From: a virus
IMG/VR virus record: IMGVR_UViG_3300020020_000050
Coordinates: 1-48,783 of that record
Reading direction: 5' to 3' (one strand)
Length of the DNA stretch: 48,783 nucleotides
Shown piece after piece: positions 1 through 48,783 of this stretch. The notes beneath the pieces were generated by a model that did not search any database, was not told the DNA's origin, and was given only the letters and a program-made list of their open reading frames with translations. Made by a program: the position numbers and the translations under genes. The number at the start of each line of letters is the position of its first letter. Position 1 is the stretch's first letter.

Positions 1-1
1 T

Positions 2-436
2 GTCATCGACTTCCTGCGCAATGCTTCTAGCTGGTCTGAGTTCGCACGGTCCCTCGCCGGTTCCTATGATGACTTCGGCAAGCTGTCACCGGGTCAACTC
101 GACGCAGCACGCGGCATGATGGCTAAGTCCGCAGCACGCAAGGCCGAGCGCATCGCTCAGCGTGACGCGCCCGCATCGTCAGGCAATCACATGGGCACCG
201 TTGGACAGCGCGAAGTGTTCACGCTCACCATCAACAAGATCATCGAAATGGATGGCATGTACGGCACCTCTTATATGCACCTGTGCAGCGACGCTAACGG
301 CAACGTGTTCAAGTACAAGGGCACGACTGAACTCGGCGAGCAAGGCGCAACCGTGACCGTCAAGGCAACGGTGAAAGAGCACGCGGCATATAACGGTGTC
401 GCACAAACCGTCATCAACCGCCCGAAGGTGCAATGA
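2..436 (+). CDS. Phage protein with C-terminal OB-like domain (5'-truncated by window edge)
   Basis: The frame is open from base 2 through the internal Met codons at 116 and 119, so only the last 144 residues are seen. Residues upstream of 116 (FLRNASSWSEFARSL, then LSPGQLDAARGMM) resemble a short helical linker I know from phage DNA-metabolism proteins. The last 80 residues (GTVGQREVFTLTIN ... TVKEHAAYNGVAQTVINR) look like a conserved beta-rich, OB-like domain ending in the TVKxHxxYxGVxQT motif. The function of the family is not known to me; a nucleic-acid role is inference. A terminator hairpin follows three bases after the stop codon. Confidence 0.75.
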   Translation, partial: VIDFLRNASSWSEFARSLAGSYDDFGKLSPGQLDAARGMMAKSAARKAERIAQRDAPASSGNHMGTVGQREVFTLTINKIIEMDGMYGTSYMHLCSDANGNVFKYKGTTELGEQGATVTVKATVKEHAAYNGVAQTVINRPKVQ

Positions 437-438
437 AC

Positions 439-471
439 AAGAAGAGAAGGGCTCTTGCCCTTCTTCTTTTT
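439..471 (+). terminator. Rho-independent terminator
   Basis: A GC-rich hairpin (AAGAGAAGGGC, loop TCTT, GCCCTTCTTCTT, one mismatch) runs straight into a T-rich tract. It lies directly after the stop of the truncated first gene and directly before the first early promoter, so it separates the upstream operon from the early-gene block. Confidence 0.85.
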
Positions 472-476
472 ATCTG

Positions 477-511
477 TGCTATACTAGCGGCACACCAACA
501 GAAAGCGCACC
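477..511 (+). promoter_or_regulatory. Early promoter/leader cassette 1 (no palindrome)
   Basis: Extended -10 TGC-TATACT (477-485) followed by the conserved leader CACACCAACAGAAAG and ATG at 512. This copy lacks the GTTA-N5-TAAC palindrome; the terminator at 439-471 occupies that position instead. Confidence 0.75.
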
Positions 512-709
512 ATGAACCAACTGAACCTCTATCGTACAAAAACCATCGGCGAACTTGAGTACATCGTGCGCGATGCAGGCGAAGCCGCCGCCGCCATGCG
601 CGGCCTGGACGACAAGGCCGAGTGCAAGTATCTCGATCAAGTCAATGACGCCTGCACCGTCTTATATGAGCGCAGGGTCAAGGGCACGCAACAGCACGTT
701 ATCGCTTAA
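512..709 (+). CDS. Small early phage protein, unknown function
   Basis: A 65-residue acidic/basic mixed protein, predicted mostly helical, with no recognisable motif. The ATG lies at the end of the conserved leader that precedes most early genes, which fixes the start. It is alone downstream of cassette 1. Its 3' end overlaps the last codons of the oppositely oriented exported-protein gene by 4 bases, so the two are convergent without a terminator between them. Confidence 0.75.
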   Translation: MNQLNLYRTKTIGELEYIVRDAGEAAAAMRGLDDKAECKYLDQVNDACTVLYERRVKGTQQHVIA

Positions 710-1230
710 CGCGTGCAATTAACAGCGCTGGTCGGCACTACGCCGCCAGTCGTTGCCGCAGTGGTGCAAGTCGTCGTCAGCACAGTCTGACCGGCTTGCT
801 GCACCGTGAGCGTCACCGACGTGAATTGAATGTCGGTGATCGTCTCGGTCCAATTCGCGTTAGGACAATCCGGCGCACCTGGGATGTTCGCAGCCGGTGG
901 CGTCGTCGTGACGCTGAAGCCGACGTTCCCGTTCTTGAACTGTTCATCAGGAATCGCCACGGAGCCCGAGAGCGTCACCGGCTGCGGCACCTGACCGGGC
1001 GGCTGATTCTGGCCGCTCGGGTTCGTGCATGTCGCGCTGATGGTGCCCGTCGCCGATAGCGTGACAACGACATCACCTTCACCCAGGCCCGCGAGCGAGC
1101 CCGTCGCCGAGATCGACAACCCGTTATCAATGAGCGTCGGGTTTCGATTCTGCTTGAAATGCACGCTCGCAGCGAGCACCGAAGCGGCCATTAGCGAAGC
1201 TGTGAGAAGGGTTAGCGCTGACTTCATCAT
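706..1230 (-). CDS. Putative exported protein (moron-like)
   Basis: 174 residues, the only minus-strand gene in the left block. The start at 1230 is chosen because AAAGGAAA lies 8 bases upstream and the N-terminus is a clear Sec signal peptide (MMKSALTLLTASLMAASVLAAS). The mature part is beta-rich with Thr/Val repeats and five Cys (TCTNPSGQNQPPGQ, DCPN, TTTC, NCTR), like small secreted bacterial proteins of unknown function. It has its own sigma70-type promoter and a canonical Shine-Dalgarno, unlike the neighbouring early genes. This fits an independently expressed accessory gene, perhaps altering the host envelope; that role is inference. Confidence 0.8.
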   Translation of the reverse strand: MMKSALTLLTASLMAASVLAASVHFKQNRNPTLIDNGLSISATGSLAGLGEGDVVVTLSATGTISATCTNPSGQNQPPGQVPQPVTLSGSVAIPDEQFKNGNVGFSVTTTPPAANIPGAPDCPNANWTETITDIQFTSVTLTVQQAGQTVLTTTCTTAATTGGVVPTSAVNCTR

Positions 1231-1275
1231 GATGCATTTCCTTTGTTGAGTAGAACGGCAGAAAGCCGCACGCGA

Positions 1276-1305
1276 ACAATAGACCAAAAAATTGTAACAG
1301 TGCAA
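1276..1305 (-). promoter_or_regulatory. Sigma70-type promoter for the exported-protein gene
   Basis: On the minus strand, TTGCAC (1300-1305) and TATTGT (1276-1281) are separated by 18 bases, about 45 bases upstream of the ATG at 1230. It is back-to-back with cassette 2 on the other strand. Confidence 0.55.
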
Positions 1306-1321
1306 ATATTTTCGATGAGGC

Positions 1322-1384
1322 TTGCGTTACGCGATAACGGCGGTATATAATTCCTCATCGCAACGAATTAACCGAAAGACAGAA
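1322..1384 (+). promoter_or_regulatory. Early promoter/leader cassette 2
   Basis: TTGCGT (1322-1327), palindrome CGTTA-CGCGA-TAACG (1325-1339), TATAAT (1346-1351), then a leader ending AACCGAAAGACAGAA before ATG 1385. An outer inverted repeat CGATGAGG (1313-1320) / CCTCATCG (1353-1360) flanks the whole promoter. Confidence 0.8.
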
Positions 1385-1582
1385 ATGAACAAGATCAGCA
1401 AAAACTCCCTCACGATGACCCTTGGCACCGCCGCTGACATGGTCGCCCGCGCCGACAAGTTCGACGCAAATCAACTGGCTCGCGCCCGCGTCGTCGTCGC
1501 CTACTGGACCGCTCTGCGTGCCAAGCAAGCCCGCGCAAAGGCCGCGAAAAATAATTTTGCAGGTGCTTGCGTTACGCGCTAA
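1385..1582 (+). CDS. Small Ala/Arg-rich early protein
   Basis: 65 residues, starting at the ATG that ends the conserved leader of cassette 2. The middle and C-terminal parts form a basic helix (ARARVVVAYWTALRAKQARA). The last residues (AGACVTR) and the TAA stop are encoded by the -35/palindrome of cassette 3, so the gene runs into the next promoter. No family is recognised. Confidence 0.7.
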   Translation: MNKISKNSLTMTLGTAADMVARADKFDANQLARARVVVAYWTALRAKQARAKAAKNNFAGACVTR

Positions 1583-1622
1583 CACTGGTATATAATTCAT
1601 TCACACCAACCGAAAGACAGAA
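1567..1622 (+). promoter_or_regulatory. Early promoter/leader cassette 3
   Basis: TTGCGT (1567-1572), degenerate palindrome CGTTA-CGCGC-TAACA, TATAAT (1591-1596), leader CACACCAACCGAAAGACAGAA, ATG 1623. The TAAC half supplies the TAA stop codon (1580-1582) of the upstream gene. Confidence 0.8.
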
Positions 1623-1913
1623 ATGCAAATCGCTAACACCATCCTCGCGCAACTCGGCGGCAACCGCTTCATCGCCATGACCGGCGCAAAGAATTTCGTC
1701 GGCACCGAGAACGCTCTGCACTTCCACATTCCCGGCCGCAAGATCAACTCGGTTGTGATTCGCCTGGACGCCACCGACACCTACACTGTCATGTTCAACA
1801 AGCGCACGAACATGGGCGTGAACATCAAGAGCGTTTCGAGCGCGACGATGGTCTACGCTGACAAACTGCGCGAAGTGTTCACCGAGCACACCGGCCTTTA
1901 CACCTCCCTCTGA
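1623..1913 (+). CDS. Conserved phage protein (LGGNRFIAMTGAKNF family)
   Basis: 96 residues. The N-terminal motif LGGNRFIAMTGAKNFVG and the C-terminal VYADKLREVFTEHTGLYTSL match a small protein family I recall from many phages and some plasmids of Gram-negative bacteria, at full length; no function is known to me. It is the first gene of a pair with 1924-2163, ten bases downstream, both behind cassette 3. Confidence 0.85.
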   Translation: MQIANTILAQLGGNRFIAMTGAKNFVGTENALHFHIPGRKINSVVIRLDATDTYTVMFNKRTNMGVNIKSVSSATMVYADKLREVFTEHTGLYTSL

Positions 1914-1923
1914 AAGAAAGAAC

Positions 1924-2163
1924 ATGAAACGCGTCGACATCAAATTCACCGTGGAGGGACTCGGCGAGTTCCCTCTCGACATGCTGCGCTACGACCGCTG
2001 CTTTCCGCGCACCGGCATGGACTGTGACAGCATCACGTACAAGGGCGAGCGTCGACAAGTTACGCTCGTTGCGCTTAACCGTGATTCCTATTTGTGGAAA
2101 CCGACCTATGGCCGATGGGAATCATTCGGATGGAATGTTGTCGAGGTTGAAGTCATCGAATAA
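1924..2163 (+). CDS. Conserved small phage protein
   Basis: 79 residues with FPLDMLRYDRCFP near the N-terminus and WKPTYGRWESFGW near the C-terminus, a pattern I associate with small phage proteins of unknown function that often sit in early-gene blocks. It is preceded by GAAAGAA as a weak ribosome binding site ten bases after the preceding stop, so co-transcription with the upstream gene is expected. Confidence 0.8.
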   Translation: MKRVDIKFTVEGLGEFPLDMLRYDRCFPRTGMDCDSITYKGERRQVTLVALNRDSYLWKPTYGRWESFGWNVVEVEVIE

Positions 2164-2167
2164 GTTG

Positions 2168-2202
2168 TGCTATACTAGCGGCACACCAACAGAAAGACAG
2201 AA
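2168..2202 (+). promoter_or_regulatory. Early promoter/leader cassette 4 (no palindrome)
   Basis: Extended -10 TGC-TATACT (to 2176), then AGCGGCACACCAACAGAAAGACAGAA and ATG 2203. The -10 to leader stretch is the same as in cassette 1 apart from the last few bases before the start codon, and like cassette 1 it lacks the palindrome. Confidence 0.75.
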
Positions 2203-2457
2203 ATGAAATCACTTGAACAAAAAGAAGAAGCACGCTGGATGCGCGGCATCAATCGCGACATCGAGAAGCACGACAAGATCAGCAAGCTCGAAGACAAGAT
2301 CATCGCGTCTTGCATCATCGGCACCCTCATGCGCGAAGGCAAGATCGTGCATTACATCAACCTGACGGACCGCAAAGGACGCTATACCGGCAAGATCAAG
2401 ACCGGCACCGAAGGCGACTTGATGTCCTACCTGATCCGTAACAGGTACGTGCAATGA
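2203..2457 (+). CDS. Small early protein, unknown function
   Basis: 84 residues; the N-terminal 40 are strongly charged and helical (KEEARWMRGINRDIEKHDKISKLEDK), followed by a more beta-like C-terminal half. Start fixed by the leader of cassette 4. Its stop overlaps the ATG of the KOW-like gene (ATGA at 2454-2457), so translation of the two is coupled. No family recognised. Confidence 0.75.
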   Translation: MKSLEQKEEARWMRGINRDIEKHDKISKLEDKIIASCIIGTLMREGKIVHYINLTDRKGRYTGKIKTGTEGDLMSYLIRNRYVQ

Positions 2458-2639
2458 ACAAGCTCGTGAAAGTGGCCGCAGGCCATTACAAGGGCACGCA
2501 CGGCATCGTGCGTAACGTGTTCGACGGCAGCGGTGCACCTCACGTGCGCAACGCTCGGGCGAAGTGGCTCGTGACGCTGAACGTCGGCGGCTCGTTCTTC
2601 GTGCCATCCCTGGCGCGGGCTCGGGAGTCCATCGCATAA
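2454..2639 (+). CDS. Small KOW-motif-like protein
   Basis: 61 residues. VKVAAGHYKGTHGIVRNV resembles a KOW motif (V-x-GxxKGxxGxV), the short beta-hairpin found in ribosomal proteins and NusG-type factors; a role in RNA or ribosome binding is inference. It is coupled to the upstream gene by a 4-base overlap and has no promoter of its own. It ends just before cassette 5. Confidence 0.7.
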   Translation: MNKLVKVAAGHYKGTHGIVRNVFDGSGAPHVRNARAKWLVTLNVGGSFFVPSLARARESIA

Positions 2640-2655
2640 TTATTTTCATTTGCTG

Positions 2656-2717
2656 TTGCGTTACGCGATAACGTCGTGCTATACTTCGTCATCGTCAACG
2701 CAAACAGAAAGCAGCAA
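2656..2717 (+). promoter_or_regulatory. Early promoter/leader cassette 5
   Basis: TTGCGT (2656-2661), palindrome CGTTA-CGCGA-TAACG (2659-2673), extended -10 TGC-TATACT (2680-2685), leader ending AACAGAAAGCAGCAA, ATG 2718. Confidence 0.8.
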
Positions 2718-2990
2718 ATGAAAGTCTTCACATTCAACCCCACCACCGGCCGTCGTGGCGAACAAATCGCTGACCTCGTTGTGCCTTCTTCAACCCGTCG
2801 CACCTACGATGTCGCCTGCAAGTTTCCCGCTCACGGTGCCGACGCCGAGTGGCAAGTCATCACCGAAGCGAAGAACCTCAAAGGCCAAGCGATGTCGTTC
2901 GACGTGCCGGTGTGCTTCTGCCTGGGCAAGTGGACCGCAGGCACCGACACGACTTGGCAATGGTGTGTTCTGATGCCCGCAGCAAAATAA
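2718..2990 (+). CDS. Small early protein, unknown function
   Basis: 90 residues beginning MKVFTFNPTTGRRGEQI. The start at 2718, not the in-frame ATG at 2676, is chosen because the latter lies inside the promoter. A beta-rich protein with a C-terminal CFCLGKWTAGTDTTWQW stretch. Cassette 6 follows directly after the stop. Confidence 0.75.
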   Translation: MKVFTFNPTTGRRGEQIADLVVPSSTRRTYDVACKFPAHGADAEWQVITEAKNLKGQAMSFDVPVCFCLGKWTAGTDTTWQWCVLMPAAK

Positions 2991-3002
2991 AAGAAAGATA
3001 AC

Positions 3003-3067
3003 GCACCGTTACGCTGTGACGGTGCTATAATTCCTCATCGCAACGAATTTAACCCAGAAAGCACGAA
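3003..3067 (+). promoter_or_regulatory. Early promoter/leader cassette 6
   Basis: Palindrome GCACCGTTA-CGCTG-TGACGGTGC (3003-3025, 8 of 9 pairs), TATAAT (3026-3031), leader with CTCATCGCAACGAATTT and CCAGAAAGCACGAA, ATG 3068. Confidence 0.8.
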
Positions 3068-3406
3068 ATGACACCCGCACAAATCCGCACCATTGCCCGC
3101 ATCACCGCACGCGCCGACGCTCAGAGCCGCTTCTTGACCACCGAAGACACCGACTACATTGACGGCCCGCTCGTCAGCGAAGTGCGCGGCCTCGCGACTC
3201 ACAGCGTGTTGCTGATCATCCACAACAGCACACCCGAGCGCAAATGGTTTCAGAAATCGCGCAGTGCGTTTGTCGTCATCGGTGTGCGCGGTGGCGTGCG
3301 CGTCACTGAAGCTGACCTCACCGGCTTTAGTCTGCACACGTTCACAATGCGTGCCATCAAGGCAAAGCTCGCAGCCCGCGCACGTCGCGAGAAGGCCGCA
3401 GCATGA
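3068..3406 (+). CDS. Small basic early protein
   Basis: 112 residues, first of three overlapping genes behind cassette 6. The middle is beta-rich (SVLLIIHNST ... SAFVVIGVRGGVRVTEADL) and the C-terminus a very basic helix (RAIKAKLAARARREKAAA), which suggests nucleic-acid contact; that is inference. The stop overlaps the next ATG (ATGA at 3403). Confidence 0.75.
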   Translation: MTPAQIRTIARITARADAQSRFLTTEDTDYIDGPLVSEVRGLATHSVLLIIHNSTPERKWFQKSRSAFVVIGVRGGVRVTEADLTGFSLHTFTMRAIKAKLAARARREKAAA

Positions 3407-3606
3407 GAGTCACTGTTGAAGACTACGCGAAGCAACTCGGCGTGAGCCGATCTACAGCATTCCGCCGCCTCACGAAGCTCGTGCAAGAAGGCAAGGCGGT
3501 GTGCTATACCGGATACGTGCAACACAGCCCGAGCAACTTCTCGGATGTGCGCATGCCGCCATCCGGCCGCATCAACTACTACAAGCTACTAGAGGCCGCA
3601 CAATGA
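3403..3606 (+). CDS. Small helix-turn-helix DNA-binding protein
   Basis: 67 residues. Residues 4-30 (TVEDYAKQLGVSRSTAFRRLTKLVQEGK) form a classic helix-turn-helix of the winged type, followed by a short beta hairpin. It is the clearest transcription-regulator candidate in the early block, and so a candidate for the protein that reads the repeated promoter palindrome; that link is inference. ATGA overlaps join it to both neighbours. Confidence 0.8.
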   Translation: MRVTVEDYAKQLGVSRSTAFRRLTKLVQEGKAVCYTGYVQHSPSNFSDVRMPPSGRINYYKLLEAAQ

Positions 3607-3785
3607 AGAACAAACAGTTTGCCGTCGTGAAGCGCTACGATCAGTTTCGCGGCCCGAAGGGCGGGCTCGTGTGCCTTGGATGGGATGTCGTCGACGTGCG
3701 CGGCAATATCGTGCTGCGACGCCTGCCTAGCGCGAAGCTCGCACGTCGCCTGCGCGATAGCCTGAACGCGACGAGCAAGGTGTAA
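3603..3785 (+). CDS. Small basic early protein
   Basis: 60 residues, very basic, beta-rich N-terminal half and a basic C-terminal helix (SAKLARRLRDSLNATSK). The start at 3603 overlaps the upstream stop (ATGA), which is preferred to the in-frame upstream ATG at 3501 lying within the HTH gene. No family recognised. Confidence 0.75.
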   Translation: MKNKQFAVVKRYDQFRGPKGGLVCLGWDVVDVRGNIVLRRLPSAKLARRLRDSLNATSKV

Positions 3786-3794
3786 CGGTTTGTT

Positions 3795-3867
3795 CGTTAG
3801 CGCGTAACGGCAGAATCTCGCATATAATTCATTCATCGCAACGAACTAACCCGGAAAGAGAAACATC
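3795..3867 (+). promoter_or_regulatory. Early promoter/leader cassette 7 (variant)
   Basis: Palindrome CGTTA-GCGCG-TAACG (3795-3809), TATAAT (3823-3828) and a long leader to ATG 3868. The palindrome to -10 spacing is longer than in most copies, and the -10 is preceded by CGCA instead of TGC. Confidence 0.7.
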
Positions 3868-4251
3868 ATGGCCTACGTCGACCAAGTCAAGAAAGCAAAG
3901 ATCGCCGCCGCACTCAAACCCGTCATGCCTAAGGGCTGGAAATATTCGCTGGCTGTGAACAACCATTCGACCATCGTTCTGAACATCGCTTCGGCACCCG
4001 TCGACATCATCGCCGCCCTGGTCCCGAGCGAATACCGCAAGCCTGCCGAAATGACCTATGCGCAGATTTACCACAAGCGCATCGACGAATGCTTCACCGA
4101 TGCCGAGATCACCGCAACTTTCGAAAAGATCGCCGACGCTCTGAACCTCGACAACTTCGACAAGTCGGACAGCATGACCGATTATTTCCACGTCGGTCAC
4201 TACGTCGACATCAACGTCGGCAAATGGAATAAACCCTTCACCGTCAAATAA
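3868..4251 (+). CDS. Conserved phage protein of unknown function
   Basis: 127 residues. The stretch KGWKYSLAVNNHSTIVLNI followed by PVDII resembles a widely distributed phage protein family in Gram-negative hosts (SLAVRNHSTLVLNI-type signature). No catalytic motif is visible. It stands alone between cassettes 7 and 8, with the A-rich stretch typical of cassette borders right after its stop. Confidence 0.8.
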   Translation: MAYVDQVKKAKIAAALKPVMPKGWKYSLAVNNHSTIVLNIASAPVDIIAALVPSEYRKPAEMTYAQIYHKRIDECFTDAEITATFEKIADALNLDNFDKSDSMTDYFHVGHYVDINVGKWNKPFTVK

Positions 4252-4262
4252 AAATAAAGGTG

Positions 4263-4318
4263 CACCGTTACTCGATAACGGTGTGCTATAATTCAGTCAC
4301 ACCAACAGAAAGCAGCAA
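4263..4318 (+). promoter_or_regulatory. Early promoter/leader cassette 8
   Basis: Perfect 8-bp palindrome CACCGTTA-CTCGA-TAACGGTG (4263-4283), extended -10 TGC-TATAAT (4287-4292), leader CACACCAACAGAAAGCAGCAA, ATG 4319. Confidence 0.85.
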
Positions 4319-4522
4319 ATGAAATTCGAAATCGGCCAAACCTACACCACCCGCTCTGCCTGCGATCACGATTGCATCTTCGCGATCACCGTCGCCAAGC
4401 GCACCGCGAAGACGATCACGACCACCAAGGGCAAGACCCTGCGCATCAGCGAGTACGAAGGCCGCGAGCAAGTCAAGCCCTATGGCACGTACAGCATGTG
4501 CCCCATCATTTCCGCCAAGTAA
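4319..4522 (+). CDS. Small early protein, unknown function
   Basis: 67 residues, beta-rich (KFEIGQTYTTRSACDHDCIFAI), Thr/Lys-rich centre. Start fixed by the leader of cassette 8. First gene of an apparent three-gene unit with 4548-4727 and 4727-5128. The N-terminal FEIGQ-type opening is shared with the small protein at 6316-6492 (FEIGQVVKG), possibly a distant paralogue. Confidence 0.75.
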   Translation: MKFEIGQTYTTRSACDHDCIFAITVAKRTAKTITTTKGKTLRISEYEGREQVKPYGTYSMCPIISAK

Positions 4523-4547
4523 TCCACCACCAACCGAAAGGAAAAGA

Positions 4548-4727
4548 ATGCCCGAATATTTCGTATGCGAACCCGGACCGATGGGAGGTTGTCTCATCGT
4601 CTGGGTCGGCGGCACCCTGGAAGAAGCAAAACAATTCATCACCCGCAGAACATCCCTGTATAACTCTAGGGACAAGAAGCACGGCAACCCTGCCGAGTAT
4701 TTCATCTACCGTCAAGAAAGCAACTAA
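4548..4727 (+). CDS. Small early protein, unknown function
   Basis: 59 residues (MPEYFVCEPGPMGGCLIVW...). The start at 4548 has AAAGGAAAAGA upstream and follows a leader like the cassette leader (CACCAACCGAAAGG) without a -10, so only the translation-start half of the cassette is present. The stop shares one base with the next start. Confidence 0.7.
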   Translation: MPEYFVCEPGPMGGCLIVWVGGTLEEAKQFITRRTSLYNSRDKKHGNPAEYFIYRQESN

Positions 4728-5128
4728 TGGCATTCAAGCTCACCAAAGAACAAACCGCCGCACGCGACGCGCTAGCGGGTCGCCTGGAAGAAGCACGCGA
4801 GAAGCTCGACTCCGCAGTCGTCGACTTCAATGACACGATCACAGCCGCACGCGGTGTGCTGCAAGAAGAGATCGACGCCTATAACGGCTTGCTCAGTGAG
4901 GTGAAGAGCTTCGCCGATGATGTCGCGCAGGATTGGGAGAACGATTTCGAAGAGAAGTCCGAGCGCTGGCAGGATGGCGACACCGGCCAAGCTGTGCGCG
5001 AACTGATCGAAGCATGGCAGAACGTCGACTTCGAAGGCGTCGACATCGACACGCCTGATCCTGAGGTGAGCTTCGATGCCGAAGTGCACAGCGAGCTTCT
5101 GACCGATCTGCCGACCGAGAAAGAATAA
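4727..5128 (+). CDS. Acidic coiled-coil early protein
   Basis: 133 residues, strongly acidic. Residues 5-70 have a heptad-like pattern (ARDALAGRLEEAREKLDSAV ... EEIDAYNGLLSEVKSF) expected to form a coiled coil; the C-terminal third is acidic with DTPDPEVSFD. It may be a structural or DNA-mimic-type protein; nothing more can be said. Stop-start overlap with the upstream gene. Confidence 0.75.
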   Translation: MAFKLTKEQTAARDALAGRLEEAREKLDSAVVDFNDTITAARGVLQEEIDAYNGLLSEVKSFADDVAQDWENDFEEKSERWQDGDTGQAVRELIEAWQNVDFEGVDIDTPDPEVSFDAEVHSELLTDLPTEKE

Positions 5129-5136
5129 AAGATTCT

Positions 5137-5194
5137 GCACGCGTTACGCAATAACGCGTGCTATAATCTGGGCTCACCAACAGAAAGCAGCAAA
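5137..5194 (+). promoter_or_regulatory. Early promoter/leader cassette 9
   Basis: Perfect 10-bp palindrome GCACGCGTTA-CGCAA-TAACGCGTGC (5137-5161), TATAAT (5162-5167), leader CTCACCAACAGAAAGCAGC, ATG 5195. Both outer arms differ from the common GCACCG/CGGTGC form and still pair. Confidence 0.85.
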
Positions 5195-5338
5195 ATGAAA
5201 ACCTGGAAAATCACCGGAACCCGTCGCGGTCAACTCGTCACCGTCACCGTGCAGGCCGCAAACCATAACGACGCAATCCGCGCCGGAAGTCATGCACCGC
5301 ACATGCTCGTCGTGCGCGATGTGGTGCTCGTGTCATAA
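5195..5338 (+). CDS. Very small early protein
   Basis: 47 residues (MKTWKITGTRRGQLVTVTVQ...). The start is fixed by the leader of cassette 9. The pattern of beta strands followed by AANHNDAIRAGS resembles small phage proteins with a beta-beta-alpha unit; the family is not certain. Followed after 19 bases by 5358-5822. Confidence 0.7.
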   Translation: MKTWKITGTRRGQLVTVTVQAANHNDAIRAGSHAPHMLVVRDVVLVS

Positions 5339-5357
5339 AACAACCGAAAGAAAGCAA

Positions 5358-5822
5358 ATGAAATTCCGTATCAGCAAAGATGAAAGAAGCAACGCGGGCA
5401 AGTTGCTCGACGTGACGCACGTTGTCCAATTCGAGAATGGCCGCGTGTCGGTGCCGGGTCGCATCAGCGGCAGACAGGCGACATGGGAGGGCAGTCTAGG
5501 CACGAGCGTGACCTTCGCCGACGCAGAGGCAGAGGCATGGTTGCTCGCTCAAAATATCAACTGGAAAGCGCATGCAGCATGGCTCGACATAACACGTGCA
5601 GAACGCGAGGCACGTGCTGCCAAGGAACGAGCAGACCGCGAACGTCGACAAGCAGAGGCACGCAAAGAACTCGCCATCATCCAGGCCGCACAAGTCAAGT
5701 ACGCTACGGTTGTCGAACACGGCATGATGACCTTCGACGGTACACCACAGATCGCGAGCGTCCCAGGTGAAGAAGGCCGCAAATGGGTGTCAGCATGGGT
5801 ACTCGTGGAGGTGCCGTCATGA
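5358..5822 (+). CDS. Early protein with charged helical segment
   Basis: 154 residues. The start at 5358 is preceded by AACCGAAAGAAAGCAA, matching the leader rule. A beta-rich N-terminal part is followed by a long charged helix at about residues 75-118 (REARAAKERADRERRQAEARK), then a C-terminal beta segment. Second gene behind cassette 9; its stop overlaps the next ATG (ATGA at 5819). Confidence 0.75.
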   Translation: MKFRISKDERSNAGKLLDVTHVVQFENGRVSVPGRISGRQATWEGSLGTSVTFADAEAEAWLLAQNINWKAHAAWLDITRAEREARAAKERADRERRQAEARKELAIIQAAQVKYATVVEHGMMTFDGTPQIASVPGEEGRKWVSAWVLVEVPS

Positions 5823-6028
5823 GTTGGCACCGGCCGAAGTACACGAGCAGCCGCTACGTTAACGGCAACTACTACATCCAGAAGGATCACTCGCGACTGT
5901 GCGACGTGTGGCGTGTTTACTACAATAACAAAGAAATTGCGCAATCAACGACGCTACGCGCCGGAAAAGCAGCCGCCGCAGAACATTTCGGGAAAGTAGT
6001 TGCAGCGTTACGCGAGAACGGGTTATAA
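5819..6028 (+). CDS. Small early protein whose stop lies in a -10 box
   Basis: 69 residues, basic and aromatic (MSWHRPKYTSSRYVNGNYYI). Start overlaps the upstream stop. The gene ends GAG AAC GGG TTA TAA, the last six bases of which overlap the TATAAT -10 of cassette 10, so coding and promoter sequence coincide. No family recognised. Confidence 0.75.
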   Translation: MSWHRPKYTSSRYVNGNYYIQKDHSRLCDVWRVYYNNKEIAQSTTLRAGKAAAAEHFGKVVAALRENGL

Positions 6029-6055
6029 TTCGTTCACACCAACCGAAAGACGAAA
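6004..6055 (+). promoter_or_regulatory. Early promoter/leader cassette 10
   Basis: Palindrome CGTTA-CGCGA-GAACG (6006-6020, one mismatch), TATAAT (6024-6029), leader CACACCAACCGAAAGACGAAA, ATG 6056. The element is inside the 3' end of the upstream coding region. Confidence 0.8.
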
Positions 6056-6250
6056 ATGACCGACAAAGAATACGTGATCCGCGCAGCCCACATGAAGAAG
6101 CTGTCCCTCATCAAACCCGAGAAGGGTCAGCGCATCATTCTCGCGCACGACTTCAACAAGAAGGACGCTCACGGCGTCTACCCTTGCGTCATCGACGCTA
6201 CCACCTGGGCAGAAGCCCGAGCCCAAATCAACAAGTTCTATCAGGACTAA
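6056..6250 (+). CDS. Small early protein, unknown function
   Basis: 64 residues, basic, with an alternating strand/helix pattern (GQRIILAHDFNKKDAHGVYP). Single gene between cassettes 10 and 11; start fixed by the leader. No recognised family. Confidence 0.75.
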   Translation: MTDKEYVIRAAHMKKLSLIKPEKGQRIILAHDFNKKDAHGVYPCVIDATTWAEARAQINKFYQD

Positions 6251-6259
6251 AAATACTTG

Positions 6260-6315
6260 GCACCGTTACTCGATAACGGTGCTATAATCGAATCTCACCC
6301 ACAGAAAGAAATGAA
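6260..6315 (+). promoter_or_regulatory. Early promoter/leader cassette 11
   Basis: Perfect 9-bp palindrome GCACCGTTA-CTCGA-TAACGGTGC (6260-6282), TATAAT (6283-6288), leader CTCACCCACAGAAAGAA. The first ATG (6311) is followed at once by TGA in frame; the working start is the next ATG at 6316. Confidence 0.85.
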
Positions 6316-6492
6316 ATGAACTCCTTCGAAATCGGTCAAGTCGTCAAGGGCATCGTTTGCGGCACCTTCATCATCCTGCGCTTTCGCACCATCGGCAGCG
6401 AGCAGTACGCTCAAGTGCAATGCTACGACCCGGAAAGCGGCCGGACCATGCGCGGTGAAATGGCCTTGCCGCTCGACGCACTGAAGGCCTAA
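6316..6492 (+). CDS. Very small early protein
   Basis: 58 residues, MNSFEIGQVVKGIVCGTFII... ending LPLDALKA. Beta-rich with a compact small-barrel look (GQVVKGIVCGTFIILRFRTIG). Placed behind cassette 11, with an ATGAAATG double start of which the first codes only for two residues. The opening is like that of the protein at 4319. Confidence 0.75.
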   Translation: MNSFEIGQVVKGIVCGTFIILRFRTIGSEQYAQVQCYDPESGRTMRGEMALPLDALKA

Positions 6493-6501
6493 AAGAAAAA
6501 C

Positions 6502-6536
6502 GCACCGTTACCCGATAACGGTGCTATAATCTGCAC
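6502..6536 (+). promoter_or_regulatory. Early promoter cassette 12 (leaderless variant)
   Basis: Perfect 9-bp palindrome GCACCGTTA-CCCGA-TAACGGTGC (6502-6524), TATAAT (6525-6530) and then only CTGCAC before ATG 6537. The expected transcription start falls on or next to the ATG; the usual leader and AGAAAG are missing. Confidence 0.85.
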
Positions 6537-6782
6537 ATGATGAATGCAAACCAAACCCGCGAAGCAGTAGCAGCAGCCGCCCAGGCGCACGGCTTCGAAC
6601 TCGTCGCATCCGACCTGCGTCGCGGCCTGTTCTTCGTGCGCAAGGGCACTGAGGTTCGCTCGCTCGGATCGGGCGCACTGTATCGCAACATGCCCGCGTC
6701 GATGATCGCTGGCGTCGTCGCACTGACAGTGCGCGAGGGCAATCGGATCGACACTATCAAAGGATCGAGGTACTTCGCATGA
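6537..6782 (+). CDS. Small early protein, probably from a leaderless mRNA
   Basis: 81 residues (MMNANQTREAVAAAAQAHGFELVASDLRRGLFFVRKG...). The ATG is seven bases after the -10 hexamer, so the message would have little or no 5' leader; no Shine-Dalgarno is visible. The fold suggestion (helix, then strands) is too weak to name. First of a four-gene coupled run ending at 7812. Confidence 0.75.
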   Translation: MMNANQTREAVAAAAQAHGFELVASDLRRGLFFVRKGTEVRSLGSGALYRNMPASMIAGVVALTVREGNRIDTIKGSRYFA

Positions 6783-6958
6783 ACAACACCGCACAAACAA
6801 CCGCAGAGCGTCAATCGCTCTATCGAGCACGACGCACTATCGAGGGCAAGACCGAAGTGCGCGGCATCTACCTCTTGCCCGAGCAACACGCACTGCTGCG
6901 AGCACTGGCTCGCGATCTGAACAACACACCAAAGGAAAAACATGAACACGATGAATGA
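6779..6958 (+). CDS. Small protein, possibly ribbon-helix-helix type
   Basis: 59 residues. The start overlaps the upstream stop (ATGA at 6779). The segment ARRTIEGKTEVRGIYLLPEQHALLRALARDL has the strand-helix-helix layout of small ribbon-helix-helix DNA-binding proteins, where a short strand precedes LPxxxxxLLRxLA; DNA binding is inferred only. The 3' end overlaps the next gene by 17 bases. Confidence 0.7.
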   Translation: MNNTAQTTAERQSLYRARRTIEGKTEVRGIYLLPEQHALLRALARDLNNTPKEKHEHDE

Positions 6959-7214
6959 ACACGTCACGAGCACGAAGAACATGATCTTCATCCCGGCGCA
7001 CATGGCTCTTACATTCGTTGATGCTCCAATGATCGGCGTCAAGCTGGGCGAAAAAGGCTTCTGGCCTATCTTTCATCCGGACCATGAAGAACTGAACGGA
7101 CGACCCGCAAGCGATACCGTGCTGCGGTCCGCTGTGCAGGCGTCGATGTTCGGATGGGATGCGCCTTGCGCACGTGAAGCAATCGAGTGGCTCGAAAATG
7201 CGCCGCCCACGTGA
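6942..7214 (+). CDS. Small early protein, unknown function
   Basis: 90 residues. AAAGGAAAAAC upstream of 6942 gives a good ribosome binding site inside the preceding gene. Mixed alpha/beta with no clear motif (GVKLGEKGFWPIFHPDHEEL). Its stop overlaps the start of the metallopeptidase gene by 17 bases, so it belongs to the same translated unit. Confidence 0.7.
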   Translation: MNTMNEHVTSTKNMIFIPAHMALTFVDAPMIGVKLGEKGFWPIFHPDHEELNGRPASDTVLRSAVQASMFGWDAPCAREAIEWLENAPPT

Positions 7215-7812
7215 TAACCAACGCAGCAAGGTCTACAGGTGGCAGGACCGCGTGCGCCTGCCCTGTGAGACGTTCAAGACCCTGGAAGAGTGCGAAGCGT
7301 ACCTGAGGCCGATCTGGCGTGCAGAGCGCGGCCGATACGGGCACGCACGTGTACCCTTGCCGATCATCGAGCGGCCCGCCTGGGGGCAGCGTAGCGCGAT
7401 TGCGCACGAAGATCACCGCATCACCCTCCCGCGATGGGCTCGCAAGCCTGACACGATCCTGCACGAGGCCGCGCACCGGCTGACACCGGCCGACGAAGGA
7501 CATGGCCCGCGATTCGTCGGTGTGCTGATCGGCCTGATGTGTCGGCACCTGGGATATGACGCTGACACGCTCATGGCTGCGGCCGACGCAATGGGCGTGA
7601 AGTATCACGTGCGCAGCAACGGCAGCGTGCCGGTGATTGCTCGCGGTCCCTCTGCTGCCGTCGCACGAGCGATACGCGACGAAGGCCCGATGACTGAAAT
7701 GGACCTCGCGTGCTGGTGTGACCTGACCTACTTGCAAGTACGCGGTGCCGCTATGCATTTGATCAAGACTGGCCGAGCCCGATGGCTCAGAAAGAAATTA
7801 ATTCTGATTTAG
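7198..7812 (+). CDS. Zincin-type metallopeptidase-like protein
   Basis: 204 residues from the ATG at 7198. Residues 89-93 are HEAAH, followed by a third histidine at 102 in EGHGPRF, the HExxH-x8-H arrangement of zinc metallopeptidase-like phage proteins (SprT/zincin type). Residues about 150-204 (RAIRDEGPMTEMDLACWCDL ... VRGAAMHLIKTGRARWL) look like a winged-helix domain. A peptidase fused to a DNA-binding domain would fit a cleaver of a host or phage regulator; this is inference. Last gene of the unit behind cassette 12. Confidence 0.75.
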   Translation: MRRPRDNQRSKVYRWQDRVRLPCETFKTLEECEAYLRPIWRAERGRYGHARVPLPIIERPAWGQRSAIAHEDHRITLPRWARKPDTILHEAAHRLTPADEGHGPRFVGVLIGLMCRHLGYDADTLMAAADAMGVKYHVRSNGSVPVIARGPSAAVARAIRDEGPMTEMDLACWCDLTYLQVRGAAMHLIKTGRARWLRKKLILI

Positions 7813-7868
7813 TTGCGTTACGCGGAAACGCGGTGCTATAATTCGGTCACACCAACCGAAAGACGAAC
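7813..7868 (+). promoter_or_regulatory. Early promoter/leader cassette 13
   Basis: TTGCGT (7813-7818), palindrome GCGTTA-CGCGG-AAACGC (7815-7831, one mismatch), extended -10 TGC-TATAAT (7837-7842), leader CACACCAACCGAAAGACGAAC, ATG 7869. Confidence 0.8.
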
Positions 7869-8198
7869 ATGAACGCACTTCAAGCCGCTTGCCCCAAATG
7901 CAATCCCCTGTATCCTGAACTGGATGAAGACGGAATCCCTTACACGTGTTATGCATGCTGCGACACCGGCATCGTGTCGAAGGATTACGCTGACGCTTAC
8001 CTGCGTGACCTCGACGACGCTTGCGAGTATCGCGGTATGCGTCCTGTCGTGAACGGCAAGCATCAGCGCCTTGACGGTGACGAATACGATAGCTGGTACG
8101 TCGCCGAGCCGCTGCTTCCCGCGTCGCTCTTCCCGAAGGCCCGCCGCGCCGCGCCGGTTTACGCCGCTCTTGAGTTGGACGACGATCTTCCCTTCTGA
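7869..8198 (+). CDS. Cys-rich, probably zinc-binding early protein
   Basis: 109 residues, acidic. C8xxC11 and C27xxC30C31 (ACPKCNP ... TCYACCDTG) form a likely zinc ribbon at the N-terminus, followed by an acidic region ending LELDDDLPF. The start is fixed by the leader of cassette 13. It may bind a nucleic acid or protein partner; no family recognised. Confidence 0.75.
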   Translation: MNALQAACPKCNPLYPELDEDGIPYTCYACCDTGIVSKDYADAYLRDLDDACEYRGMRPVVNGKHQRLDGDEYDSWYVAEPLLPASLFPKARRAAPVYAALELDDDLPF

Positions 8199-8208
8199 AA
8201 ATAAATTT

Positions 8209-8272
8209 CGCCGTTACGCAATAACGGCGATTTTCTTGATATACTCTAGGCTTCAGCAACCGAAAGACAGAA
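8209..8272 (+). promoter_or_regulatory. Early promoter/leader cassette 14 (variant)
   Basis: Perfect 8-bp palindrome CGCCGTTA-CGCAA-TAACGGCG (8209-8229), then ATTTTCTTGA and TATACT (8240-8245), leader CAGCAACCGAAAGACAGAA, ATG 8273. The -10 is about 10 bases farther from the palindrome than usual and the hairpin is followed by a short T run, so it may also terminate. Confidence 0.75.
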
Positions 8273-8581
8273 ATGAAAACCGCAAAGATCACGAAAATCC
8301 TGGGCACCATCAGCGGCGACACCGTCGAAGTGGTGATGTATATCGACGGCGAATACGCAGGCCGCGCCGTCACCGACGGTGACACTGGCGCGAAGATGGC
8401 GGCTGCATGGGTTGCCGAAGATCACGCTGCACTCGTGAAAGAAGTTGCCCGCTGCACACGCTACATCGCGCATCTGCGAGCGTTCAACGATCCGATGCTT
8501 CACGCCTACGAAGATCGCCGCGCCGAAGCCCGCGCCGCTATCATGACCCTCTTGATCGACGGTGGCGAGGTGGCAGCATGA
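8273..8581 (+). CDS. Small early protein, unknown function
   Basis: 102 residues: an N-terminal beta-rich part (KITKILGTISGDTVEVVMYIDG) and a helical C-terminal half (AALVKEVARCTRYIAHLRAF). Start fixed by the cassette 14 leader; ATGA overlap with the next gene. Confidence 0.75.
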   Translation: MKTAKITKILGTISGDTVEVVMYIDGEYAGRAVTDGDTGAKMAAAWVAEDHAALVKEVARCTRYIAHLRAFNDPMLHAYEDRRAEARAAIMTLLIDGGEVAA

Positions 8582-8823
8582 CAATGCCCTTCAATGCTGG
8601 CCTGCTGCGCAAGCAAGCCGCGAACACCCTGGCCCGCGTCGAGGGCATCGCAGACGAAGCCAGCAAGCCCCACCGGGCTAGCCTACCGGCGCACATCCTG
8701 TGCAGCCTGGAACTCGGTGCCGTCGCTCAGTGGATCGCCAATCAGGACGCCAGCGTCGACACGACGCGTGTCGTCGAGATCGCGCAACAAGCTGTTGCAA
8801 ATATTCATCGCAAATATTCTTGA
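8578..8823 (+). CDS. Small helical early protein
   Basis: 81 residues, mostly helical (LLRKQAANTLARVEGIADEA; LGAVAQWIANQ). The start at 8578 overlaps the upstream stop. Second gene of the cassette 14 unit. No family recognised. Confidence 0.75.
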   Translation: MTMPFNAGLLRKQAANTLARVEGIADEASKPHRASLPAHILCSLELGAVAQWIANQDASVDTTRVVEIAQQAVANIHRKYS

Positions 8824-8831
8824 TCCTGCCG

Positions 8832-8883
8832 CCCGTTACGCGATAACGGGTTATACTAGCGGCTCACCAACAGAAAGACAGAA
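8832..8883 (+). promoter_or_regulatory. Early promoter/leader cassette 15
   Basis: Perfect 7-bp palindrome CCCGTTA-CGCGA-TAACGGG (8832-8850), TATACT (8852-8857), leader AGCGGCTCACCAACAGAAAG then ACAGAA, ATG 8884. The outer arm bases differ from the common form but still pair. Confidence 0.8.
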
Positions 8884-9129
8884 ATGCAAGACCTCAACAA
8901 GTTCGCCTTCAACAAACAAACCGGCCTGCTGTCCGCTAGCCTCTCCGACCTGGGCATGCGCAAACTGCCGACCGAAGTTTCGATCCGCTCGCACCTCACC
9001 GGGCACGTCATCAAGTTCGTGTACGACAATGAAGCCGCCGAGCGTCATGAATTTTGGGATGGCGAAATGGCCGAATACGTGCCGACCACCGCATGTAAAG
9101 TCAAGAAGCTCGCGATCATCGCAGCCTAA
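8884..9129 (+). CDS. Small early protein, unknown function
   Basis: 81 residues, beta-rich (VSIRSHLTGHVIKFVYDNEA; FWDGEMAEYVP). Single gene between cassettes 15 and 16, with start fixed by the leader. No recognised family. Confidence 0.75.
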   Translation: MQDLNKFAFNKQTGLLSASLSDLGMRKLPTEVSIRSHLTGHVIKFVYDNEAAERHEFWDGEMAEYVPTTACKVKKLAIIAA

Positions 9130-9138
9130 AAATAAGTT

Positions 9139-9193
9139 GCACCGTTACGGAATAACGGTGCTATAATCAAGCCTCACCAACAGAAAGACAGAA
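9139..9193 (+). promoter_or_regulatory. Early promoter/leader cassette 16
   Basis: Perfect 9-bp palindrome GCACCGTTA-CGGAA-TAACGGTGC (9139-9161), TATAAT (9162-9167), leader CTCACCAACAGAAAGACAG, ATG 9194. Confidence 0.85.
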
Positions 9194-9433
9194 ATGACCA
9201 CGATCTACACTCCCGAACAAACTTCTTCCATCTTCTTCGCGCTGACCGAAGCCGAAATGGGCAACAACGGCTACGCGAACGTGCCCACGCTCGACCCTGT
9301 CGTGATCGAAGCCCTGAAGATCGCCGGTTTCCGCGTCATCGCAGCACGCGACCTCTTCGGCGTCGCATGCTCACGCGTGTTCACGCCGAAGGGCTGGGCA
9401 GCAGCGCTGGAAGAGACTTACCTCTACCCCTAA
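9194..9433 (+). CDS. Small early protein, unknown function
   Basis: 79 residues, acidic, with an alpha/beta pattern (VVIEALKIAGFRVIAARDLFG). Single gene between cassettes 16 and 17; the start is fixed by the leader. No recognised family. Confidence 0.75.
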   Translation: MTTIYTPEQTSSIFFALTEAEMGNNGYANVPTLDPVVIEALKIAGFRVIAARDLFGVACSRVFTPKGWAAALEETYLYP

Positions 9434-9441
9434 AATAAAGT

Positions 9442-9496
9442 GCACCGTTACGCTGTAGCGGTGCTATAATTCAGGCTCACCAACAGAAAGACAGAA
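9442..9496 (+). promoter_or_regulatory. Early promoter/leader cassette 17
   Basis: Palindrome GCACCGTTA-CGCTG-TAGCGGTGC (9442-9464, one mismatch), TATAAT (9465-9470), leader CTCACCAACAGAAAGACAG, ATG 9497. Last copy of the array. Confidence 0.85.
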
Positions 9497-9745
9497 ATGA
9501 CACACTACTACGAAGAAACGCAAGAGCAGAAAGACGCGTTCTGGTCCTGGGCAGTCGGCGAAGATCAAGCCCGCGCCGCTGTGAAGGCAGTGCTCGCCGC
9601 ACGCGCCGCTAAGCGCACCGCTGCCGGTGTCATGCGCTGCGGCCGGTGCATGGGTGCCGGTTGGATCAGGTGCTTCTCGCACGTCGCAGCCGGTGTGTGC
9701 TTCGCGTGCGACGGCAAGGGCACCGTCTCGGGCCTGGACATCTAA
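9497..9745 (+). CDS. Small protein with DnaJ-type zinc-finger motif
   Basis: 82 residues. After a helical N-terminus, residues 48-77 contain CGRCMGAGWIRC and CFACDGKG, the CxxCxGxG repeats of the DnaJ central zinc-binding domain. In DnaJ these bind unfolded protein; here a single pair of repeats suggests a zinc-stabilised protein-interaction module. First of four closely linked genes behind cassette 17. Confidence 0.8.
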   Translation: MTHYYEETQEQKDAFWSWAVGEDQARAAVKAVLAARAAKRTAAGVMRCGRCMGAGWIRCFSHVAAGVCFACDGKGTVSGLDI

Positions 9746-9747
9746 TC

Positions 9748-9945
9748 ATGATCAAGAAGACCATCACCTACACTGCCGACAACGGCGACATCTACGAGGC
9801 CACAAAGGCCGCGCCTGCGGACGCCTGGGACGTGAATCATCCGGCCGGTGCGTTCCGCATGTACGGCACGCAACTCGAAGTGCGGCACACGATGAAAGAG
9901 ATCGCGAAGAAAATGTCTAACGACGAAGGGGAACAAAATGGCTGA
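9748..9945 (+). CDS. Small early protein, unknown function
   Basis: 65 residues (MIKKTITYTADNGDIYEA...), beta-rich N-terminus then a basic helix (MKEIAKKMSNDEGEQ). The start at 9748 is two bases after the previous stop. The 3' end overlaps the next gene by 8 bases. Confidence 0.7.
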   Translation: MIKKTITYTADNGDIYEATKAAPADAWDVNHPAGAFRMYGTQLEVRHTMKEIAKKMSNDEGEQNG

Positions 9946-10171
9946 TTACGCAGGATGGCCGAAGGACATGCTAGGCGAGATTTTCGATGGCATGATGAAG
10001 AACATCGCCGAGCGTCCCTATTGGGTCGGGATGGGCGAGAAACAAGCATTCGACGCTGTGCGGTCCGGCCGCATGTCGTTCGACGATTTCGAGAAGTGGT
10101 CCGCGTACCGCTTCGAAGAGAAAGAAGAAGCAAAGCGCTTCATTCACACCGGCAGGAGCAATCGCACATGA
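9938..10171 (+). CDS. Small helical early protein
   Basis: 77 residues, helical and charged (MLGEIFDGMMKNIAERPYWV; FEEKEEAKRFIHTGR). AAGGGG lies about 8 bases upstream of the ATG. ATGA overlap with the next gene at 10168. No recognised family. Confidence 0.7.
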   Translation: MADYAGWPKDMLGEIFDGMMKNIAERPYWVGMGEKQAFDAVRSGRMSFDDFEKWSAYRFEEKEEAKRFIHTGRSNRT

Positions 10172-10356
10172 GATACGTCACGAACAACCTCGCGCTCTAT
10201 CGCATGAGCGAACGCAACTACCGGCGCATGCTGCGCTTGATCGCGAACGATGAGCCTATGAGCGTCGATAGCTTCGGTGTGTTCCTGGGCACCATCGACG
10301 CCGAGATCAGCCGCCTAGAGCCCGATGACGCACGCCTGAAGCTCAAAGAAGGCTAA
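10168..10356 (+). CDS. Small helical early protein, end of early block
   Basis: 62 residues (MRYVTNNLALYRMSERNYRRML...), predicted all-helical. Last plus-strand gene of the left block. Its TAA (10354-10356) overlaps the stop of the convergent minus-strand gene, with no terminator between them. Confidence 0.7.
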   Translation: MRYVTNNLALYRMSERNYRRMLRLIANDEPMSVDSFGVFLGTIDAEISRLEPDDARLKLKEG

Positions 10357-10523
10357 CGCTTGCGCTTCGCCGCCGCTGCCTTGCGATGCACAGCATAGGT
10401 AAGTTGAACCGGGTTGTGCAGTATTGGCGTGATGTTACGGCACTCGCCAAACACCACAGGCAGAAGCCTGTCCGCATTCGGGCCTATGCCGCCCATCTTC
10501 GAGGTCGACTTCTTCAGCGACAT
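10353..10523 (-). CDS. Chimeric 56-residue basic protein containing a tail-protein fragment
   Basis: 56 residues. The N-terminus MSLKKSTSK and C-terminus YAVHRKAAAAKRKR match those of its upstream neighbour (MPLKKSTSK ... YAVKRRAAAKKAKR), but the middle (GGIGPNADRLLPVVFGECRN then ITPIL) matches the giant tail protein of this phage (GGTGPNASRLVPITFGECHN then ITPVL). Over 79 ungapped bases (10421-10499 against 41379-41457) about 70% agree by eye, same frame. It looks like a paralogue whose core was replaced by a foreign tail-gene piece. Whether it is still expressed is unknown. Confidence 0.65.
   Translation of the reverse strand: MSLKKSTSKMGGIGPNADRLLPVVFGECRNITPILHNPVQLTYAVHRKAAAAKRKR
10421..10499 (-). 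repeat. Fragment homologous to the tail-tip gene
   Basis: 79 bases that align without gaps, at about 70% identity by eye, to 41379-41457 inside the 2058-residue tail protein gene, on the same strand and in the same reading frame. The mate is not identical, so the donor may be a related phage and not this genome. Confidence 0.7.
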
Positions 10524-10527
10524 GACA

Positions 10528-10671
10528 CTAACGCTTGGCCTTCTTCGCCGCTGCCCTGCGCTTCACCGCGTAGGCAATGGCGACGGCTTGTTTCACCGGC
10601 TTGCCGCTCTTGATTTCGGCCTTGATGTTCTTCGCGAAGGCTTTCTTCGATGTGGATTTCTTGAGCGGCAT
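10528..10671 (-). CDS. Small basic Lys/Ala-rich phage protein (DUF6496-like)
   Basis: 47 residues, MPLKKSTSKKAFAKNIKAEI ... AVAIAYAVKRRAAAKKAKR. This matches a common small phage protein type (PLKKGxSKKxxxxNIKxxxxxGKPxKQAVAIA), which I associate with DUF6496. The start at 10671 overlaps the stop of the upstream membrane gene (TAATG). The strong positive charge suggests binding to DNA or RNA; the function is not known. Confidence 0.8.
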   Translation of the reverse strand: MPLKKSTSKKAFAKNIKAEIKSGKPVKQAVAIAYAVKRRAAAKKAKR

Positions 10672-10814
10672 TACGCTACCCTCCCCACTAGTTGCGCAGC
10701 AACGAGACACGCGAGGCCCGCCGCCGTGAGGTTCAAGCGGCCCGTCGTCACGCCAATTGCCGCAACGATAAACAGGATCAGCGCTGCGACTAAAAACAAA
10801 AGAGAGATTGTCAT
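10671..10814 (-). CDS. Small two-helix membrane protein
   Basis: 47 residues: MTISLLFLVAALILFIVAAI, then GVTTGRLNLTAAG and a second hydrophobic stretch. GGAGGTGG lies 4 bases upstream of the ATG, a strong Shine-Dalgarno. This is the look of a very common 45-50-residue membrane protein near phage structural genes. It is coupled to the DUF6496-like gene by a TAATG overlap. Confidence 0.75.
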   Translation of the reverse strand: MTISLLFLVAALILFIVAAIGVTTGRLNLTAAGLACLVAAQLVGRVA

Positions 10815-11026
10815 GATCCACCTCCGTAAACGCGTGAACGATACTTCACACGATTCTCGCCTGGGCGCTTCACCGGCCTTGCGTTCGCCTTCTCAAGCCG
10901 ATCTACTTGCTCGCGTAGTTTCGAGGCTAAATGAGTGTCAGCATGGTCTTGCTTGTCCAACTTCTTCATCATGTCAGTGAAGTCGGATGCATCTTCGATT
11001 GCACGATTCAACATTTCCATAATCAT
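10811..11026 (-). CDS. Small helical protein downstream of head gene
   Basis: 71 residues, charged and helical (NRAIEDASDFTDMMKKLDKQ), basic C-terminus ending GGGS. It overlaps the stop of the Mu F-like head gene at its start (ATGA) and the start of the membrane-protein gene at its end. Probably a late small protein of unknown role. Confidence 0.75.
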   Translation of the reverse strand: MIMEMLNRAIEDASDFTDMMKKLDKQDHADTHLASKLREQVDRLEKANARPVKRPGENRVKYRSRVYGGGS

Positions 11027-12132
11027 AGTCCTGCACGTTTGAATGCGGCTGCGTTGCGCTTGCGCAATTCGTCTAGGTTGATCTCTTCACCGCGTGCGGT
11101 GCGCATGTCTTCGAGCGATAAGCCGCCTTCGTTGAATAGCTTTGCTCGCTTCTCGCCGAGCACCTGAATCTGTCGTGTCTCCGATTGATTACCGAGCCAC
11201 TCTTCGTAGGTTGTCTTCCCTGGAACACTGCCATCCATGCTCGCACGATCACCCACGTCGAATTCTTCGATGTCACCCACTGCACCGAGTTCTTTCCATG
11301 ACTTCGTGAGTTGCACATAGGTCGATCTGCACTGCCAGTGTAAGCGGCCTGGACCTGCACCCCACGGATATTCGTGATCGACCGGCTTGCGATCTAGCGT
11401 ATACAACTTGCCGTCACGCACTTGGCATTCTGGTGTCGTGCGATTGTCCAGGGTCGACAACCATTGTAGGTTACCGAGAATGTCCCTGTTCGCTTCGGTC
11501 ACTCGATCATGTGCGAATTGTGCGGTGTGTGACAGTGCCGTGCGCACGATGGCTTTCGTCTCGCGTCGTGAGGCTTCGAAGAGCCCATCACGGTACTTGT
11601 TCTCGCGTGTGCCACGCAAGTCACGCACGATCTGATCTGTCGTGCGGTTCTGCACATAACCGTTCGCGATGGTCTGACGAATCAGCTTTGCCTTACTTGC
11701 CTCTTGATCCTTGAGCACCTCAGAAAGTAGCGTGCCCTGGAATGGCCTGGACATCGCGCCCGCATAGACTTGATTGATGTCCATGCGTGCGATCTCGATG
11801 GATGGCGGCATGTTCCGCGCAAGCATGCCCTCTTGAAATTGAAGCTCGATGTCTATAAGCCCTTTCATTTCATCACGTAGCGTTGTGTCAAGTGATGCAT
11901 ACGCCTTGTGATTGAGATCACGCACGCCTTCGAGCAGCACCTCTAAGCGCTTGACCGTGAAGCGTTCCGGCGTCATGTATTCGAGCTTGCTCACAAGCTC
12001 AGAGAACAACGCAGCATCAGCACGATTCAACGCAGCGATAATGCGCCGCACGACGTTATCCGAGTAGGATCGCAAGTCGACCGCATGGTCGATCTGCGCA
12101 TCACGTAGCTCGATGTTGATCGACTTGCCCAC
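11023..12132 (-). CDS. Phage head morphogenesis protein, SPP1 gp7 / Mu F type
   Basis: 369 residues. A helical N-terminal half (about 1-200) precedes the family signature at residues 224-270: WLSTLDNRTTPECQVRDGK, then GRLHWQCRS, with C236, H265 and C268 in place. Members are minor capsid proteins, present in few copies near the portal and sometimes ejected with DNA. It lies directly downstream of the portal gene, as usual. The start ATG at 12132 is three bases from the portal stop. Confidence 0.9.
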   Translation of the reverse strand: MGKSINIELRDAQIDHAVDLRSYSDNVVRRIIAALNRADAALFSELVSKLEYMTPERFTVKRLEVLLEGVRDLNHKAYASLDTTLRDEMKGLIDIELQFQEGMLARNMPPSIEIARMDINQVYAGAMSRPFQGTLLSEVLKDQEASKAKLIRQTIANGYVQNRTTDQIVRDLRGTRENKYRDGLFEASRRETKAIVRTALSHTAQFAHDRVTEANRDILGNLQWLSTLDNRTTPECQVRDGKLYTLDRKPVDHEYPWGAGPGRLHWQCRSTYVQLTKSWKELGAVGDIEEFDVGDRASMDGSVPGKTTYEEWLGNQSETRQIQVLGEKRAKLFNEGGLSLEDMRTARGEEINLDELRKRNAAAFKRAGL

Positions 12133-12135
12133 GCC

Positions 12136-13803
12136 TTACCTCGCCCGCGCCTTGGCCCGCCGTTCTTCGGGCTTGATCGTGATCGCTGGACCGGCCGCGC
12201 CGTTGCCGTTTGGAGGGGGCTTGCCGCCCGCTGCCGCCGCTGCCGCTGCCGTCGCAGCCAGTGCAGGCGGTGTGACGCCTGGGACGCCCGGAACCGGCAT
12301 CCCCATCGTGCCTAAGGGCTCGTCTTCTTCTACATCCTTCTCAATGTCTTCGTTGCTTCGTTCAGTAGCAATAAGGCCAAGGCGACGGAAGAAATCACGA
12401 ACGTCATTCTTCGCCAGAAGACCAGACTGCCACGACTTCGTGAGTTCTGCCATGAGTTGCGGGTTGGCTTGCATCTGGACGAAGTCTTGCTGTATCTTAA
12501 ACGCGTCTGCATAGCCCTCTTTCTTTTCGGCCATATCCAAGAACCGCGCACAAAAGCCTATGGCCCGTTGATATGCCTCGCTCACATTCGACACACACAA
12601 GGACAACACCGACGTAGTTGCCTCACGATCATTGTTCTCCCCTGTCGCTGTCTTGTTTGCCTTCGTGCCCTCGATCATGCGAGCACCCACGGCAATCATC
12701 TGAATCTCTTTGTGCTCCATCGCTTCTTTTGCGAGTGAGTTGGGCTGCGCCTGTGCCATACCGAACGATGCGCCTTGCGGCAACAGGATCGGGCTGCGTG
12801 AGCCGATATACATCTTCTGTCCGGTATAGCGCCGCTCGCCCGTTGCGTCGATCACCCACGGATTCTGCATGAAGTCGCGCCATTGCTCGGTCAGTCCACT
12901 GATCCAGGGTTGCACCTGTCCGCAGAAGAAGACACTATCCTCATAGTCCGCGCTGTTGCGATAGTGTGCGAGATTCAACTGTGCAAGCCCGTACAGCGGT
13001 GCCGGGTCGATATTCGCATCGTTGTTGTTGCTGCCTACGAACGTGAATGGAATGTCGGTCAGCACCTTGCCCTTGCTGCGTAGTTCGATTGCCTCAATGA
13101 TTTGCTCATCGCCCGTTGCTGCATTCACCACTGTGCCCATGCTCACGAGCCGCTTCGTCTTCGTCACGCCGGTATCTTCACGCCACAGACGTACTTGCAC
13201 ATTGCCCGCCTCATTACGCGTGATCTCGCGCCATTGCTTCACCATCACGATGCCCCACTCGCCATCTTCTTCTTCGGCCTCTTCTTCAAGTACCACCATC
13301 ACGAGCGACGCCTTACCATCGACGATGTCATAGCGCCAATTGATGATCGACTCTGCATGGTATGCCTTGATCACCGGATGCCCTAGCGCTTCAGACCAAT
13401 CGACGAAGAGCCCATGCCTGCCGACTGCAAGGTTATTGTTTAACACCGCCTGCGACTGCTGATAAAGCGATACGCCGAGCCCATCGCAGTCCTTGAGCAA
13501 ATACTCTAGCTCTGTCGGCAACTCGGTCACAGGGTCACGATGAAAGGCAAGACCGACTAGCCCTTCAAGCGTGAATTGCGTTGCGGGATACCACACCGCA
13601 CGCGCACGATATGCCTTGTTGCGTGCAATGTTCTCTACGCTCGCATCGGTCGCGTTTAACTGCGGCAAGTAGACATCGGTGCGTAGCGCATTGTCGCCTG
13701 ACACAACATCACGCACAACAGACCATCGCTCCCTGATCGCGTTCGGAATACGATTGAAAGAGACATCAGCGACGATGCCTGTAGAGAGTGATGCTGTTGC
13801 CAT
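12136..13803 (-). CDS. Portal protein (DUF4055 type)
   Basis: 555 residues. The order of motifs, such as YWPATQFTLEGLVGLAFHRD near residue 95, the YHAESIINWRYD region, GLAQLNLAHYRNSADYEDS and the late helical QMIAVGARMIEG segment, fits the DUF4055 group of phage portal proteins. The portal forms the dodecameric ring at the head-tail vertex through which DNA is packaged. The C-terminal 45 residues are Ala/Pro/Gly-rich low complexity. It follows the terminase genes and precedes the Mu F-like protein, the standard packaging order. Confidence 0.88.
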   Translation of the reverse strand: MATASLSTGIVADVSFNRIPNAIRERWSVVRDVVSGDNALRTDVYLPQLNATDASVENIARNKAYRARAVWYPATQFTLEGLVGLAFHRDPVTELPTELEYLLKDCDGLGVSLYQQSQAVLNNNLAVGRHGLFVDWSEALGHPVIKAYHAESIINWRYDIVDGKASLVMVVLEEEAEEEDGEWGIVMVKQWREITRNEAGNVQVRLWREDTGVTKTKRLVSMGTVVNAATGDEQIIEAIELRSKGKVLTDIPFTFVGSNNNDANIDPAPLYGLAQLNLAHYRNSADYEDSVFFCGQVQPWISGLTEQWRDFMQNPWVIDATGERRYTGQKMYIGSRSPILLPQGASFGMAQAQPNSLAKEAMEHKEIQMIAVGARMIEGTKANKTATGENNDREATTSVLSLCVSNVSEAYQRAIGFCARFLDMAEKKEGYADAFKIQQDFVQMQANPQLMAELTKSWQSGLLAKNDVRDFFRRLGLIATERSNEDIEKDVEEDEPLGTMGMPVPGVPGVTPPALAATAAAAAAAGGKPPPNGNGAAGPAITIKPEERRAKARAR

Positions 13804-13807
13804 GATG

Positions 13808-14011
13808 TCAACCCTTGTTAAGCCACTTCGTGAACATGCCGCGTATACCGCCTACCATCGCTTCTCGCTCTGCGTCCGCTGCTAGAGTGGTGTCGATGCG
13901 CGACATGAGCACGGCACGCCATTCGGGTCGACCTACTGTGACCTCTGCGGGTAGCGCAGAGAGAAACTCTTTTAGCTCGCCGAGTAGCATGCGTTGATCT
14001 GGTGAAAGCAT
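13808..14011 (-). CDS. Small protein between terminase and portal
   Basis: 67 residues, start at 14011 chosen for AAAGGAG seven bases upstream. Helical (SPDQRMLLGELKEFLSALPA; EREAMVGGIRGMFTKWL). Not recognised; its place suggests a small packaging or head accessory protein. The C-terminus ends four bases before the portal start codon. Confidence 0.75.
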   Translation of the reverse strand: MLSPDQRMLLGELKEFLSALPAEVTVGRPEWRAVLMSRIDTTLAADAEREAMVGGIRGMFTKWLNKG

Positions 14012-14012
14012 G

Positions 14013-14183
14013 TTATTGCTCCTTTGGTTGCAGGTATTCGGGATCGCGTGCTTCAAGAACTGCTAGCACTAGCTCAAGCCCGTTGTATAGACCTCTCATG
14101 TATTCGTCGTCAACGCTTGCACGTTGTATATCACGCAGCTTACGCACTTCGTTGGTGACATCTTCTACCGTGGCTTCATCCAT
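14013..14183 (-). CDS. Very small helical protein downstream of terminase
   Basis: 56 residues, MDEATVEDVTNEVRKLRDIQ ... LEARDPEYLQPKEQ, predicted as two helices. The start overlaps the terminase stop by 8 bases and the stop lies two bases before the next ATG; its last codons (AAG GAG) also serve as the ribosome binding site of the next gene. No family recognised. Confidence 0.7.
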   Translation of the reverse strand: MDEATVEDVTNEVRKLRDIQRASVDDEYMRGLYNGLELVLAVLEARDPEYLQPKEQ

Positions 14184-15633
14184 TGGTGCTAAACCCCATG
14201 TTGATCGTCATTGCACCTGTTGCCTCTTTCAACAGTCGATAGCCCGCCTCGTCTGCGACGTGATCTTCTGCGGCAGTGTCGATGTCGTCCGGCTTCTTCT
14301 CGTCCCTTGGCAGCACAGGGATTGTGCGCACGAACTGCGGGCACGTGTTGAAGATGAAAAGCCCTGCGTCCTCCATGCGCGGCTTAAGCGATGCGGCCAT
14401 GCGATCTCGCATCAGAGCCCATCGACGCATACGCGAGCCCGGTGTCTTGTCGGCCTTCGTCCAGTACACACCTAGCGCTGCCTGCTGCTTCGCAGGACTG
14501 TCACCGTTGATCTCGTCGAAGATGCTGCTGTCCGCTGGCCCAGGCGTGCAGCGCATGTGCATAGCCCACTCTTTCTGCCGCTCGATAATGCCCTGTGCGA
14601 TTGTTCTATCGCTTAGTTTCAAACCCTGATTAGGTTTGCCATTCCATCCATACCATTCGTGAATTCTGAACAACGTACCTCGTGGAAAGGACCAGCGCTT
14701 ACCAGTTGCGAGGTAGCACTCTGTACCGTCCGACTCTGCCCACCATCCAATACTGAACGGCTTCGATGATCCCCAATCGAAAGACCTGTCGACATTCCAT
14801 GATGGCGGTATCGCAAAGGGCTCGATGACATGAATATCACGACGCCACACATCGTCGAACATGCCACCCGCTACGATGTCCCAATCTCCCTCAAGCATCG
14901 CACGCACGAGTGCAGGATTGCCCAGGCCCGCGAGACGCGCACGATAGGTAGGATCGGCCTTGAGCAGTGCGGGATTGTCTTGTAGCTTTGCGGGTATGAA
15001 CGCACGTTTGAGCCCGCCTTCTTCTTCTGGCATCTGCCTCACCTCGAATGGGGCAACACCGTCGATGAATGTCGCCTTCACCCAATTGTGACCGATGCCG
15101 CCTGGGTTGCCGCTCACCACTACACGAGGGAACAAGCCTAGATATGCTTGAGGTATCGGGAGCCCCACCATGCGCACGCGCCCGCGAAGGTAGGTATACA
15201 TCGTCTCGGTCCAGTGTGTAATTTCGTCAATGAGCAGAACATGGATTTCTGCCCCTTGATAGTTATACACGTCATGCTCATACTGGCAGTGACATAGATG
15301 AATCACTGACCCATTGTAGAAGCGTATCTGTCCGAGCCCATAGTTGATCTTGCACCATCGAAACAGAATCCATGTCGCAAGAAGAATCGGGAACGCTGTC
15401 GGTCCCTCCATGTGATTCTTGTTTAGATCGGGAAATGTTCTGCGGAAGATGTAGACCTGAAGACCTGGGATCAGTACACACCACGCAATCGCAGCAACAC
15501 GCATCAGGTAACTCTTGCCGCCACCGGCCGCGCCGCCATAGAGTAACTCGGTTGCCTTCGACAAGAAGGCGAGCCCCTGCTTGTACTGCAACCTCAAGAT
15601 CGTCGAGAGATCAGGGCTCGGGTTCTGGCTCAC
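14176..15633 (-). CDS. terL: Terminase large subunit
   Basis: About 485-490 residues. Numbering from the TTG at 15648: Walker A GGAAGGGKS at 38-46, Walker B VLLIDE at 137-142, and nuclease acidic residues in SFDWGS (D291), PADSS (D373) and EDHVAD (D462/D466). It packages DNA into the procapsid by ATP hydrolysis and cuts concatemers. No ATG exists between the preceding in-frame stop and Walker A. GTG at 15633 (with GAGGG upstream) is preferred; TTG at 15648 is the alternative. It overlaps the small subunit gene in either case. Confidence 0.92.
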   Translation of the reverse strand: MSQNPSPDLSTILRLQYKQGLAFLSKATELLYGGAAGGGKSYLMRVAAIAWCVLIPGLQVYIFRRTFPDLNKNHMEGPTAFPILLATWILFRWCKINYGLGQIRFYNGSVIHLCHCQYEHDVYNYQGAEIHVLLIDEITHWTETMYTYLRGRVRMVGLPIPQAYLGLFPRVVVSGNPGGIGHNWVKATFIDGVAPFEVRQMPEEEGGLKRAFIPAKLQDNPALLKADPTYRARLAGLGNPALVRAMLEGDWDIVAGGMFDDVWRRDIHVIEPFAIPPSWNVDRSFDWGSSKPFSIGWWAESDGTECYLATGKRWSFPRGTLFRIHEWYGWNGKPNQGLKLSDRTIAQGIIERQKEWAMHMRCTPGPADSSIFDEINGDSPAKQQAALGVYWTKADKTPGSRMRRWALMRDRMAASLKPRMEDAGLFIFNTCPQFVRTIPVLPRDEKKPDDIDTAAEDHVADEAGYRLLKEATGAMTINMGFSTNG

Positions 15634-16036
15634 CGGGCTTGCCCTCAATGGTCACACGCAACACCGGAGGGGCAAGAGCCTGTCCTCCCGGCCCTGTGAC
15701 CTCCGTTCGGGTCAGCTTAGGGGCAACGTACTCGGCGAGCCGTCCAATGAGGTCTACGGCCCGCGCAGGGTCCGCAGCGACGGGATGCCGGATCGTCTCG
15801 CGGTTGCCTTGCTCGTTCGTTTGGTACTCGCCTTTGATGCCGTGCGCAACTTGATCTAGCCACACCTTCACGTTGTCGGCATTCTCGTCAATCAAGTCTT
15901 GCACGATAGTCTTGAATTCACGCGTCACTTTGTTTTGCACACCCTTCTTGCGGCCCGAGTTCTCGGGTTTATGTCCGCGAAAATTCCACCCTTGCGAGCG
16001 GTCTTCGCCTTCGGGTTGTTCTGTTTCATCAGTCAT
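15611..16036 (-). CDS. terS: Terminase small subunit (probable)
   Basis: 141 residues from the ATG at 16036. The N-terminal RGHKPENSGRKKGVQNKVTR resembles the basic DNA-binding start of many small terminases (GRPKGxxNKxT pattern), followed by a helical core and an acidic/Pro-rich tail (GKPGEPEPEP). It sits immediately upstream of the large subunit and overlaps it. The upstream in-frame ATG at 16099 is rejected because a TTGACA/TATACT promoter overlaps it. It would recognise the packaging site, perhaps the repeats just upstream. Confidence 0.8.
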   Translation of the reverse strand: MTDETEQPEGEDRSQGWNFRGHKPENSGRKKGVQNKVTREFKTIVQDLIDENADNVKVWLDQVAHGIKGEYQTNEQGNRETIRHPVAADPARAVDLIGRLAEYVAPKLTRTEVTGPGGQALAPPVLRVTIEGKPGEPEPEP

Positions 16037-16080
16037 GATTCGCTGAAAGTCGCTGTAACAGCGTGAGGCAACACCGCAGA

Positions 16081-16107
16081 AGTATACGACATCGAGCAAC
16101 TTGTCAA
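16081..16107 (-). promoter_or_regulatory. Sigma70-type promoter for terminase/head genes
   Basis: TTGACA (16102-16107) and TATACT (16081-16086) on the minus strand, 15-base spacing. It is 45 bases upstream of the terS ATG and adjacent to the repeat cluster, and separates the packaging genes from the primase-helicase pair. Confidence 0.65.
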
Positions 16108-16137
16108 GCGGACAATGCCGAATCAGACTAACTCAAC

Positions 16138-16177
16138 AACACCGAGCAACACCGAGCAACACCGAGCAACACCGAGC
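16138..16177. repeat. Four tandem copies of a 10-bp unit
   Basis: AACACCGAGC repeated four times without change. The last copy is also the outer part of a 28-bp inverted repeat. Iterated repeats of this kind beside terS suit a terminase or replication-initiator binding site. Confidence 0.9.
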
Positions 16178-16294
16178 GGAATGACGGAATGACAGAATTT
16201 TCGTCGTTTCCGTTAATCCCTCTATATGCATTCTCTATAGGGGCATTTATAGGAATCGACTATAAAACTGTCATTCTGACATTCTGCCGGTGTT
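16168..16294. repeat. Long imperfect inverted repeat around an AT-rich centre
   Basis: Left arm 16168-16195 (AACACCGAGCGGAATGACGG then AATGACAG), right arm 16268-16294 (CTGTCATTCTGACATTCTGC then CGGTGTT); three mismatches and one gap over 28 positions. The 72-bp centre is AT-rich with its own partial symmetry (CCTCTATATGC / GCATTTATAGG). It fills the 264-bp gap between the helicase gene and terS. Candidate replication origin or pac/cos site. Confidence 0.75.
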
Positions 16295-16300
16295 GTCGAG

Positions 16301-18061
16301 CTAATATTTAGGGCCTTCGTACTCATTCGCAGCCCGGTTGAGCAAGACGCGACCCTCATCTGTCAGTTTTACCCAACGGTACATACGAGCTTGACTCGTT
16401 CGATATTCATGCATCTTCGGCATGACTAACGTTTGATTGTCTTCATCTGTCCACATTCGCCCGTTGTTGGTCACATACTCTGCGAATTCTGACTTACTCT
16501 CCATCTTGCGCTTATCCACGCCTGTATTGCGACACCATGCTTGATACATCCTGAAGAACGTTGTGCACTCGATCTGGCACTTGTTCTCTATCTTCTCCCA
16601 CACAGCACGCTTCTCCGCATTACCACCCGTTGTCGAATACATTTCCAGCTTTTCGAGTTCGACCTTACCAATGTATTGAGTGGCATCGTTGATAAACGCA
16701 CCGATGTAATCCATGTTCTTGCGGTGTTTTGCGCGTTGTGCGACTACTTCGGGAGGTGGCTTAAGTCGTCCGTCTGCTATGTATTTTTGCGCACCTTTCA
16801 CAGCCCATAGAAGCGCTGCTGATTTCCCTGTCGGTGTCGAGAATCGGCCCAGTATCGTCGGGTCTTGCACGAATTGCGCGTAGCCTGATTCGACTTCTTC
16901 TGGTGTACCGTATTTAATCTTCATTTCGACCGGCATCAGTCGATTAAACATCGCGTTATCTCTTTGCGGAATATTAGGCGTGTTGTTCGTTGCTAGAGTG
17001 AACTTGTGCGTTGCCTTGAATGTCTTGAACTTCTGATGCGCCTGCCGTGCTGATACTGTGTCATCGCCTGTCAGTGACTTAATCATTGACGACTTCAAAC
17101 CAACGTCGTGCTCTGTCTCTGACATAAGCGCAAAGCGAACACCGTTCAACGTGGCTTTTGCGAATAGTTCGTTATTGCCACCATCTGATCTAGTTTCCTT
17201 GATGAAGTCGGTATGCAGTTTGCATGCGTAGTCACCTATCGCATTGGCTAGCGTATCGGTGAGCAGACTCTTGCCGTTATTGCCTGGGCCGAAGAGCACG
17301 ACGATGGCGTGATCCCATCGCAGACCTGTGATGCTATATCCAATCCAACAATGCACAAACTCATACATAGCGTCATTGTTGCCGAACATCTGTCGAACTA
17401 CTTTCTCCCATTCCGAGTAATCAGCATTAGCGTCAAACCACGTGCCTGTCGTCACTGTCAAATAGTCTTTCAATTCATGGTGTCGGTGCTCACCTGTTCT
17501 AAGGTCGACCACACCATTAGGGCAATTCAAAACAAGCGGATCAGGATTCATGTCTACTGGCTTCGACCTGTGCAGCGCTGCCAAATGGTTATAGACCATC
17601 GTCGCAATTGAACTGATCGTGTTTGCCTTGCCCCATCGCTGAATCAGTTTCGTCAGATTGCTGCGCTGTCGATCAAATTGATCTCGGTCTTCTGGTGCAG
17701 CCGTCTGCATGTTTGCCATGAGATCATTAAACTCAGTGCGTATGATGTCCTTTGACATCGTTGAGACTTGCGCATGGATCAACTCTCGAATCCGATTGCT
17801 TGACCATGTGCCGGTTTCAGGATTGTATGCGCACAACTCTGCACCTTCGTTCTTATCACCTCGATCCATGCAGAACAGATGACCGTACTTGCGAAGGAAC
17901 GCGTGCTTCAAGTCAGTGTCGAGAACTCCGACGCCGTCTGCTGTAGCGTGATCTTCTAGATTAGGCGCATCAATGACAATGCGCTCACCTTTGGGTTTTA
18001 ATCGTTGCTGTCGTTCTCGCTCTCTATCCTGTTCGCTGTCATTGAGATCGTCGGGATTCAT
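16301..18061 (-). CDS. Phage/plasmid replicative helicase, D5/P4 primase C-terminal type (SF3)
   Basis: 586 residues. The N-terminal part (residues about 50-210, with LNCPNGVVDLRTG) is the D5-N region, followed by a superfamily 3 helicase core with Walker A GPGNNGKS at 258-265 and the later FALMSETEHD and TNNTPNIPQRDNAMFNRL motifs. It unwinds DNA at the replication fork. It overlaps the primase gene by 4 bases (ATGA), so primase and helicase, fused in P4 alpha, are here two proteins. A C-terminal wing domain is likely. Confidence 0.88.
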   Translation of the reverse strand: MNPDDLNDSEQDRERERQQRLKPKGERIVIDAPNLEDHATADGVGVLDTDLKHAFLRKYGHLFCMDRGDKNEGAELCAYNPETGTWSSNRIRELIHAQVSTMSKDIIRTEFNDLMANMQTAAPEDRDQFDRQRSNLTKLIQRWGKANTISSIATMVYNHLAALHRSKPVDMNPDPLVLNCPNGVVDLRTGEHRHHELKDYLTVTTGTWFDANADYSEWEKVVRQMFGNNDAMYEFVHCWIGYSITGLRWDHAIVVLFGPGNNGKSLLTDTLANAIGDYACKLHTDFIKETRSDGGNNELFAKATLNGVRFALMSETEHDVGLKSSMIKSLTGDDTVSARQAHQKFKTFKATHKFTLATNNTPNIPQRDNAMFNRLMPVEMKIKYGTPEEVESGYAQFVQDPTILGRFSTPTGKSAALLWAVKGAQKYIADGRLKPPPEVVAQRAKHRKNMDYIGAFINDATQYIGKVELEKLEMYSTTGGNAEKRAVWEKIENKCQIECTTFFRMYQAWCRNTGVDKRKMESKSEFAEYVTNNGRMWTDEDNQTLVMPKMHEYRTSQARMYRWVKLTDEGRVLLNRAANEYEGPKY

Positions 18062-19083
18062 TCGTTGTCTCCGTAGAACGGACCGCGCCTGCGCTCGCCC
18101 TGTTCAATGATCGTGTCAGCAACCCATGCTTCGAGGTCGCCCCAATTCTTGCTCTCACAGTGGCCGTGATGACACTTGAAGCCGCCCATGTAGCCATTGG
18201 CCTTCATAGGTGGAGCAATGGCACTGCCGGTGTTGGCACGTGCGGTGTGATGCTCGATCCAAGGGCACGTGATGTCAAACCAACCGCCGCCGGTATCGTG
18301 TTTGAATAAGCCCAGGAATTTAATCGCATTGCGCATGATCTTGAAGCAGCGAATGCGCTCTTGTGTCACACCGTCATTCGGCTCGACATACGGCATCCTG
18401 AAGCGCTCGATGATGCCGAACGCTTCACGCAACTCTTGCCATGAGACACGCACTTCGGGTCGCCACCTCCACACCTTGCATTGCCACGGTTTGCCATCAA
18501 CCATGTTAGTCGGCTTGTTGTTGATGCCTTCAGGTAAGCGCAACACACGTGTTATGCCTGCCATGCCAGGATCGACACCGCCATCTGTGAGCTTCTTGAT
18601 GATCTCGCGAATAGCATCGCTGACGTGATCGGCATTGCTGTGCGGTTGATCGAGAAAATAGGTGAACTGGAAATTGCCCGGTGATGTCTCGATGACTAGC
18701 GTAGACGGCAAGTCTTTCGGCAGTGCGTCATACTTAATCTTCGTGTTGACATCGTCGATCATGATGCACCACGTTCGCGAGAACTGCGCTTTGCGCCGCT
18801 TGAATCGTCCCTCTTCTTCTTTGAACGAAGAGATCGCGACATAGTTGTTGCGGTCATGATGCAATGGACATTCCCCACCTTTCCACGGTACGGGACTCCA
18901 TGCAATCGGTGATGCTTCGCTAGGGTTGCCTCTGACTGAGCAGAGAATTGCGCGTTCGTCAGGCGAGAGTCCCTTGAACAACTCGCCTAGAACAATTGTG
19001 TTAGTAATGCCAACGAGGGCGGGCATGCTCTTTCGTACCTTTCTGAGTAGCTCAACAATCAGCCCGTAGGCTGCGTCGGACAT
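18058..19083 (-). CDS. Archaeo-eukaryotic-type primase (AEP)
   Basis: 341 residues. MIDDVNTK (D110-D111) fits the acidic metal-binding motif of AEP-type phage primases, followed by SPGNFQFTYFLDQP and RVLRLPEGINNKP. The C-terminal part has C273PW and C304HHGHC309, a probable zinc-binding domain. It would make primers for replication together with the downstream helicase. The gene starts at 19083, divergent from the DUF3567-like gene. A TATAGA just before the ATG lies too close to be its -10. Confidence 0.75.
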   Translation of the reverse strand: MSDAAYGLIVELLRKVRKSMPALVGITNTIVLGELFKGLSPDERAILCSVRGNPSEASPIAWSPVPWKGGECPLHHDRNNYVAISSFKEEEGRFKRRKAQFSRTWCIMIDDVNTKIKYDALPKDLPSTLVIETSPGNFQFTYFLDQPHSNADHVSDAIREIIKKLTDGGVDPGMAGITRVLRLPEGINNKPTNMVDGKPWQCKVWRWRPEVRVSWQELREAFGIIERFRMPYVEPNDGVTQERIRCFKIMRNAIKFLGLFKHDTGGGWFDITCPWIEHHTARANTGSAIAPPMKANGYMGGFKCHHGHCESKNWGDLEAWVADTIIEQGERRRGPFYGDNE

Positions 19084-19095
19084 TCTATACCGAAA

Positions 19096-19105
19096 ACCGG
19101 CCGGT
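19096..19105. promoter_or_regulatory. Palindrome ACCGGCCGGT in the divergent region
   Basis: A perfect 10-bp palindrome between the two divergent gene blocks, 13 bases upstream of the primase ATG. It could be an operator acting on the minus-strand genes; only position and symmetry support this. Confidence 0.3.
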
Positions 19106-19134
19106 GCAAACCCCTGCTCATCCTTGGCGAATTA

Positions 19135-19162
19135 TTGACACAGCGGCAATTTCTGGTAAAGT
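19135..19162 (+). promoter_or_regulatory. Sigma70-type promoter for the middle plus-strand block
   Basis: TTGACA (19135-19140), 16-base spacer, TAAAGT (19157-19162), 30 bases before the ATG at 19192. The leader ends AACAGAAAGGTCAGAA, like the early cassette leaders, but no GTTA-N5-TAAC palindrome is present. Confidence 0.65.
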
Positions 19163-19191
19163 CGGCCGTACCGAAAACAGAAAGGTCAGAA

Positions 19192-19446
19192 ATGGAACTC
19201 AGTTGCTTGTTCGAGAACGAACACTACATCGTCTGCCAGATCAGCGGCAGCGGTGCTCTACACAGCGAGGGCATCGAAGTAGTCAACAAATCAAATCACG
19301 TTACCGCGTACCTCACCGGCCGCATGCGCAAGACGTTTATACGTCAGGTGAAAAGCTGGCGCGAAAAAACTCCGAAAGAAGAAGAGGTCGAAGCACGACT
19401 AGAAGAATTCCTCGTGCTCAACGCACAGCCTCTTGTGCTACATTGA
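19192..19446 (+). CDS. DUF3567-like protein of Burkholderiales type
   Basis: 84 residues. The order ENEHYIVCQI, GIEVVNKSNHVTAYLTG, a long helix with KTPKEEEVEARLEEF, and the exact ending QPLVLH resemble DUF3567, a small protein family I know from Burkholderiales chromosomes; the function is unknown. If right, it is a host-derived protein. It is the first gene of the middle block, behind the TTGACA promoter; the start at 19192 follows the leader rule. Confidence 0.6.
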   Translation: MELSCLFENEHYIVCQISGSGALHSEGIEVVNKSNHVTAYLTGRMRKTFIRQVKSWREKTPKEEEVEARLEEFLVLNAQPLVLH

Positions 19447-19470
19447 ACAGTCATCAACAGAAAGCTAGAA

Positions 19471-20016
19471 ATGAACACCCCTCAGAGCACATGGCCTAAC
19501 TCATGGCCCGCAGCATCACAGAACGTGCAAGCAATCAACATCGCACCCGGTACACGATTCGGCAAACTAACAGTCATCAAGGAAACAAACAAGATCGGCA
19601 GCAATCGAGCGTTTCTAGTCGAGTGCGACTGCGGCACCATCAAGCCCGTACAAGGCCGATACTTGCGCCTGGGCAAGATCAACTCATGCGGCTGCATGAA
19701 ACATAAGCGCACAACAGACGGGCACAAGCGAAGCGAGCACCCGCTGTATCAAATCTGGCGCAACATGCACGAGCGCACCACCAACAGAAAGCACAAGGGC
19801 TACGCAACATGCGGAGGGCAAGGCGTCAAGGTATGCGACGCATGGATCGTGTTTGACAAGTTCATCGAAGACATCGGCCCGCGCCCAAAGGGCACGATGC
19901 TATGCCGTCTTGATTTCAAGAAAGACTACACGCCAGAAAATACACGCTGGCTAACACCTGTGCAACGACGCGCACAATACATCCCAAAGACACAAGATGC
20001 TGCCTGCACAGTTTAA
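19471..20016 (+). CDS. HNH-endonuclease-like phage protein
   Basis: 181 residues. N-terminal GTRFGKLTVIKE, then ECDCGTI ... NSCGCMKHK is the zinc-ribbon module common in phage HNH/homing-type proteins. The C-terminal HPLYQIWRNMHERTTNRKHK, then VCDAWIVFDKFIEDIG and CRLDFKKDYTPENTRWLTP, follow the usual partner domain, where LDRIDNxxNYxPxNCRW is typical. The usual D-R-I-D core reads LDFKKD, so activity is doubtful. The leader ends AACAGAAAGCTAGAA. It overlaps the next gene by 20 bases. Confidence 0.75.
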   Translation: MNTPQSTWPNSWPAASQNVQAINIAPGTRFGKLTVIKETNKIGSNRAFLVECDCGTIKPVQGRYLRLGKINSCGCMKHKRTTDGHKRSEHPLYQIWRNMHERTTNRKHKGYATCGGQGVKVCDAWIVFDKFIEDIGPRPKGTMLCRLDFKKDYTPENTRWLTPVQRRAQYIPKTQDAACTV

Positions 20017-21556
20017 GTACAAGACCGCGCCGCGAGGCAAGCAACGCGACGTGATTGATTCGACCTGGGATCGGCCTGTGATGGCTTTCCTTTGCCGACC
20101 CGGCACAGGAAAGACAAAACTCGGACTTGATACAGCGGCTCTCAATTTCCTAGCCGGACGCATCGACGCACTTGTCGTCATCTGCCCCGACGGTGTTGAT
20201 CGGCAATGGATCGAAGAAGGCGTGCCAAAGCACTGCGCTGTGCCTACCCGGTGTTGCAACTACTATTCGAAGATGGGCAAACAAGCCTATGCACAGCTTG
20301 AACGGCTCGTGTTGGCATCACCGCCAACAGATACGATGTTCATTCTCACAATGAGCTTCGACGCGTTGCAAACAACGAGAGGCAAGCGGCTTATCAAGCT
20401 CTTGCAAACCGTGAAGCGTTATATGTGCAACGTCGATGAAAGCCACCGTGTGAGCAACCCGCGCAGCGATGTCTACAAAGCCGTCAAGCCCGTCATGCGC
20501 ATGGCCCGCGTGAAGCGCATAGGCACCGGCACGCTCATTCGGCAGAATCCTTTCTCTGCATGGGGGCAGTTTGAGTTGATGGGTGACGCATTACTCGGCC
20601 ATTCATCGCTTGCTGCATTCAAGTCGACATATGCACAGATGCTCACGCCAAATAATCCGCTGCTGCAACACATCACAAAGGGACTGAAAGAAAAGAACCG
20701 ACTGCGCTACGACAAGAACGGCAATCCGATCTATCCTGCCATCATCGCGAAGGATGAAGAAGACAGACCCATCTACCGCAATCTCGGCGACTTGCGCAAG
20801 CGCATCGAGAAGTATGCTGCGTTTCTCACGCTGGCCGAAGTGAACGGAACAGAACCGATCATCAATCAGGACTCACGCTATGTGTGGCTCAGTCCGGAGC
20901 AACAGAACTTCTACGATGACCTCCTTCGATGGGGAGTGACTAACGCACCGGGCGGGCAACTCACCGCAGAGGGTGCACTTGCCCTAGCTATACGGCTTGC
21001 CCAGGTTGTCGGCGGTTTCGTCCCGAGCGACGACGATCCACGAGCGCGGCCGATAGTGCCGCCCGAGAACAACCCGAAGGTACAGGAACTGCTGCAAATC
21101 GCCCTCGAATGCGAGAGCGAGAAGCTCGTGATCTGGTGCCGGTTTTCTGCGGAGATCGACACCGTTGTCGACGTGCTTGTCGGCGCATACGGTCCCGAAG
21201 CCGTTACGCAGTATCACGGCCGAATGACGGCCAAGGACAAGGACGCCTCGAAGCGCCGGTTCATCGACAACCCTGAGTGCCGCTTCTTCGTCGGGCAGCA
21301 GAAGGCAGGCGGGACCGGCTTAGACGGCTTGCAAGGCGTCGCAAGCTACATGGTCTTCTACTCCAACGACTACTCTGCGTTAGAGCGGTTACAGGCTATC
21401 AGCCGACTCGCTCGCACAGACGGCGCTAGCACGGTACAGGTGTATGATCTGATGGCGCAACACACCATCGACGAGCACGTCGTCAGGTGCTTGCGAGCGG
21501 CCGAAGATGTTAGCGAAGTCGTCCTACGAAACGCCATTGCGCACGTCTGGACATGA
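19997..21556 (+). CDS. SNF2-like superfamily 2 helicase
   Basis: 519 residues. Walker A RPGTGKTK at 34-41, motif II DESH at 147-150, motif III-like GTGTLIRQNP (SNF2 proteins have G-T-P), and a C-terminal helicase half with GQQKAGGTGLDG and ERLQAISRLARTDG (Q-x-x-x-R-x-x-R motif VI). Such proteins translocate on duplex DNA and are common in phage replication blocks. The ATG lies inside the HNH gene, so translation is coupled. Confidence 0.85.
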   Translation: MLPAQFKYKTAPRGKQRDVIDSTWDRPVMAFLCRPGTGKTKLGLDTAALNFLAGRIDALVVICPDGVDRQWIEEGVPKHCAVPTRCCNYYSKMGKQAYAQLERLVLASPPTDTMFILTMSFDALQTTRGKRLIKLLQTVKRYMCNVDESHRVSNPRSDVYKAVKPVMRMARVKRIGTGTLIRQNPFSAWGQFELMGDALLGHSSLAAFKSTYAQMLTPNNPLLQHITKGLKEKNRLRYDKNGNPIYPAIIAKDEEDRPIYRNLGDLRKRIEKYAAFLTLAEVNGTEPIINQDSRYVWLSPEQQNFYDDLLRWGVTNAPGGQLTAEGALALAIRLAQVVGGFVPSDDDPRARPIVPPENNPKVQELLQIALECESEKLVIWCRFSAEIDTVVDVLVGAYGPEAVTQYHGRMTAKDKDASKRRFIDNPECRFFVGQQKAGGTGLDGLQGVASYMVFYSNDYSALERLQAISRLARTDGASTVQVYDLMAQHTIDEHVVRCLRAAEDVSEVVLRNAIAHVWT

Positions 21557-21608
21557 AGCACGCGTTCTCATTTACAATAACAAACCACCACCCTAGAAAG
21601 GGAGAATT

Positions 21609-21977
21609 ATGAAACCCTCACGCGTCTATATCACGCAAAACCCCATGCGCCGGGACTTTAACAACGGCGAGCTTGTCTACAAGTACGATCTCACAGCGGC
21701 TCGCGAATATGGCGAGCTAGACATTATTCTTCAATCCGGCCCGGTGCTCATTTCGCCGGACATCGCAATTAAGCAGTTGCGTGCGAAGTTGCGCAACTTC
21801 CAGCCTAACGACTGGCTCGTGTGTCTGGGTGACCCGGTAGTTATCGCAGCCGCGTCGGCAATCATCGCCGAAGTAAACGGCGGTGTTGTGCCGGTGCTCG
21901 TGTGGGATCGAATGATCAGAAAATATTTGTCGGTAGTCATCGACATCCATCCATCCAGGGCAGAAGCCGTGGCATAA
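21609..21977 (+). CDS. Conserved phage protein of unknown function
   Basis: 122 residues. YDLTAAREYGELDIIL, then NDWLVCLGDPVVIAAASAII and VLVWDRMIRKYLSVVID resemble a small family found in many phage replication blocks (PAREYGEL ... LxxIGxPxLI signature). AAAGGGAG provides a strong ribosome binding site and TACAAT (21573-21578) may be a -10. No enzymatic motif is evident. Confidence 0.8.
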   Translation: MKPSRVYITQNPMRRDFNNGELVYKYDLTAAREYGELDIILQSGPVLISPDIAIKQLRAKLRNFQPNDWLVCLGDPVVIAAASAIIAEVNGGVVPVLVWDRMIRKYLSVVIDIHPSRAEAVA

Positions 21978-22008
21978 TCAACCTCGTCAATTCAAGAAAG
22001 GTACGAAA

Positions 22009-22287
22009 ATGTTGATTCGAAAGCAAAGTGTGCTCACCAATGAGTGGCACACAATGGACCTCCCCATCACGCCAAAAGAGATCGTCACTTGGCAGAGTGG
22101 CGAACTCATTCAAAATGTTTGGCCGCATCTAACACCGAGCCAACGTCAATTCATCATGTCGGGCGTGAGTGAGGCCGAATGGGAGAAAGCATTCGGCGAC
22201 GAAGACAACATCGACTCGAATGATCTTCGCAAGATCGCGATGACGATGGGCAAGAAGACTGTGATCATCGTCGAAGGATCGAAATGA
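22009..22287 (+). CDS. Small phage protein, unknown function
   Basis: 92 residues, acidic C-terminal half (DEDNIDSNDL). GAAAGGTACGAAA precedes the ATG. The stop overlaps the next start (ATGA at 22284). No recognised family. Confidence 0.75.
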   Translation: MLIRKQSVLTNEWHTMDLPITPKEIVTWQSGELIQNVWPHLTPSQRQFIMSGVSEAEWEKAFGDEDNIDSNDLRKIAMTMGKKTVIIVEGSK

Positions 22288-22694
22288 CGACGCAATTTCA
22301 CATGACACGTGAAAAACTAGCGTGCAAGATAGACGCGCACAACTTTGCAATCAAAGAACTGTCGTCATTGATAAGCAACCTAACGGGAGCAGCCGAGACG
22401 TTCACGCTTGAACTAAACAGGCTCAAGAATGAAGCGACTGAACTCGATGACGCGTACCACACGCTCATGCAAAACGCACCGGCATACGAACCGTCGTACA
22501 TTCCTGAAGAAGACCCTCTCGACGACGAAGAGTTGCTCAAGGCATCGCGCAAAGTGCTGCAACAATGCGTAATGGTCAATCCATACGGATCGGTGAAGAA
22601 TGCAGAAGTAGCACGCGAGGTACGCGTCAACATTAACGCGTTGCTCGACACCTTGCACAAACGTCTAGACAACCCACAGGGAGAAACGCCATGA
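22284..22694 (+). CDS. Coiled-coil phage protein
   Basis: 136 residues. Residues 5-60 form a probable coiled coil (AIKELSSLISNLTGAAETF, then LNRLKNEATELDDAYHTL); the rest is acidic, then helical. ATGA overlaps join it to both neighbours. No family recognised. Confidence 0.75.
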   Translation: MTTQFHMTREKLACKIDAHNFAIKELSSLISNLTGAAETFTLELNRLKNEATELDDAYHTLMQNAPAYEPSYIPEEDPLDDEELLKASRKVLQQCVMVNPYGSVKNAEVAREVRVNINALLDTLHKRLDNPQGETP

Positions 22695-22885
22695 ACGACG
22701 GTATTGCACACCTACGGCCCGACAACACCGAGAACAACTGCACCGTCTACGGTGATCCGGAGAGCCACACCGGCCGACCGCACTCGTGGATGTGGGAAGA
22801 CTCCGAGAGCAACTATCGCATCTGCACCACATGCGGCCGACGCGAATGGAATAATCGAGTCAGACAGGAGCCGCCCCATGATTGA
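22691..22885 (+). CDS. Small zinc-ribbon-like protein
   Basis: 64 residues, His/Asp-rich, with SHTGRPHSWMWEDSESNYRI followed by CTTCGRREW. The HxxxW/CxxC pair resembles a small zinc-binding fold seen in phage proteins (similar to the protein at 30439). It overlaps the next gene by 8 bases. Confidence 0.7.
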   Translation: MNDGIAHLRPDNTENNCTVYGDPESHTGRPHSWMWEDSESNYRICTTCGRREWNNRVRQEPPHD

Positions 22886-23102
22886 CGGCCCAATCATTCA
22901 GGACAGGGACTACATCGAGATCGACACCGGCACGCGGTACACCGTGCTTGCGGCGAACAGCGATGGCACGACGGATACACACACGGTGCTCGATGTCCTG
23001 GGTGTTGAAGTGCCTTGCATCGTGTTCTACGATCAACGCAAATCCGAAAAAGTAATCGTGTGCGCAGAATCAGCATTCAGAGAAAGGTTTATGACTCCAT
23101 GA
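22878..23102 (+). CDS. Small beta-rich phage protein
   Basis: 74 residues. CAGGAG seven bases upstream of the ATG at 22878 sets the start. Beta-rich (DYIEIDTGTRYTVLAANSDG). The ATGA at 23099 couples it to the next gene. No recognised family. Confidence 0.7.
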   Translation: MIDGPIIQDRDYIEIDTGTRYTVLAANSDGTTDTHTVLDVLGVEVPCIVFYDQRKSEKVIVCAESAFRERFMTP

Positions 23103-23671
23103 GCGATAACAACATACCCGACTTCAGCGACTTCACCGACGCAACCGCAGTGCCACGCGAAGATCACTTGACAATGCTCAAGTCGATGGCAGACAAGCTA
23201 CGCAACAAGATCAACCTCGTAGCCGATGCGCAGGCGACGCTCGATCTACTCACGGCCGATCTCAATCGCTATCAACTGAACGTCTTGCCTGAAGCGATGG
23301 AATTGGCAGGCGTCGCCGACTACACGCTAAGCGACGGCACTCGTCTCACCGTGCGGCCGGACATCAAGGCAAGTATCACCATCGAGAACCGCCCGTTTGC
23401 GCACAAGTGGTTGCGCGACAATGGGCACGGTGGCATCATCAAAGAAGCCTACGTTGTCGACGTGCGGACATTGACGGAAGAACAACGCGAAGCGCTCTAC
23501 GAAAAAATAAAGAGCTTCGATGTCGAGCCGGAAGATGTAGAATCCATCCACGCTGCGACATTAAAGTCGCTCGTGAAGGAACAGCTAGAGAAGGGCGCAA
23601 CCTTACCGCCCTCCATCAGTGTGTTTCAATTCAAGAAAGCAGAACTGAAAGAGCCGAAGAAAGCAAAGTGA
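23099..23671 (+). CDS. Conserved phage replication-block protein (DUF7173-like)
   Basis: 190 residues. The helical N-terminal half (KSMADKLRNKINLVADAQAT) leads to NVLPEAMELAGVADYTLSDG then TRLTVRP and KWLRDNGHGGIIKEAYVVDV, the layout of a phage family I know as DUF7173, often next to single-strand-binding-type and polymerase genes. No catalytic residues are evident. Its stop overlaps a GTG in frame with the next gene. Confidence 0.75.
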   Translation: MSDNNIPDFSDFTDATAVPREDHLTMLKSMADKLRNKINLVADAQATLDLLTADLNRYQLNVLPEAMELAGVADYTLSDGTRLTVRPDIKASITIENRPFAHKWLRDNGHGGIIKEAYVVDVRTLTEEQREALYEKIKSFDVEPEDVESIHAATLKSLVKEQLEKGATLPPSISVFQFKKAELKEPKKAK

Positions 23672-23757
23672 TCCACGCGCACACGTTCAAAGTAAAAGGA
23701 CAAAGGGAATATGTCTGCCGCCCATTCAAAGAGCAACGAATTTATGAAAGGTATGAA

Positions 23758-24639
23758 ATGACCGAAGAAGTAAAGACCTCAACCATTCCGGCAGCGGCAA
23801 AAAATATGTCGGAAGAATCCGCTATCGTGCCCAAACCGAACGGCGCGATGACGACGGCAACCGACAACGACTTCAGCGGCTTTGCCGGTGACGGCTTCGA
23901 GGGCGCGACGAAGGACGATCTCGCGATTCCCTTCTTGACGATCCTGCAATCGAACTCTCCCCAGGTGAAGCGCAGCGAGGGCGAGTACATCGAAGGCGCG
24001 GCCGAAGGCATGCTATTCAACAGCGTCACCAAGGAACTCTATGACCCGGTGAAGACACCCCTCTTCATCGTGCCGTGTGCCTATGATCGGTACTTCGTCG
24101 AGTGGCGTCTGCGTGAGCAGGGCGGCGGCTTCAAGGGTCAGCACAGCGTCGAAGAAGGCGAAGAGCTACTCACGAAGGCAACGCGTGACGACAAGAATCG
24201 CGACATCATTCCGAGTGGCAATCAACTCAATGACACGCGCACGTTCTATGTCATGATCTACAAAGAAGCAGAAGGCTACGCGACGCCTGCACTCATCACC
24301 ATGACATCGACGCAGATCAAGAAGGCGAAGCAGTGGTATATGCAGCAGAACATGCTTCGCCTGAAGGGTCCGAGCGGTCCCTATCGCCCGCCGATGTATG
24401 CAAGCAAGTGGCGTGTCACGACGGTGCCTGAGAGCAACGAGAAGGGCTCATGGATGGGATGGGCATTCGAGCATGCAGGCTATCTCAAAGGCCCGCAAGA
24501 CCCGGTGTTTGTTGAGGCCCAGGAGTTCGCCAAGAGCGTGAAGTCCGGCGCAGTCAAACCCGACTTCGAGAAAGCGCCGGACATGGCCGGTGGCAGCACC
24601 GAACCCGGTGCCGACAACGACGATGACATTCCGTATTGA
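23758..24639 (+). CDS. Conserved phage protein of replication block (possible ssDNA-binding)
   Basis: 293 residues. DDLAIPFLTILQSNSPQVKR, YIEGAAEGMLFNSVTKELYD and ALITMTSTQIKKAKQW match a family widespread in phages beside polymerase genes; a single-strand DNA-binding or annealing role is inferred from location only. The C-terminus is acidic (GADNDDDIPY), as in many ssDNA-binding proteins. The start at 23758 has GAAAGG upstream; an in-frame GTG at 23668 would add 30 residues. Confidence 0.8.
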   Translation: MTEEVKTSTIPAAAKNMSEESAIVPKPNGAMTTATDNDFSGFAGDGFEGATKDDLAIPFLTILQSNSPQVKRSEGEYIEGAAEGMLFNSVTKELYDPVKTPLFIVPCAYDRYFVEWRLREQGGGFKGQHSVEEGEELLTKATRDDKNRDIIPSGNQLNDTRTFYVMIYKEAEGYATPALITMTSTQIKKAKQWYMQQNMLRLKGPSGPYRPPMYASKWRVTTVPESNEKGSWMGWAFEHAGYLKGPQDPVFVEAQEFAKSVKSGAVKPDFEKAPDMAGGSTEPGADNDDDIPY

Positions 24640-24714
24640 ATCTGCCACACGCCTAGATTGAACCTACAGAGTGGCTTGAGCCTGGGTATGCCGAGAAAAC
24701 TGCCCCCTTGAATT

Positions 24715-24816
24715 GTGCTCGACTTTCTCAAATGTGCGGCCCGCATTGCACTGCTTATCGCAGTCATCCTATGCGCGGCCGTATTTTTTTACCTCTTCTT
24801 CTTCACAACACCATGA
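24715..24816 (+). CDS. Possible 33-residue membrane protein
   Basis: GTG-started frame coding for LDFLKCAARIALLIAVILCA then AVFFYLFFFTTP, one strong transmembrane helix. Its TGA overlaps the ATG at 24813 (ATGA), the coupling used throughout this block. No good ribosome binding site is visible, so it remains tentative. Confidence 0.4.
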   Translation: MLDFLKCAARIALLIAVILCAAVFFYLFFFTTP

Positions 24817-25148
24817 GATACATCATGAGCCGTGCTCGTTTCGATTTTCCTGACTGCATCATCACCGGCTGCTTGTTCTATGACACCGCAGACGAGAGGC
24901 ACATTGTAGCTGATCTACACCGCCTGGGAGACTGCTACATCATCAACGGCAATTACAGCGGCAGAACAGATTGGGTCGACGGCCCGCCGCCGCCCGATCA
25001 CCATTACAACAAAGTCGTATCGGTCGATAACGGTGCCTATTTCGAGCGACGCGGCATGATCGTGTTCACGACGCGGGTTGCGGTGTTCAACAGGGCAGCA
25101 GAAGACTACATTGCCGAGAACATTCGTCTATCCCAGCCATCGGCCTAA
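24813..25148 (+). CDS. Phage protein of unknown function
   Basis: 111 residues from the ATG at 24813; a second ATG at 24825 is possible. Alpha/beta, His/Asp-rich (FYDTADERHIVADLHRLGDC; GPPPPDHHYNK). No recognised family. It ends before an AT-rich intergenic stretch with a probable promoter. Confidence 0.65.
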   Translation: MRYIMSRARFDFPDCIITGCLFYDTADERHIVADLHRLGDCYIINGNYSGRTDWVDGPPPPDHHYNKVVSVDNGAYFERRGMIVFTTRVAVFNRAAEDYIAENIRLSQPSA

Positions 25149-25204
25149 TCGTTCTACATTTTGTTGCATTTGATTTTGCGTTGAGTAGAAGAACCGTCGA
25201 GTTA

Positions 25205-25269
25205 TGGGATACATTAACTACATCGCAACAACGCGATGCAAACAAACCAAGCACAGAAAGGCTTACCAA
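25205..25269 (+). promoter_or_regulatory. Leader with TGGGATACATTAACT motif and hairpin
   Basis: The 15-mer TGGGATACATTAACT (25205-25219) recurs exactly at 26857-26871 and partly at 26522, each upstream of a gene; it may be a second promoter class. It is followed by a hairpin CATCGC-AACAAC-GCGATG (25221-25238) and the leader CACAGAAAGG before ATG 25270. Confidence 0.5.
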
Positions 25270-26139
25270 ATGACGAAATCTTATGACCTCGACTCCAACG
25301 CAACCATCATCGAAGAGGAAAACATCACCATGAGCCCCGCTGCCGACAAGACCGACGACGTTATCACCAACGTGACCGCGCCGGAAGAAAAGCCCTCGAT
25401 CCTGGGTGCCGCCGAAGATGTCGCCAGCGAGCAAAGCAAGCGCACCACGCTCGGCAAGAAGGTGAAAGAAGAACCGAAGCGCGTCAAGACTTCCGACGAA
25501 GTGATTCAACGTGCCAAGGAATACGCCGCCACGCTGGACCCGCAAGTGCGCACCGGCAAGATGTCGCGTGTTGCCTTTGTTCGTCACCTCGCCCTCTGGG
25601 AAGAGAAGGCTCTGCAACGCGGCGACGTGCTTCAGATCACTTCCGATCAGGCGCTAGGCATCAGCCCTGCCACCGCAAGCACGCAATTTCAATTCGCTCG
25701 CAGCAACCGCTTCACCGAGCATCAAGAGCGCAGCACGGACCGCAGCAGCGATGCCGAAATCCGCGCCGCCCGCAAGCTCGAAGCCGCGCAAGCAAAGGTG
25801 AAAGCCCGCGCAGAACGCGAAGTTCAGTACAAGCTGGATCGTGAAGCGAAAGAAGCGGCCCGCGCCAAGGCAGCAGATGAACGCGAAGCGATGCGTCGCG
25901 CCAACCTCGAAGCGAAAGAAGCACAACGCGTGAAGGCCGCGAACGAACGCGAGCAGATGCGTCGTGATGCCCGCGAAGCCAAAGAGCAAGCCCGGATCAA
26001 GGCCGCTCGCGAACGCGAAGAAATGCGTGACGCCATGCACGAAGCCATCCTGAAGGCCAAGCGTGAAGCACGCGAAGCCGCAGAGCGCGAAGCACAGGCC
26101 AAGCTCGAAGCCGCCGCAGGCGCGAAGGATGAAGAGTAA
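25270..26139 (+). CDS. Protein with long charged single-helix repeat region
   Basis: 289 residues. The N-terminal third is acidic/Ser/Thr-rich, the middle (EYAATLDPQVRTGKMSRVAF ... LGISPATASTQFQFAR) may be a small folded domain, and residues about 155-289 are an uninterrupted Glu/Lys/Arg/Ala helix with a roughly 20-residue repeat (EAKEAARAKAADEREAMRR and variants, at least three copies). This is the pattern of a stable single alpha helix or long coiled coil. Role unknown. A hairpin follows the stop. Confidence 0.75.
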   Translation: MTKSYDLDSNATIIEEENITMSPAADKTDDVITNVTAPEEKPSILGAAEDVASEQSKRTTLGKKVKEEPKRVKTSDEVIQRAKEYAATLDPQVRTGKMSRVAFVRHLALWEEKALQRGDVLQITSDQALGISPATASTQFQFARSNRFTEHQERSTDRSSDAEIRAARKLEAAQAKVKARAEREVQYKLDREAKEAARAKAADEREAMRRANLEAKEAQRVKAANEREQMRRDAREAKEQARIKAAREREEMRDAMHEAILKAKREAREAAEREAQAKLEAAAGAKDEE

Positions 26140-26148
26140 GACACAACC

Positions 26149-26169
26149 GCAGGGCGCTAGTCGCCCTGC
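26149..26169 (+). terminator. Hairpin after the helical-repeat gene
   Basis: Perfect 8-bp stem GCAGGGCG-CTAGT-CGCCCTGC, nine bases after the stop. It has no T run, so it is either a weak terminator or a 3'-end/processing hairpin. Confidence 0.5.
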
Positions 26170-26191
26170 CTCAAACAGAAAGGAAAGAACC

Positions 26192-26398
26192 ATGACCATC
26201 GAACGCGCAAACCGCCCGTATGACCCCCAGGATGCCCGCAGCCGCGCCGAAGCCGCTGCACTAAGGCAAGCACCGCGTCGCGATCTCCCGCCGCCGCCTA
26301 AGCCCGGAATCACGCTCGGGCTGCTGGCCTGGACGCTGACCGGCGCGATCATCAGCATCACCGCCATCATCACTGCCGTCGTCACCCTTTGGCGATGA
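26192..26398 (+). CDS. Small C-terminally anchored membrane protein
   Basis: 68 residues. AGAAAGGAAAGAAC before the ATG gives a good ribosome binding site. A basic, Pro-rich N-terminus (RRDLPPPPKPG) is followed by one transmembrane helix (LGLLAWTLTGAIISITAIIT). ATGA overlap with the next very small gene. Function unknown; not like a spanin, since the helix is C-terminal. Confidence 0.7.
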   Translation: MTIERANRPYDPQDARSRAEAAALRQAPRRDLPPPPKPGITLGLLAWTLTGAIISITAIITAVVTLWR

Positions 26399-26496
26399 GC
26401 AAGCATCATCCGGACGATCAGCCGCCGACACCGCGAGACAAGCCGGTGCCGGTGAAGGATCGGCCAAACCGCCCACGCGAGCCGAAGCCTAAGTAG
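26395..26496 (+). CDS. 33-residue Pro/Lys/Arg-rich protein
   Basis: MSKHHPDDQPPTPRDKPVPV then KDRPNRPREPKPK. Begins with an ATGA overlap with the membrane-protein gene. Extremely proline-rich and basic. Real only if the coupling is used; nothing else supports it. Confidence 0.45.
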   Translation: MSKHHPDDQPPTPRDKPVPVKDRPNRPREPKPK

Positions 26497-26560
26497 AAAT
26501 CCTGATGGTTTCGGTTATTGCTGGGATACAATAGAATTCCCTCTCACACAGAAAGTTATC

Positions 26561-26815
26561 GTGAAATTGACCGTCTCTCCTATCTCCGAATCCGCGAATT
26601 CTCACCCGTATTACCCTCTCACCGTCGACGGCACGCGTGCAGAACTAATCGACATCGTTAATCAAGTGATCCTTGACGACGAGCAACTAGAACAAGAGTC
26701 AGTGCGATGCAACATGATGGGCACGCTCTCTGTTGATGCATCACTCGTCGATCTAGTTGCCTGGGTGAATCGACACAGCCGCGAGATCGCTGTGCAATTG
26801 GACAATAACAACTAG
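26561..26815 (+). CDS. Small phage protein with GTG start
   Basis: 84 residues starting at GTG 26561, placed right after a leader CACACAGAAAGTTATC that matches the start-site pattern, with TGGGATACAATA upstream (26522) as a likely promoter. Acidic, alpha/beta (ELIDIVNQVILDDEQLEQES; LVDLVAWVNRHSREI). No recognised family. Confidence 0.7.
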   Translation: MKLTVSPISESANSHPYYPLTVDGTRAELIDIVNQVILDDEQLEQESVRCNMMGTLSVDASLVDLVAWVNRHSREIAVQLDNNN

Positions 26816-26856
26816 AAACAACTATTTGTGCCGGTAGTTCATCCGGCGTCAATTTT

Positions 26857-26910
26857 TGGGATACATTAACTCATCGGCTCACGGTGAGTCGATACAACAG
26901 AAAGCACGAA
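26857..26910 (+). promoter_or_regulatory. Leader with second TGGGATACATTAACT motif
   Basis: Exact second copy of the 15-mer found at 25205, followed by a leader ending ACAACAGAAAGCACGAA before ATG 26911. Confidence 0.5.
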
Positions 26911-27132
26911 ATGATCCGCCACCTCGAAATGACTCCCGCCAAGACCTACGCAACCCGCGAGAACGCAATCACCGCTGTGAACAAGCGCTTCGGTGAACGC
27001 GTGACCTCTGAGAATGGCGAGCGTCTTGACTTCGTCGTCGTGGCAAATGCCGAAGGCCGCTTCTTCCCTCTTTTCCTGGGCGAGCGTGCAATACAGGCAG
27101 GCATGCACTTCTCTTTCTGCGTCGCTAACTAA
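26911..27132 (+). CDS. Small phage protein, unknown function
   Basis: 73 residues. The start at 26911 is chosen because it follows AACAGAAAGCACGAA; the GTG at 26884 lies in the leader. Mixed alpha/beta (ENAITAVNKRFGERV; RLDFVVVANAEGRFFPLFLG). No family recognised. Confidence 0.7.
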   Translation: MIRHLEMTPAKTYATRENAITAVNKRFGERVTSENGERLDFVVVANAEGRFFPLFLGERAIQAGMHFSFCVAN

Positions 27133-27181
27133 ATCAAAACAAGCGGGCACGTCGTTCGATGTGCCCACAGGAGAACTGTCG

Positions 27182-27511
27182 GTGTCTTATTTCAAGAGCA
27201 TTCCTGCGCGTCCGAATTGCATCTACTGCGGCAAGCCCGTCGCCGATGAAGCATGGGACGAAGAGTCGTATAGTTGGTTCGACTACGGCCCGAACTGCAT
27301 GCTGTCGCATCCGAATGGCCGGTATGGCGTGAAGATGATCGAAGGTAAATTGTCGATCATCTACGCTGTGAAGATGACAACGATGCGTCGCGCCGAATCA
27401 ATGGCCGACTACCTGACGAAAATGAATCCACAACTCAAGGGCAAGGTCACCTTCGAGCCCGTCGACCTGGGCAAGGGTGTCGCCTACGAGTGCAAGAGCA
27501 ACCACCACTGA
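27182..27511 (+). CDS. Small phage protein with CxxC motif
   Basis: 109 residues from GTG 27182, with CAGGAG eight bases upstream. NCIYCGKPVADEAWDEESYS contains a CxxC pair, probably zinc-binding together with C-terminal residues (GPNCMLSH; AYECKSNHH). Second gene after the 26857 leader. No recognised family. Confidence 0.7.
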   Translation: MSYFKSIPARPNCIYCGKPVADEAWDEESYSWFDYGPNCMLSHPNGRYGVKMIEGKLSIIYAVKMTTMRRAESMADYLTKMNPQLKGKVTFEPVDLGKGVAYECKSNHH

Positions 27512-27533
27512 TCAACAACGAAGAGCAAACACA

Positions 27534-27734
27534 ATGAGTTTTGAGAAATACGCCAGCAACATCGCCGAAAAGGCAGAAGCACGCGCCGCCGCAATCGCAG
27601 CGATGCGACCACTCTACGAAGCAGCACGCAAGCGCATCATGCCCGACCTAAAAGAGCATGGTCTTGTCGAGGCCATCCGTCGCCACGAAATGCGCAAGCT
27701 CGCGATTGACCGCGCCATCAACGACACAATCTGA
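27534..27734 (+). CDS. Small helical phage protein
   Basis: 66 residues, helical and basic (IAEKAEARAAAIAAMRPLYE; RRHEMRKLAIDRAINDT). Third gene of the small run ending before the DUF932 promoter. Start ATG at 27534; GAAGAGC upstream is a weak binding site. Confidence 0.7.
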   Translation: MSFEKYASNIAEKAEARAAAIAAMRPLYEAARKRIMPDLKEHGLVEAIRRHEMRKLAIDRAINDTI

Positions 27735-27781
27735 AACAAAGAAGATGAGCCTGAGCTTATCGGCGACGGCTTAATTCCTCT

Positions 27782-27841
27782 TATAATTCGTTATCGCATC
27801 AAATGTTTGGTGCGATAAACCCAAACACAGAAAGGCCTCCC
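27782..27841 (+). promoter_or_regulatory. Promoter and hairpin leader of the DUF932 gene
   Basis: TATAAT (27782-27787), then a 10-bp stem-loop TTATCGCATC (27791-27800) / GGTGCGATAA (27809-27818) with loop AAATGTTT and one G-U pair, then CACAGAAAGG and ATG 27842. The hairpin lies at the very start of the transcript, so it may be a leader element or an operator. Confidence 0.6.
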
Positions 27842-28648
27842 ATGAACAAACTTCTCGCACTCTCTAATGCCGACATCGCCAAGGTCGCGCCCTCGATCTT
27901 CTCCGAAGAACCCGCACCCGGCGCATCTTCCCGTTATCAATTCGTGCGCACTGCCGATGTCATCGACACCATGCGTCAAGTCGGCTTCGAAGTTGTGCAG
28001 GCGTCGCAGTCGAAGACCCTGGACGCCAACAAGAAGCCCTACGCAAAGCACCTAGTGCGCCTCGTGCATCGCGACTACCTCGAAGGCAAGTTGCAAGTCG
28101 GCGACTACATACCCGAAGTCGCTATGACGAACAGTCACAATCGCACGTCGGCTTACGAAATGATGGCAGCACTCAAAGTGCTAGCCTGCCTCAATGGCAT
28201 GATGCTCACGTCTTCTGACTATGGTCGCATTCGCGTGCTGCACAACGATCCGAAGATGATGGATCACATCATCGACGGCACCGATCTCATTCGCGAAGTG
28301 CACGCGAACCATGCGCTGCCGCGTATCGAGAAGATGCGAGCAATCGAGTTGAGCAAACAACAAGCCCTCGAATTCGCCACAGGCGCGACGCTGCTGAAGT
28401 GGGGTGAGAAGCGTGAAGATCACGCCGCGAGCCTGCTGAATATTCGTCGCGTCGAAGACGACAACATGACGCTCTGGTCGGTGTTCAACCGCGTGCAAGA
28501 GAACGCCATGAAGGGCGGCTATGCTTCCCAGGACCGCGCAGGACGCAACGTCACCACCGCAGGCATCAACTCGGTGAACCGTGACATTGATTTCAATCAC
28601 GGTATCTGGACCTTTGCTAACCGCGTGTTGGACATCGTCGCAGCGTAA
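27842..28648 (+). CDS. DUF932-like phage/plasmid protein
   Basis: 268 residues. The pattern RYQFVRTADVIDTMRQVGFE, VHRDYLEGKLQVGDYIPEVA and TNSHNRTSAYEMMAALKVLA fits the DUF932 family carried by many plasmids and phages, sometimes beside anti-restriction genes; biochemical function unknown. It is a single-gene unit with its own promoter, hairpin leader and strong terminator, so it is likely made at a high or separately controlled level. Confidence 0.8.
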   Translation: MNKLLALSNADIAKVAPSIFSEEPAPGASSRYQFVRTADVIDTMRQVGFEVVQASQSKTLDANKKPYAKHLVRLVHRDYLEGKLQVGDYIPEVAMTNSHNRTSAYEMMAALKVLACLNGMMLTSSDYGRIRVLHNDPKMMDHIIDGTDLIREVHANHALPRIEKMRAIELSKQQALEFATGATLLKWGEKREDHAASLLNIRRVEDDNMTLWSVFNRVQENAMKGGYASQDRAGRNVTTAGINSVNRDIDFNHGIWTFANRVLDIVAA

Positions 28649-28653
28649 TCATC

Positions 28654-28675
28654 AAGGGGGCTTCGTGCCCCCTTC
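28654..28675 (+). terminator. Rho-independent terminator after DUF932 gene
   Basis: AAGGGGGC, loop TTCGT, GCCCCCTT followed by CTTC; six bases after the stop. The GC-rich stem with a TTCG-type loop is a strong terminator shape although the T tract is short. Confidence 0.75.
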
Positions 28676-28694
28676 TTCAAACAGAAAGCACATC

Positions 28695-28913
28695 ATGGCT
28701 AGCAATTTCAGCGTAGGTCTAATGACCTTGGCTTTTTTATTTTTCCTCATCGCCCTTTACTTCGTGCCAATGGGCGTCGCAATCGCCCGCAAGCACCGCA
28801 ACACCGGCGCAATCGTCGCACTCAATTTGTTTCTCGGTTGGACAATGGTCGGATGGGTGCTTGCGCTTGTCTGGGCATTGATGGTGCCTCACAAAGAACA
28901 CTGCGCATCATGA
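28695..28913 (+). CDS. imm: Superinfection immunity-type membrane protein
   Basis: 72 residues with two membrane helices (about 7-29 and 39-66). VPMGVAIARKHRNTGAIVAL then NLFLGWTMVGWVLALVWAL fits the superinfection immunity family (Imm of T4 and many bacterial/phage homologues). T4 Imm blocks entry of DNA from later phages at the inner membrane. The leader reads AAACAGAAAGCACATC. ATGA overlap with the next gene. Confidence 0.75.
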   Translation: MASNFSVGLMTLAFLFFLIALYFVPMGVAIARKHRNTGAIVALNLFLGWTMVGWVLALVWALMVPHKEHCAS

Positions 28914-29152
28914 CACCCTGGAAAGATTGGCCCGAAGAGCAGAAGAGCCGCGTGCGCAAAGAGATTGCGGTGTGCCTGGGTACACGCTGCATCGAAGAGC
29001 GTCCGCAAGTCATTCACGCCGCGCTCTATGAGCTATACCCCTATGCCGTACAAGACCTCGAATACGATGCGCTTGTGCGCGACATCTTTGCCGATGTCCG
29101 AAGCATCAGCCCGTCATGCGAACACACCATGCGAAAGGATCATCATGACTGA
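28910..29152 (+). CDS. Small phage protein, unknown function
   Basis: 80 residues, alpha-helical and acidic (VIHAALYELYPYAVQDLEYD). Coupled by ATGA to the Imm-like gene and overlapping the next start by 8 bases. No recognised family. Confidence 0.7.
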   Translation: MTPWKDWPEEQKSRVRKEIAVCLGTRCIEERPQVIHAALYELYPYAVQDLEYDALVRDIFADVRSISPSCEHTMRKDHHD

Positions 29153-29516
29153 ATATCGACACACCGCCGACATGGGCGAAATTTCCGGCTTTGGTGGCGG
29201 CTATGAAGCCGTCTGTCAGGACATGCTGCATGCCGGTGTGTCATGGATCATCGAAAAGAAGATCGGTAGCGATGATCTCAAAGCGCACGGATTCAAAGGC
29301 GTCTACGGCATCATCGAGCCGGACAACGACACTACCCGAGAACTTGAGAAGGTGCTCGCAGAAGCCGCGCACGGTGACTGCACAGGCGCGATGATGCATG
29401 CTGTCATGATGCGCTGTATCTTCGTCTCTCATCATTCCTGGGACGAATACTGCACGCAGATGCGCGCCTTCGAAGAAGAGAGCCGCAAGATAGGCAAGAC
29501 AGTCGAGGGCTTTTAA
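29145..29516 (+). CDS. Phage protein of unknown function
   Basis: 123 residues. GAAAGGATCATC precedes the ATG at 29145. Acidic alpha/beta with a His/Cys-rich middle (EAAHGDCTGAMMHAVMMRCI). Stop-start overlap of one base with the next gene. No family recognised. Confidence 0.7.
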   Translation: MTEYRHTADMGEISGFGGGYEAVCQDMLHAGVSWIIEKKIGSDDLKAHGFKGVYGIIEPDNDTTRELEKVLAEAAHGDCTGAMMHAVMMRCIFVSHHSWDEYCTQMRAFEEESRKIGKTVEGF

Positions 29517-29692
29517 TGGGCTATCGCATGACACATTCGCTTGGCAAGGGGCTCATCGCGTCTCTGTCATTCAGCAGACCCGGCGAATACATGGTGCACA
29601 ATGCAGCAGGCAAGTTCATCACCTATGCACGCACCCTCAAGGCAGCAAAAGAATTCGCGAAGAATTATGTTGTGCCGGTAGCGGCAGGATGA
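29516..29692 (+). CDS. Very small phage protein
   Basis: 58 residues (MGYRMTHSLGKGLIASLSFS ... AKNYVVPVAAG), basic, with a C-terminal helix (YARTLKAAKEFAKNY). One-base overlap with the upstream stop. No recognised family. Confidence 0.65.
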   Translation: MGYRMTHSLGKGLIASLSFSRPGEYMVHNAAGKFITYARTLKAAKEFAKNYVVPVAAG

Positions 29693-29698
29693 ATAACT

Positions 29699-29734
29699 GA
29701 GCTATAATTCGTCATCAACACAGAAAGGCAAAAC
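29699..29734 (+). promoter_or_regulatory. Promoter with TATAAT and conserved leader
   Basis: AGC-TATAAT (29703-29708) followed by CGTCATCAACACAGAAAGGC and ATG 29735. It resembles the early cassettes in its -10 and leader but has no palindrome. Confidence 0.6.
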
Positions 29735-30001
29735 ATGAAACTCTCTCACGCAAACAGATTCGCAGTCGGCACCACGATCCGCGCATACGAATTCCAACCG
29801 ATGGCAGGCCGCAATGACTGCTACCATGAAGGCAAGATCGTCGACGTTTGCAATCGCGAACATGGGTATGACGCATACCTCATCGAAGTCACGCGTCATG
29901 TCTTTGACGGTCAGCCGGAATCGTTTCGTGCAGGCTTGCAAGTCATCGTGCCGCACCTCGTCGCGTACCGCGAATATTCGCACCGCATCGTGCCGGTGTA
30001 G
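29735..30001 (+). CDS. Small beta-rich phage protein
   Basis: 88 residues, beta-rich (NRFAVGTTIRAYEFQPMAGR; YHEGKIVDVCNREHGYDAYL). Start set by the conserved leader. First of a run of small genes leading to the polymerase. No recognised family. Confidence 0.7.
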   Translation: MKLSHANRFAVGTTIRAYEFQPMAGRNDCYHEGKIVDVCNREHGYDAYLIEVTRHVFDGQPESFRAGLQVIVPHLVAYREYSHRIVPV

Positions 30002-30017
30002 GCCATAATACGGCACC

Positions 30018-30314
30018 ATGAAAACCATAATCGTCGCGAGCGTCCTGGGCGCTCTGCCGCTGGCTCTGCCCGCTGCGGAATCTGATCAGAGCGTCGGCAC
30101 CTGTTTCGCCTACATGATGCAAAACGGATACGGCAACGGCGCTAGAGTTGTTGCGCGAAAGACGACGGACCTCGAAGCCGCACAGTATTACGTGCTCACG
30201 GCACTACGAAGCAAAGTCACCACCTCCGACGGTGTTGCCTCTTGCACTAAGCTCGGGATTGATATGCGACCATACAAGCCCGTTCCTGTAATGACAGCAA
30301 CGCAGAAAGAATGA
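30018..30314 (+). CDS. Small exported phage protein
   Basis: 98 residues with an N-terminal signal peptide (MKTIIVASVLGALPLALPAA, cleavage expected near residue 20). The mature part has two Cys (GTCFAYMM; ASCTKLG) that could form a disulphide in the periplasm. A periplasmic role, for example superinfection exclusion, is possible but unproven. Confidence 0.7.
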   Translation: MKTIIVASVLGALPLALPAAESDQSVGTCFAYMMQNGYGNGARVVARKTTDLEAAQYYVLTALRSKVTTSDGVASCTKLGIDMRPYKPVPVMTATQKE

Positions 30315-30442
30315 TCATGCCTATTCATCATACGTCCATCGCAGAAACTGGCTCAATGAGAACCGAAGCCGCACCCAAACCCAAACCGCCGCCGCCACCA
30401 CCTCCGCCACCCACACCCACACCTAAGACGAAGAAGAAATGA
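30311..30442 (+). CDS. 43-residue polyproline protein
   Basis: The ATG at 30311 overlaps the upstream stop (ATGA), with a second ATG at 30317. The C-terminal half is a run of nine prolines between Lys/Thr-rich flanks (KPKPPPPPPPPPTPTPKTKKK). Its stop overlaps the next ATG. Translation across nine prolines would depend on EF-P. Confidence 0.5.
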   Translation: MIMPIHHTSIAETGSMRTEAAPKPKPPPPPPPPPTPTPKTKKK

Positions 30443-30633
30443 ACAAGCCCAATGATGATGATCCTCCGGTGCTTACTGTTCATGTCTCTCCTTCTTATCG
30501 CCCTGGATGTCAACATGAATGGTGCTATCGCACAGACCGTGATGCAAATGGTAAGCTGGTGACCGAAGACCCGCAACACTGCATCAGATGCGGCATGTCC
30601 TTTACTCGCTACATCTTCACCGAGTGCCCATGA
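30439..30633 (+). CDS. Small zinc-binding-like protein
   Basis: 64 residues. CQHEWCY and CIRCGMSF give a C-x-H-x2-C ... CxxC set, probably a zinc ribbon like that of the protein at 22691. ATGA overlap with the polyproline gene, and three bases before the polymerase start. No family recognised. Confidence 0.7.
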   Translation: MNKPNDDDPPVLTVHVSPSYRPGCQHEWCYRTDRDANGKLVTEDPQHCIRCGMSFTRYIFTECP

Positions 30634-30636
30634 CGC

Positions 30637-32664
30637 ATGTCGACACCGCAAGCTGATCTCTTCTGGGAGACGCTTCAAGAGAAGCCCGTAGGCACCTATA
30701 ACCGGCGCATGACGCCCGCGATCCCCGAGACGGGATGGCGGGCACCGGCCGAATTCCCCAGGCTCACAGACGCCCGCGTGTTGGGTTTAGACACCGAGAC
30801 GAAAGACCCGGCATTGTTGGAGAAGGGTCCAGGGTTCCGGCGCGAGGGCGAAGAGGGCGCGTACATCGTCGGCATGAGCGTAGGCACGCTTGACGGCCAG
30901 CGATGGTACTTCCCCATGCGGCACACCGTCGCGCCCGAGCAGAACCTCGATCCGGCGCACGTGCTCGCCTGGGCACGCGACAACCTATGCACCGAAGGGC
31001 AAACCAAAGTCGGCGCGAACTTATCCTACGATGTCGATGCTCTTTGGTCCGAAGGTGTTCCTGTCACCGGGCCATTCATCGACGTACAGCATGCAGAAGC
31101 GTTGATTGACAGCAACCGCTTCACATACAATCTCGACGCACTCGCGACAACATACCTGAGCGAGACGAAGGTGAAGAGCAAGCTCGCCAAGTGGATCGAG
31201 CTTGCCTACGGTGATGACAACTATCGAGCGTACATCCATGCCGCGCCGCCCTGCCTAGTCGGTCCCTATGCAGAAGGTGACGTTGACTTGCCGCTGCGGA
31301 TATGGGCGAAGCAACGCGTGATCCTTGAGCAGCAACTCATGCTCGGATTGTTCGACCTTGAGACTGAGTTGATCCCGATGATGGTACAGATGCGGCAAGC
31401 CGGTGTGCGTGTCGACATCGAGTATGCGAAGCGCCTGGACGACGAGCTAACCGCTGCCATCCTTGCCGATGACATGCGCCTGCAAGCCGTCTCCGGTGGC
31501 GTGCTGCACAATCTCGACCCAGACAAGGACATCAGCAAGACCGATCTCGCCGCGCTGTTTGATGCGGCCGGTGTTGTCTATCCGAAGACCTCGACGGGTA
31601 AGCCCTCGTTCGTGAAGGAATGGTTAGAGCGTGTTCAGCATCCGGCCGGTGAACTTGTGCGACACCGTCGCCAGATGCAGAAGTACCGTAACACGTTCGT
31701 GCGTTCGTACATTCTTGACAAGCACATCAACGGTAGAATCTACGCACTCTTTCATCAATTGAAGGGCGATGAGAACGGCACGATCTCAGGCCGCTTCTCT
31801 TCATCACTGCCGAACCTACAGAACATTCCGGCACGCGATGAGTATTGGGGTCCGAAGTTACGTGCGCTGTTTATTCCCGAGAACGGCGAACAATGGGTTC
31901 GACATGATTGGTCGCAGATCGAGTATAGGTTTCTGGCTCATTACGCTAGGGGATCATCAGGTGAAGCGGTGCGCGAGCGTTACCGCAATGATCCGTCGAC
32001 CGACTTCCACGAAATGACGCTCGACCTCGTTGCACCGTTCGCTAAGTGGGACATTAGCACGAAGACACTGCGCAAGCAATGGCGCAAGCCTGTGAAGAAC
32101 ATTAACTTCGGTCTTGTGTACGGTATGGGCATCGACACGCTCATTGCATATCTCGGACTCTCACGCGAAGAATCAGAAGAGATCATCTATCAATACCACA
32201 ACGCTGTGCCGTTCGTGCGCAAGACATACAACAGCGCAAAGAGTCGTGCGGAAGAGCGAGGCTTCATCACGACCTTCGGCGGCAGGCGGGTGCGCTTCGA
32301 TCTCTTCGAGCCACGCTACAGCGCTGTAAAAGGCAAGGCAAAGCGCTACGATGATGCCGTGGAAGAGTGGGGCAGCAACGTCTCTCGCGCTTATACTCAC
32401 AAGGCACTGAACGGCTTGCTGCAAGGCAGCGCTGCGGACCTCATGAAAGTAGCCATGCGGGACATTCATCGCAGCGGTGCGACAAAGGTTGTCGGTGTGC
32501 CGAAGCTCACTTGTCATGATGAGTTAGGCCACAGCGCCAACAACACGAAAGCACACCGTGAAGCTATCGACGAAGTCCAACACATCATGCAGAACTGTAT
32601 GAAGTTGAGTGTGCCTATCATCGCGGAACAATCACGCGGTACAAATTGGGGAGCGTGTGTATGA
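30637..32664 (+). CDS. polA: DNA polymerase I (family A) with 3'-5' exonuclease
   Basis: 675 residues. The N-terminal proofreading exonuclease has LGLDTETKDP (D52, E54) and NLSYDVDAL. The polymerase has motif A HDWSQIEYRFLAHYA (near 425), motif B RKPVKNINFGLVYGMG (near 486) and motif C CHDELGHS (near 626). There is no 5'-3' exonuclease domain, as in phage T7-type polymerases. It replicates the phage genome. The start codon is three bases after the preceding gene; the stop overlaps the next gene (ATGA). Confidence 0.95.
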   Translation: MSTPQADLFWETLQEKPVGTYNRRMTPAIPETGWRAPAEFPRLTDARVLGLDTETKDPALLEKGPGFRREGEEGAYIVGMSVGTLDGQRWYFPMRHTVAPEQNLDPAHVLAWARDNLCTEGQTKVGANLSYDVDALWSEGVPVTGPFIDVQHAEALIDSNRFTYNLDALATTYLSETKVKSKLAKWIELAYGDDNYRAYIHAAPPCLVGPYAEGDVDLPLRIWAKQRVILEQQLMLGLFDLETELIPMMVQMRQAGVRVDIEYAKRLDDELTAAILADDMRLQAVSGGVLHNLDPDKDISKTDLAALFDAAGVVYPKTSTGKPSFVKEWLERVQHPAGELVRHRRQMQKYRNTFVRSYILDKHINGRIYALFHQLKGDENGTISGRFSSSLPNLQNIPARDEYWGPKLRALFIPENGEQWVRHDWSQIEYRFLAHYARGSSGEAVRERYRNDPSTDFHEMTLDLVAPFAKWDISTKTLRKQWRKPVKNINFGLVYGMGIDTLIAYLGLSREESEEIIYQYHNAVPFVRKTYNSAKSRAEERGFITTFGGRRVRFDLFEPRYSAVKGKAKRYDDAVEEWGSNVSRAYTHKALNGLLQGSAADLMKVAMRDIHRSGATKVVGVPKLTCHDELGHSANNTKAHREAIDEVQHIMQNCMKLSVPIIAEQSRGTNWGACV

Positions 32665-32975
32665 TCTATGAACTATGGTCGACGAAGACTGACATGATGC
32701 TAGGCATGATAGATGTGCCGCAGCACGTGAGCGAAGAGATCGGCGAGCGTGTCGTCATCAGAACAAAGGGAACGATTGAGACGCACGACGGCAACAGATA
32801 CAACGCGATTGAAGCGTTGATGTGCAAGATGAAGAAAGACGGCAAAGAGTATTGGGCACTCGAAACAAACTTGCCGCGCATCTTCATCCATCGACTCGAA
32901 GGCTTTGCGCCGAAGCTAGAGCGGCCGAGCCTCGCGCAGATGAACTACATTCAACAAACAGGGAGCAGCGACTAA
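32661..32975 (+). CDS. Small phage protein after polymerase
   Basis: 104 residues from the ATG at 32661 overlapping the polymerase stop. Beta-rich N-terminus (YELWSTKTDMMLGMIDVPQH) and basic C-terminal half (FAPKLERPSLAQMNYIQQ). No recognised family. One-base overlap with the next gene. Confidence 0.75.
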   Translation: MIYELWSTKTDMMLGMIDVPQHVSEEIGERVVIRTKGTIETHDGNRYNAIEALMCKMKKDGKEYWALETNLPRIFIHRLEGFAPKLERPSLAQMNYIQQTGSSD

Positions 32976-33244
32976 TGGAAGACCTGACAAAATTCCCGCC
33001 CGTATGGGTCATCATCAACGACGGGAAAATCGTCGCCACGAACGACGAACCCTGCACCTTGTACGGCATCAGAAGCATACGCTATGCACCGGCAGAAGAA
33101 CTACTATGCGTATCATTGCGGACTGCATTTCAACTCGGACAAGACTATTGGCGACTAGCCGATAGCGATTCACCAAGACAGCAAAAACTTGCCGAAGAAG
33201 CGCTTGCCGCGTTCAACAAACTGATCGAGGCAATAAAAGCATGA
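32975..33244 (+). CDS. Small phage protein, unknown function
   Basis: 89 residues (MEDLTKFPPVWVIINDGKIV...), beta-rich N-terminal half and a C-terminal helix (QKLAEEALAAFNKLIEAIK). The start shares a base with the previous stop; the ATGA at 33241 couples it to the next gene. No recognised family. Confidence 0.75.
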   Translation: MEDLTKFPPVWVIINDGKIVATNDEPCTLYGIRSIRYAPAEELLCVSLRTAFQLGQDYWRLADSDSPRQQKLAEEALAAFNKLIEAIKA

Positions 33245-33501
33245 GTGACGCATACGACAAGATCGACCACTACTTGCGCAACAGTCTCGACGACACCTAC
33301 TACGCGGACTATTCAGCGGCACTCGATGAAGTCTACGCAGGCAATCAGCTAATGCGTGACTTGCTGATAGTCGCTGAACATCTGCACTTGTGGGTTAAGG
33401 CAGTGCCGGAAGATACGCCGCTGCCCGCGATGCCTGGGCTGTGCGGTGAGTTCATTGAAGGCACCATCGAACGCGCACGTGCGTATCTTCGCGATGGATG
33501 A
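33241..33501 (+). CDS. Small helical phage protein
   Basis: 86 residues, acidic helical (YADYSAALDEVYAGNQLMRD; LLIVAEHLHLWVKAV). It overlaps the nuclease gene by 8 bases. No recognised family. Confidence 0.7.
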   Translation: MSDAYDKIDHYLRNSLDDTYYADYSAALDEVYAGNQLMRDLLIVAEHLHLWVKAVPEDTPLPAMPGLCGEFIEGTIERARAYLRDG

Positions 33502-34006
33502 AGTCGGCTTCTGGTCAGAGCGCATCCGGCCGAACCTGACGCGGTGTTGTCAGATGGCAGGCTTGCGCTTTCATCTTGAACGCGTCGAGAACATCGTGAA
33601 CGACGGCACACCCGATGTCGACTACGTCATCGACGGTGTGCCGGGTCAGATCGAACTGAAGTTCAGCGACACCGCGCCTGTGCGGGATACGTCCCAGGTG
33701 CTCGGGATCGGGCACGGCATGCGCCGGTCCCAGATCATCTATGCGTCGCGCCGGACCTGGGCAGGCGGGCGGCTGTGGTGCCTGATCGGCAATCAGGCCG
33801 CGACATGGCTGATCGACCTTCGCGGCATGAGCCCGCAGGAAATGGATGCCCTAGCCGTCGCCAGTGCCGCAGGACTGCGTCAGATCGCGTCGTGGCACTG
33901 CGCCGGACGCCTGGGTGTTACCTTGCCCCTTGCTTTGATTGAGCGCCTGCCTTCGGCGCATCCTCGTCCTCTTCATCCTTCTCAGGAAACAGCGGCACGT
34001 AGGTGA
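33494..34006 (+). CDS. VRR-NUC/PD-(D/E)xK-type nuclease
   Basis: 170 residues. NDGTPDVDYVIDGVPGQIEL then KFS (D41, E54, K56) is the PD-(D/E)xK core with the G-x-PD spacing of small phage VRR-NUC-type nucleases, which may resolve junctions or process recombination ends. The C-terminal 30 residues are encoded over the antisense end of the minus-strand DUF1508-like gene (89 bp overlap), so the true stop or a shorter natural C-terminus should be checked. Last gene of the plus block. Confidence 0.75.
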   Translation: MDEVGFWSERIRPNLTRCCQMAGLRFHLERVENIVNDGTPDVDYVIDGVPGQIELKFSDTAPVRDTSQVLGIGHGMRRSQIIYASRRTWAGGRLWCLIGNQAATWLIDLRGMSPQEMDALAVASAAGLRQIASWHCAGRLGVTLPLALIERLPSAHPRPLHPSQETAARR

Positions 34007-34175
34007 CAGCGTTCGGCTTCACGCCCACCGATCCGGCGAAGGCGGCAACTGCTTTCTCCGCTTCGCCTCGCGTCTCGAAGGTCTTTGATCCTTCGGCAAT
34101 CGTCGTGTCGCCGCTGTCGCTCTTGAAGCGCCAGGACCATACGCCGCTTGAACCCTGAGTGACTTCGATCTTCAT
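33918..34175 (-). CDS. Small DUF1508-like (YegP-type) protein
   Basis: 85 residues. VWSWRFKSDSGDTTIAEGSK then TFETRGEAEKAVAAF follows the DUF1508/YegP pattern (WxWRLKxxNGxxIAxGxxYxxKxxAxxAI), small alpha/beta domains often found near lysis or envelope genes. Last gene of the late minus-strand block, 11 bases after the endolysin stop. Its 3' end overlaps the nuclease gene on the other strand. Confidence 0.7.
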   Translation of the reverse strand: MKIEVTQGSSGVWSWRFKSDSGDTTIAEGSKTFETRGEAEKAVAAFAGSVGVKPNAVTYVPLFPEKDEEDEDAPKAGAQSKQGAR

Positions 34176-34186
34176 GCTACTAACTC

Positions 34187-35425
34187 CTAGTCTGTTGAAC
34201 GTGTGCGTGAGCCAAGCGCACTAGGTGGTTCTCGACGGCTCGCAAAAGATGACCCGAGCCAGAAGGCCCCAATGGTTGACAGCGATCCAATGATAGCAGT
34301 CACGACGATCAAACGCACTTCGTCGGTGTAAATTTGTCCGCCGTTTTCCCTGAGAATTTCCCACGGAAATAGGACCACGAGAACCATCATGACAACGAGT
34401 GTGAGCATGACGATAGAAATGACAAAGGCCGGTTGCGTCAGCAGCGATAGCGGTTGCCCTTCAGGCGTGCGCATCTGCGCGACTGCAATGCTGTAGTCAC
34501 GCGCCGCCGCGATGCCGCCGCCGCCTGCCTCTTGAATGTTCAAGTAGTTCTTCTCGATAGCTTGCTTCACCGCTGTTGCTTGAACAGGATCGGCCTTGAT
34601 CGCTTCAATCACCTCTTGTTCGTTCTTTGCGCCGATGGCATCTTTCGCCACAGCGAACACAGCTTCAGCCGCCGCTATATTGCGCTGTGATACCTCAGAG
34701 CCCGAGCCGAATATCTTTGTGAGTTGCGGTACGAGTTGAATGAGCGTCGGCAACAATGCCGCGACAATGGCCGGTATGGGCATAGCTTTTCCCTGCTGTA
34801 GTTCAACACCGAGATCGGTGCTGCCTTTCGTGATCTCCACTGTCTTGCTCGCGATGTGCGGCAACTTGGCCGGGAGGCTCGCTACTGGCAACATGGCCGG
34901 TTCATGCGCGGCATCTTCATTCATCAACAGACCGCCCGCCTCTTCGTATTCTCGTATGAATTCCTCCGGTGTGACAACTGGCTGACCGTAGGGTGAACCG
35001 GGCAAGCTCGCCCACTCTTTATTGCACTTCAACACCGCATTACTGATGCGACCCTCGACAACATCTTCGAGAGCCTTGCGGCCATGAATCAACGCGATTG
35101 CGGCAAGGTCTTGTGTCGGTGGCTCGAAGTTGATGAAGCCGTATTCGCCACATAAACCGAGCCAAGTTTTTTCAAGAATTTGGTAAGCACCCGCCGCAGT
35201 CGACGTGAGCCGCTTGCCGTTTTTGAGTGTGACTGTCGTGCGAATGCGCGGGTGATCGGCGAAGTCGTCGAACGTGCTGTAGACACCGTCAACACCCAGG
35301 AACAACTTACCGCCGAACAGCGTGCGGTATCCATCCTCACCCTGCGTGCCCTCGCCGAAGCGCAGCGCCCACAGGAACGCCCGCACGTTGCGCTTGACGA
35401 TGTAATCGGTGAGCGTGATCGACAT
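34187..35425 (-). CDS. Lambda R-type endolysin fused to holin-like membrane domain
   Basis: 412 residues from ATG 35425. Residues 10-167 match lambda R transglycosylase: LRFGEGTQGEDGY with catalytic Glu at 25, FDDFADHPR, TSTAAGAYQILEKTW, NKEWASLPGSPYGQ and EEAGG. After a linker, residues 215-239 are hydrophobic/amphipathic (PIPAIVAALLPTLIQLVPQL), followed by a helical region and two strong membrane helices (about 333-353 and 371-391), a layout like 3-TM holins. It is coupled by TGATG to the upstream membrane protein. A natural endolysin-holin chimera is the simplest reading; the C-terminal identity is inference. Confidence 0.8.
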   Translation of the reverse strand: MSITLTDYIVKRNVRAFLWALRFGEGTQGEDGYRTLFGGKLFLGVDGVYSTFDDFADHPRIRTTVTLKNGKRLTSTAAGAYQILEKTWLGLCGEYGFINFEPPTQDLAAIALIHGRKALEDVVEGRISNAVLKCNKEWASLPGSPYGQPVVTPEEFIREYEEAGGLLMNEDAAHEPAMLPVASLPAKLPHIASKTVEITKGSTDLGVELQQGKAMPIPAIVAALLPTLIQLVPQLTKIFGSGSEVSQRNIAAAEAVFAVAKDAIGAKNEQEVIEAIKADPVQATAVKQAIEKNYLNIQEAGGGGIAAARDYSIAVAQMRTPEGQPLSLLTQPAFVISIVMLTLVVMMVLVVLFPWEILRENGGQIYTDEVRLIVVTAIIGSLSTIGAFWLGSSFASRREPPSALGSRTRSTD

Positions 35426-35721
35426 CAATAAAACTTCGACTTACGCGGTGGCTTGTAGTCGGGTCGGTGTGGAACAACCCACAGCATCTTATGCCACATG
35501 GCAAGACAATAGAGTGCAAGTGCGATTGAAATCCACAGAGCGTCTTGTTGAATTTCTTCACGAAGAAACACGTAATAGGACCGCGAGAACGCACCCAGGC
35601 TAACACCGGCCAATGCAACGACCTCCATCACTGTCTTGCGCACGTAGCCGGAGAAGCTCGCAATTAGAGCCGTGATGCCGATGAAGAACCAACAGGCCGA
35701 AGATAAATGTGTGAGGTCCAT
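35425..35721 (-). CDS. Small membrane protein of lysis cassette
   Basis: 98 residues with two or three membrane helices (WFFIGITALIASFSGYV; VVALAGVSLGAFSRSYYVFL; ALWISIALALYCLAMWHKML) and a basic C-terminal tail (RPDYKPPRKSKFY). It lies between a holin-type protein and the endolysin and overlaps both (TAATG at its start, TGATG at its end). Holin or antiholin role is inferred from context. Confidence 0.7.
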   Translation of the reverse strand: MDLTHLSSACWFFIGITALIASFSGYVRKTVMEVVALAGVSLGAFSRSYYVFLREEIQQDALWISIALALYCLAMWHKMLWVVPHRPDYKPPRKSKFY

Positions 35722-36044
35722 TACTTGTCTTCATCCTTCTTCGGTGGCGGTATGCCTCGACGCAACCATGCATCAAGAAAACCGGATACCGCATTCGTCG
35801 ACTGCACCCACTCCCACACGCGGCTAAGCACCGACATACCGAACAGTCCCAGGAGAAAACCTGTCAAGCCGGGAGGCAACGCGAGCCACTGTGAAACCCA
35901 ATCAGTTGCATAGAAAGAGAAGAACGCACCACCAATGACCATTAGTGTGCGGTCGACAATTGTGCCGCTGACAAATTTCATCGACGCGAGAGCACCAGCA
36001 ACACCGGCTAGACGCAGCACCCACTCTTGTATGCTTTCCCACAT
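35721..36044 (-). CDS. Putative phage holin
   Basis: 107 residues, ATG 36044 preferred over GTG 36047. Hydrophobic segments about 10-22, 30-50 and 55-75 (LRLAGVAGALASMKFVSG; TLMVIGGAFFSFYATDWVSQ; PGLTGFLLGLFGMSVLSRVW), then a charged cytosolic tail (PPPKKDEDK). The layout resembles phage holins found upstream of endolysin genes. The stop and next start overlap (TAATG). Confidence 0.7.
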   Translation of the reverse strand: MWESIQEWVLRLAGVAGALASMKFVSGTIVDRTLMVIGGAFFSFYATDWVSQWLALPPGLTGFLLGLFGMSVLSRVWEWVQSTNAVSGFLDAWLRRGIPPPKKDEDK

Positions 36045-36046
36045 CA

Positions 36047-38092
36047 CTACGCGCCGCCGCCGCCTTCGCCGCCTGGGCCTAGGCTCGATAGAACCAGAGG
36101 AATCGTCCTAGTGTCTGACATCACGCCATCAGTTGTCGTCACGACAAGCGTGTCGTTGTAGGTCATGTTTATGTATGGGCTGTAAAGATAGATTTCATTC
36201 AATGCATTATTGATTGTCGTTACATCGCCAACAAACGTGAGAACTTTCCCACCTGTGCCTCTTGTGATAGTTGATTTTCCTTTGCTCAAAGGATTAGCGC
36301 CGATTGTGACTTTGAATTGATTGATGAATGCCCAATTCACAACGACATCTGTGTTTGCACTCCAAGCGTTCACGCCGCGAATAGTTGGCTGCGCAGCGAC
36401 GACCTGTCCCCATTCGCGTGTACATTCTGCCAGCGTCAGACTGGTCGCGTAATCATAGTACGTCGACAAACCAATCACGACCTTTGACGCGGGTATTTGT
36501 GTGTCAGTTATGAACTGAAGCACCTTGTTCGATACAGCGTACTGCGCCTTGAATGCAGCATTCTCCATAAATATCTGCTGGCAGAACGTCAGGCAGTTTG
36601 CGTTGTGCAGTGCAGTAGCGATGTCCTTCACTTGTTGGCTTGCTGGGTTTTGCCGGAACGTATAGACGATGTTGAACCCGGCACCATACGCCGCTTTCAA
36701 TTGCTGCGCGATATACACTGCTTCTGTTGCGAGACTCAAGCCGGTCAAGTCACCGTCATAGTTCTGGAAGTCAACGCCGTCAACGCCATTAAGATAGTAA
36801 ATGTATGGCTTGATAGAGTTCAACAAATTGTCCGACTGTTCTCGCGTCGTATAGTTAAAGCCGCGTGTTCCGGGTCCACCGATAACTAAGAAGCACCTTT
36901 GTCCTCGTGCTCTTACTTGTTGAAGATCATGCGGGGCTAGACTGCCAATAGCATGAGGCCACCCCATCGCACCATTGCTCATGTGATTCATTCGAACAAT
37001 ACCGATGCATGTGTAGTCTATCGACACTGATTTAATTGGTAAAGTACCGGAGGCATCCCAATAACAATAAACAACCTTCGCCGGAAGATTGTCGGGTTGA
37101 AGAGTAGGGCCGGTGCCCATAGCGGTCATATATTGCATCGACCCATAGGTGTCCGATAGCGTAGTTGTGATAGGCGCTTTATATGCAGTGGTGATCTGTA
37201 TTCTGTCGTCCACTTCCCAGAACACAAAGCAGGCTGGTCCTTGGTCATTGGCAACGTAATATGAATTCGGCGGCATCCGCTGTACTGGCGGAAGCTCTTG
37301 TGCTCTAACGACAATAACGATGTCGTCAGTGTCCGTCAGCGGACCGTCCGTAGTTGATATTGTGAGTTTGCCATAGCCCCAGAAGCCAGAATTCGGTTTA
37401 TAGACCAACGTGCCGAGCGCTGCGTTGATCTGCGGTTGTGTGCCGACAAGTGTCATGAGCCCTGTGTTGTTGCCCGTAATAGTTCCGCCACCGGCAATTG
37501 ACACATTGACAGTACCGCCCACTGTCGTCAGCGTTGTCGTGAGCGAGGCCACATCTGGATCGTACACACGAATGTTATCGGCCGAGAAATTAACATTCGT
37601 GAGGTAGGGAGTCAGCTTCGTGAGAGTCGGCACGGTGTTCGTCGGCCCAGGCGGTATATAAACGGGCGCTGTCCCTGACACAGTAATATCGAAACTGTCG
37701 ATGTCAATGTTCTCTCCGTCATTGATGCGCAGAGTAATCGTAGCAACACCGCTGAAACTTGTTGGCGGCGTCCAGCGCATGCCGTCCAGTGCGCGATTGA
37801 TGCTAGCCGGTGAACCAACAACAATGATCTTATTGCTCTTGTTGTTCGAGATAATCACACTTGAATTCACCATGACTTCAAGCATTCCTGTACTCGTCGT
37901 GAGTGTTGCAGTGACCAGCGGTGTATCAGTATCGGCAACCGTGACTGCGTTATTGCCCGCGACGGTGAAGTGCTTGATTGTGTCGATGTATGTAGTCTGC
38001 CCCGATGGCACGGAATTAACCGGAGGTGCATTAGAAGCCGGTGCCGGTGCCGGAACTCTTATCGGCGACCCTGCATAAAAACGTAGACCCAT
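36047..38092 (-). CDS. Tail fibre with cadherin-like repeats and GH18-like domain
   Basis: 681 residues. After MGLRFYAGSP come two beta repeats of about 110 residues (residues ~35-140 and ~155-262, each ending in an INDGEN- or TTDGPLTDTDDI-type strand). Next is a GH18-like barrel (about 275-600: RCFLVIGGPG, VDGVDFQNYDGD near 436, KVVIGLSTYYD, NAWSANTDV), then a partial third repeat. In GH18 enzymes the DGxDxDxE motif ends in catalytic Glu; here the position is Tyr. So it may bind host sugars and not cleave them. Receptor-binding fibre is the likely role. Confidence 0.7.
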   Translation of the reverse strand: MGLRFYAGSPIRVPAPAPASNAPPVNSVPSGQTTYIDTIKHFTVAGNNAVTVADTDTPLVTATLTTSTGMLEVMVNSSVIISNNKSNKIIVVGSPASINRALDGMRWTPPTSFSGVATITLRINDGENIDIDSFDITVSGTAPVYIPPGPTNTVPTLTKLTPYLTNVNFSADNIRVYDPDVASLTTTLTTVGGTVNVSIAGGGTITGNNTGLMTLVGTQPQINAALGTLVYKPNSGFWGYGKLTISTTDGPLTDTDDIVIVVRAQELPPVQRMPPNSYYVANDQGPACFVFWEVDDRIQITTAYKAPITTTLSDTYGSMQYMTAMGTGPTLQPDNLPAKVVYCYWDASGTLPIKSVSIDYTCIGIVRMNHMSNGAMGWPHAIGSLAPHDLQQVRARGQRCFLVIGGPGTRGFNYTTREQSDNLLNSIKPYIYYLNGVDGVDFQNYDGDLTGLSLATEAVYIAQQLKAAYGAGFNIVYTFRQNPASQQVKDIATALHNANCLTFCQQIFMENAAFKAQYAVSNKVLQFITDTQIPASKVVIGLSTYYDYATSLTLAECTREWGQVVAAQPTIRGVNAWSANTDVVVNWAFINQFKVTIGANPLSKGKSTITRGTGGKVLTFVGDVTTINNALNEIYLYSPYINMTYNDTLVVTTTDGVMSDTRTIPLVLSSLGPGGEGGGGA

Positions 38093-38105
38093 GATGCTGC
38101 TTTCT

Positions 38106-38507
38106 TTAGACTGAGGTCATTCGGAACATGCGAAAGCCGATGCCGTCGCTCGAAAGAATTGCGGCATTGCCTGCGGCGATTGTCTTCTGCGTCACTGTAC
38201 CCGCGCCATCAATGAAGAAGCCCACAGCAGCCACATTGATTGTTGTCGTACCCGACACAGCATTCACGATCATCGAGAAGCCGTCAACAATACATTCTGG
38301 ATGAACTGTCATCGTCACTGTTCCTCGCACGTCGGCGCAGCACCCGTTGTCGCCAAGGCGTATTTGCCTATTCGCTGTCACGTCTGTGCCTGTTGTGTCG
38401 AGGTTTGACGGGTCAGCACGCACACGCGGTATCCCGGTGTTGTGAAGATCGTTCAGCCGGTCGATGTAATCTTTGCGGCCATACTCAAAGGGGCGATTGG
38501 TTGCCAT
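38106..38507 (-). CDS. Small tail/fibre-associated protein
   Basis: 133 residues from ATG 38507 (GTG 38510 is also possible). Beta-rich with repeated Thr/Val strands (RGTVTMTVHPECIVDGFSMI; GTTTINVAAVGFFIDGAGTV), as in trimeric tail proteins. TGATG overlap with the upstream gene. No family recognised. Confidence 0.75.
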   Translation of the reverse strand: MATNRPFEYGRKDYIDRLNDLHNTGIPRVRADPSNLDTTGTDVTANRQIRLGDNGCCADVRGTVTMTVHPECIVDGFSMIVNAVSGTTTINVAAVGFFIDGAGTVTQKTIAAGNAAILSSDGIGFRMFRMTSV

Positions 38508-39361
38508 CACACTTCCTCCATCGCAACTCGTGCGGTATAGATGTCGTAATTGGGTTGAGACAACTGTACGCTATCGGCGAACTTGCCCCACAATTGATAA
38601 CTCTGCTCAAGTAGTTTGTCGTCGCTCTCAGGAAACAAGCTCACAAACAATGACTCTGTCGTTCCGTTCACGCGAGCTAGACGCAACATGGCGGCACGAT
38701 CTTGCGAGTCCATGTTGCTCAATTCAAACTCGATGCGTCGCCACTTCGGCCCGCGCTCGCCGCGCAAGTCACCGGCTTCTGTACGCGTGCGCCTGCTTGA
38801 ATCCACGTATGTGACATTGTGTCCGAAGTTGAAGTTATAGCGCGGTGACCAAACAGGACCAGCAATCAAGCGGCCGACTTCGATATACGTGTCCGGATTA
38901 TCGAGATCGAAGAGGTGAACTTCGAGTTTACGCACAGCATGGTTACCCGGTATCCAGACAACACCGTAGCCGCCATACCCGTAGGCGAACAGAGAAGCAC
39001 CGCCACGCTGATAGAAGTTCTCGCCAAGGGGCGAGCCCCACATGAACTGACCGAGCCCAGGAGGTGCCGCGCACTGCACCGCACCTGTGTCGAATATGGG
39101 CCTTACATCCGTCTCATACGTATAGCCAACAACGCGCATGGTTGCTAGCGACGTGAGGTTATTGAATGCAGCGACGACACAACTGATCGTCTCTGCCTGA
39201 GGCCACATACAGACAACACCGGCATTGACATCGAGTGCCCGCCACACCTTGGCCTTGAGGTCCGAGTAGAGGTTTGCGACCACCAGCGATCCCGCTTCAC
39301 TCGACGCAATAAGTGATGCACGATCTACAGCGTTATCCCAAATCAAACGAATATTGCTCAT
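38507..39361 (-). CDS. Tail protein, probably baseplate/tip
   Basis: 284 residues. IRLIWDNAVDRASLIASSEA, SDLKAKVWRALDVNAG and RRIEFELSNMDSQDRAAMLR with WIPGNHAVRKLEVHLFDLDN resemble a siphovirus tail-tip family in which the first part binds the hub. It sits between two tail genes and is translated just downstream of 39371-39883. Function inferred from context. Confidence 0.75.
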   Translation of the reverse strand: MSNIRLIWDNAVDRASLIASSEAGSLVVANLYSDLKAKVWRALDVNAGVVCMWPQAETISCVVAAFNNLTSLATMRVVGYTYETDVRPIFDTGAVQCAAPPGLGQFMWGSPLGENFYQRGGASLFAYGYGGYGVVWIPGNHAVRKLEVHLFDLDNPDTYIEVGRLIAGPVWSPRYNFNFGHNVTYVDSSRRTRTEAGDLRGERGPKWRRIEFELSNMDSQDRAAMLRLARVNGTTESLFVSLFPESDDKLLEQSYQLWGKFADSVQLSQPNYDIYTARVAMEEV

Positions 39362-39370
39362 GATATTGTC

Positions 39371-39883
39371 CTAGCCTATTTCTTCTATAGCCTTGAGGTC
39401 GACATACTCGATGCCCAAATGAGTTGTGCTGACACGTACCCCACCTGTCATGCGACCATAGACAACCGACGGATGCGATAGATTACTCGGGTAGTCGGTC
39501 ATTTCGATTGTTCTAGTCAAATTCCCTGTGCCTCTAAGCACGATGCCGTGAGTGGGAATGTCCTGTTCTACGAACGACGTAAGCACATACGCTTGTTTCG
39601 CTTCGCTCCATGTTTTGGTATAGGCACCAACTTTCCATGTCACCGGATTATTGGCTGGGATGTCTTTGAGAATTACAGTCAATGTCTCGCGAGTAAGACT
39701 AGCATTGTTGCTAGGTATGATACGCCACGGTGAACCCGGAGGCGTCCTAGTCCATACGGCGACATCAGAAAGCAGTGTGATAGAAATGTTGGCTGCTGCG
39801 GCCTCGTTAGGTGGAGTCACAGCCACAGTACGCGCAGGAGAGCGCCGCATCGTTACGTCTCGTTCATTGACTACATCAGTCAT
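39371..39883 (-). CDS. Tail protein, unknown role
   Basis: 170 residues from ATG 39883, which overlaps the stop of the giant tail gene (TAATG). Beta-rich with a Thr-rich middle (NISITLLSDVAVWTRTPPGS; RGTGNLTRTIEMTDYPSNLS). No recognised family. Probably a tail-tip component. Confidence 0.75.
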   Translation of the reverse strand: MTDVVNERDVTMRRSPARTVAVTPPNEAAAANISITLLSDVAVWTRTPPGSPWRIIPSNNASLTRETLTVILKDIPANNPVTWKVGAYTKTWSEAKQAYVLTSFVEQDIPTHGIVLRGTGNLTRTIEMTDYPSNLSHPSVVYGRMTGGVRVSTTHLGIEYVDLKAIEEIG

Positions 39884-42800
39884 TAGATTAGCACCCTGAT
39901 AGTGACCTGTGTCGTTAGCCAATTTACGGCAACTGAAACGACTTGTCCTGTCTTGCCTTCAGACAAATTAAACCGGCGATGCTTGACCGTCATTGCCGCA
40001 CCCACTGGCGTAAACATCAACCTCGCAAAGCCAACGAATTCATAGACGTGTCGTTGTTCTGATCGTAGCTTCACGCGCCTGTCGCATTCAGCCGAAGCAC
40101 TCACCTTCTCAAGCAGTAGACAATTCTCTTGTTCCGATTCGGACCAGATACCGTACTTGTTGCGTGCTGTCTCTTCAGTGAGCGCAATAGTGAGCCATTC
40201 TTTCGCGTACATTGCCTTGTGTTCTTCCGGTACACCTTGCGATGTGTCTTCCTGCACTGTCCAATTTCTACAGTAGCCAAGACGAACACCGGGCACCATC
40301 GGCAAACGATCTGCGATATGCAAAGAGCCAGCAACCATATCCGACTCGGTAACGACAATCGGCGGCGTTACGTTCACTTCAGCGCCGATCAATGACACGT
40401 TATTAACGAACATCCATGAGTCAGTTTCGCCCGAAGTAGTGTCGTACTTGCGCAGCGCCACACGAATCCAAACGGTGTTCGGTGACGTGATCTTCGAATC
40501 GTAGACTCTCTTGTATGCGTCAAGAGTAGTGCCGCCGTTCTTCTCTACGTTGTTGAATGCGGTTGTCGAGAGAGGTGTCCTGTCAACTACTTCGCCTTTA
40601 TCGTTGTACTCATAAAAGAGAATTGCGAAGCGCGCACGATGAGAGCCAGAATACGCACTCACGACATACCGCTTATTCGGTTCAACAGTAGCAGCATTAC
40701 CGAGATACTCAAAGTAAGCATTGGGATTGTTCGCAATGCCCATTTGATGTGAATAGAACGTGTTTTGTCCTGGTATGAACCACCCGCCAGGAAGATTCAA
40801 ACCGACATCGGCGTTAGGTGCAATACCGCCAACACCGCCGATGTAGGTCCAGCCGTCAAGCTGTAAAGAGAAATCGCCGTTGTACTGCAAGTTTATAGGA
40901 GTAGTATCTTCAGTCGGCGGCAATTTCAGCTTCACGAGTTGTGCTTTGCCGAGCGCCGTCATCGTTAGCCGTCCACCCACTGACCCGGCTATCTGCTGAC
41001 ACGCATCAAGCACCGTCGTTCGTTCAGTGGCGTACAAACCAACCGGCGCTTTGTTTCTTGTGTCGAAGTAATTGAAGTTGCTCACGTCGATGTCTTCCGC
41101 CGTGAAGCGATTGTTTTTCTCTGTGCCCCATTCTTTCATCAGACGTTGTGTGAGCGCAGCCACAGAACTGACGTAGCCTGTGCCAAACACACCGCCAGCC
41201 GTTCTGTCGCCTTGTACGCTGCAAGTGATCCGGCCAAATGGTTGCTTTTGCAACTGGAACGATGCCGGTGCACCAGCTAAAAAGTTGAAGGCAACAGGAA
41301 TGCCGTTGTCGCGAACTTCAATCACACGCTCTGTCACGCGTGTGTGATAGACATAGATCAACGAAGCCTGTGACACGAGTACCGGCGTAATGTTATGGCA
41401 CTCGCCAAACGTGATCGGTACAAGGCGACTCGCATTCGGTCCGGTGCCGCCGACCTTCATGTCGCTAAGAGGCATGTCAAGACGATAGAGCTTGTCGCGC
41501 AGTCGCACGTTCACGGTGTCGCGCACGCTGCTGTCGATGTCTTCAATGGTCCCATCAAATATTTGCCTGAAGTCTCGGCGCGGCCATGTCGCATCGCCGA
41601 CGTATGCCTTGAACTCTTTGTAGAGCCACACACGATCAAACATCCAATCGAGATCGCCGCTGCTGTTGTCTAGTTCGATGTCTCCATACGATTGATTGCC
41701 CTGTAGATCGAGGTCGATAGCTTGCGCAAAATCAAGCCCACCGCGCATCAACGGTGCGTAGAAAACAGACAAAACGTCTTCGAGTTTCGTCACGAAGCTA
41801 CTCGAAGCGAAGTACACAGCCTCAACCGCACCGCTCACCGGCTCGACGCACTTCGTCTCAATCAATATGACACGCACTGCACGATCATCTTCTATCCACG
41901 CGTTAAACTGTGCGTCTGTCACTGCTGCCCGCAGCACAGGCAACGGGAAGACTATCGGCGGCTTGACGATACTCGGGACAAGATCAACAGTCAGCCAGGA
42001 CTCACGGTCCCAGAGATACCGCGCCGGATTCGCTTGCGACGCATAGCCGTACCGATGCGTCGTCGCTGGCGTCGAGACAGTGTACGTCCTTGGCAGCGCC
42101 GCTGACGTATGCGTGTTCGGTACATATATCGACGGCAACGAGACAAGATACGATGTCGGCAACGCAACAGAGAATGTTGCGCGACCCGATTGCACGTTCG
42201 GTGTGACAACATCGTATCTCGTCGGCCATGCAATCGAATTCTTTGTCGGAACACCGACGGTCGATGTCGGCACGGTGACGGTGTAGGACGTGCCATTAGC
42301 AATGCTGTTCTTGTTGACAGCGCTGCCACCCCATGCGCCCGAGAGTTTGAATTCAAACAGCAACGCAGCACTGACAATATTCGCGCCGCCCGAAGTCGTC
42401 GTCGACATTCCAGTGACGATGTACTCTATAGGCAGCGCCGCAGAAGTGCGGTCGAAGCGTGTTGTCGTCAGTAGTCCCGAAACACTGAACGTGAACGAGA
42501 ACGGCAACGCAACCGATGAACGAAGCGCGTAGCCGAAGGATTCAAGAGCAAGCGACGAGTATGTCGCCTTCGTCGCATCACTAGGAACGAATCGCGCAAA
42601 ACCATCCGTCGTGTCTTTTCCGCTGTAGCTGTATGTCGCTTGAAGTGCGTTGGAAAAATAGACAATAAGCTGACCGCTTGTTGCCGATACACCCGACCAG
42701 CTATACAAAGCCTTGGATGCATCGGAAACACGCGCAAGCGATGCGAACGATTCAACCGCGTTGACGCTGTAGGATGTCTTCGTTGCGTCAGATACAAAAA

Positions 42801-45800
42801 CGCGCCCGAGCGACACCGTCGACGAGAACGCAGAGAGCGTGTATTCAACCGGCAGCGCCGCCGATGCTTGTGCAATCGGCTTGATGTAGACCGTGTTCGT
42901 CGTCGTCGCATAAGCGCCCAGGTATTCCGCGTTCCCGGCCGACGCGAAGAACGCAGCACGAGCGCTCGTGAGCGTCGACGGTGTGACCGCGTAACCCGCT
43001 GGCAACGCAGTCGATGTGTAGACGCGCCCGAGCGAGATCGTCGTTGCTGTCGGGCTGTAGGCATACGTCGAGAACCCGGCAGCGACGGCAAAGCTCGACG
43101 TAATCGGCAACGCGGCTTGCGAGAACGATCCAGGCTGCGCGTTCGTGACCCTGCCGATGCTCCCATAGCCTGGACCCGGATCGAGCGCCCAGGAGCCCGC
43201 AACCGCGACACTCGCCCAGGATCGGCCCGCAGTCGTCAGCGCGGCCGGTGTCCAGGCGAACCCGGCAGGCAGCGCAGTGCTCGCGACTTGCCGCGCCGCC
43301 GCTGTCAGTGTGGCCGGTGCCAGGGCATAGGCTGCGGGCAGCGCATCGCTCGTGATCCGCCGCGCCACTGTTGCCGCTGTCAGTGTGGCCGGTGCCAGGG
43401 TGTAGCTAGTCGGGTCTGCGCTCGATGTGATTGCGCCGCCGACACCGACGGTTGCGGTGTTGACACCGTCGATCTGCAACGGCAGCGATGTTGTGCCGCC
43501 GACGTTGACGTATATCCAGGTGATGAACGAACAGGCCGACGCATCAATCGGCAATGTGTTCGTAAGAGCAGAATATCGAACAACCCATTGACCCGCAGTC
43601 GGCGGATTAGAAGCGGTGCCCGGTGCTGATTCGAAGTATGTTGTTCCGGCTCGCTCGCTAATGCGCAGCCATCTATGGGTATCGGAGAAAGCGGCCGGGG
43701 CTGCGGCTACTTCTGCAACCCATTCGAAAGCACCGTTCGTGAATTTATGTATTTCTAGCGAACCGTTGGTGCCAACTGCCCACTCTATGTAGTTATCGCC
43801 TGCTGATATAAGACCGAGCGAAAAGCTATTGGCAGCAGGATCACCGACTAGCCGCCAGGGTTGAACAACCTTGGCGAATACGCCACTCTCTCTGAGGTCG
43901 AAGAGTTCTTTCGATTGCAGAGAACACTTTGCCCCTGATATTCCATTGGTGACAGAAAAGACGGCAACGCCGCCTGAAGCCGTGACCGAGCCATTAACAC
44001 CGGACGCAATCCACTTGTTTGTATCGAGCGCTGCCCCAAAGTTTTCTGTGAGCGTCTCAATCAGTTGCCGTCCAAGTCCTGCTCTGACACCTGTCGCATC
44101 GAACGCGCCGAGCGTGTATTGGGCCGGGAGCGCTTGCGATGTGATCGACTGCTTGACCGCACCTGTCGCATCTTTTGCAGCGAGAGCGTATGAGGTCGAT
44201 AGCGCCGACGATGGAATGCTCGCCGCCTTGATGCCTGTTGCATCGAATGCACCGACCGTGTATTGAGCCGGTAGCGCTGTCGATGTAGTCGCGATTGCGG
44301 CAGACGTTGCGGTATTGATGCCGTCAATCTGGAAAGGTGCCGTCGTTGTCGCGCCAAGGCCGATGTATATCCAGGCAATGAACTGACACGCCGATGGATC
44401 AACCGACAACGTGCTAGCAAGAACAGAGTGACGGACAACCCATTGACCCTCAGTCGGCGGGTTCGAAGCGCTGTTAGGTGCCGACTCAAAATATATTGTT
44501 CCGGCATTCTCTCTGATGCCCAGCCACCTGAAGGTATCAGGAGTTGCGTAAATGCCAGTAGCTATTGCTGCGAGTTCACCGTCCCACGCGTCATTCGTGA
44601 ACTTGTGAATCGCTAAAGTGCCAGCGGTATTGAATGCCCATGCGACATAATTTTCACCGGCTGATTTAACGCCGAGCGAATAACTATTGTTAGGCGGATC
44701 ACCTGTCTGCCGTAACGGCTGAACAACCTTCGCAAATACGCGACTACCTCTAAGATTGAAAAAGTTCTTCGAGGTGAGATTGCACTTCGCGCCAGCTATT
44801 CCATTGGTGACTGCAAAGTTAGCAACGCCGCCTGAGACAGTGACCGAGCCGCTAACGCCCGATGTCGTCCACTTATTGGTGTCGAGTGGTGCTTCGAAGT
44901 TTTCTGTGAGTGTCGAAATTAGCGGCACCGACACGCTGTAAGTGCCTGTCGCATCGAACCCGTTAAGCGTATACGATACAGGCGGCGTCGCACTGCTCGA
45001 AAGAACACTGCTTGCGCGTGTATCGTATGCGGTCGACGTTGCATAACTTGCAATGTCCGCAACGCTTGTGACGCTGACTTTTATACCTACAGTCGATGTC
45101 GCATCGAACGCTGCCATCGGTGTGAACGTCAGCGGTCCGGCTCTGATCTCGATATTGTCCGATGCGCTACGTGCCGTCACCGCGTAGCTCGGTGCAGGCG
45201 TCGGCATGCTCGTTGTGTTTCTCGACACCGTCGCTGCGGTATTCAAGCTCGGTGTGTATGCGTAGCTCGTAGGCAATGCGATGCTGCTTGTCAGAACCGG
45301 CGCACGCGCTATTGTCGACGTTGCATCGAATGCAGACAACGCTGTATGCGCGAACGGTGTTGCGACACTGCTAAGCACTGCGACATCAGTTGTCGCATAC
45401 AGTCCCATCGGCGCATAGATCAATGGGTCCGCAGTGCTGGGAGTGTTCACGCCTACAGGCCCGGTGTAGAACGCCACCGTTGTTGCTGTGGGCTCTATGT
45501 AGGCCGCAGTATCATTGACGGACGCTGTCTGCACATACGCCGTAGCCATCGTCGCATCGCCCCACGACCAAAATTCATAGACCAGAACGTCGCCGTTCTG
45601 CACAGTGAATGAATTAGCTACGGCTACTTTGCCTTCGGCTATGATCGGCCCGCCGCCTGCATACACAACCCGCACTAGCGGATTGGTGCTGCCGTCAAAA
45701 ACATACTGTATCGCACCCGTAGATGGACGATAAAAATAAAGCGTCGGACGATGCATCGTGCCAGCAGCAGCATTGGTGCATCCCAGCGACATATACAGAT

Positions 45801-46059
45801 GCCACGTCTGCGCGGGAAATTCCTGTGCGGCTAATGGCTCAGAAGTGAAGCGCCCAAAATAAATTGACTGCGGGTCTGTGCTAGCAATAGAAGTGACAGT
45901 TAGAGCGGTCAACGGTGTTGCTGATACAGTCCCGAGCGACTTCTCGACATTGGCAGTCGCGTGATCCTGATGCTGCGCAACGGGCAGTGAGACAGCCTTC
46001 CTCGGCCATGTCGGGACAACACTCGGCGCAGTGGTGTTGAAGTAGAAACGCGTGCCCAT
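39883..46059 (-). CDS. Giant tail-tip/host-specificity protein
   Basis: 2058 residues. After MGTRFYFNTTAPS, an N-terminal beta domain (about 30-215), many 25-30-residue repeats of the TSTALPAQYTLGAFDATG type (about 220-1330), interrupted by two LamG-like beta-sandwiches (about 380-585 and 663-871) that are near copies of each other. The C-terminal hub (about 1375-2058) includes DIELDNSSGDLDWMFDRVWL, RLDMPLSDMKVGGTGPNASR and a jelly-roll-like insert (about 1735-1905). It would form the tail tip and contact the host. TAATG overlap with the Cys-rich gene upstream. Confidence 0.82.
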   Translation of the reverse strand: MGTRFYFNTTAPSVVPTWPRKAVSLPVAQHQDHATANVEKSLGTVSATPLTALTVTSIASTDPQSIYFGRFTSEPLAAQEFPAQTWHLYMSLGCTNAAAGTMHRPTLYFYRPSTGAIQYVFDGSTNPLVRVVYAGGGPIIAEGKVAVANSFTVQNGDVLVYEFWSWGDATMATAYVQTASVNDTAAYIEPTATTVAFYTGPVGVNTPSTADPLIYAPMGLYATTDVAVLSSVATPFAHTALSAFDATSTIARAPVLTSSIALPTSYAYTPSLNTAATVSRNTTSMPTPAPSYAVTARSASDNIEIRAGPLTFTPMAAFDATSTVGIKVSVTSVADIASYATSTAYDTRASSVLSSSATPPVSYTLNGFDATGTYSVSVPLISTLTENFEAPLDTNKWTTSGVSGSVTVSGGVANFAVTNGIAGAKCNLTSKNFFNLRGSRVFAKVVQPLRQTGDPPNNSYSLGVKSAGENYVAWAFNTAGTLAIHKFTNDAWDGELAAIATGIYATPDTFRWLGIRENAGTIYFESAPNSASNPPTEGQWVVRHSVLASTLSVDPSACQFIAWIYIGLGATTTAPFQIDGINTATSAAIATTSTALPAQYTVGAFDATGIKAASIPSSALSTSYALAAKDATGAVKQSITSQALPAQYTLGAFDATGVRAGLGRQLIETLTENFGAALDTNKWIASGVNGSVTASGGVAVFSVTNGISGAKCSLQSKELFDLRESGVFAKVVQPWRLVGDPAANSFSLGLISAGDNYIEWAVGTNGSLEIHKFTNGAFEWVAEVAAAPAAFSDTHRWLRISERAGTTYFESAPGTASNPPTAGQWVVRYSALTNTLPIDASACSFITWIYVNVGGTTSLPLQIDGVNTATVGVGGAITSSADPTSYTLAPATLTAATVARRITSDALPAAYALAPATLTAAARQVASTALPAGFAWTPAALTTAGRSWASVAVAGSWALDPGPGYGSIGRVTNAQPGSFSQAALPITSSFAVAAGFSTYAYSPTATTISLGRVYTSTALPAGYAVTPSTLTSARAAFFASAGNAEYLGAYATTTNTVYIKPIAQASAALPVEYTLSAFSSTVSLGRVFVSDATKTSYSVNAVESFASLARVSDASKALYSWSGVSATSGQLIVYFSNALQATYSYSGKDTTDGFARFVPSDATKATYSSLALESFGYALRSSVALPFSFTFSVSGLLTTTRFDRTSAALPIEYIVTGMSTTTSGGANIVSAALLFEFKLSGAWGGSAVNKNSIANGTSYTVTVPTSTVGVPTKNSIAWPTRYDVVTPNVQSGRATFSVALPTSYLVSLPSIYVPNTHTSAALPRTYTVSTPATTHRYGYASQANPARYLWDRESWLTVDLVPSIVKPPIVFPLPVLRAAVTDAQFNAWIEDDRAVRVILIETKCVEPVSGAVEAVYFASSSFVTKLEDVLSVFYAPLMRGGLDFAQAIDLDLQGNQSYGDIELDNSSGDLDWMFDRVWLYKEFKAYVGDATWPRRDFRQIFDGTIEDIDSSVRDTVNVRLRDKLYRLDMPLSDMKVGGTGPNASRLVPITFGECHNITPVLVSQASLIYVYHTRVTERVIEVRDNGIPVAFNFLAGAPASFQLQKQPFGRITCSVQGDRTAGGVFGTGYVSSVAALTQRLMKEWGTEKNNRFTAEDIDVSNFNYFDTRNKAPVGLYATERTTVLDACQQIAGSVGGRLTMTALGKAQLVKLKLPPTEDTTPINLQYNGDFSLQLDGWTYIGGVGGIAPNADVGLNLPGGWFIPGQNTFYSHQMGIANNPNAYFEYLGNAATVEPNKRYVVSAYSGSHRARFAILFYEYNDKGEVVDRTPLSTTAFNNVEKNGGTTLDAYKRVYDSKITSPNTVWIRVALRKYDTTSGETDSWMFVNNVSLIGAEVNVTPPIVVTESDMVAGSLHIADRLPMVPGVRLGYCRNWTVQEDTSQGVPEEHKAMYAKEWLTIALTEETARNKYGIWSESEQENCLLLEKVSASAECDRRVKLRSEQRHVYEFVGFARLMFTPVGAAMTVKHRRFNLSEGKTGQVVSVAVNWLTTQVTIRVLI
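41379..41457 (-). repeat. Tail-tip segment homologous to 10421-10499
   Basis: The 79-base stretch of the giant tail gene (near residues 1535-1560) that aligns in frame with the core of the 56-residue gene at 10353-10523. Confidence 0.7.
43446..44066 (-). repeat. LamG-like domain repeat, copy 2
   Basis: About 620 bases coding for the second beta-sandwich (TENFGAALDTNKW ... QIDGVNTATVG). Same architecture and much the same protein sequence as 44300-44922. The two copies differ in loop residues, so the duplication is not recent. Confidence 0.8.
44300..44922 (-). repeat. LamG-like domain repeat, copy 1
   Basis: About 620 bases coding for the first beta-sandwich (TENFEAPLDTNKW ... QIDGINTATSA), a direct repeat with 43446-44066 and separated from it by two ALP-type repeat blocks. 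Confidence 0.8.
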
Positions 46060-46295
46060 TACAGATACTCGCCGCTATGCAACGTGCAGCCAGGAAACAA
46101 GCCAATGAATTCAGGCGTCACAGGACAATCGAGCACCGGAGCCGGACCGACTGCGCCCACACAACACGCGCCACAATGATTGCAGACACCGTCGATCCTC
46201 CACCTCACGCCCGAATGGGGCCTGAGGTAGATGATGCTCGTTGGCGTCTGCGACTCGATGACGACGCCAGGGTCGCAAGTTTCGGTGTATGCCAC
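46059..46295 (-). CDS. Cys-rich tail-operon protein (CxxCxxCC)
   Basis: 78 residues from GTG 46295. VCNHCGACCVG (C38, C41, C44, C45), then C57PVTPEF and C70TL. The CxxCGxCC with later Cys resembles the metal-chelating motif of YkgJ-type proteins; a zinc or Fe-S cluster is inferred. Its place between tail genes suggests a tail-tip component; lambda tail-tip protein gpL is reported to carry an Fe-S cluster, which is only an analogy. TAATG overlap with the giant gene. Confidence 0.7.
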   Translation of the reverse strand: MAYTETCDPGVVIESQTPTSIIYLRPHSGVRWRIDGVCNHCGACCVGAVGPAPVLDCPVTPEFIGLFPGCTLHSGEYL

Positions 46296-46301
46296 CGTAC
46301 T

Positions 46302-46751
46302 TTATGCGTCGGTGAAGATCGTGCCGGGTGTCGTGTTGTTGAATTTCACGGTGAACGAGTCACCGTCATTCAGTGTCACGTTAGAGCCGTGATCCCACCA
46401 CATCACGAGCGCATCAGCCGGTGACGTTGCGCTGTCGTTGTAGATGCCGTAATAGCGGAACGGTCCAATCGCTGCACCCGCTGCTGTGATGACCACCTGA
46501 TTAGCCGCTACAAGCGCTGTGCCTGCCGGACTCTCTTGGACAGCGAGAGGAATGACCAGGGCAACACCGCCGCCCGCGCCGCCTGTGTAGCCGGTGCCGG
46601 ATGTCGCGAGTTGCGCTGCTTGCGACAACATCGTGTGAGTCGCGAGGGGCAGCGTAGCGCTCAAGAACAATTTGAACGTGTGCGACGACCAGTTGTGCAC
46701 ACCCTTGTTCTTTTGAATAACGTAGTCGTTGTACTTGAATGCTGTTGGCAT
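46302..46751 (-). CDS. Phage structural protein of common tail-operon family
   Basis: 149 residues from ATG 46751, with AAGGAG nine bases upstream. FKYNDYVIQKNKGVHNWSSH, the GTGYTGGAGGG middle and WWDHGSNVTLNDGDSFTVKF match a small structural protein common in phages (pattern HNLxxDTLKVAL ... PLxxxWDYGSxVTL), perhaps decorating or connecting the tail. It lies directly downstream of the tape measure gene. Confidence 0.8.
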   Translation of the reverse strand: MPTAFKYNDYVIQKNKGVHNWSSHTFKLFLSATLPLATHTMLSQAAQLATSGTGYTGGAGGGVALVIPLAVQESPAGTALVAANQVVITAAGAAIGPFRYYGIYNDSATSPADALVMWWDHGSNVTLNDGDSFTVKFNNTTPGTIFTDA

Positions 46752-46764
46752 TTGATTTCACTCC

Positions 46765-48783
46765 TTAGGCCAATACGGGCCGTGAACGGGATTGATAGGA
46801 ACGCTGACGAGCGGCCCGTATGGTCGCTTCGCTTTGCACTTGTGCTGACTGCTGCGCCGCTGTGAACGTCGCGCCGATTGTATTCCCTGCATCCTGCCGA
46901 TTCTCTCTGCGCAGGGCAGTCACCTCTTGCCGCAGTGCACGCAACTCCCCTGAGAAGTCCGGCAGGCCGCGAATGAAGTTCGACTCGTTTTGTGGCAGAA
47001 CCATTTCTTCTTTGTGAAGCAACGCAGGATAGTTGTTATACGGAACCCGCGACAAGCCTTCGGCATGCGGGTATCCAAGAACATACGGTGTTCCTTTGCC
47101 GGTCACCGAAAGGAAATCTCGAAGTGCCTGATCGACGCTGATAAGCGTCTTGTCAATGTTCACTAAATGACCGACTTGTCTTTCAAGCTGACTCAACTGC
47201 CGATCAGCAACATCGCCCGCGTATTTAGTTGCACCGGCACTAGCTTCCATTTCAGCAGTGATCTTCTTGAACAACTCATCGTAGCCCGAGCCCGATGCAA
47301 AGTATTCCCTGCCGCCTCGCAGCAAGGCACGCGCCGCTTCTTGCATGCGCGATACGTCTTCTTCTTTGTACCCGCCAGCATGGGCCGCTTGGCGTGCGGC
47401 TTCGTATTGCCCCTGAAGTTCTATCATCCGCTCTTGCGGATTAAGCGTGCTCAATGCCTCGTCGATCTTCAACGACTTGTTGAAGTCTAGGAACGACTGC
47501 GTAGCGGACCTCATCGCGTCACGCGTCGTTGTCAATGCATCCTTTTGACGATCATACGCACCGCGTAGAGCTTCCAGTGCAAACTCATACTTCTCTTGTG
47601 CCGTAACGGTTTTGTCTACTTGCGGTTTAAGAGCAGCAAACGCACCGGCAGCATTCATCAACGACACGTAGCGTTGCCTGCCTAGTTCAGTCTCAAGATC
47701 AAGCGATTCAATTTGCTTGCGAAAGAAATCTCTGTCCCATCCTCGAAGCATCTGCTCAGTGAAGCCGTACCACCCAGAGCCCGCTGCATTGAGTTGCTGT
47801 GCCAATGCCTGATAAGCCAACTTCTCTTGTTCGGCACTAGTCAAGAAATTCTTTGTGTATGTGTCAAGTCCACCAGCTAATTTGTCAACACCGCCAGCGA
47901 GTTCGGCAATTCCAACAGCAGCATCGAACGATATGTTGCCCAGGTTCTTCGTGATGCCACCCAACGAGCGCACCGCTTTCCAATACTGTCCAACAGCGGC
48001 AAGGTGCTCGAATGCAGCTAGCTTCGCTTCATCCTTCATGCCTACGGTGATCTCATCGAAGTAGGCGAGCATCTGCGAATCTAAGCCAGAGTTGCGTAGA
48101 GCTTCGACCATTACTTTCGTCGACACCGACGCTATTCCTTTGGCAAGTTCTTCTTGACTGCGACCGATATTCCTATCGACAACTTCACCGACCTCGCTGC
48201 GTATTCCAACAAACGACTTCGACTTGCCTTCTGGGTCTGTGGACATCCACGCACCGAACTTCATATCTTTTTGCGTCGAGCCAAGCATCGTCGCCATGCG
48301 TTTATATTCAGCAGACAAGTTGTCGACTACCTTCTGCGCATTTTGATCTAACTGATGGCTCTGACCAGCAGTACCTAATTGGCCTTCGCTCAAGCCCGCA
48401 GCACCTTCGATCTTCGGCCCGCCACCCTTGCCCCACTTCTTGTAGGCTGCATAGGCCGCGATTCCGGCCAGGGCGACCCACCCTGCAACCGGGATCGCGC
48501 CGAGCAACGTCGTGCCCGCTGCGCTCGCGCCTGCGCCTGTGCCCGATGCCAACCCACCGGCCACACCGGCTGCGGTGCCACCTGACGCCGCGCTGTAGCC
48601 TGCCGCAGCCATTGCACCTTCGAAGGCCGCGCCCTGGACCGCTGCCGTCGTCATGACGGGTCCGGCCGCACCCACACCCATCGCTGTGCCGAAAGCAGCG
48701 CCGCCACCCGCGCCAATGTAGCCCGCAGCCGCGTTGCCCATCGTGCCCAATATGCCCGCCTGACCGGCCATGCCTGCCATACC
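46765..48783 (-). CDS. Tail tape measure protein (5'-truncated by window edge)
   Basis: The last 672 residues are seen; the frame stays open through the right end, so the ATG near 48780 is not necessarily the start. The visible N-terminal part is Gly/Ala-rich and hydrophobic with a membrane-like helix (IPVAGWVALAGIAAYAAYKK), the middle is long charged helix (EVVDRNIGRSQEELAKGIAS), and the C-terminus has VPYNNYPALLHKEEMVLPQN, a signature at tape measure ends. It sets tail length and may form the DNA channel. The upstream structural genes are not in the window. Confidence 0.85.
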   Translation of the reverse strand, partial: GMAGMAGQAGILGTMGNAAAGYIGAGGGAAFGTAMGVGAAGPVMTTAAVQGAAFEGAMAAAGYSAASGGTAAGVAGGLASGTGAGASAAGTTLLGAIPVAGWVALAGIAAYAAYKKWGKGGGPKIEGAAGLSEGQLGTAGQSHQLDQNAQKVVDNLSAEYKRMATMLGSTQKDMKFGAWMSTDPEGKSKSFVGIRSEVGEVVDRNIGRSQEELAKGIASVSTKVMVEALRNSGLDSQMLAYFDEITVGMKDEAKLAAFEHLAAVGQYWKAVRSLGGITKNLGNISFDAAVGIAELAGGVDKLAGGLDTYTKNFLTSAEQEKLAYQALAQQLNAAGSGWYGFTEQMLRGWDRDFFRKQIESLDLETELGRQRYVSLMNAAGAFAALKPQVDKTVTAQEKYEFALEALRGAYDRQKDALTTTRDAMRSATQSFLDFNKSLKIDEALSTLNPQERMIELQGQYEAARQAAHAGGYKEEDVSRMQEAARALLRGGREYFASGSGYDELFKKITAEMEASAGATKYAGDVADRQLSQLERQVGHLVNIDKTLISVDQALRDFLSVTGKGTPYVLGYPHAEGLSRVPYNNYPALLHKEEMVLPQNESNFIRGLPDFSGELRALRQEVTALRRENRQDAGNTIGATFTAAQQSAQVQSEATIRAARQRSYQSRSRPVLA

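Follow-up and report, generated by a model that had tools for sequence, protein, structure and literature searches.

How does a phage come to carry a 56-residue open reading frame (ORF) whose two ends resemble the small gene beside it and whose middle resembles part of a tail protein encoded elsewhere in the same genome? This question is raised by p56, which lies in a 48,783-bp virus record of a soil phage group; we call this whole stretch of DNA the window. Genes seen in the window include those for the portal, large terminase, primase-helicase, DNA polymerase, endolysin and tape measure as well as tail genes. p56 is the final gene of a minus-strand block that runs from the portal through a Mu F-like head gene to small genes, and this block faces a plus-strand block of small genes. 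An earlier note on this DNA had read p56 as a duplicate of a small basic-protein gene whose center was replaced by a tail-gene fragment from a related phage; its coordinates, strand relation and alignment were right by ORF call, tblastn and blastn. The features discussed here are as follows.

10353–10523, minus strand: p56, a chimeric ORF of 56 aa, MSLKKSTSKMGGIGPNADRLLPVVFGECRNITPILHNPVQLTYAVHRKAAAAKRKR (ORF translation and comparisons)
10528–10671, minus strand: gene for a 47-aa small basic protein, an ordinary member of PHROG 2423 (profile search, E = 5e-19), 4 nt upstream of p56
10168–10356, plus strand: 62-aa gene convergent with p56, the two stop codons overlapping
10497–10523, minus strand: 5′ piece of p56 (MSLKKSTSK), derived from a small gene of PHROG 2423; 26/27 nt as in the small gene of relative L008
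10386–10499, minus strand: tail-hub piece of p56, KMGGIGPNADRLLPVVFGECRNITPILHNPVQLTYAVH; 83/114 nt as in the tail gene of relative L038, with the AAG at 10497–10499 common to both parents
10353–10397, minus strand: 3′ piece of p56, the YAVHRKAAAAKRKR region and stop codon; 39/45 nt as in the small gene of relative L025
39883–46059, minus strand: giant tail gene of 2058 aa whose C-terminal part includes a tail-hub domain; the homologue of the donor, not the donor itself
41344–41454, minus strand: part of the window's tail gene that is homologous to the core of p56 (69/111 nt)

The 3′ piece overlaps the tail-hub piece because the second joint falls within TATGCTGTGCAT/CGC. No terminator-like site was found between p56 and the convergent 62-aa gene, and a role of the p56 ORF as a terminator was rejected on that ground; the window also has no match in Rfam. 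Ahead of many of the plus-strand small genes (window 476–9515) a cassette is repeated in at least 12 copies, with the palindrome CACCGTTACnCGATAACGGTG at the would-be −35 position, followed by GTGCTATAAT and by CACCAACAGAAAGACAGAAATG, which reaches to the start codon, and from its sequence it looks like a shared operator-promoter-ribosome-site unit. An imperfect inverted repeat of 130 nt (73%) lies at 16167–16295, between the terminase and primase-helicase genes.

The ends of p56 resemble the 47-aa neighbor, as the earlier note had claimed: none of 2000 shuffles reached the protein score, and for the DNA of the two ends none of 1000 shuffles did so in either case. The part derived from PHROG 2423 comprises the first 9 and the last 10–14 codons, which give p56 an MPLKKSTSK-like N-terminus and a basic C-terminus, YAVHRKAAA, with H for the K of YAVKRKAAA. 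Codons 1–9 agree with the window's own 47-aa gene at only 22/27 nt, against 26/27 in L008, and the last 45 nt at 36/45, against 39/45 in L025. Between the ends, 24 codons of the family core of the small gene are replaced by ~37 in-frame tail-hub codons, and the conserved core KPxKQAxAIA is absent. The PHROG 2423 profile that finds the neighbor so readily gave no match to p56, and neither Pfam nor NCBIfam has a family for it.

Codons 9–46 derive, by sequence comparison, from a tail-hub gene. This core matches the giant ORF at 39883–46059 with a tblastn E-value of 2.8e-14 (51% over 45 aa), in keeping with the likeness noted earlier, and a blastn search of the window against itself aligned 10420–10500 with 41378–41458 at 74.1% over 81 ungapped nt (E = 6e-7), where about 70% had been judged by eye. 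Both genes are on the minus strand and the match is in the same frame. An alignment no better than shuffled sequence, named in advance as counter-evidence, is not what was found: the protein score was 133 and the best of 1000 shuffles 53, and the ungapped DNA score was 39 and the best of 200 codon shuffles 19. The GECxNITPxL stretch of p56 is homologous to tail-hub proteins of PHROG 8917, a profile that p56 matches weakly (E = 0.037) and that the window's tail gene matches as well. Across codons 10–46 the closest sequence is the L038 tail gene (80/111 nt, versus 69/111 for the window's own), and every column that is invariant across 10 tail sequences is kept in the core. Since the core keeps these columns and resembles L038 more than the tail gene of its own phage, it came from a related tail gene. 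The differences between p56 and the tail genes fall chiefly at third positions for two of the four tail genes compared and less clearly so for the other two, a pattern that hints at a piece with a past inside a tail gene.

Both joints are in frame. The first is sharp at codon 9: compared with the L038 tail gene, 5/24 nt agree before it and 83/114 from codon 9 on, and AAG or AAGA is present in both parents. The second lies in TAT GCT GTG CAT / CGC, encoding the residues Y-A-V-H, where TAT and CAT are tail-like and GCT GTG and CGC AAG GCA are small-gene-like. A joint at a Y-x-V/Y-H spot alike in both partners had been noted earlier, and it was located here, with the other at the shared AAG codon. 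The V-H pair of the second joint is what YQVH-type tail genes have, unlike the nearest ones; as no donor tail gene was found, microhomology there can only be inferred. Abrupt joints between segments with different nearest relatives are as in the mosaicism produced by illegitimate recombination.

A search with the portal yielded 27 loci from this soil phage group. Outside the carriers of p56, these loci have at most one small gene at the site, uninterrupted and with no hybrid, and the sequence after the small gene varies among relatives, which marks the site as variable. The tail genes collected from the group are ordinary and long, and the parental kinds of gene occur separately in relatives. 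The single uninterrupted small gene, which the earlier note had advised looking for, and the greater closeness of the core to L038 bear out its account of a duplicate small gene with an exchanged center. No further hybrid turned up when IMG/VR was scanned with patterns for both ends of the small gene; all other full-length MPLKKSTSK genes found there retain a [KR]PxKQAxAI core. A widespread 56-aa protein unrelated to tail genes, the other outcome named as counter-evidence, can likewise be set aside, with p56 present only in the window and two sister contigs, namely L004 (the same phage on another contig) and L005 (another strain, from another metagenome, several percent different from the window in places). 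Searches of annotated phages and plasmids gave no relative of p56 beyond weak chance matches.

Between the window and L005, p56 differs at 1 nt in 171, and this sole change turns the start codon from ATG to GTG, still a start. The surrounding block (10000–10530) is ~99.6% identical and adjoins stretches of 57–85% (10600–11000); judged on the sequences, this identity pattern reads as a recombination mosaic between the strains. In L004, at ~5985 (window 10540–10609), 70 bp of the 47-aa gene are missing, which joins the front half of that gene in frame to p56 in an ORF of 82 codons; this deletion is either a real variant or an assembly fault. A peptide-pattern search did not find the donor tail gene in IMG/VR or GTDB genomes; its matches were long tail genes, except for the p56 carriers and one chance-looking stretch (L085). 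The donor of the core was a related phage outside the collections searched.

The tail identity that the earlier note gave to the giant protein agrees with its predicted structure. The C-terminal 684 residues were modeled (mean pLDDT 78), and the structural matches of this part show a tail-hub fold: the top scores went to T5 pb3 (Z 19.1, 457 residues, 3.4 Å) and, at an equal Z of 19.1, to a tail protein of a Neisseria prophage, ahead of Mu gp44 (Z 16.8) and T4 gp27 (Z 15.0). The giant protein is therefore predicted to fold as a hub of the T5 pb3/gp27 type. Searching the sequences of solved structures with an alignment of the hub gave no match. The stretch captured in p56 corresponds to a loop and a few strands near model residues 175–198, part of a domain; p56 holds ~37 residues of a hub region that spans ~500, and the whole gp27-like domain is absent. 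Modeled alone, p56 has a mean pLDDT of 56 with one hairpin in the same stretch, which, from an alignment of 7 rows, is weak evidence of disorder, and the captured piece is predicted to have no confident fold of its own. Within the giant tail gene there is also an internal duplication of ~670 bp at 71% (43451–44118 and 44306–44973).

Taken together, these comparisons make it very probable that p56 is a three-piece hybrid of small-gene ends and a tail-hub middle from a related phage. The fuller reading that we prefer, to which we give a probability of roughly two in three, is that this hybrid arose recently by illegitimate recombination and is carried as a young, near-neutral passenger. What lies directly behind the resident PHROG 2423 small gene is another copy of it with an exchanged middle, and to make it, phages of one soil group would have recombined illegitimately in a mixed infection. 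Copying may have left the small gene, passed through the tail-hub gene and returned to the small gene, with strand switching where the two share a few letters, AAG or AAGA for the first joint and about GCTGTG for the second. The order of events may have been duplication first, or the hybrid may have been imported whole. The start of p56 lies 4 nt past the stop of the 47-aa gene and its ribosome site is, by sequence, weak at most, so that p56, if translated at all, is likely to be read by coupling to the 47-aa gene, and at a low level. The product would be a mostly unstructured basic peptide, and the gene, at a variable spot where its operon ends, probably persists as a near-neutral passenger. 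Because the core of the small family is lost and only part of the hub is present, p56 most likely does neither parent's job. It is probably young and perhaps without any job, and we lean toward a scar or near-neutral ORF rather than a working new protein. Phage mosaicism usually becomes visible after selection has purged most joints inside genes. In this light p56 would be a hybrid of two unrelated genes caught early, with its reading frame intact across each joint and its two parental families known, and a case for how new small phage ORFs can arise.

Selection could also explain the kept frame at both joints and the kept conserved tail residues. Alternatively, p56 might be a functional new protein, its hub hairpin and basic tails binding the tail-hub assembly, its own or that of a competitor, and modulating it or poisoning it as a decoy. 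The retention of all invariant hub residues, the two in-frame joints and the carriage by two strains with only the start codon changed would suit such a role. Nevertheless, what was captured is less than a whole hub domain, near-identical copies yield no evidence of selection, the distribution is very narrow and the ribosome site appears weak, and we regard this reading as unlikely. Still more doubtful is its specific form, in which a sub-domain hub hairpin, grafted into a small basic protein, gave rise to a new functional protein that now acts on how the tail hub is assembled in its own phage or in competing ones.

Hardly better or worse placed is the proposal that the core is replaceable and that the basic ends let p56 carry on the function of PHROG 2423. 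It does retain both of these ends, and its final 13 residues almost equal those of L025. On the other hand, the family core is strongly conserved and gone only in p56, and an intact 47-aa copy adjoins it in the window and in L005, which together make a continued family function improbable. An assembly chimera built from reads of two genes would draw on the similarity of the two small genes and on the odd 70-bp deletion at the same place in L004. We consider it very improbable: contigs of two metagenomes (3300020009 and 3300017965) share the joints although their strains differ by several percent nearby, and the core is not a copy of any other window sequence (69/111 nt); its presence in a second strain from another metagenome means that p56 is not an assembly error. 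Chance or convergence, for which no point was found beyond the shortness of the match (~40 residues), is scarcely credible given 0/1000 shuffles, an in-frame nucleotide match and a shared match to PHROG 8917.

The reading of p56 as a recent recombinant and near-neutral passenger can be set against several known systems. The template and variable repeats of diversity-generating retroelements include a short stretch that resembles part of a tail gene elsewhere in the genome, and p56 shares this feature. A template repeat was rejected, however, since the mismatches between core and tail gene are of all kinds and not confined to adenines of one copy; no reverse transcriptase was found among the ten larger window proteins scanned. 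A broad literature search found nothing specific on chimeric small phage genes. With the small basic proteins of PHROG 2423, whose function is unassigned, p56 shares its end codons and operon position, but it has a tail-hub piece in place of their conserved core. With the tail-hub proteins (the T5 pb3, Mu gp44 and T4 gp27 fold; PHROG 8917) it shares codons 9–46, homologous to a hub-domain stretch of the tail genes of the window and its relatives, although it has a small fraction of the full hub region and no predicted self-standing fold. Phage proteins are well known to exchange fragments (Smug et al., 2023; PMC10684548). As in that domain mosaicism, p56 has a fragment in common with otherwise unrelated phage proteins and of contemporary origin. 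The survey demanded a shared fragment of at least 50 aa (PMC10684548), whereas the fragment in p56 is sub-domain in extent, falls below the survey size at ~37 aa and sits in a tiny gene that is not a tail gene.

Follow-up and report, generated by a model that had tools for sequence, protein, structure and literature searches.

In the textbook scheme of Gram-negative lysis, the holin and the endolysin are separate proteins. In phage lambda, the holin is made from two in-frame starts as S107 and the shorter S105, the former delaying the latter, and the endolysin R is a soluble protein of about 158 residues with neither linker nor membrane domain. Endolysins with C-terminal transmembrane (TM) segments are already known, namely M4Lys of BSPM4 (PMC7143992), Enc34 ORF39 (PMC8943055), and LysAP of Acidovorax phage AP1 (PMC8879335). 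Endolysins with an internal start (iTSS) have been described for Gram-positive hosts, their C-terminal product being a wall-binding domain or a shorter enzyme (PMC9430671, PMC12203907); the internal-start survey of PMC9430671 omitted Gram-negative phages as unlikely. Holin and endolysin are found in one polypeptide in the TpeE-endolysin fusion of Clostridium sporogenes, in which the one-helix holin of this Gram-positive system is N-terminal and the enzyme comes last, and for which we came across no mention of an internal start (PMC9527704). Finally, TeaA, the product of a separate gene, is the holin of Vibrio phage ICP1; its expression makes the proton motive force collapse and causes cell lysis (PMC7182436).

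The stretch of DNA analysed here (the window) is the whole of IMGVR_UViG_3300020020_000050, a linear virus entry of IMG/VR, 48,783 bases long, that encodes tape-measure, portal and terminase proteins and thus corresponds to a tailed, siphovirus-like phage. At positions 34187-35425, stop codon included, it contains a gene for a protein of 412 residues in which an endolysin, a linker and a holin domain follow each other. The gene lies on the minus strand, as do all window features given below, with its ATG at 35425, its coding part at 35425-34190 and its stop at 34187-34189; the first-pass annotation had missed the strand, the plus strand of this interval containing many stops. We propose that this single gene has two in-frame products, the endolysin-holin fusion and a free holin, a reading to which our sequence comparisons lead us to assign a probability of about 0.82.

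The fusion resembles M4Lys, Enc34 ORF39 and LysAP in having the enzyme first, membrane helices last and no N-terminal signal, and in this sense is a C-terminal TM endolysin, but the tails of these proteins are short, with one or two helices, unlike the holin domain of the window. In M4Lys, the one of the three covered by our tail comparison, the tail did not match our holin profile and is not homologous to it, and no comparable internal ribosome-binding site (RBS) and start precede it. With iTSS endolysins the fused gene shares an in-frame internal start between the domains, an RBS of its own (weak in the window) and a C-terminal product, except that the predicted short product is a holin instead of a wall-binding domain or shorter enzyme. 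The domain order is the reverse of that in the TpeE fusion. As with the lambda dual start, holin forms of two lengths would come from one frame, but the extension is two residues in S107 and a whole enzyme here. In the open-licence literature, we found neither a description of an endolysin gene containing a holin with its own start nor any “endolysin-holin fusion”; each kind of component is known, and it is the combination of endolysin, holin domain and internal start for which no report was found.

The enzyme domain (residues 1-167; 34925-35425) had been assigned to the lambda R type in the first-pass annotation, and this was confirmed. Residues 8-170 matched the PHROG_90 endolysins (E = 4e-37) and residues 14-166 the lambda lysozyme R structures (PDB 1am7, E = 4e-22; 3d3d, E = 5e-22), and the proposed catalytic residue, Glu25, was invariant across 35 diverse fusions. 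The protein thus combines the sequence match to the PHROG_90 catalytic domain with the retained catalytic Glu, and it shares with lambda R the catalytic domain, the motifs and the position of this Glu, unlike lambda R in carrying a linker and a membrane domain. Nothing in Pfam or NCBIfam scored above cut-off for the fusion protein. From these matches, the N-terminal part is a lambda R-type endolysin, predicted to be muralytic (transglycosylase). It does not belong to the SAR endolysins, having no N-terminal signal-arrest-release helix, the first hydrophobic segment being at residue 214. The linker that follows (residues 168-214; 34784-34924) is variable and predicted to be disordered, with AlphaFold pLDDT values below 50 for residues 173-217.

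The membrane domain starts at an in-frame ATG (Met215; 34781-34783) and extends to the end of the gene (34187-34783), corresponding to a predicted free product of 198 residues. The two strong membrane helices announced beforehand were recovered by hydrophobicity at 334-352 and 372-390, together with a weaker segment at 214-232; AlphaFold placed helices at 332-352 and 368-397 within a membrane domain spanning residues 215-397, with moderate confidence when the domain was modelled in isolation (pLDDT 74). In direct sequence searches, tblastn of a phage collection gave no match with the C-terminal domains of the window and of three other fusions (L054, L055, L082), and with that of L086 it retrieved TeaA alone, weakly. 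This match was made firm by an HMM built from 46 fused membrane domains, which aligned its positions 1-175 with TeaA residues 1-169 at 78.3 bits, the TeaA Met1 falling on the junction Met, i.e., Met215 in the window. The homology thus covers the full membrane domain and includes the same starting point, except that TeaA has a gene to itself, and here its counterpart is encoded by the 3′ portion of the endolysin gene. We conclude that the membrane domain fused after the enzyme, already suspected to be of holin type, is a TeaA-type holin, its function being deduced from this homology.

Other searches with this domain gave weaker signals. In Pfam, which the first-pass annotation had proposed for checking the membrane part, there was no match, GTA_holin_3TM (PF11351) included at its gathering cut-off; a remote link between TeaA and GTA_holin_3TM has been stated by the TeaA authors (PMC7182436). 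PHROG_1544 matched weakly (E from 4e-4 to 7e-3), and profile and Foldseek searches of the PDB returned nothing meaningful. With the isolated domain as query, the first Foldseek hit was VHML ORF20, a protein of the TeaA family (probability 0.98, E not significant), which came eighth when the full model was used. TeaA also has a homologue with 40% identity in MAR_60, whose annotation notes a similarity to ORF20.

We recovered 18 full-length relatives of the fusion in IMG/VR, with 78-96% identity. Pooled dN/dS was low in the R domain (0.07) and the membrane domain (0.05) and higher in the linker (0.24), the proportion of synonymous differences being about 0.6. Both the enzyme and the membrane domain are thus under purifying selection, which excludes a frameshift or an assembly join. 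It had been feared that a frameshift or sequencing error joined two genes, or that no homologous full-length fusion would exist, and neither was borne out. Relatives with adjacent unfused genes do exist, which speaks for an error joining two genes through frameshift, sequencing or assembly, but the 18 close loci, and 64 loci in total, including isolate genomes, share the fusion under purifying selection; we rejected this explanation, which we regard as extremely improbable, since independent loci carry the same fusion.

The set of 64 fusions used for statistics was obtained by scanning IMG/VR and GTDB genomes and comprises fusions from phages in IMG/VR and from prophages of Burkholderiales; as part of them stem from records that overlap, thinned sets were used in the tests. 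Fused genes were present in Acidovorax, Azohydromonas and Rhodocyclaceae genomes, including isolate genomes of the first two; an initial genome scan, run with A3, was negative. Three kinds of enzyme precede the holin domain: R-like in 56 fusions, GH19 in seven (PDB 9ms7, E = 1.6e-46; weak Pfam match) and Enc34-type in one (L055; PDB 7q47, E = 1.3e-13), the last structure being that of the Enc34 enzyme. The enzyme type of one known C-terminal TM endolysin is thus one of the three partners of the holin domain. The holin domain is present in 12 of 301 genomes from the family to which Acidovorax sp. sif1233 belongs; the frames with strong matches are 363-478 residues long, except two in genome G041 (253 and 142 residues), and weaker standalone matches are mostly 182-207 residues long. 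G041 has three copies of the domain (L251, L258, L260), one in a 401-residue fusion and the others in loci that break off at the domain. The design had been called unusual, a judgement that has to be tempered because it occurs in dozens of phages with three enzyme types, and because endolysins that end in a membrane domain are known in M4Lys, Enc34 and LysAP.

The region just upstream of Met215 (34784-34804) resembles an internal RBS, reading CAGGGAAAAGCT (weakened) in the window and CAGGAGAAAGCC in its siblings. In close relatives, CAGGAGAAAGCCATG or a near variant is found before Met215, even when the flanking residues differ. The start codon at the junction is ATG in 56 and GTG in eight of the 64 fusions, and the internal start site is retained with each of the three enzyme types. 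An exact Shine-Dalgarno (SD) match of at least 5 nt was present at 26 of 35 non-redundant junctions versus 39 of 542 other in-frame ATG/GTG codons of the same genes (p = 4e-20), and at 15 of 22 junctions versus 24 of 340 others after thinning to 50% identity (p = 2e-11), with the reservation that thinning removes shared ancestry in part and that the junction residues were partly hand-picked once the alignments were seen. Mean duplex energies were -7.2 kcal/mol at junctions and -2.6 kcal/mol elsewhere (p = 4e-10).

These observations bear on the possibility that the full-length fusion is the sole product, an endolysin that, anchored in the membrane in the manner of M4Lys or LysAP, would reach the wall via its own membrane domain, the junction motif then being a protein feature such as a K/Q-E..M turn or a protease site. 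There is a precedent, as M4Lys and LysAP lyse Escherichia coli alone and require their TM domain (PMC7143992, PMC8879335). The single-gene synonymous nulls are also compatible with it: taken alone, synonymous recoding did not reject conservation of KE/QE at the amino-acid level (Fisher p = 0.5; Wilcoxon shift p = 9e-4), and GAG at the site, with 17 of 20 versus 15.3 expected, did not exceed the usage of the genes themselves. However, the residues that encode the SD differ between fusions (PKETT, TRKPT, PKGTT, PERKP, SEVND, QEVHT and others; in short KE, QE, RK, KG, ERK, SEV, QEV), yet the SD and the ATG or GTG persist, which points to selection acting on nucleotides at the junction. Similarly, Val at the junction was encoded by GTG in 6/6 cases of the first survey (P = 0.006 from codon usage), and two adjoining Gln codons behave oppositely in the window clade, codon 211 being CAG in 13/13 and codon 210 CAA in 8/11. 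With TeaA starting exactly at the junction Met, and M4Lys having neither such a start site nor a homologous tail, we consider a sole full-length product improbable, at roughly one chance in eight.

The window itself is the exception in its clade. Codon 212 is GAG in 13 of 14 members and GGA in the window, which converts GGAG into GGGA and leaves 3 nt as the longest exact match, making its internal SD the weakest of the clade. This weakness, which a sole full-length product would also account for, suggests that free holin may be scarce in the window phage. Two other fusions are exceptional at the junction, L076 (L076:3035) having no SD and L157 (L157:5328-6080), which was excluded from the set of 64, having no ATG or GTG. 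The source of L157 is an Anaerolineae MAG, perhaps misbinned.

Unfused relatives of the holin domain suggest how the internal start could have arisen. In L252, L253 and L257, the adjoining upstream gene, endolysin-like by motif and GH108-like by eye, has its stop between the SD and the ATG of the holin or overlapping this ATG, and 2 nt separate the holin of Vibrio phage 1.118.B from the end of the DD-peptidase gene that precedes it. With the endolysin stop so placed beside the holin SD or ATG, in-frame loss of this stop yields the fused form. Most likely, therefore, adjacent endolysin and TeaA-type holin genes would have become a single frame through loss of the separating stop, the RBS and start of the holin, lying within the 3′ end of the endolysin part, being retained after fusion. 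The same gene order is repeated with another holin branch in L106 (L106:2501-3400), where an unfused R-type endolysin gene is followed by a separate PF11351 (GTA_holin_3TM) gene with an ATGA overlap.

Two small membrane protein genes precede the fusion in the window and were retained in 13/13 relatives tested. The first (35425-35721; 98 residues) has its stop overlapping the fusion start (TGATG) and the second (35721-36047; 108 residues) is holin-like (PHROG_2359, E = 1.5e-11). The claim of two holin-type genes just upstream therefore stands as two conserved membrane genes, one of which is holin-like. Stop-start overlaps chain the lysis-region genes at 35425-36047. The fusion ATG at 35425 has no clear SD, in contrast to the internal holin start of relatives, so that free holin may be made in excess of the fusion.

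With these two upstream proteins as the working holins, the internal start might be a relic of the unfused ancestor that is no longer used or needed. The conservation of the PHROG_2359 holin and of the 98-residue protein would fit such a situation, as would the loss of a good SD in the window and L076 and of the start codon in L157. Retention of the SD in 15 of 22 lineages below 50% identity is nevertheless not expected of a relic, the more so with synonymous divergence of about 0.6, and no other part of the protein is as constrained as the membrane domain (dN/dS 0.05). We therefore judge a disused start to be unlikely, at about one chance in ten.

The gene could also encode a virion-borne wall hydrolase for entry instead of an endolysin. 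Bordetella phage vB_BbrP_BB8 has an R-like domain in its “internal protein D” (MK984681.1, 30452-31009), which suggests virion use of this enzyme family. The window gene, on the other hand, is located after the tail genes in a coupled cluster with the PHROG_2359 holin, its membrane domain is homologous to a holin, and its unfused relatives adjoin endolysin genes. Despite the BB8 precedent, we rejected the virion-protein reading on gene context and consider it highly improbable.

Further upstream of the lysis genes, a 681-residue ORF (36047-38092) contains repeats that look Ig/cadherin-like; it also has the segment GVDGVDFQNYDGD, which resembles a GH18 motif by eye and is devoid of the catalytic Glu; this ORF had no significant match in Pfam, PHROG or PDB. 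Directly downstream of the fusion, an 85-residue ORF with a good SD (33918-34175) looks YegP/DUF1508-type by eye and matches PHROG_1422 weakly. Scanning the window for Rfam families and tRNA genes gave no hit.

If the fused gene has two products as we propose, the enzyme-linker-holin fusion would be translated by coupling to the upstream gene, and the free 198-residue holin from the internal start. The earlier idea of a membrane protein tethering its own enzyme would then describe half of the design, a free holin being likely too. As the likeliest mechanism, the two products, sharing the same membrane domain, would co-assemble in the inner membrane, a step to which we give even odds. The fused enzyme, having no export signal, would remain at the cytoplasmic face, harmless until the free holin triggers, and the membrane lesion would then allow the tethered enzyme to reach the wall at the hole. 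Before triggering, the bulky cytoplasmic domain could block insertion of the N-terminal helix of the fused copies and thereby cause a delay. That the fusion delays triggering, as S107 does towards S105, is a tentative idea drawn from the lambda analogy, and one that we hold to be rather unlikely. We would be similarly hesitant about the more general proposal that Gram-negative phages repeatedly joined a TeaA-type holin to different endolysins while keeping the internal start, the fusion serving as an endolysin with a built-in antiholin; it is conceivable, with odds of about two to one against.

One frame thus probably yields both a holin and an endolysin in about 20 lineages below 50% identity, with three unrelated enzymes. 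This makes it testable whether an endolysin must be soluble to work, whether a holin becomes its own antiholin through a fused cargo, and in what way lysis time depends on how strong an internal start is; such tests are feasible since isolate genomes (Acidovorax, Azohydromonas) carry these genes. If the more general proposal of repeated joining is true, a single gene would determine how much holin is free and how much is enzyme-laden, the timing of lysis and the dose of enzyme would be coupled in that gene, and the enzyme would be delivered at the membrane lesion.
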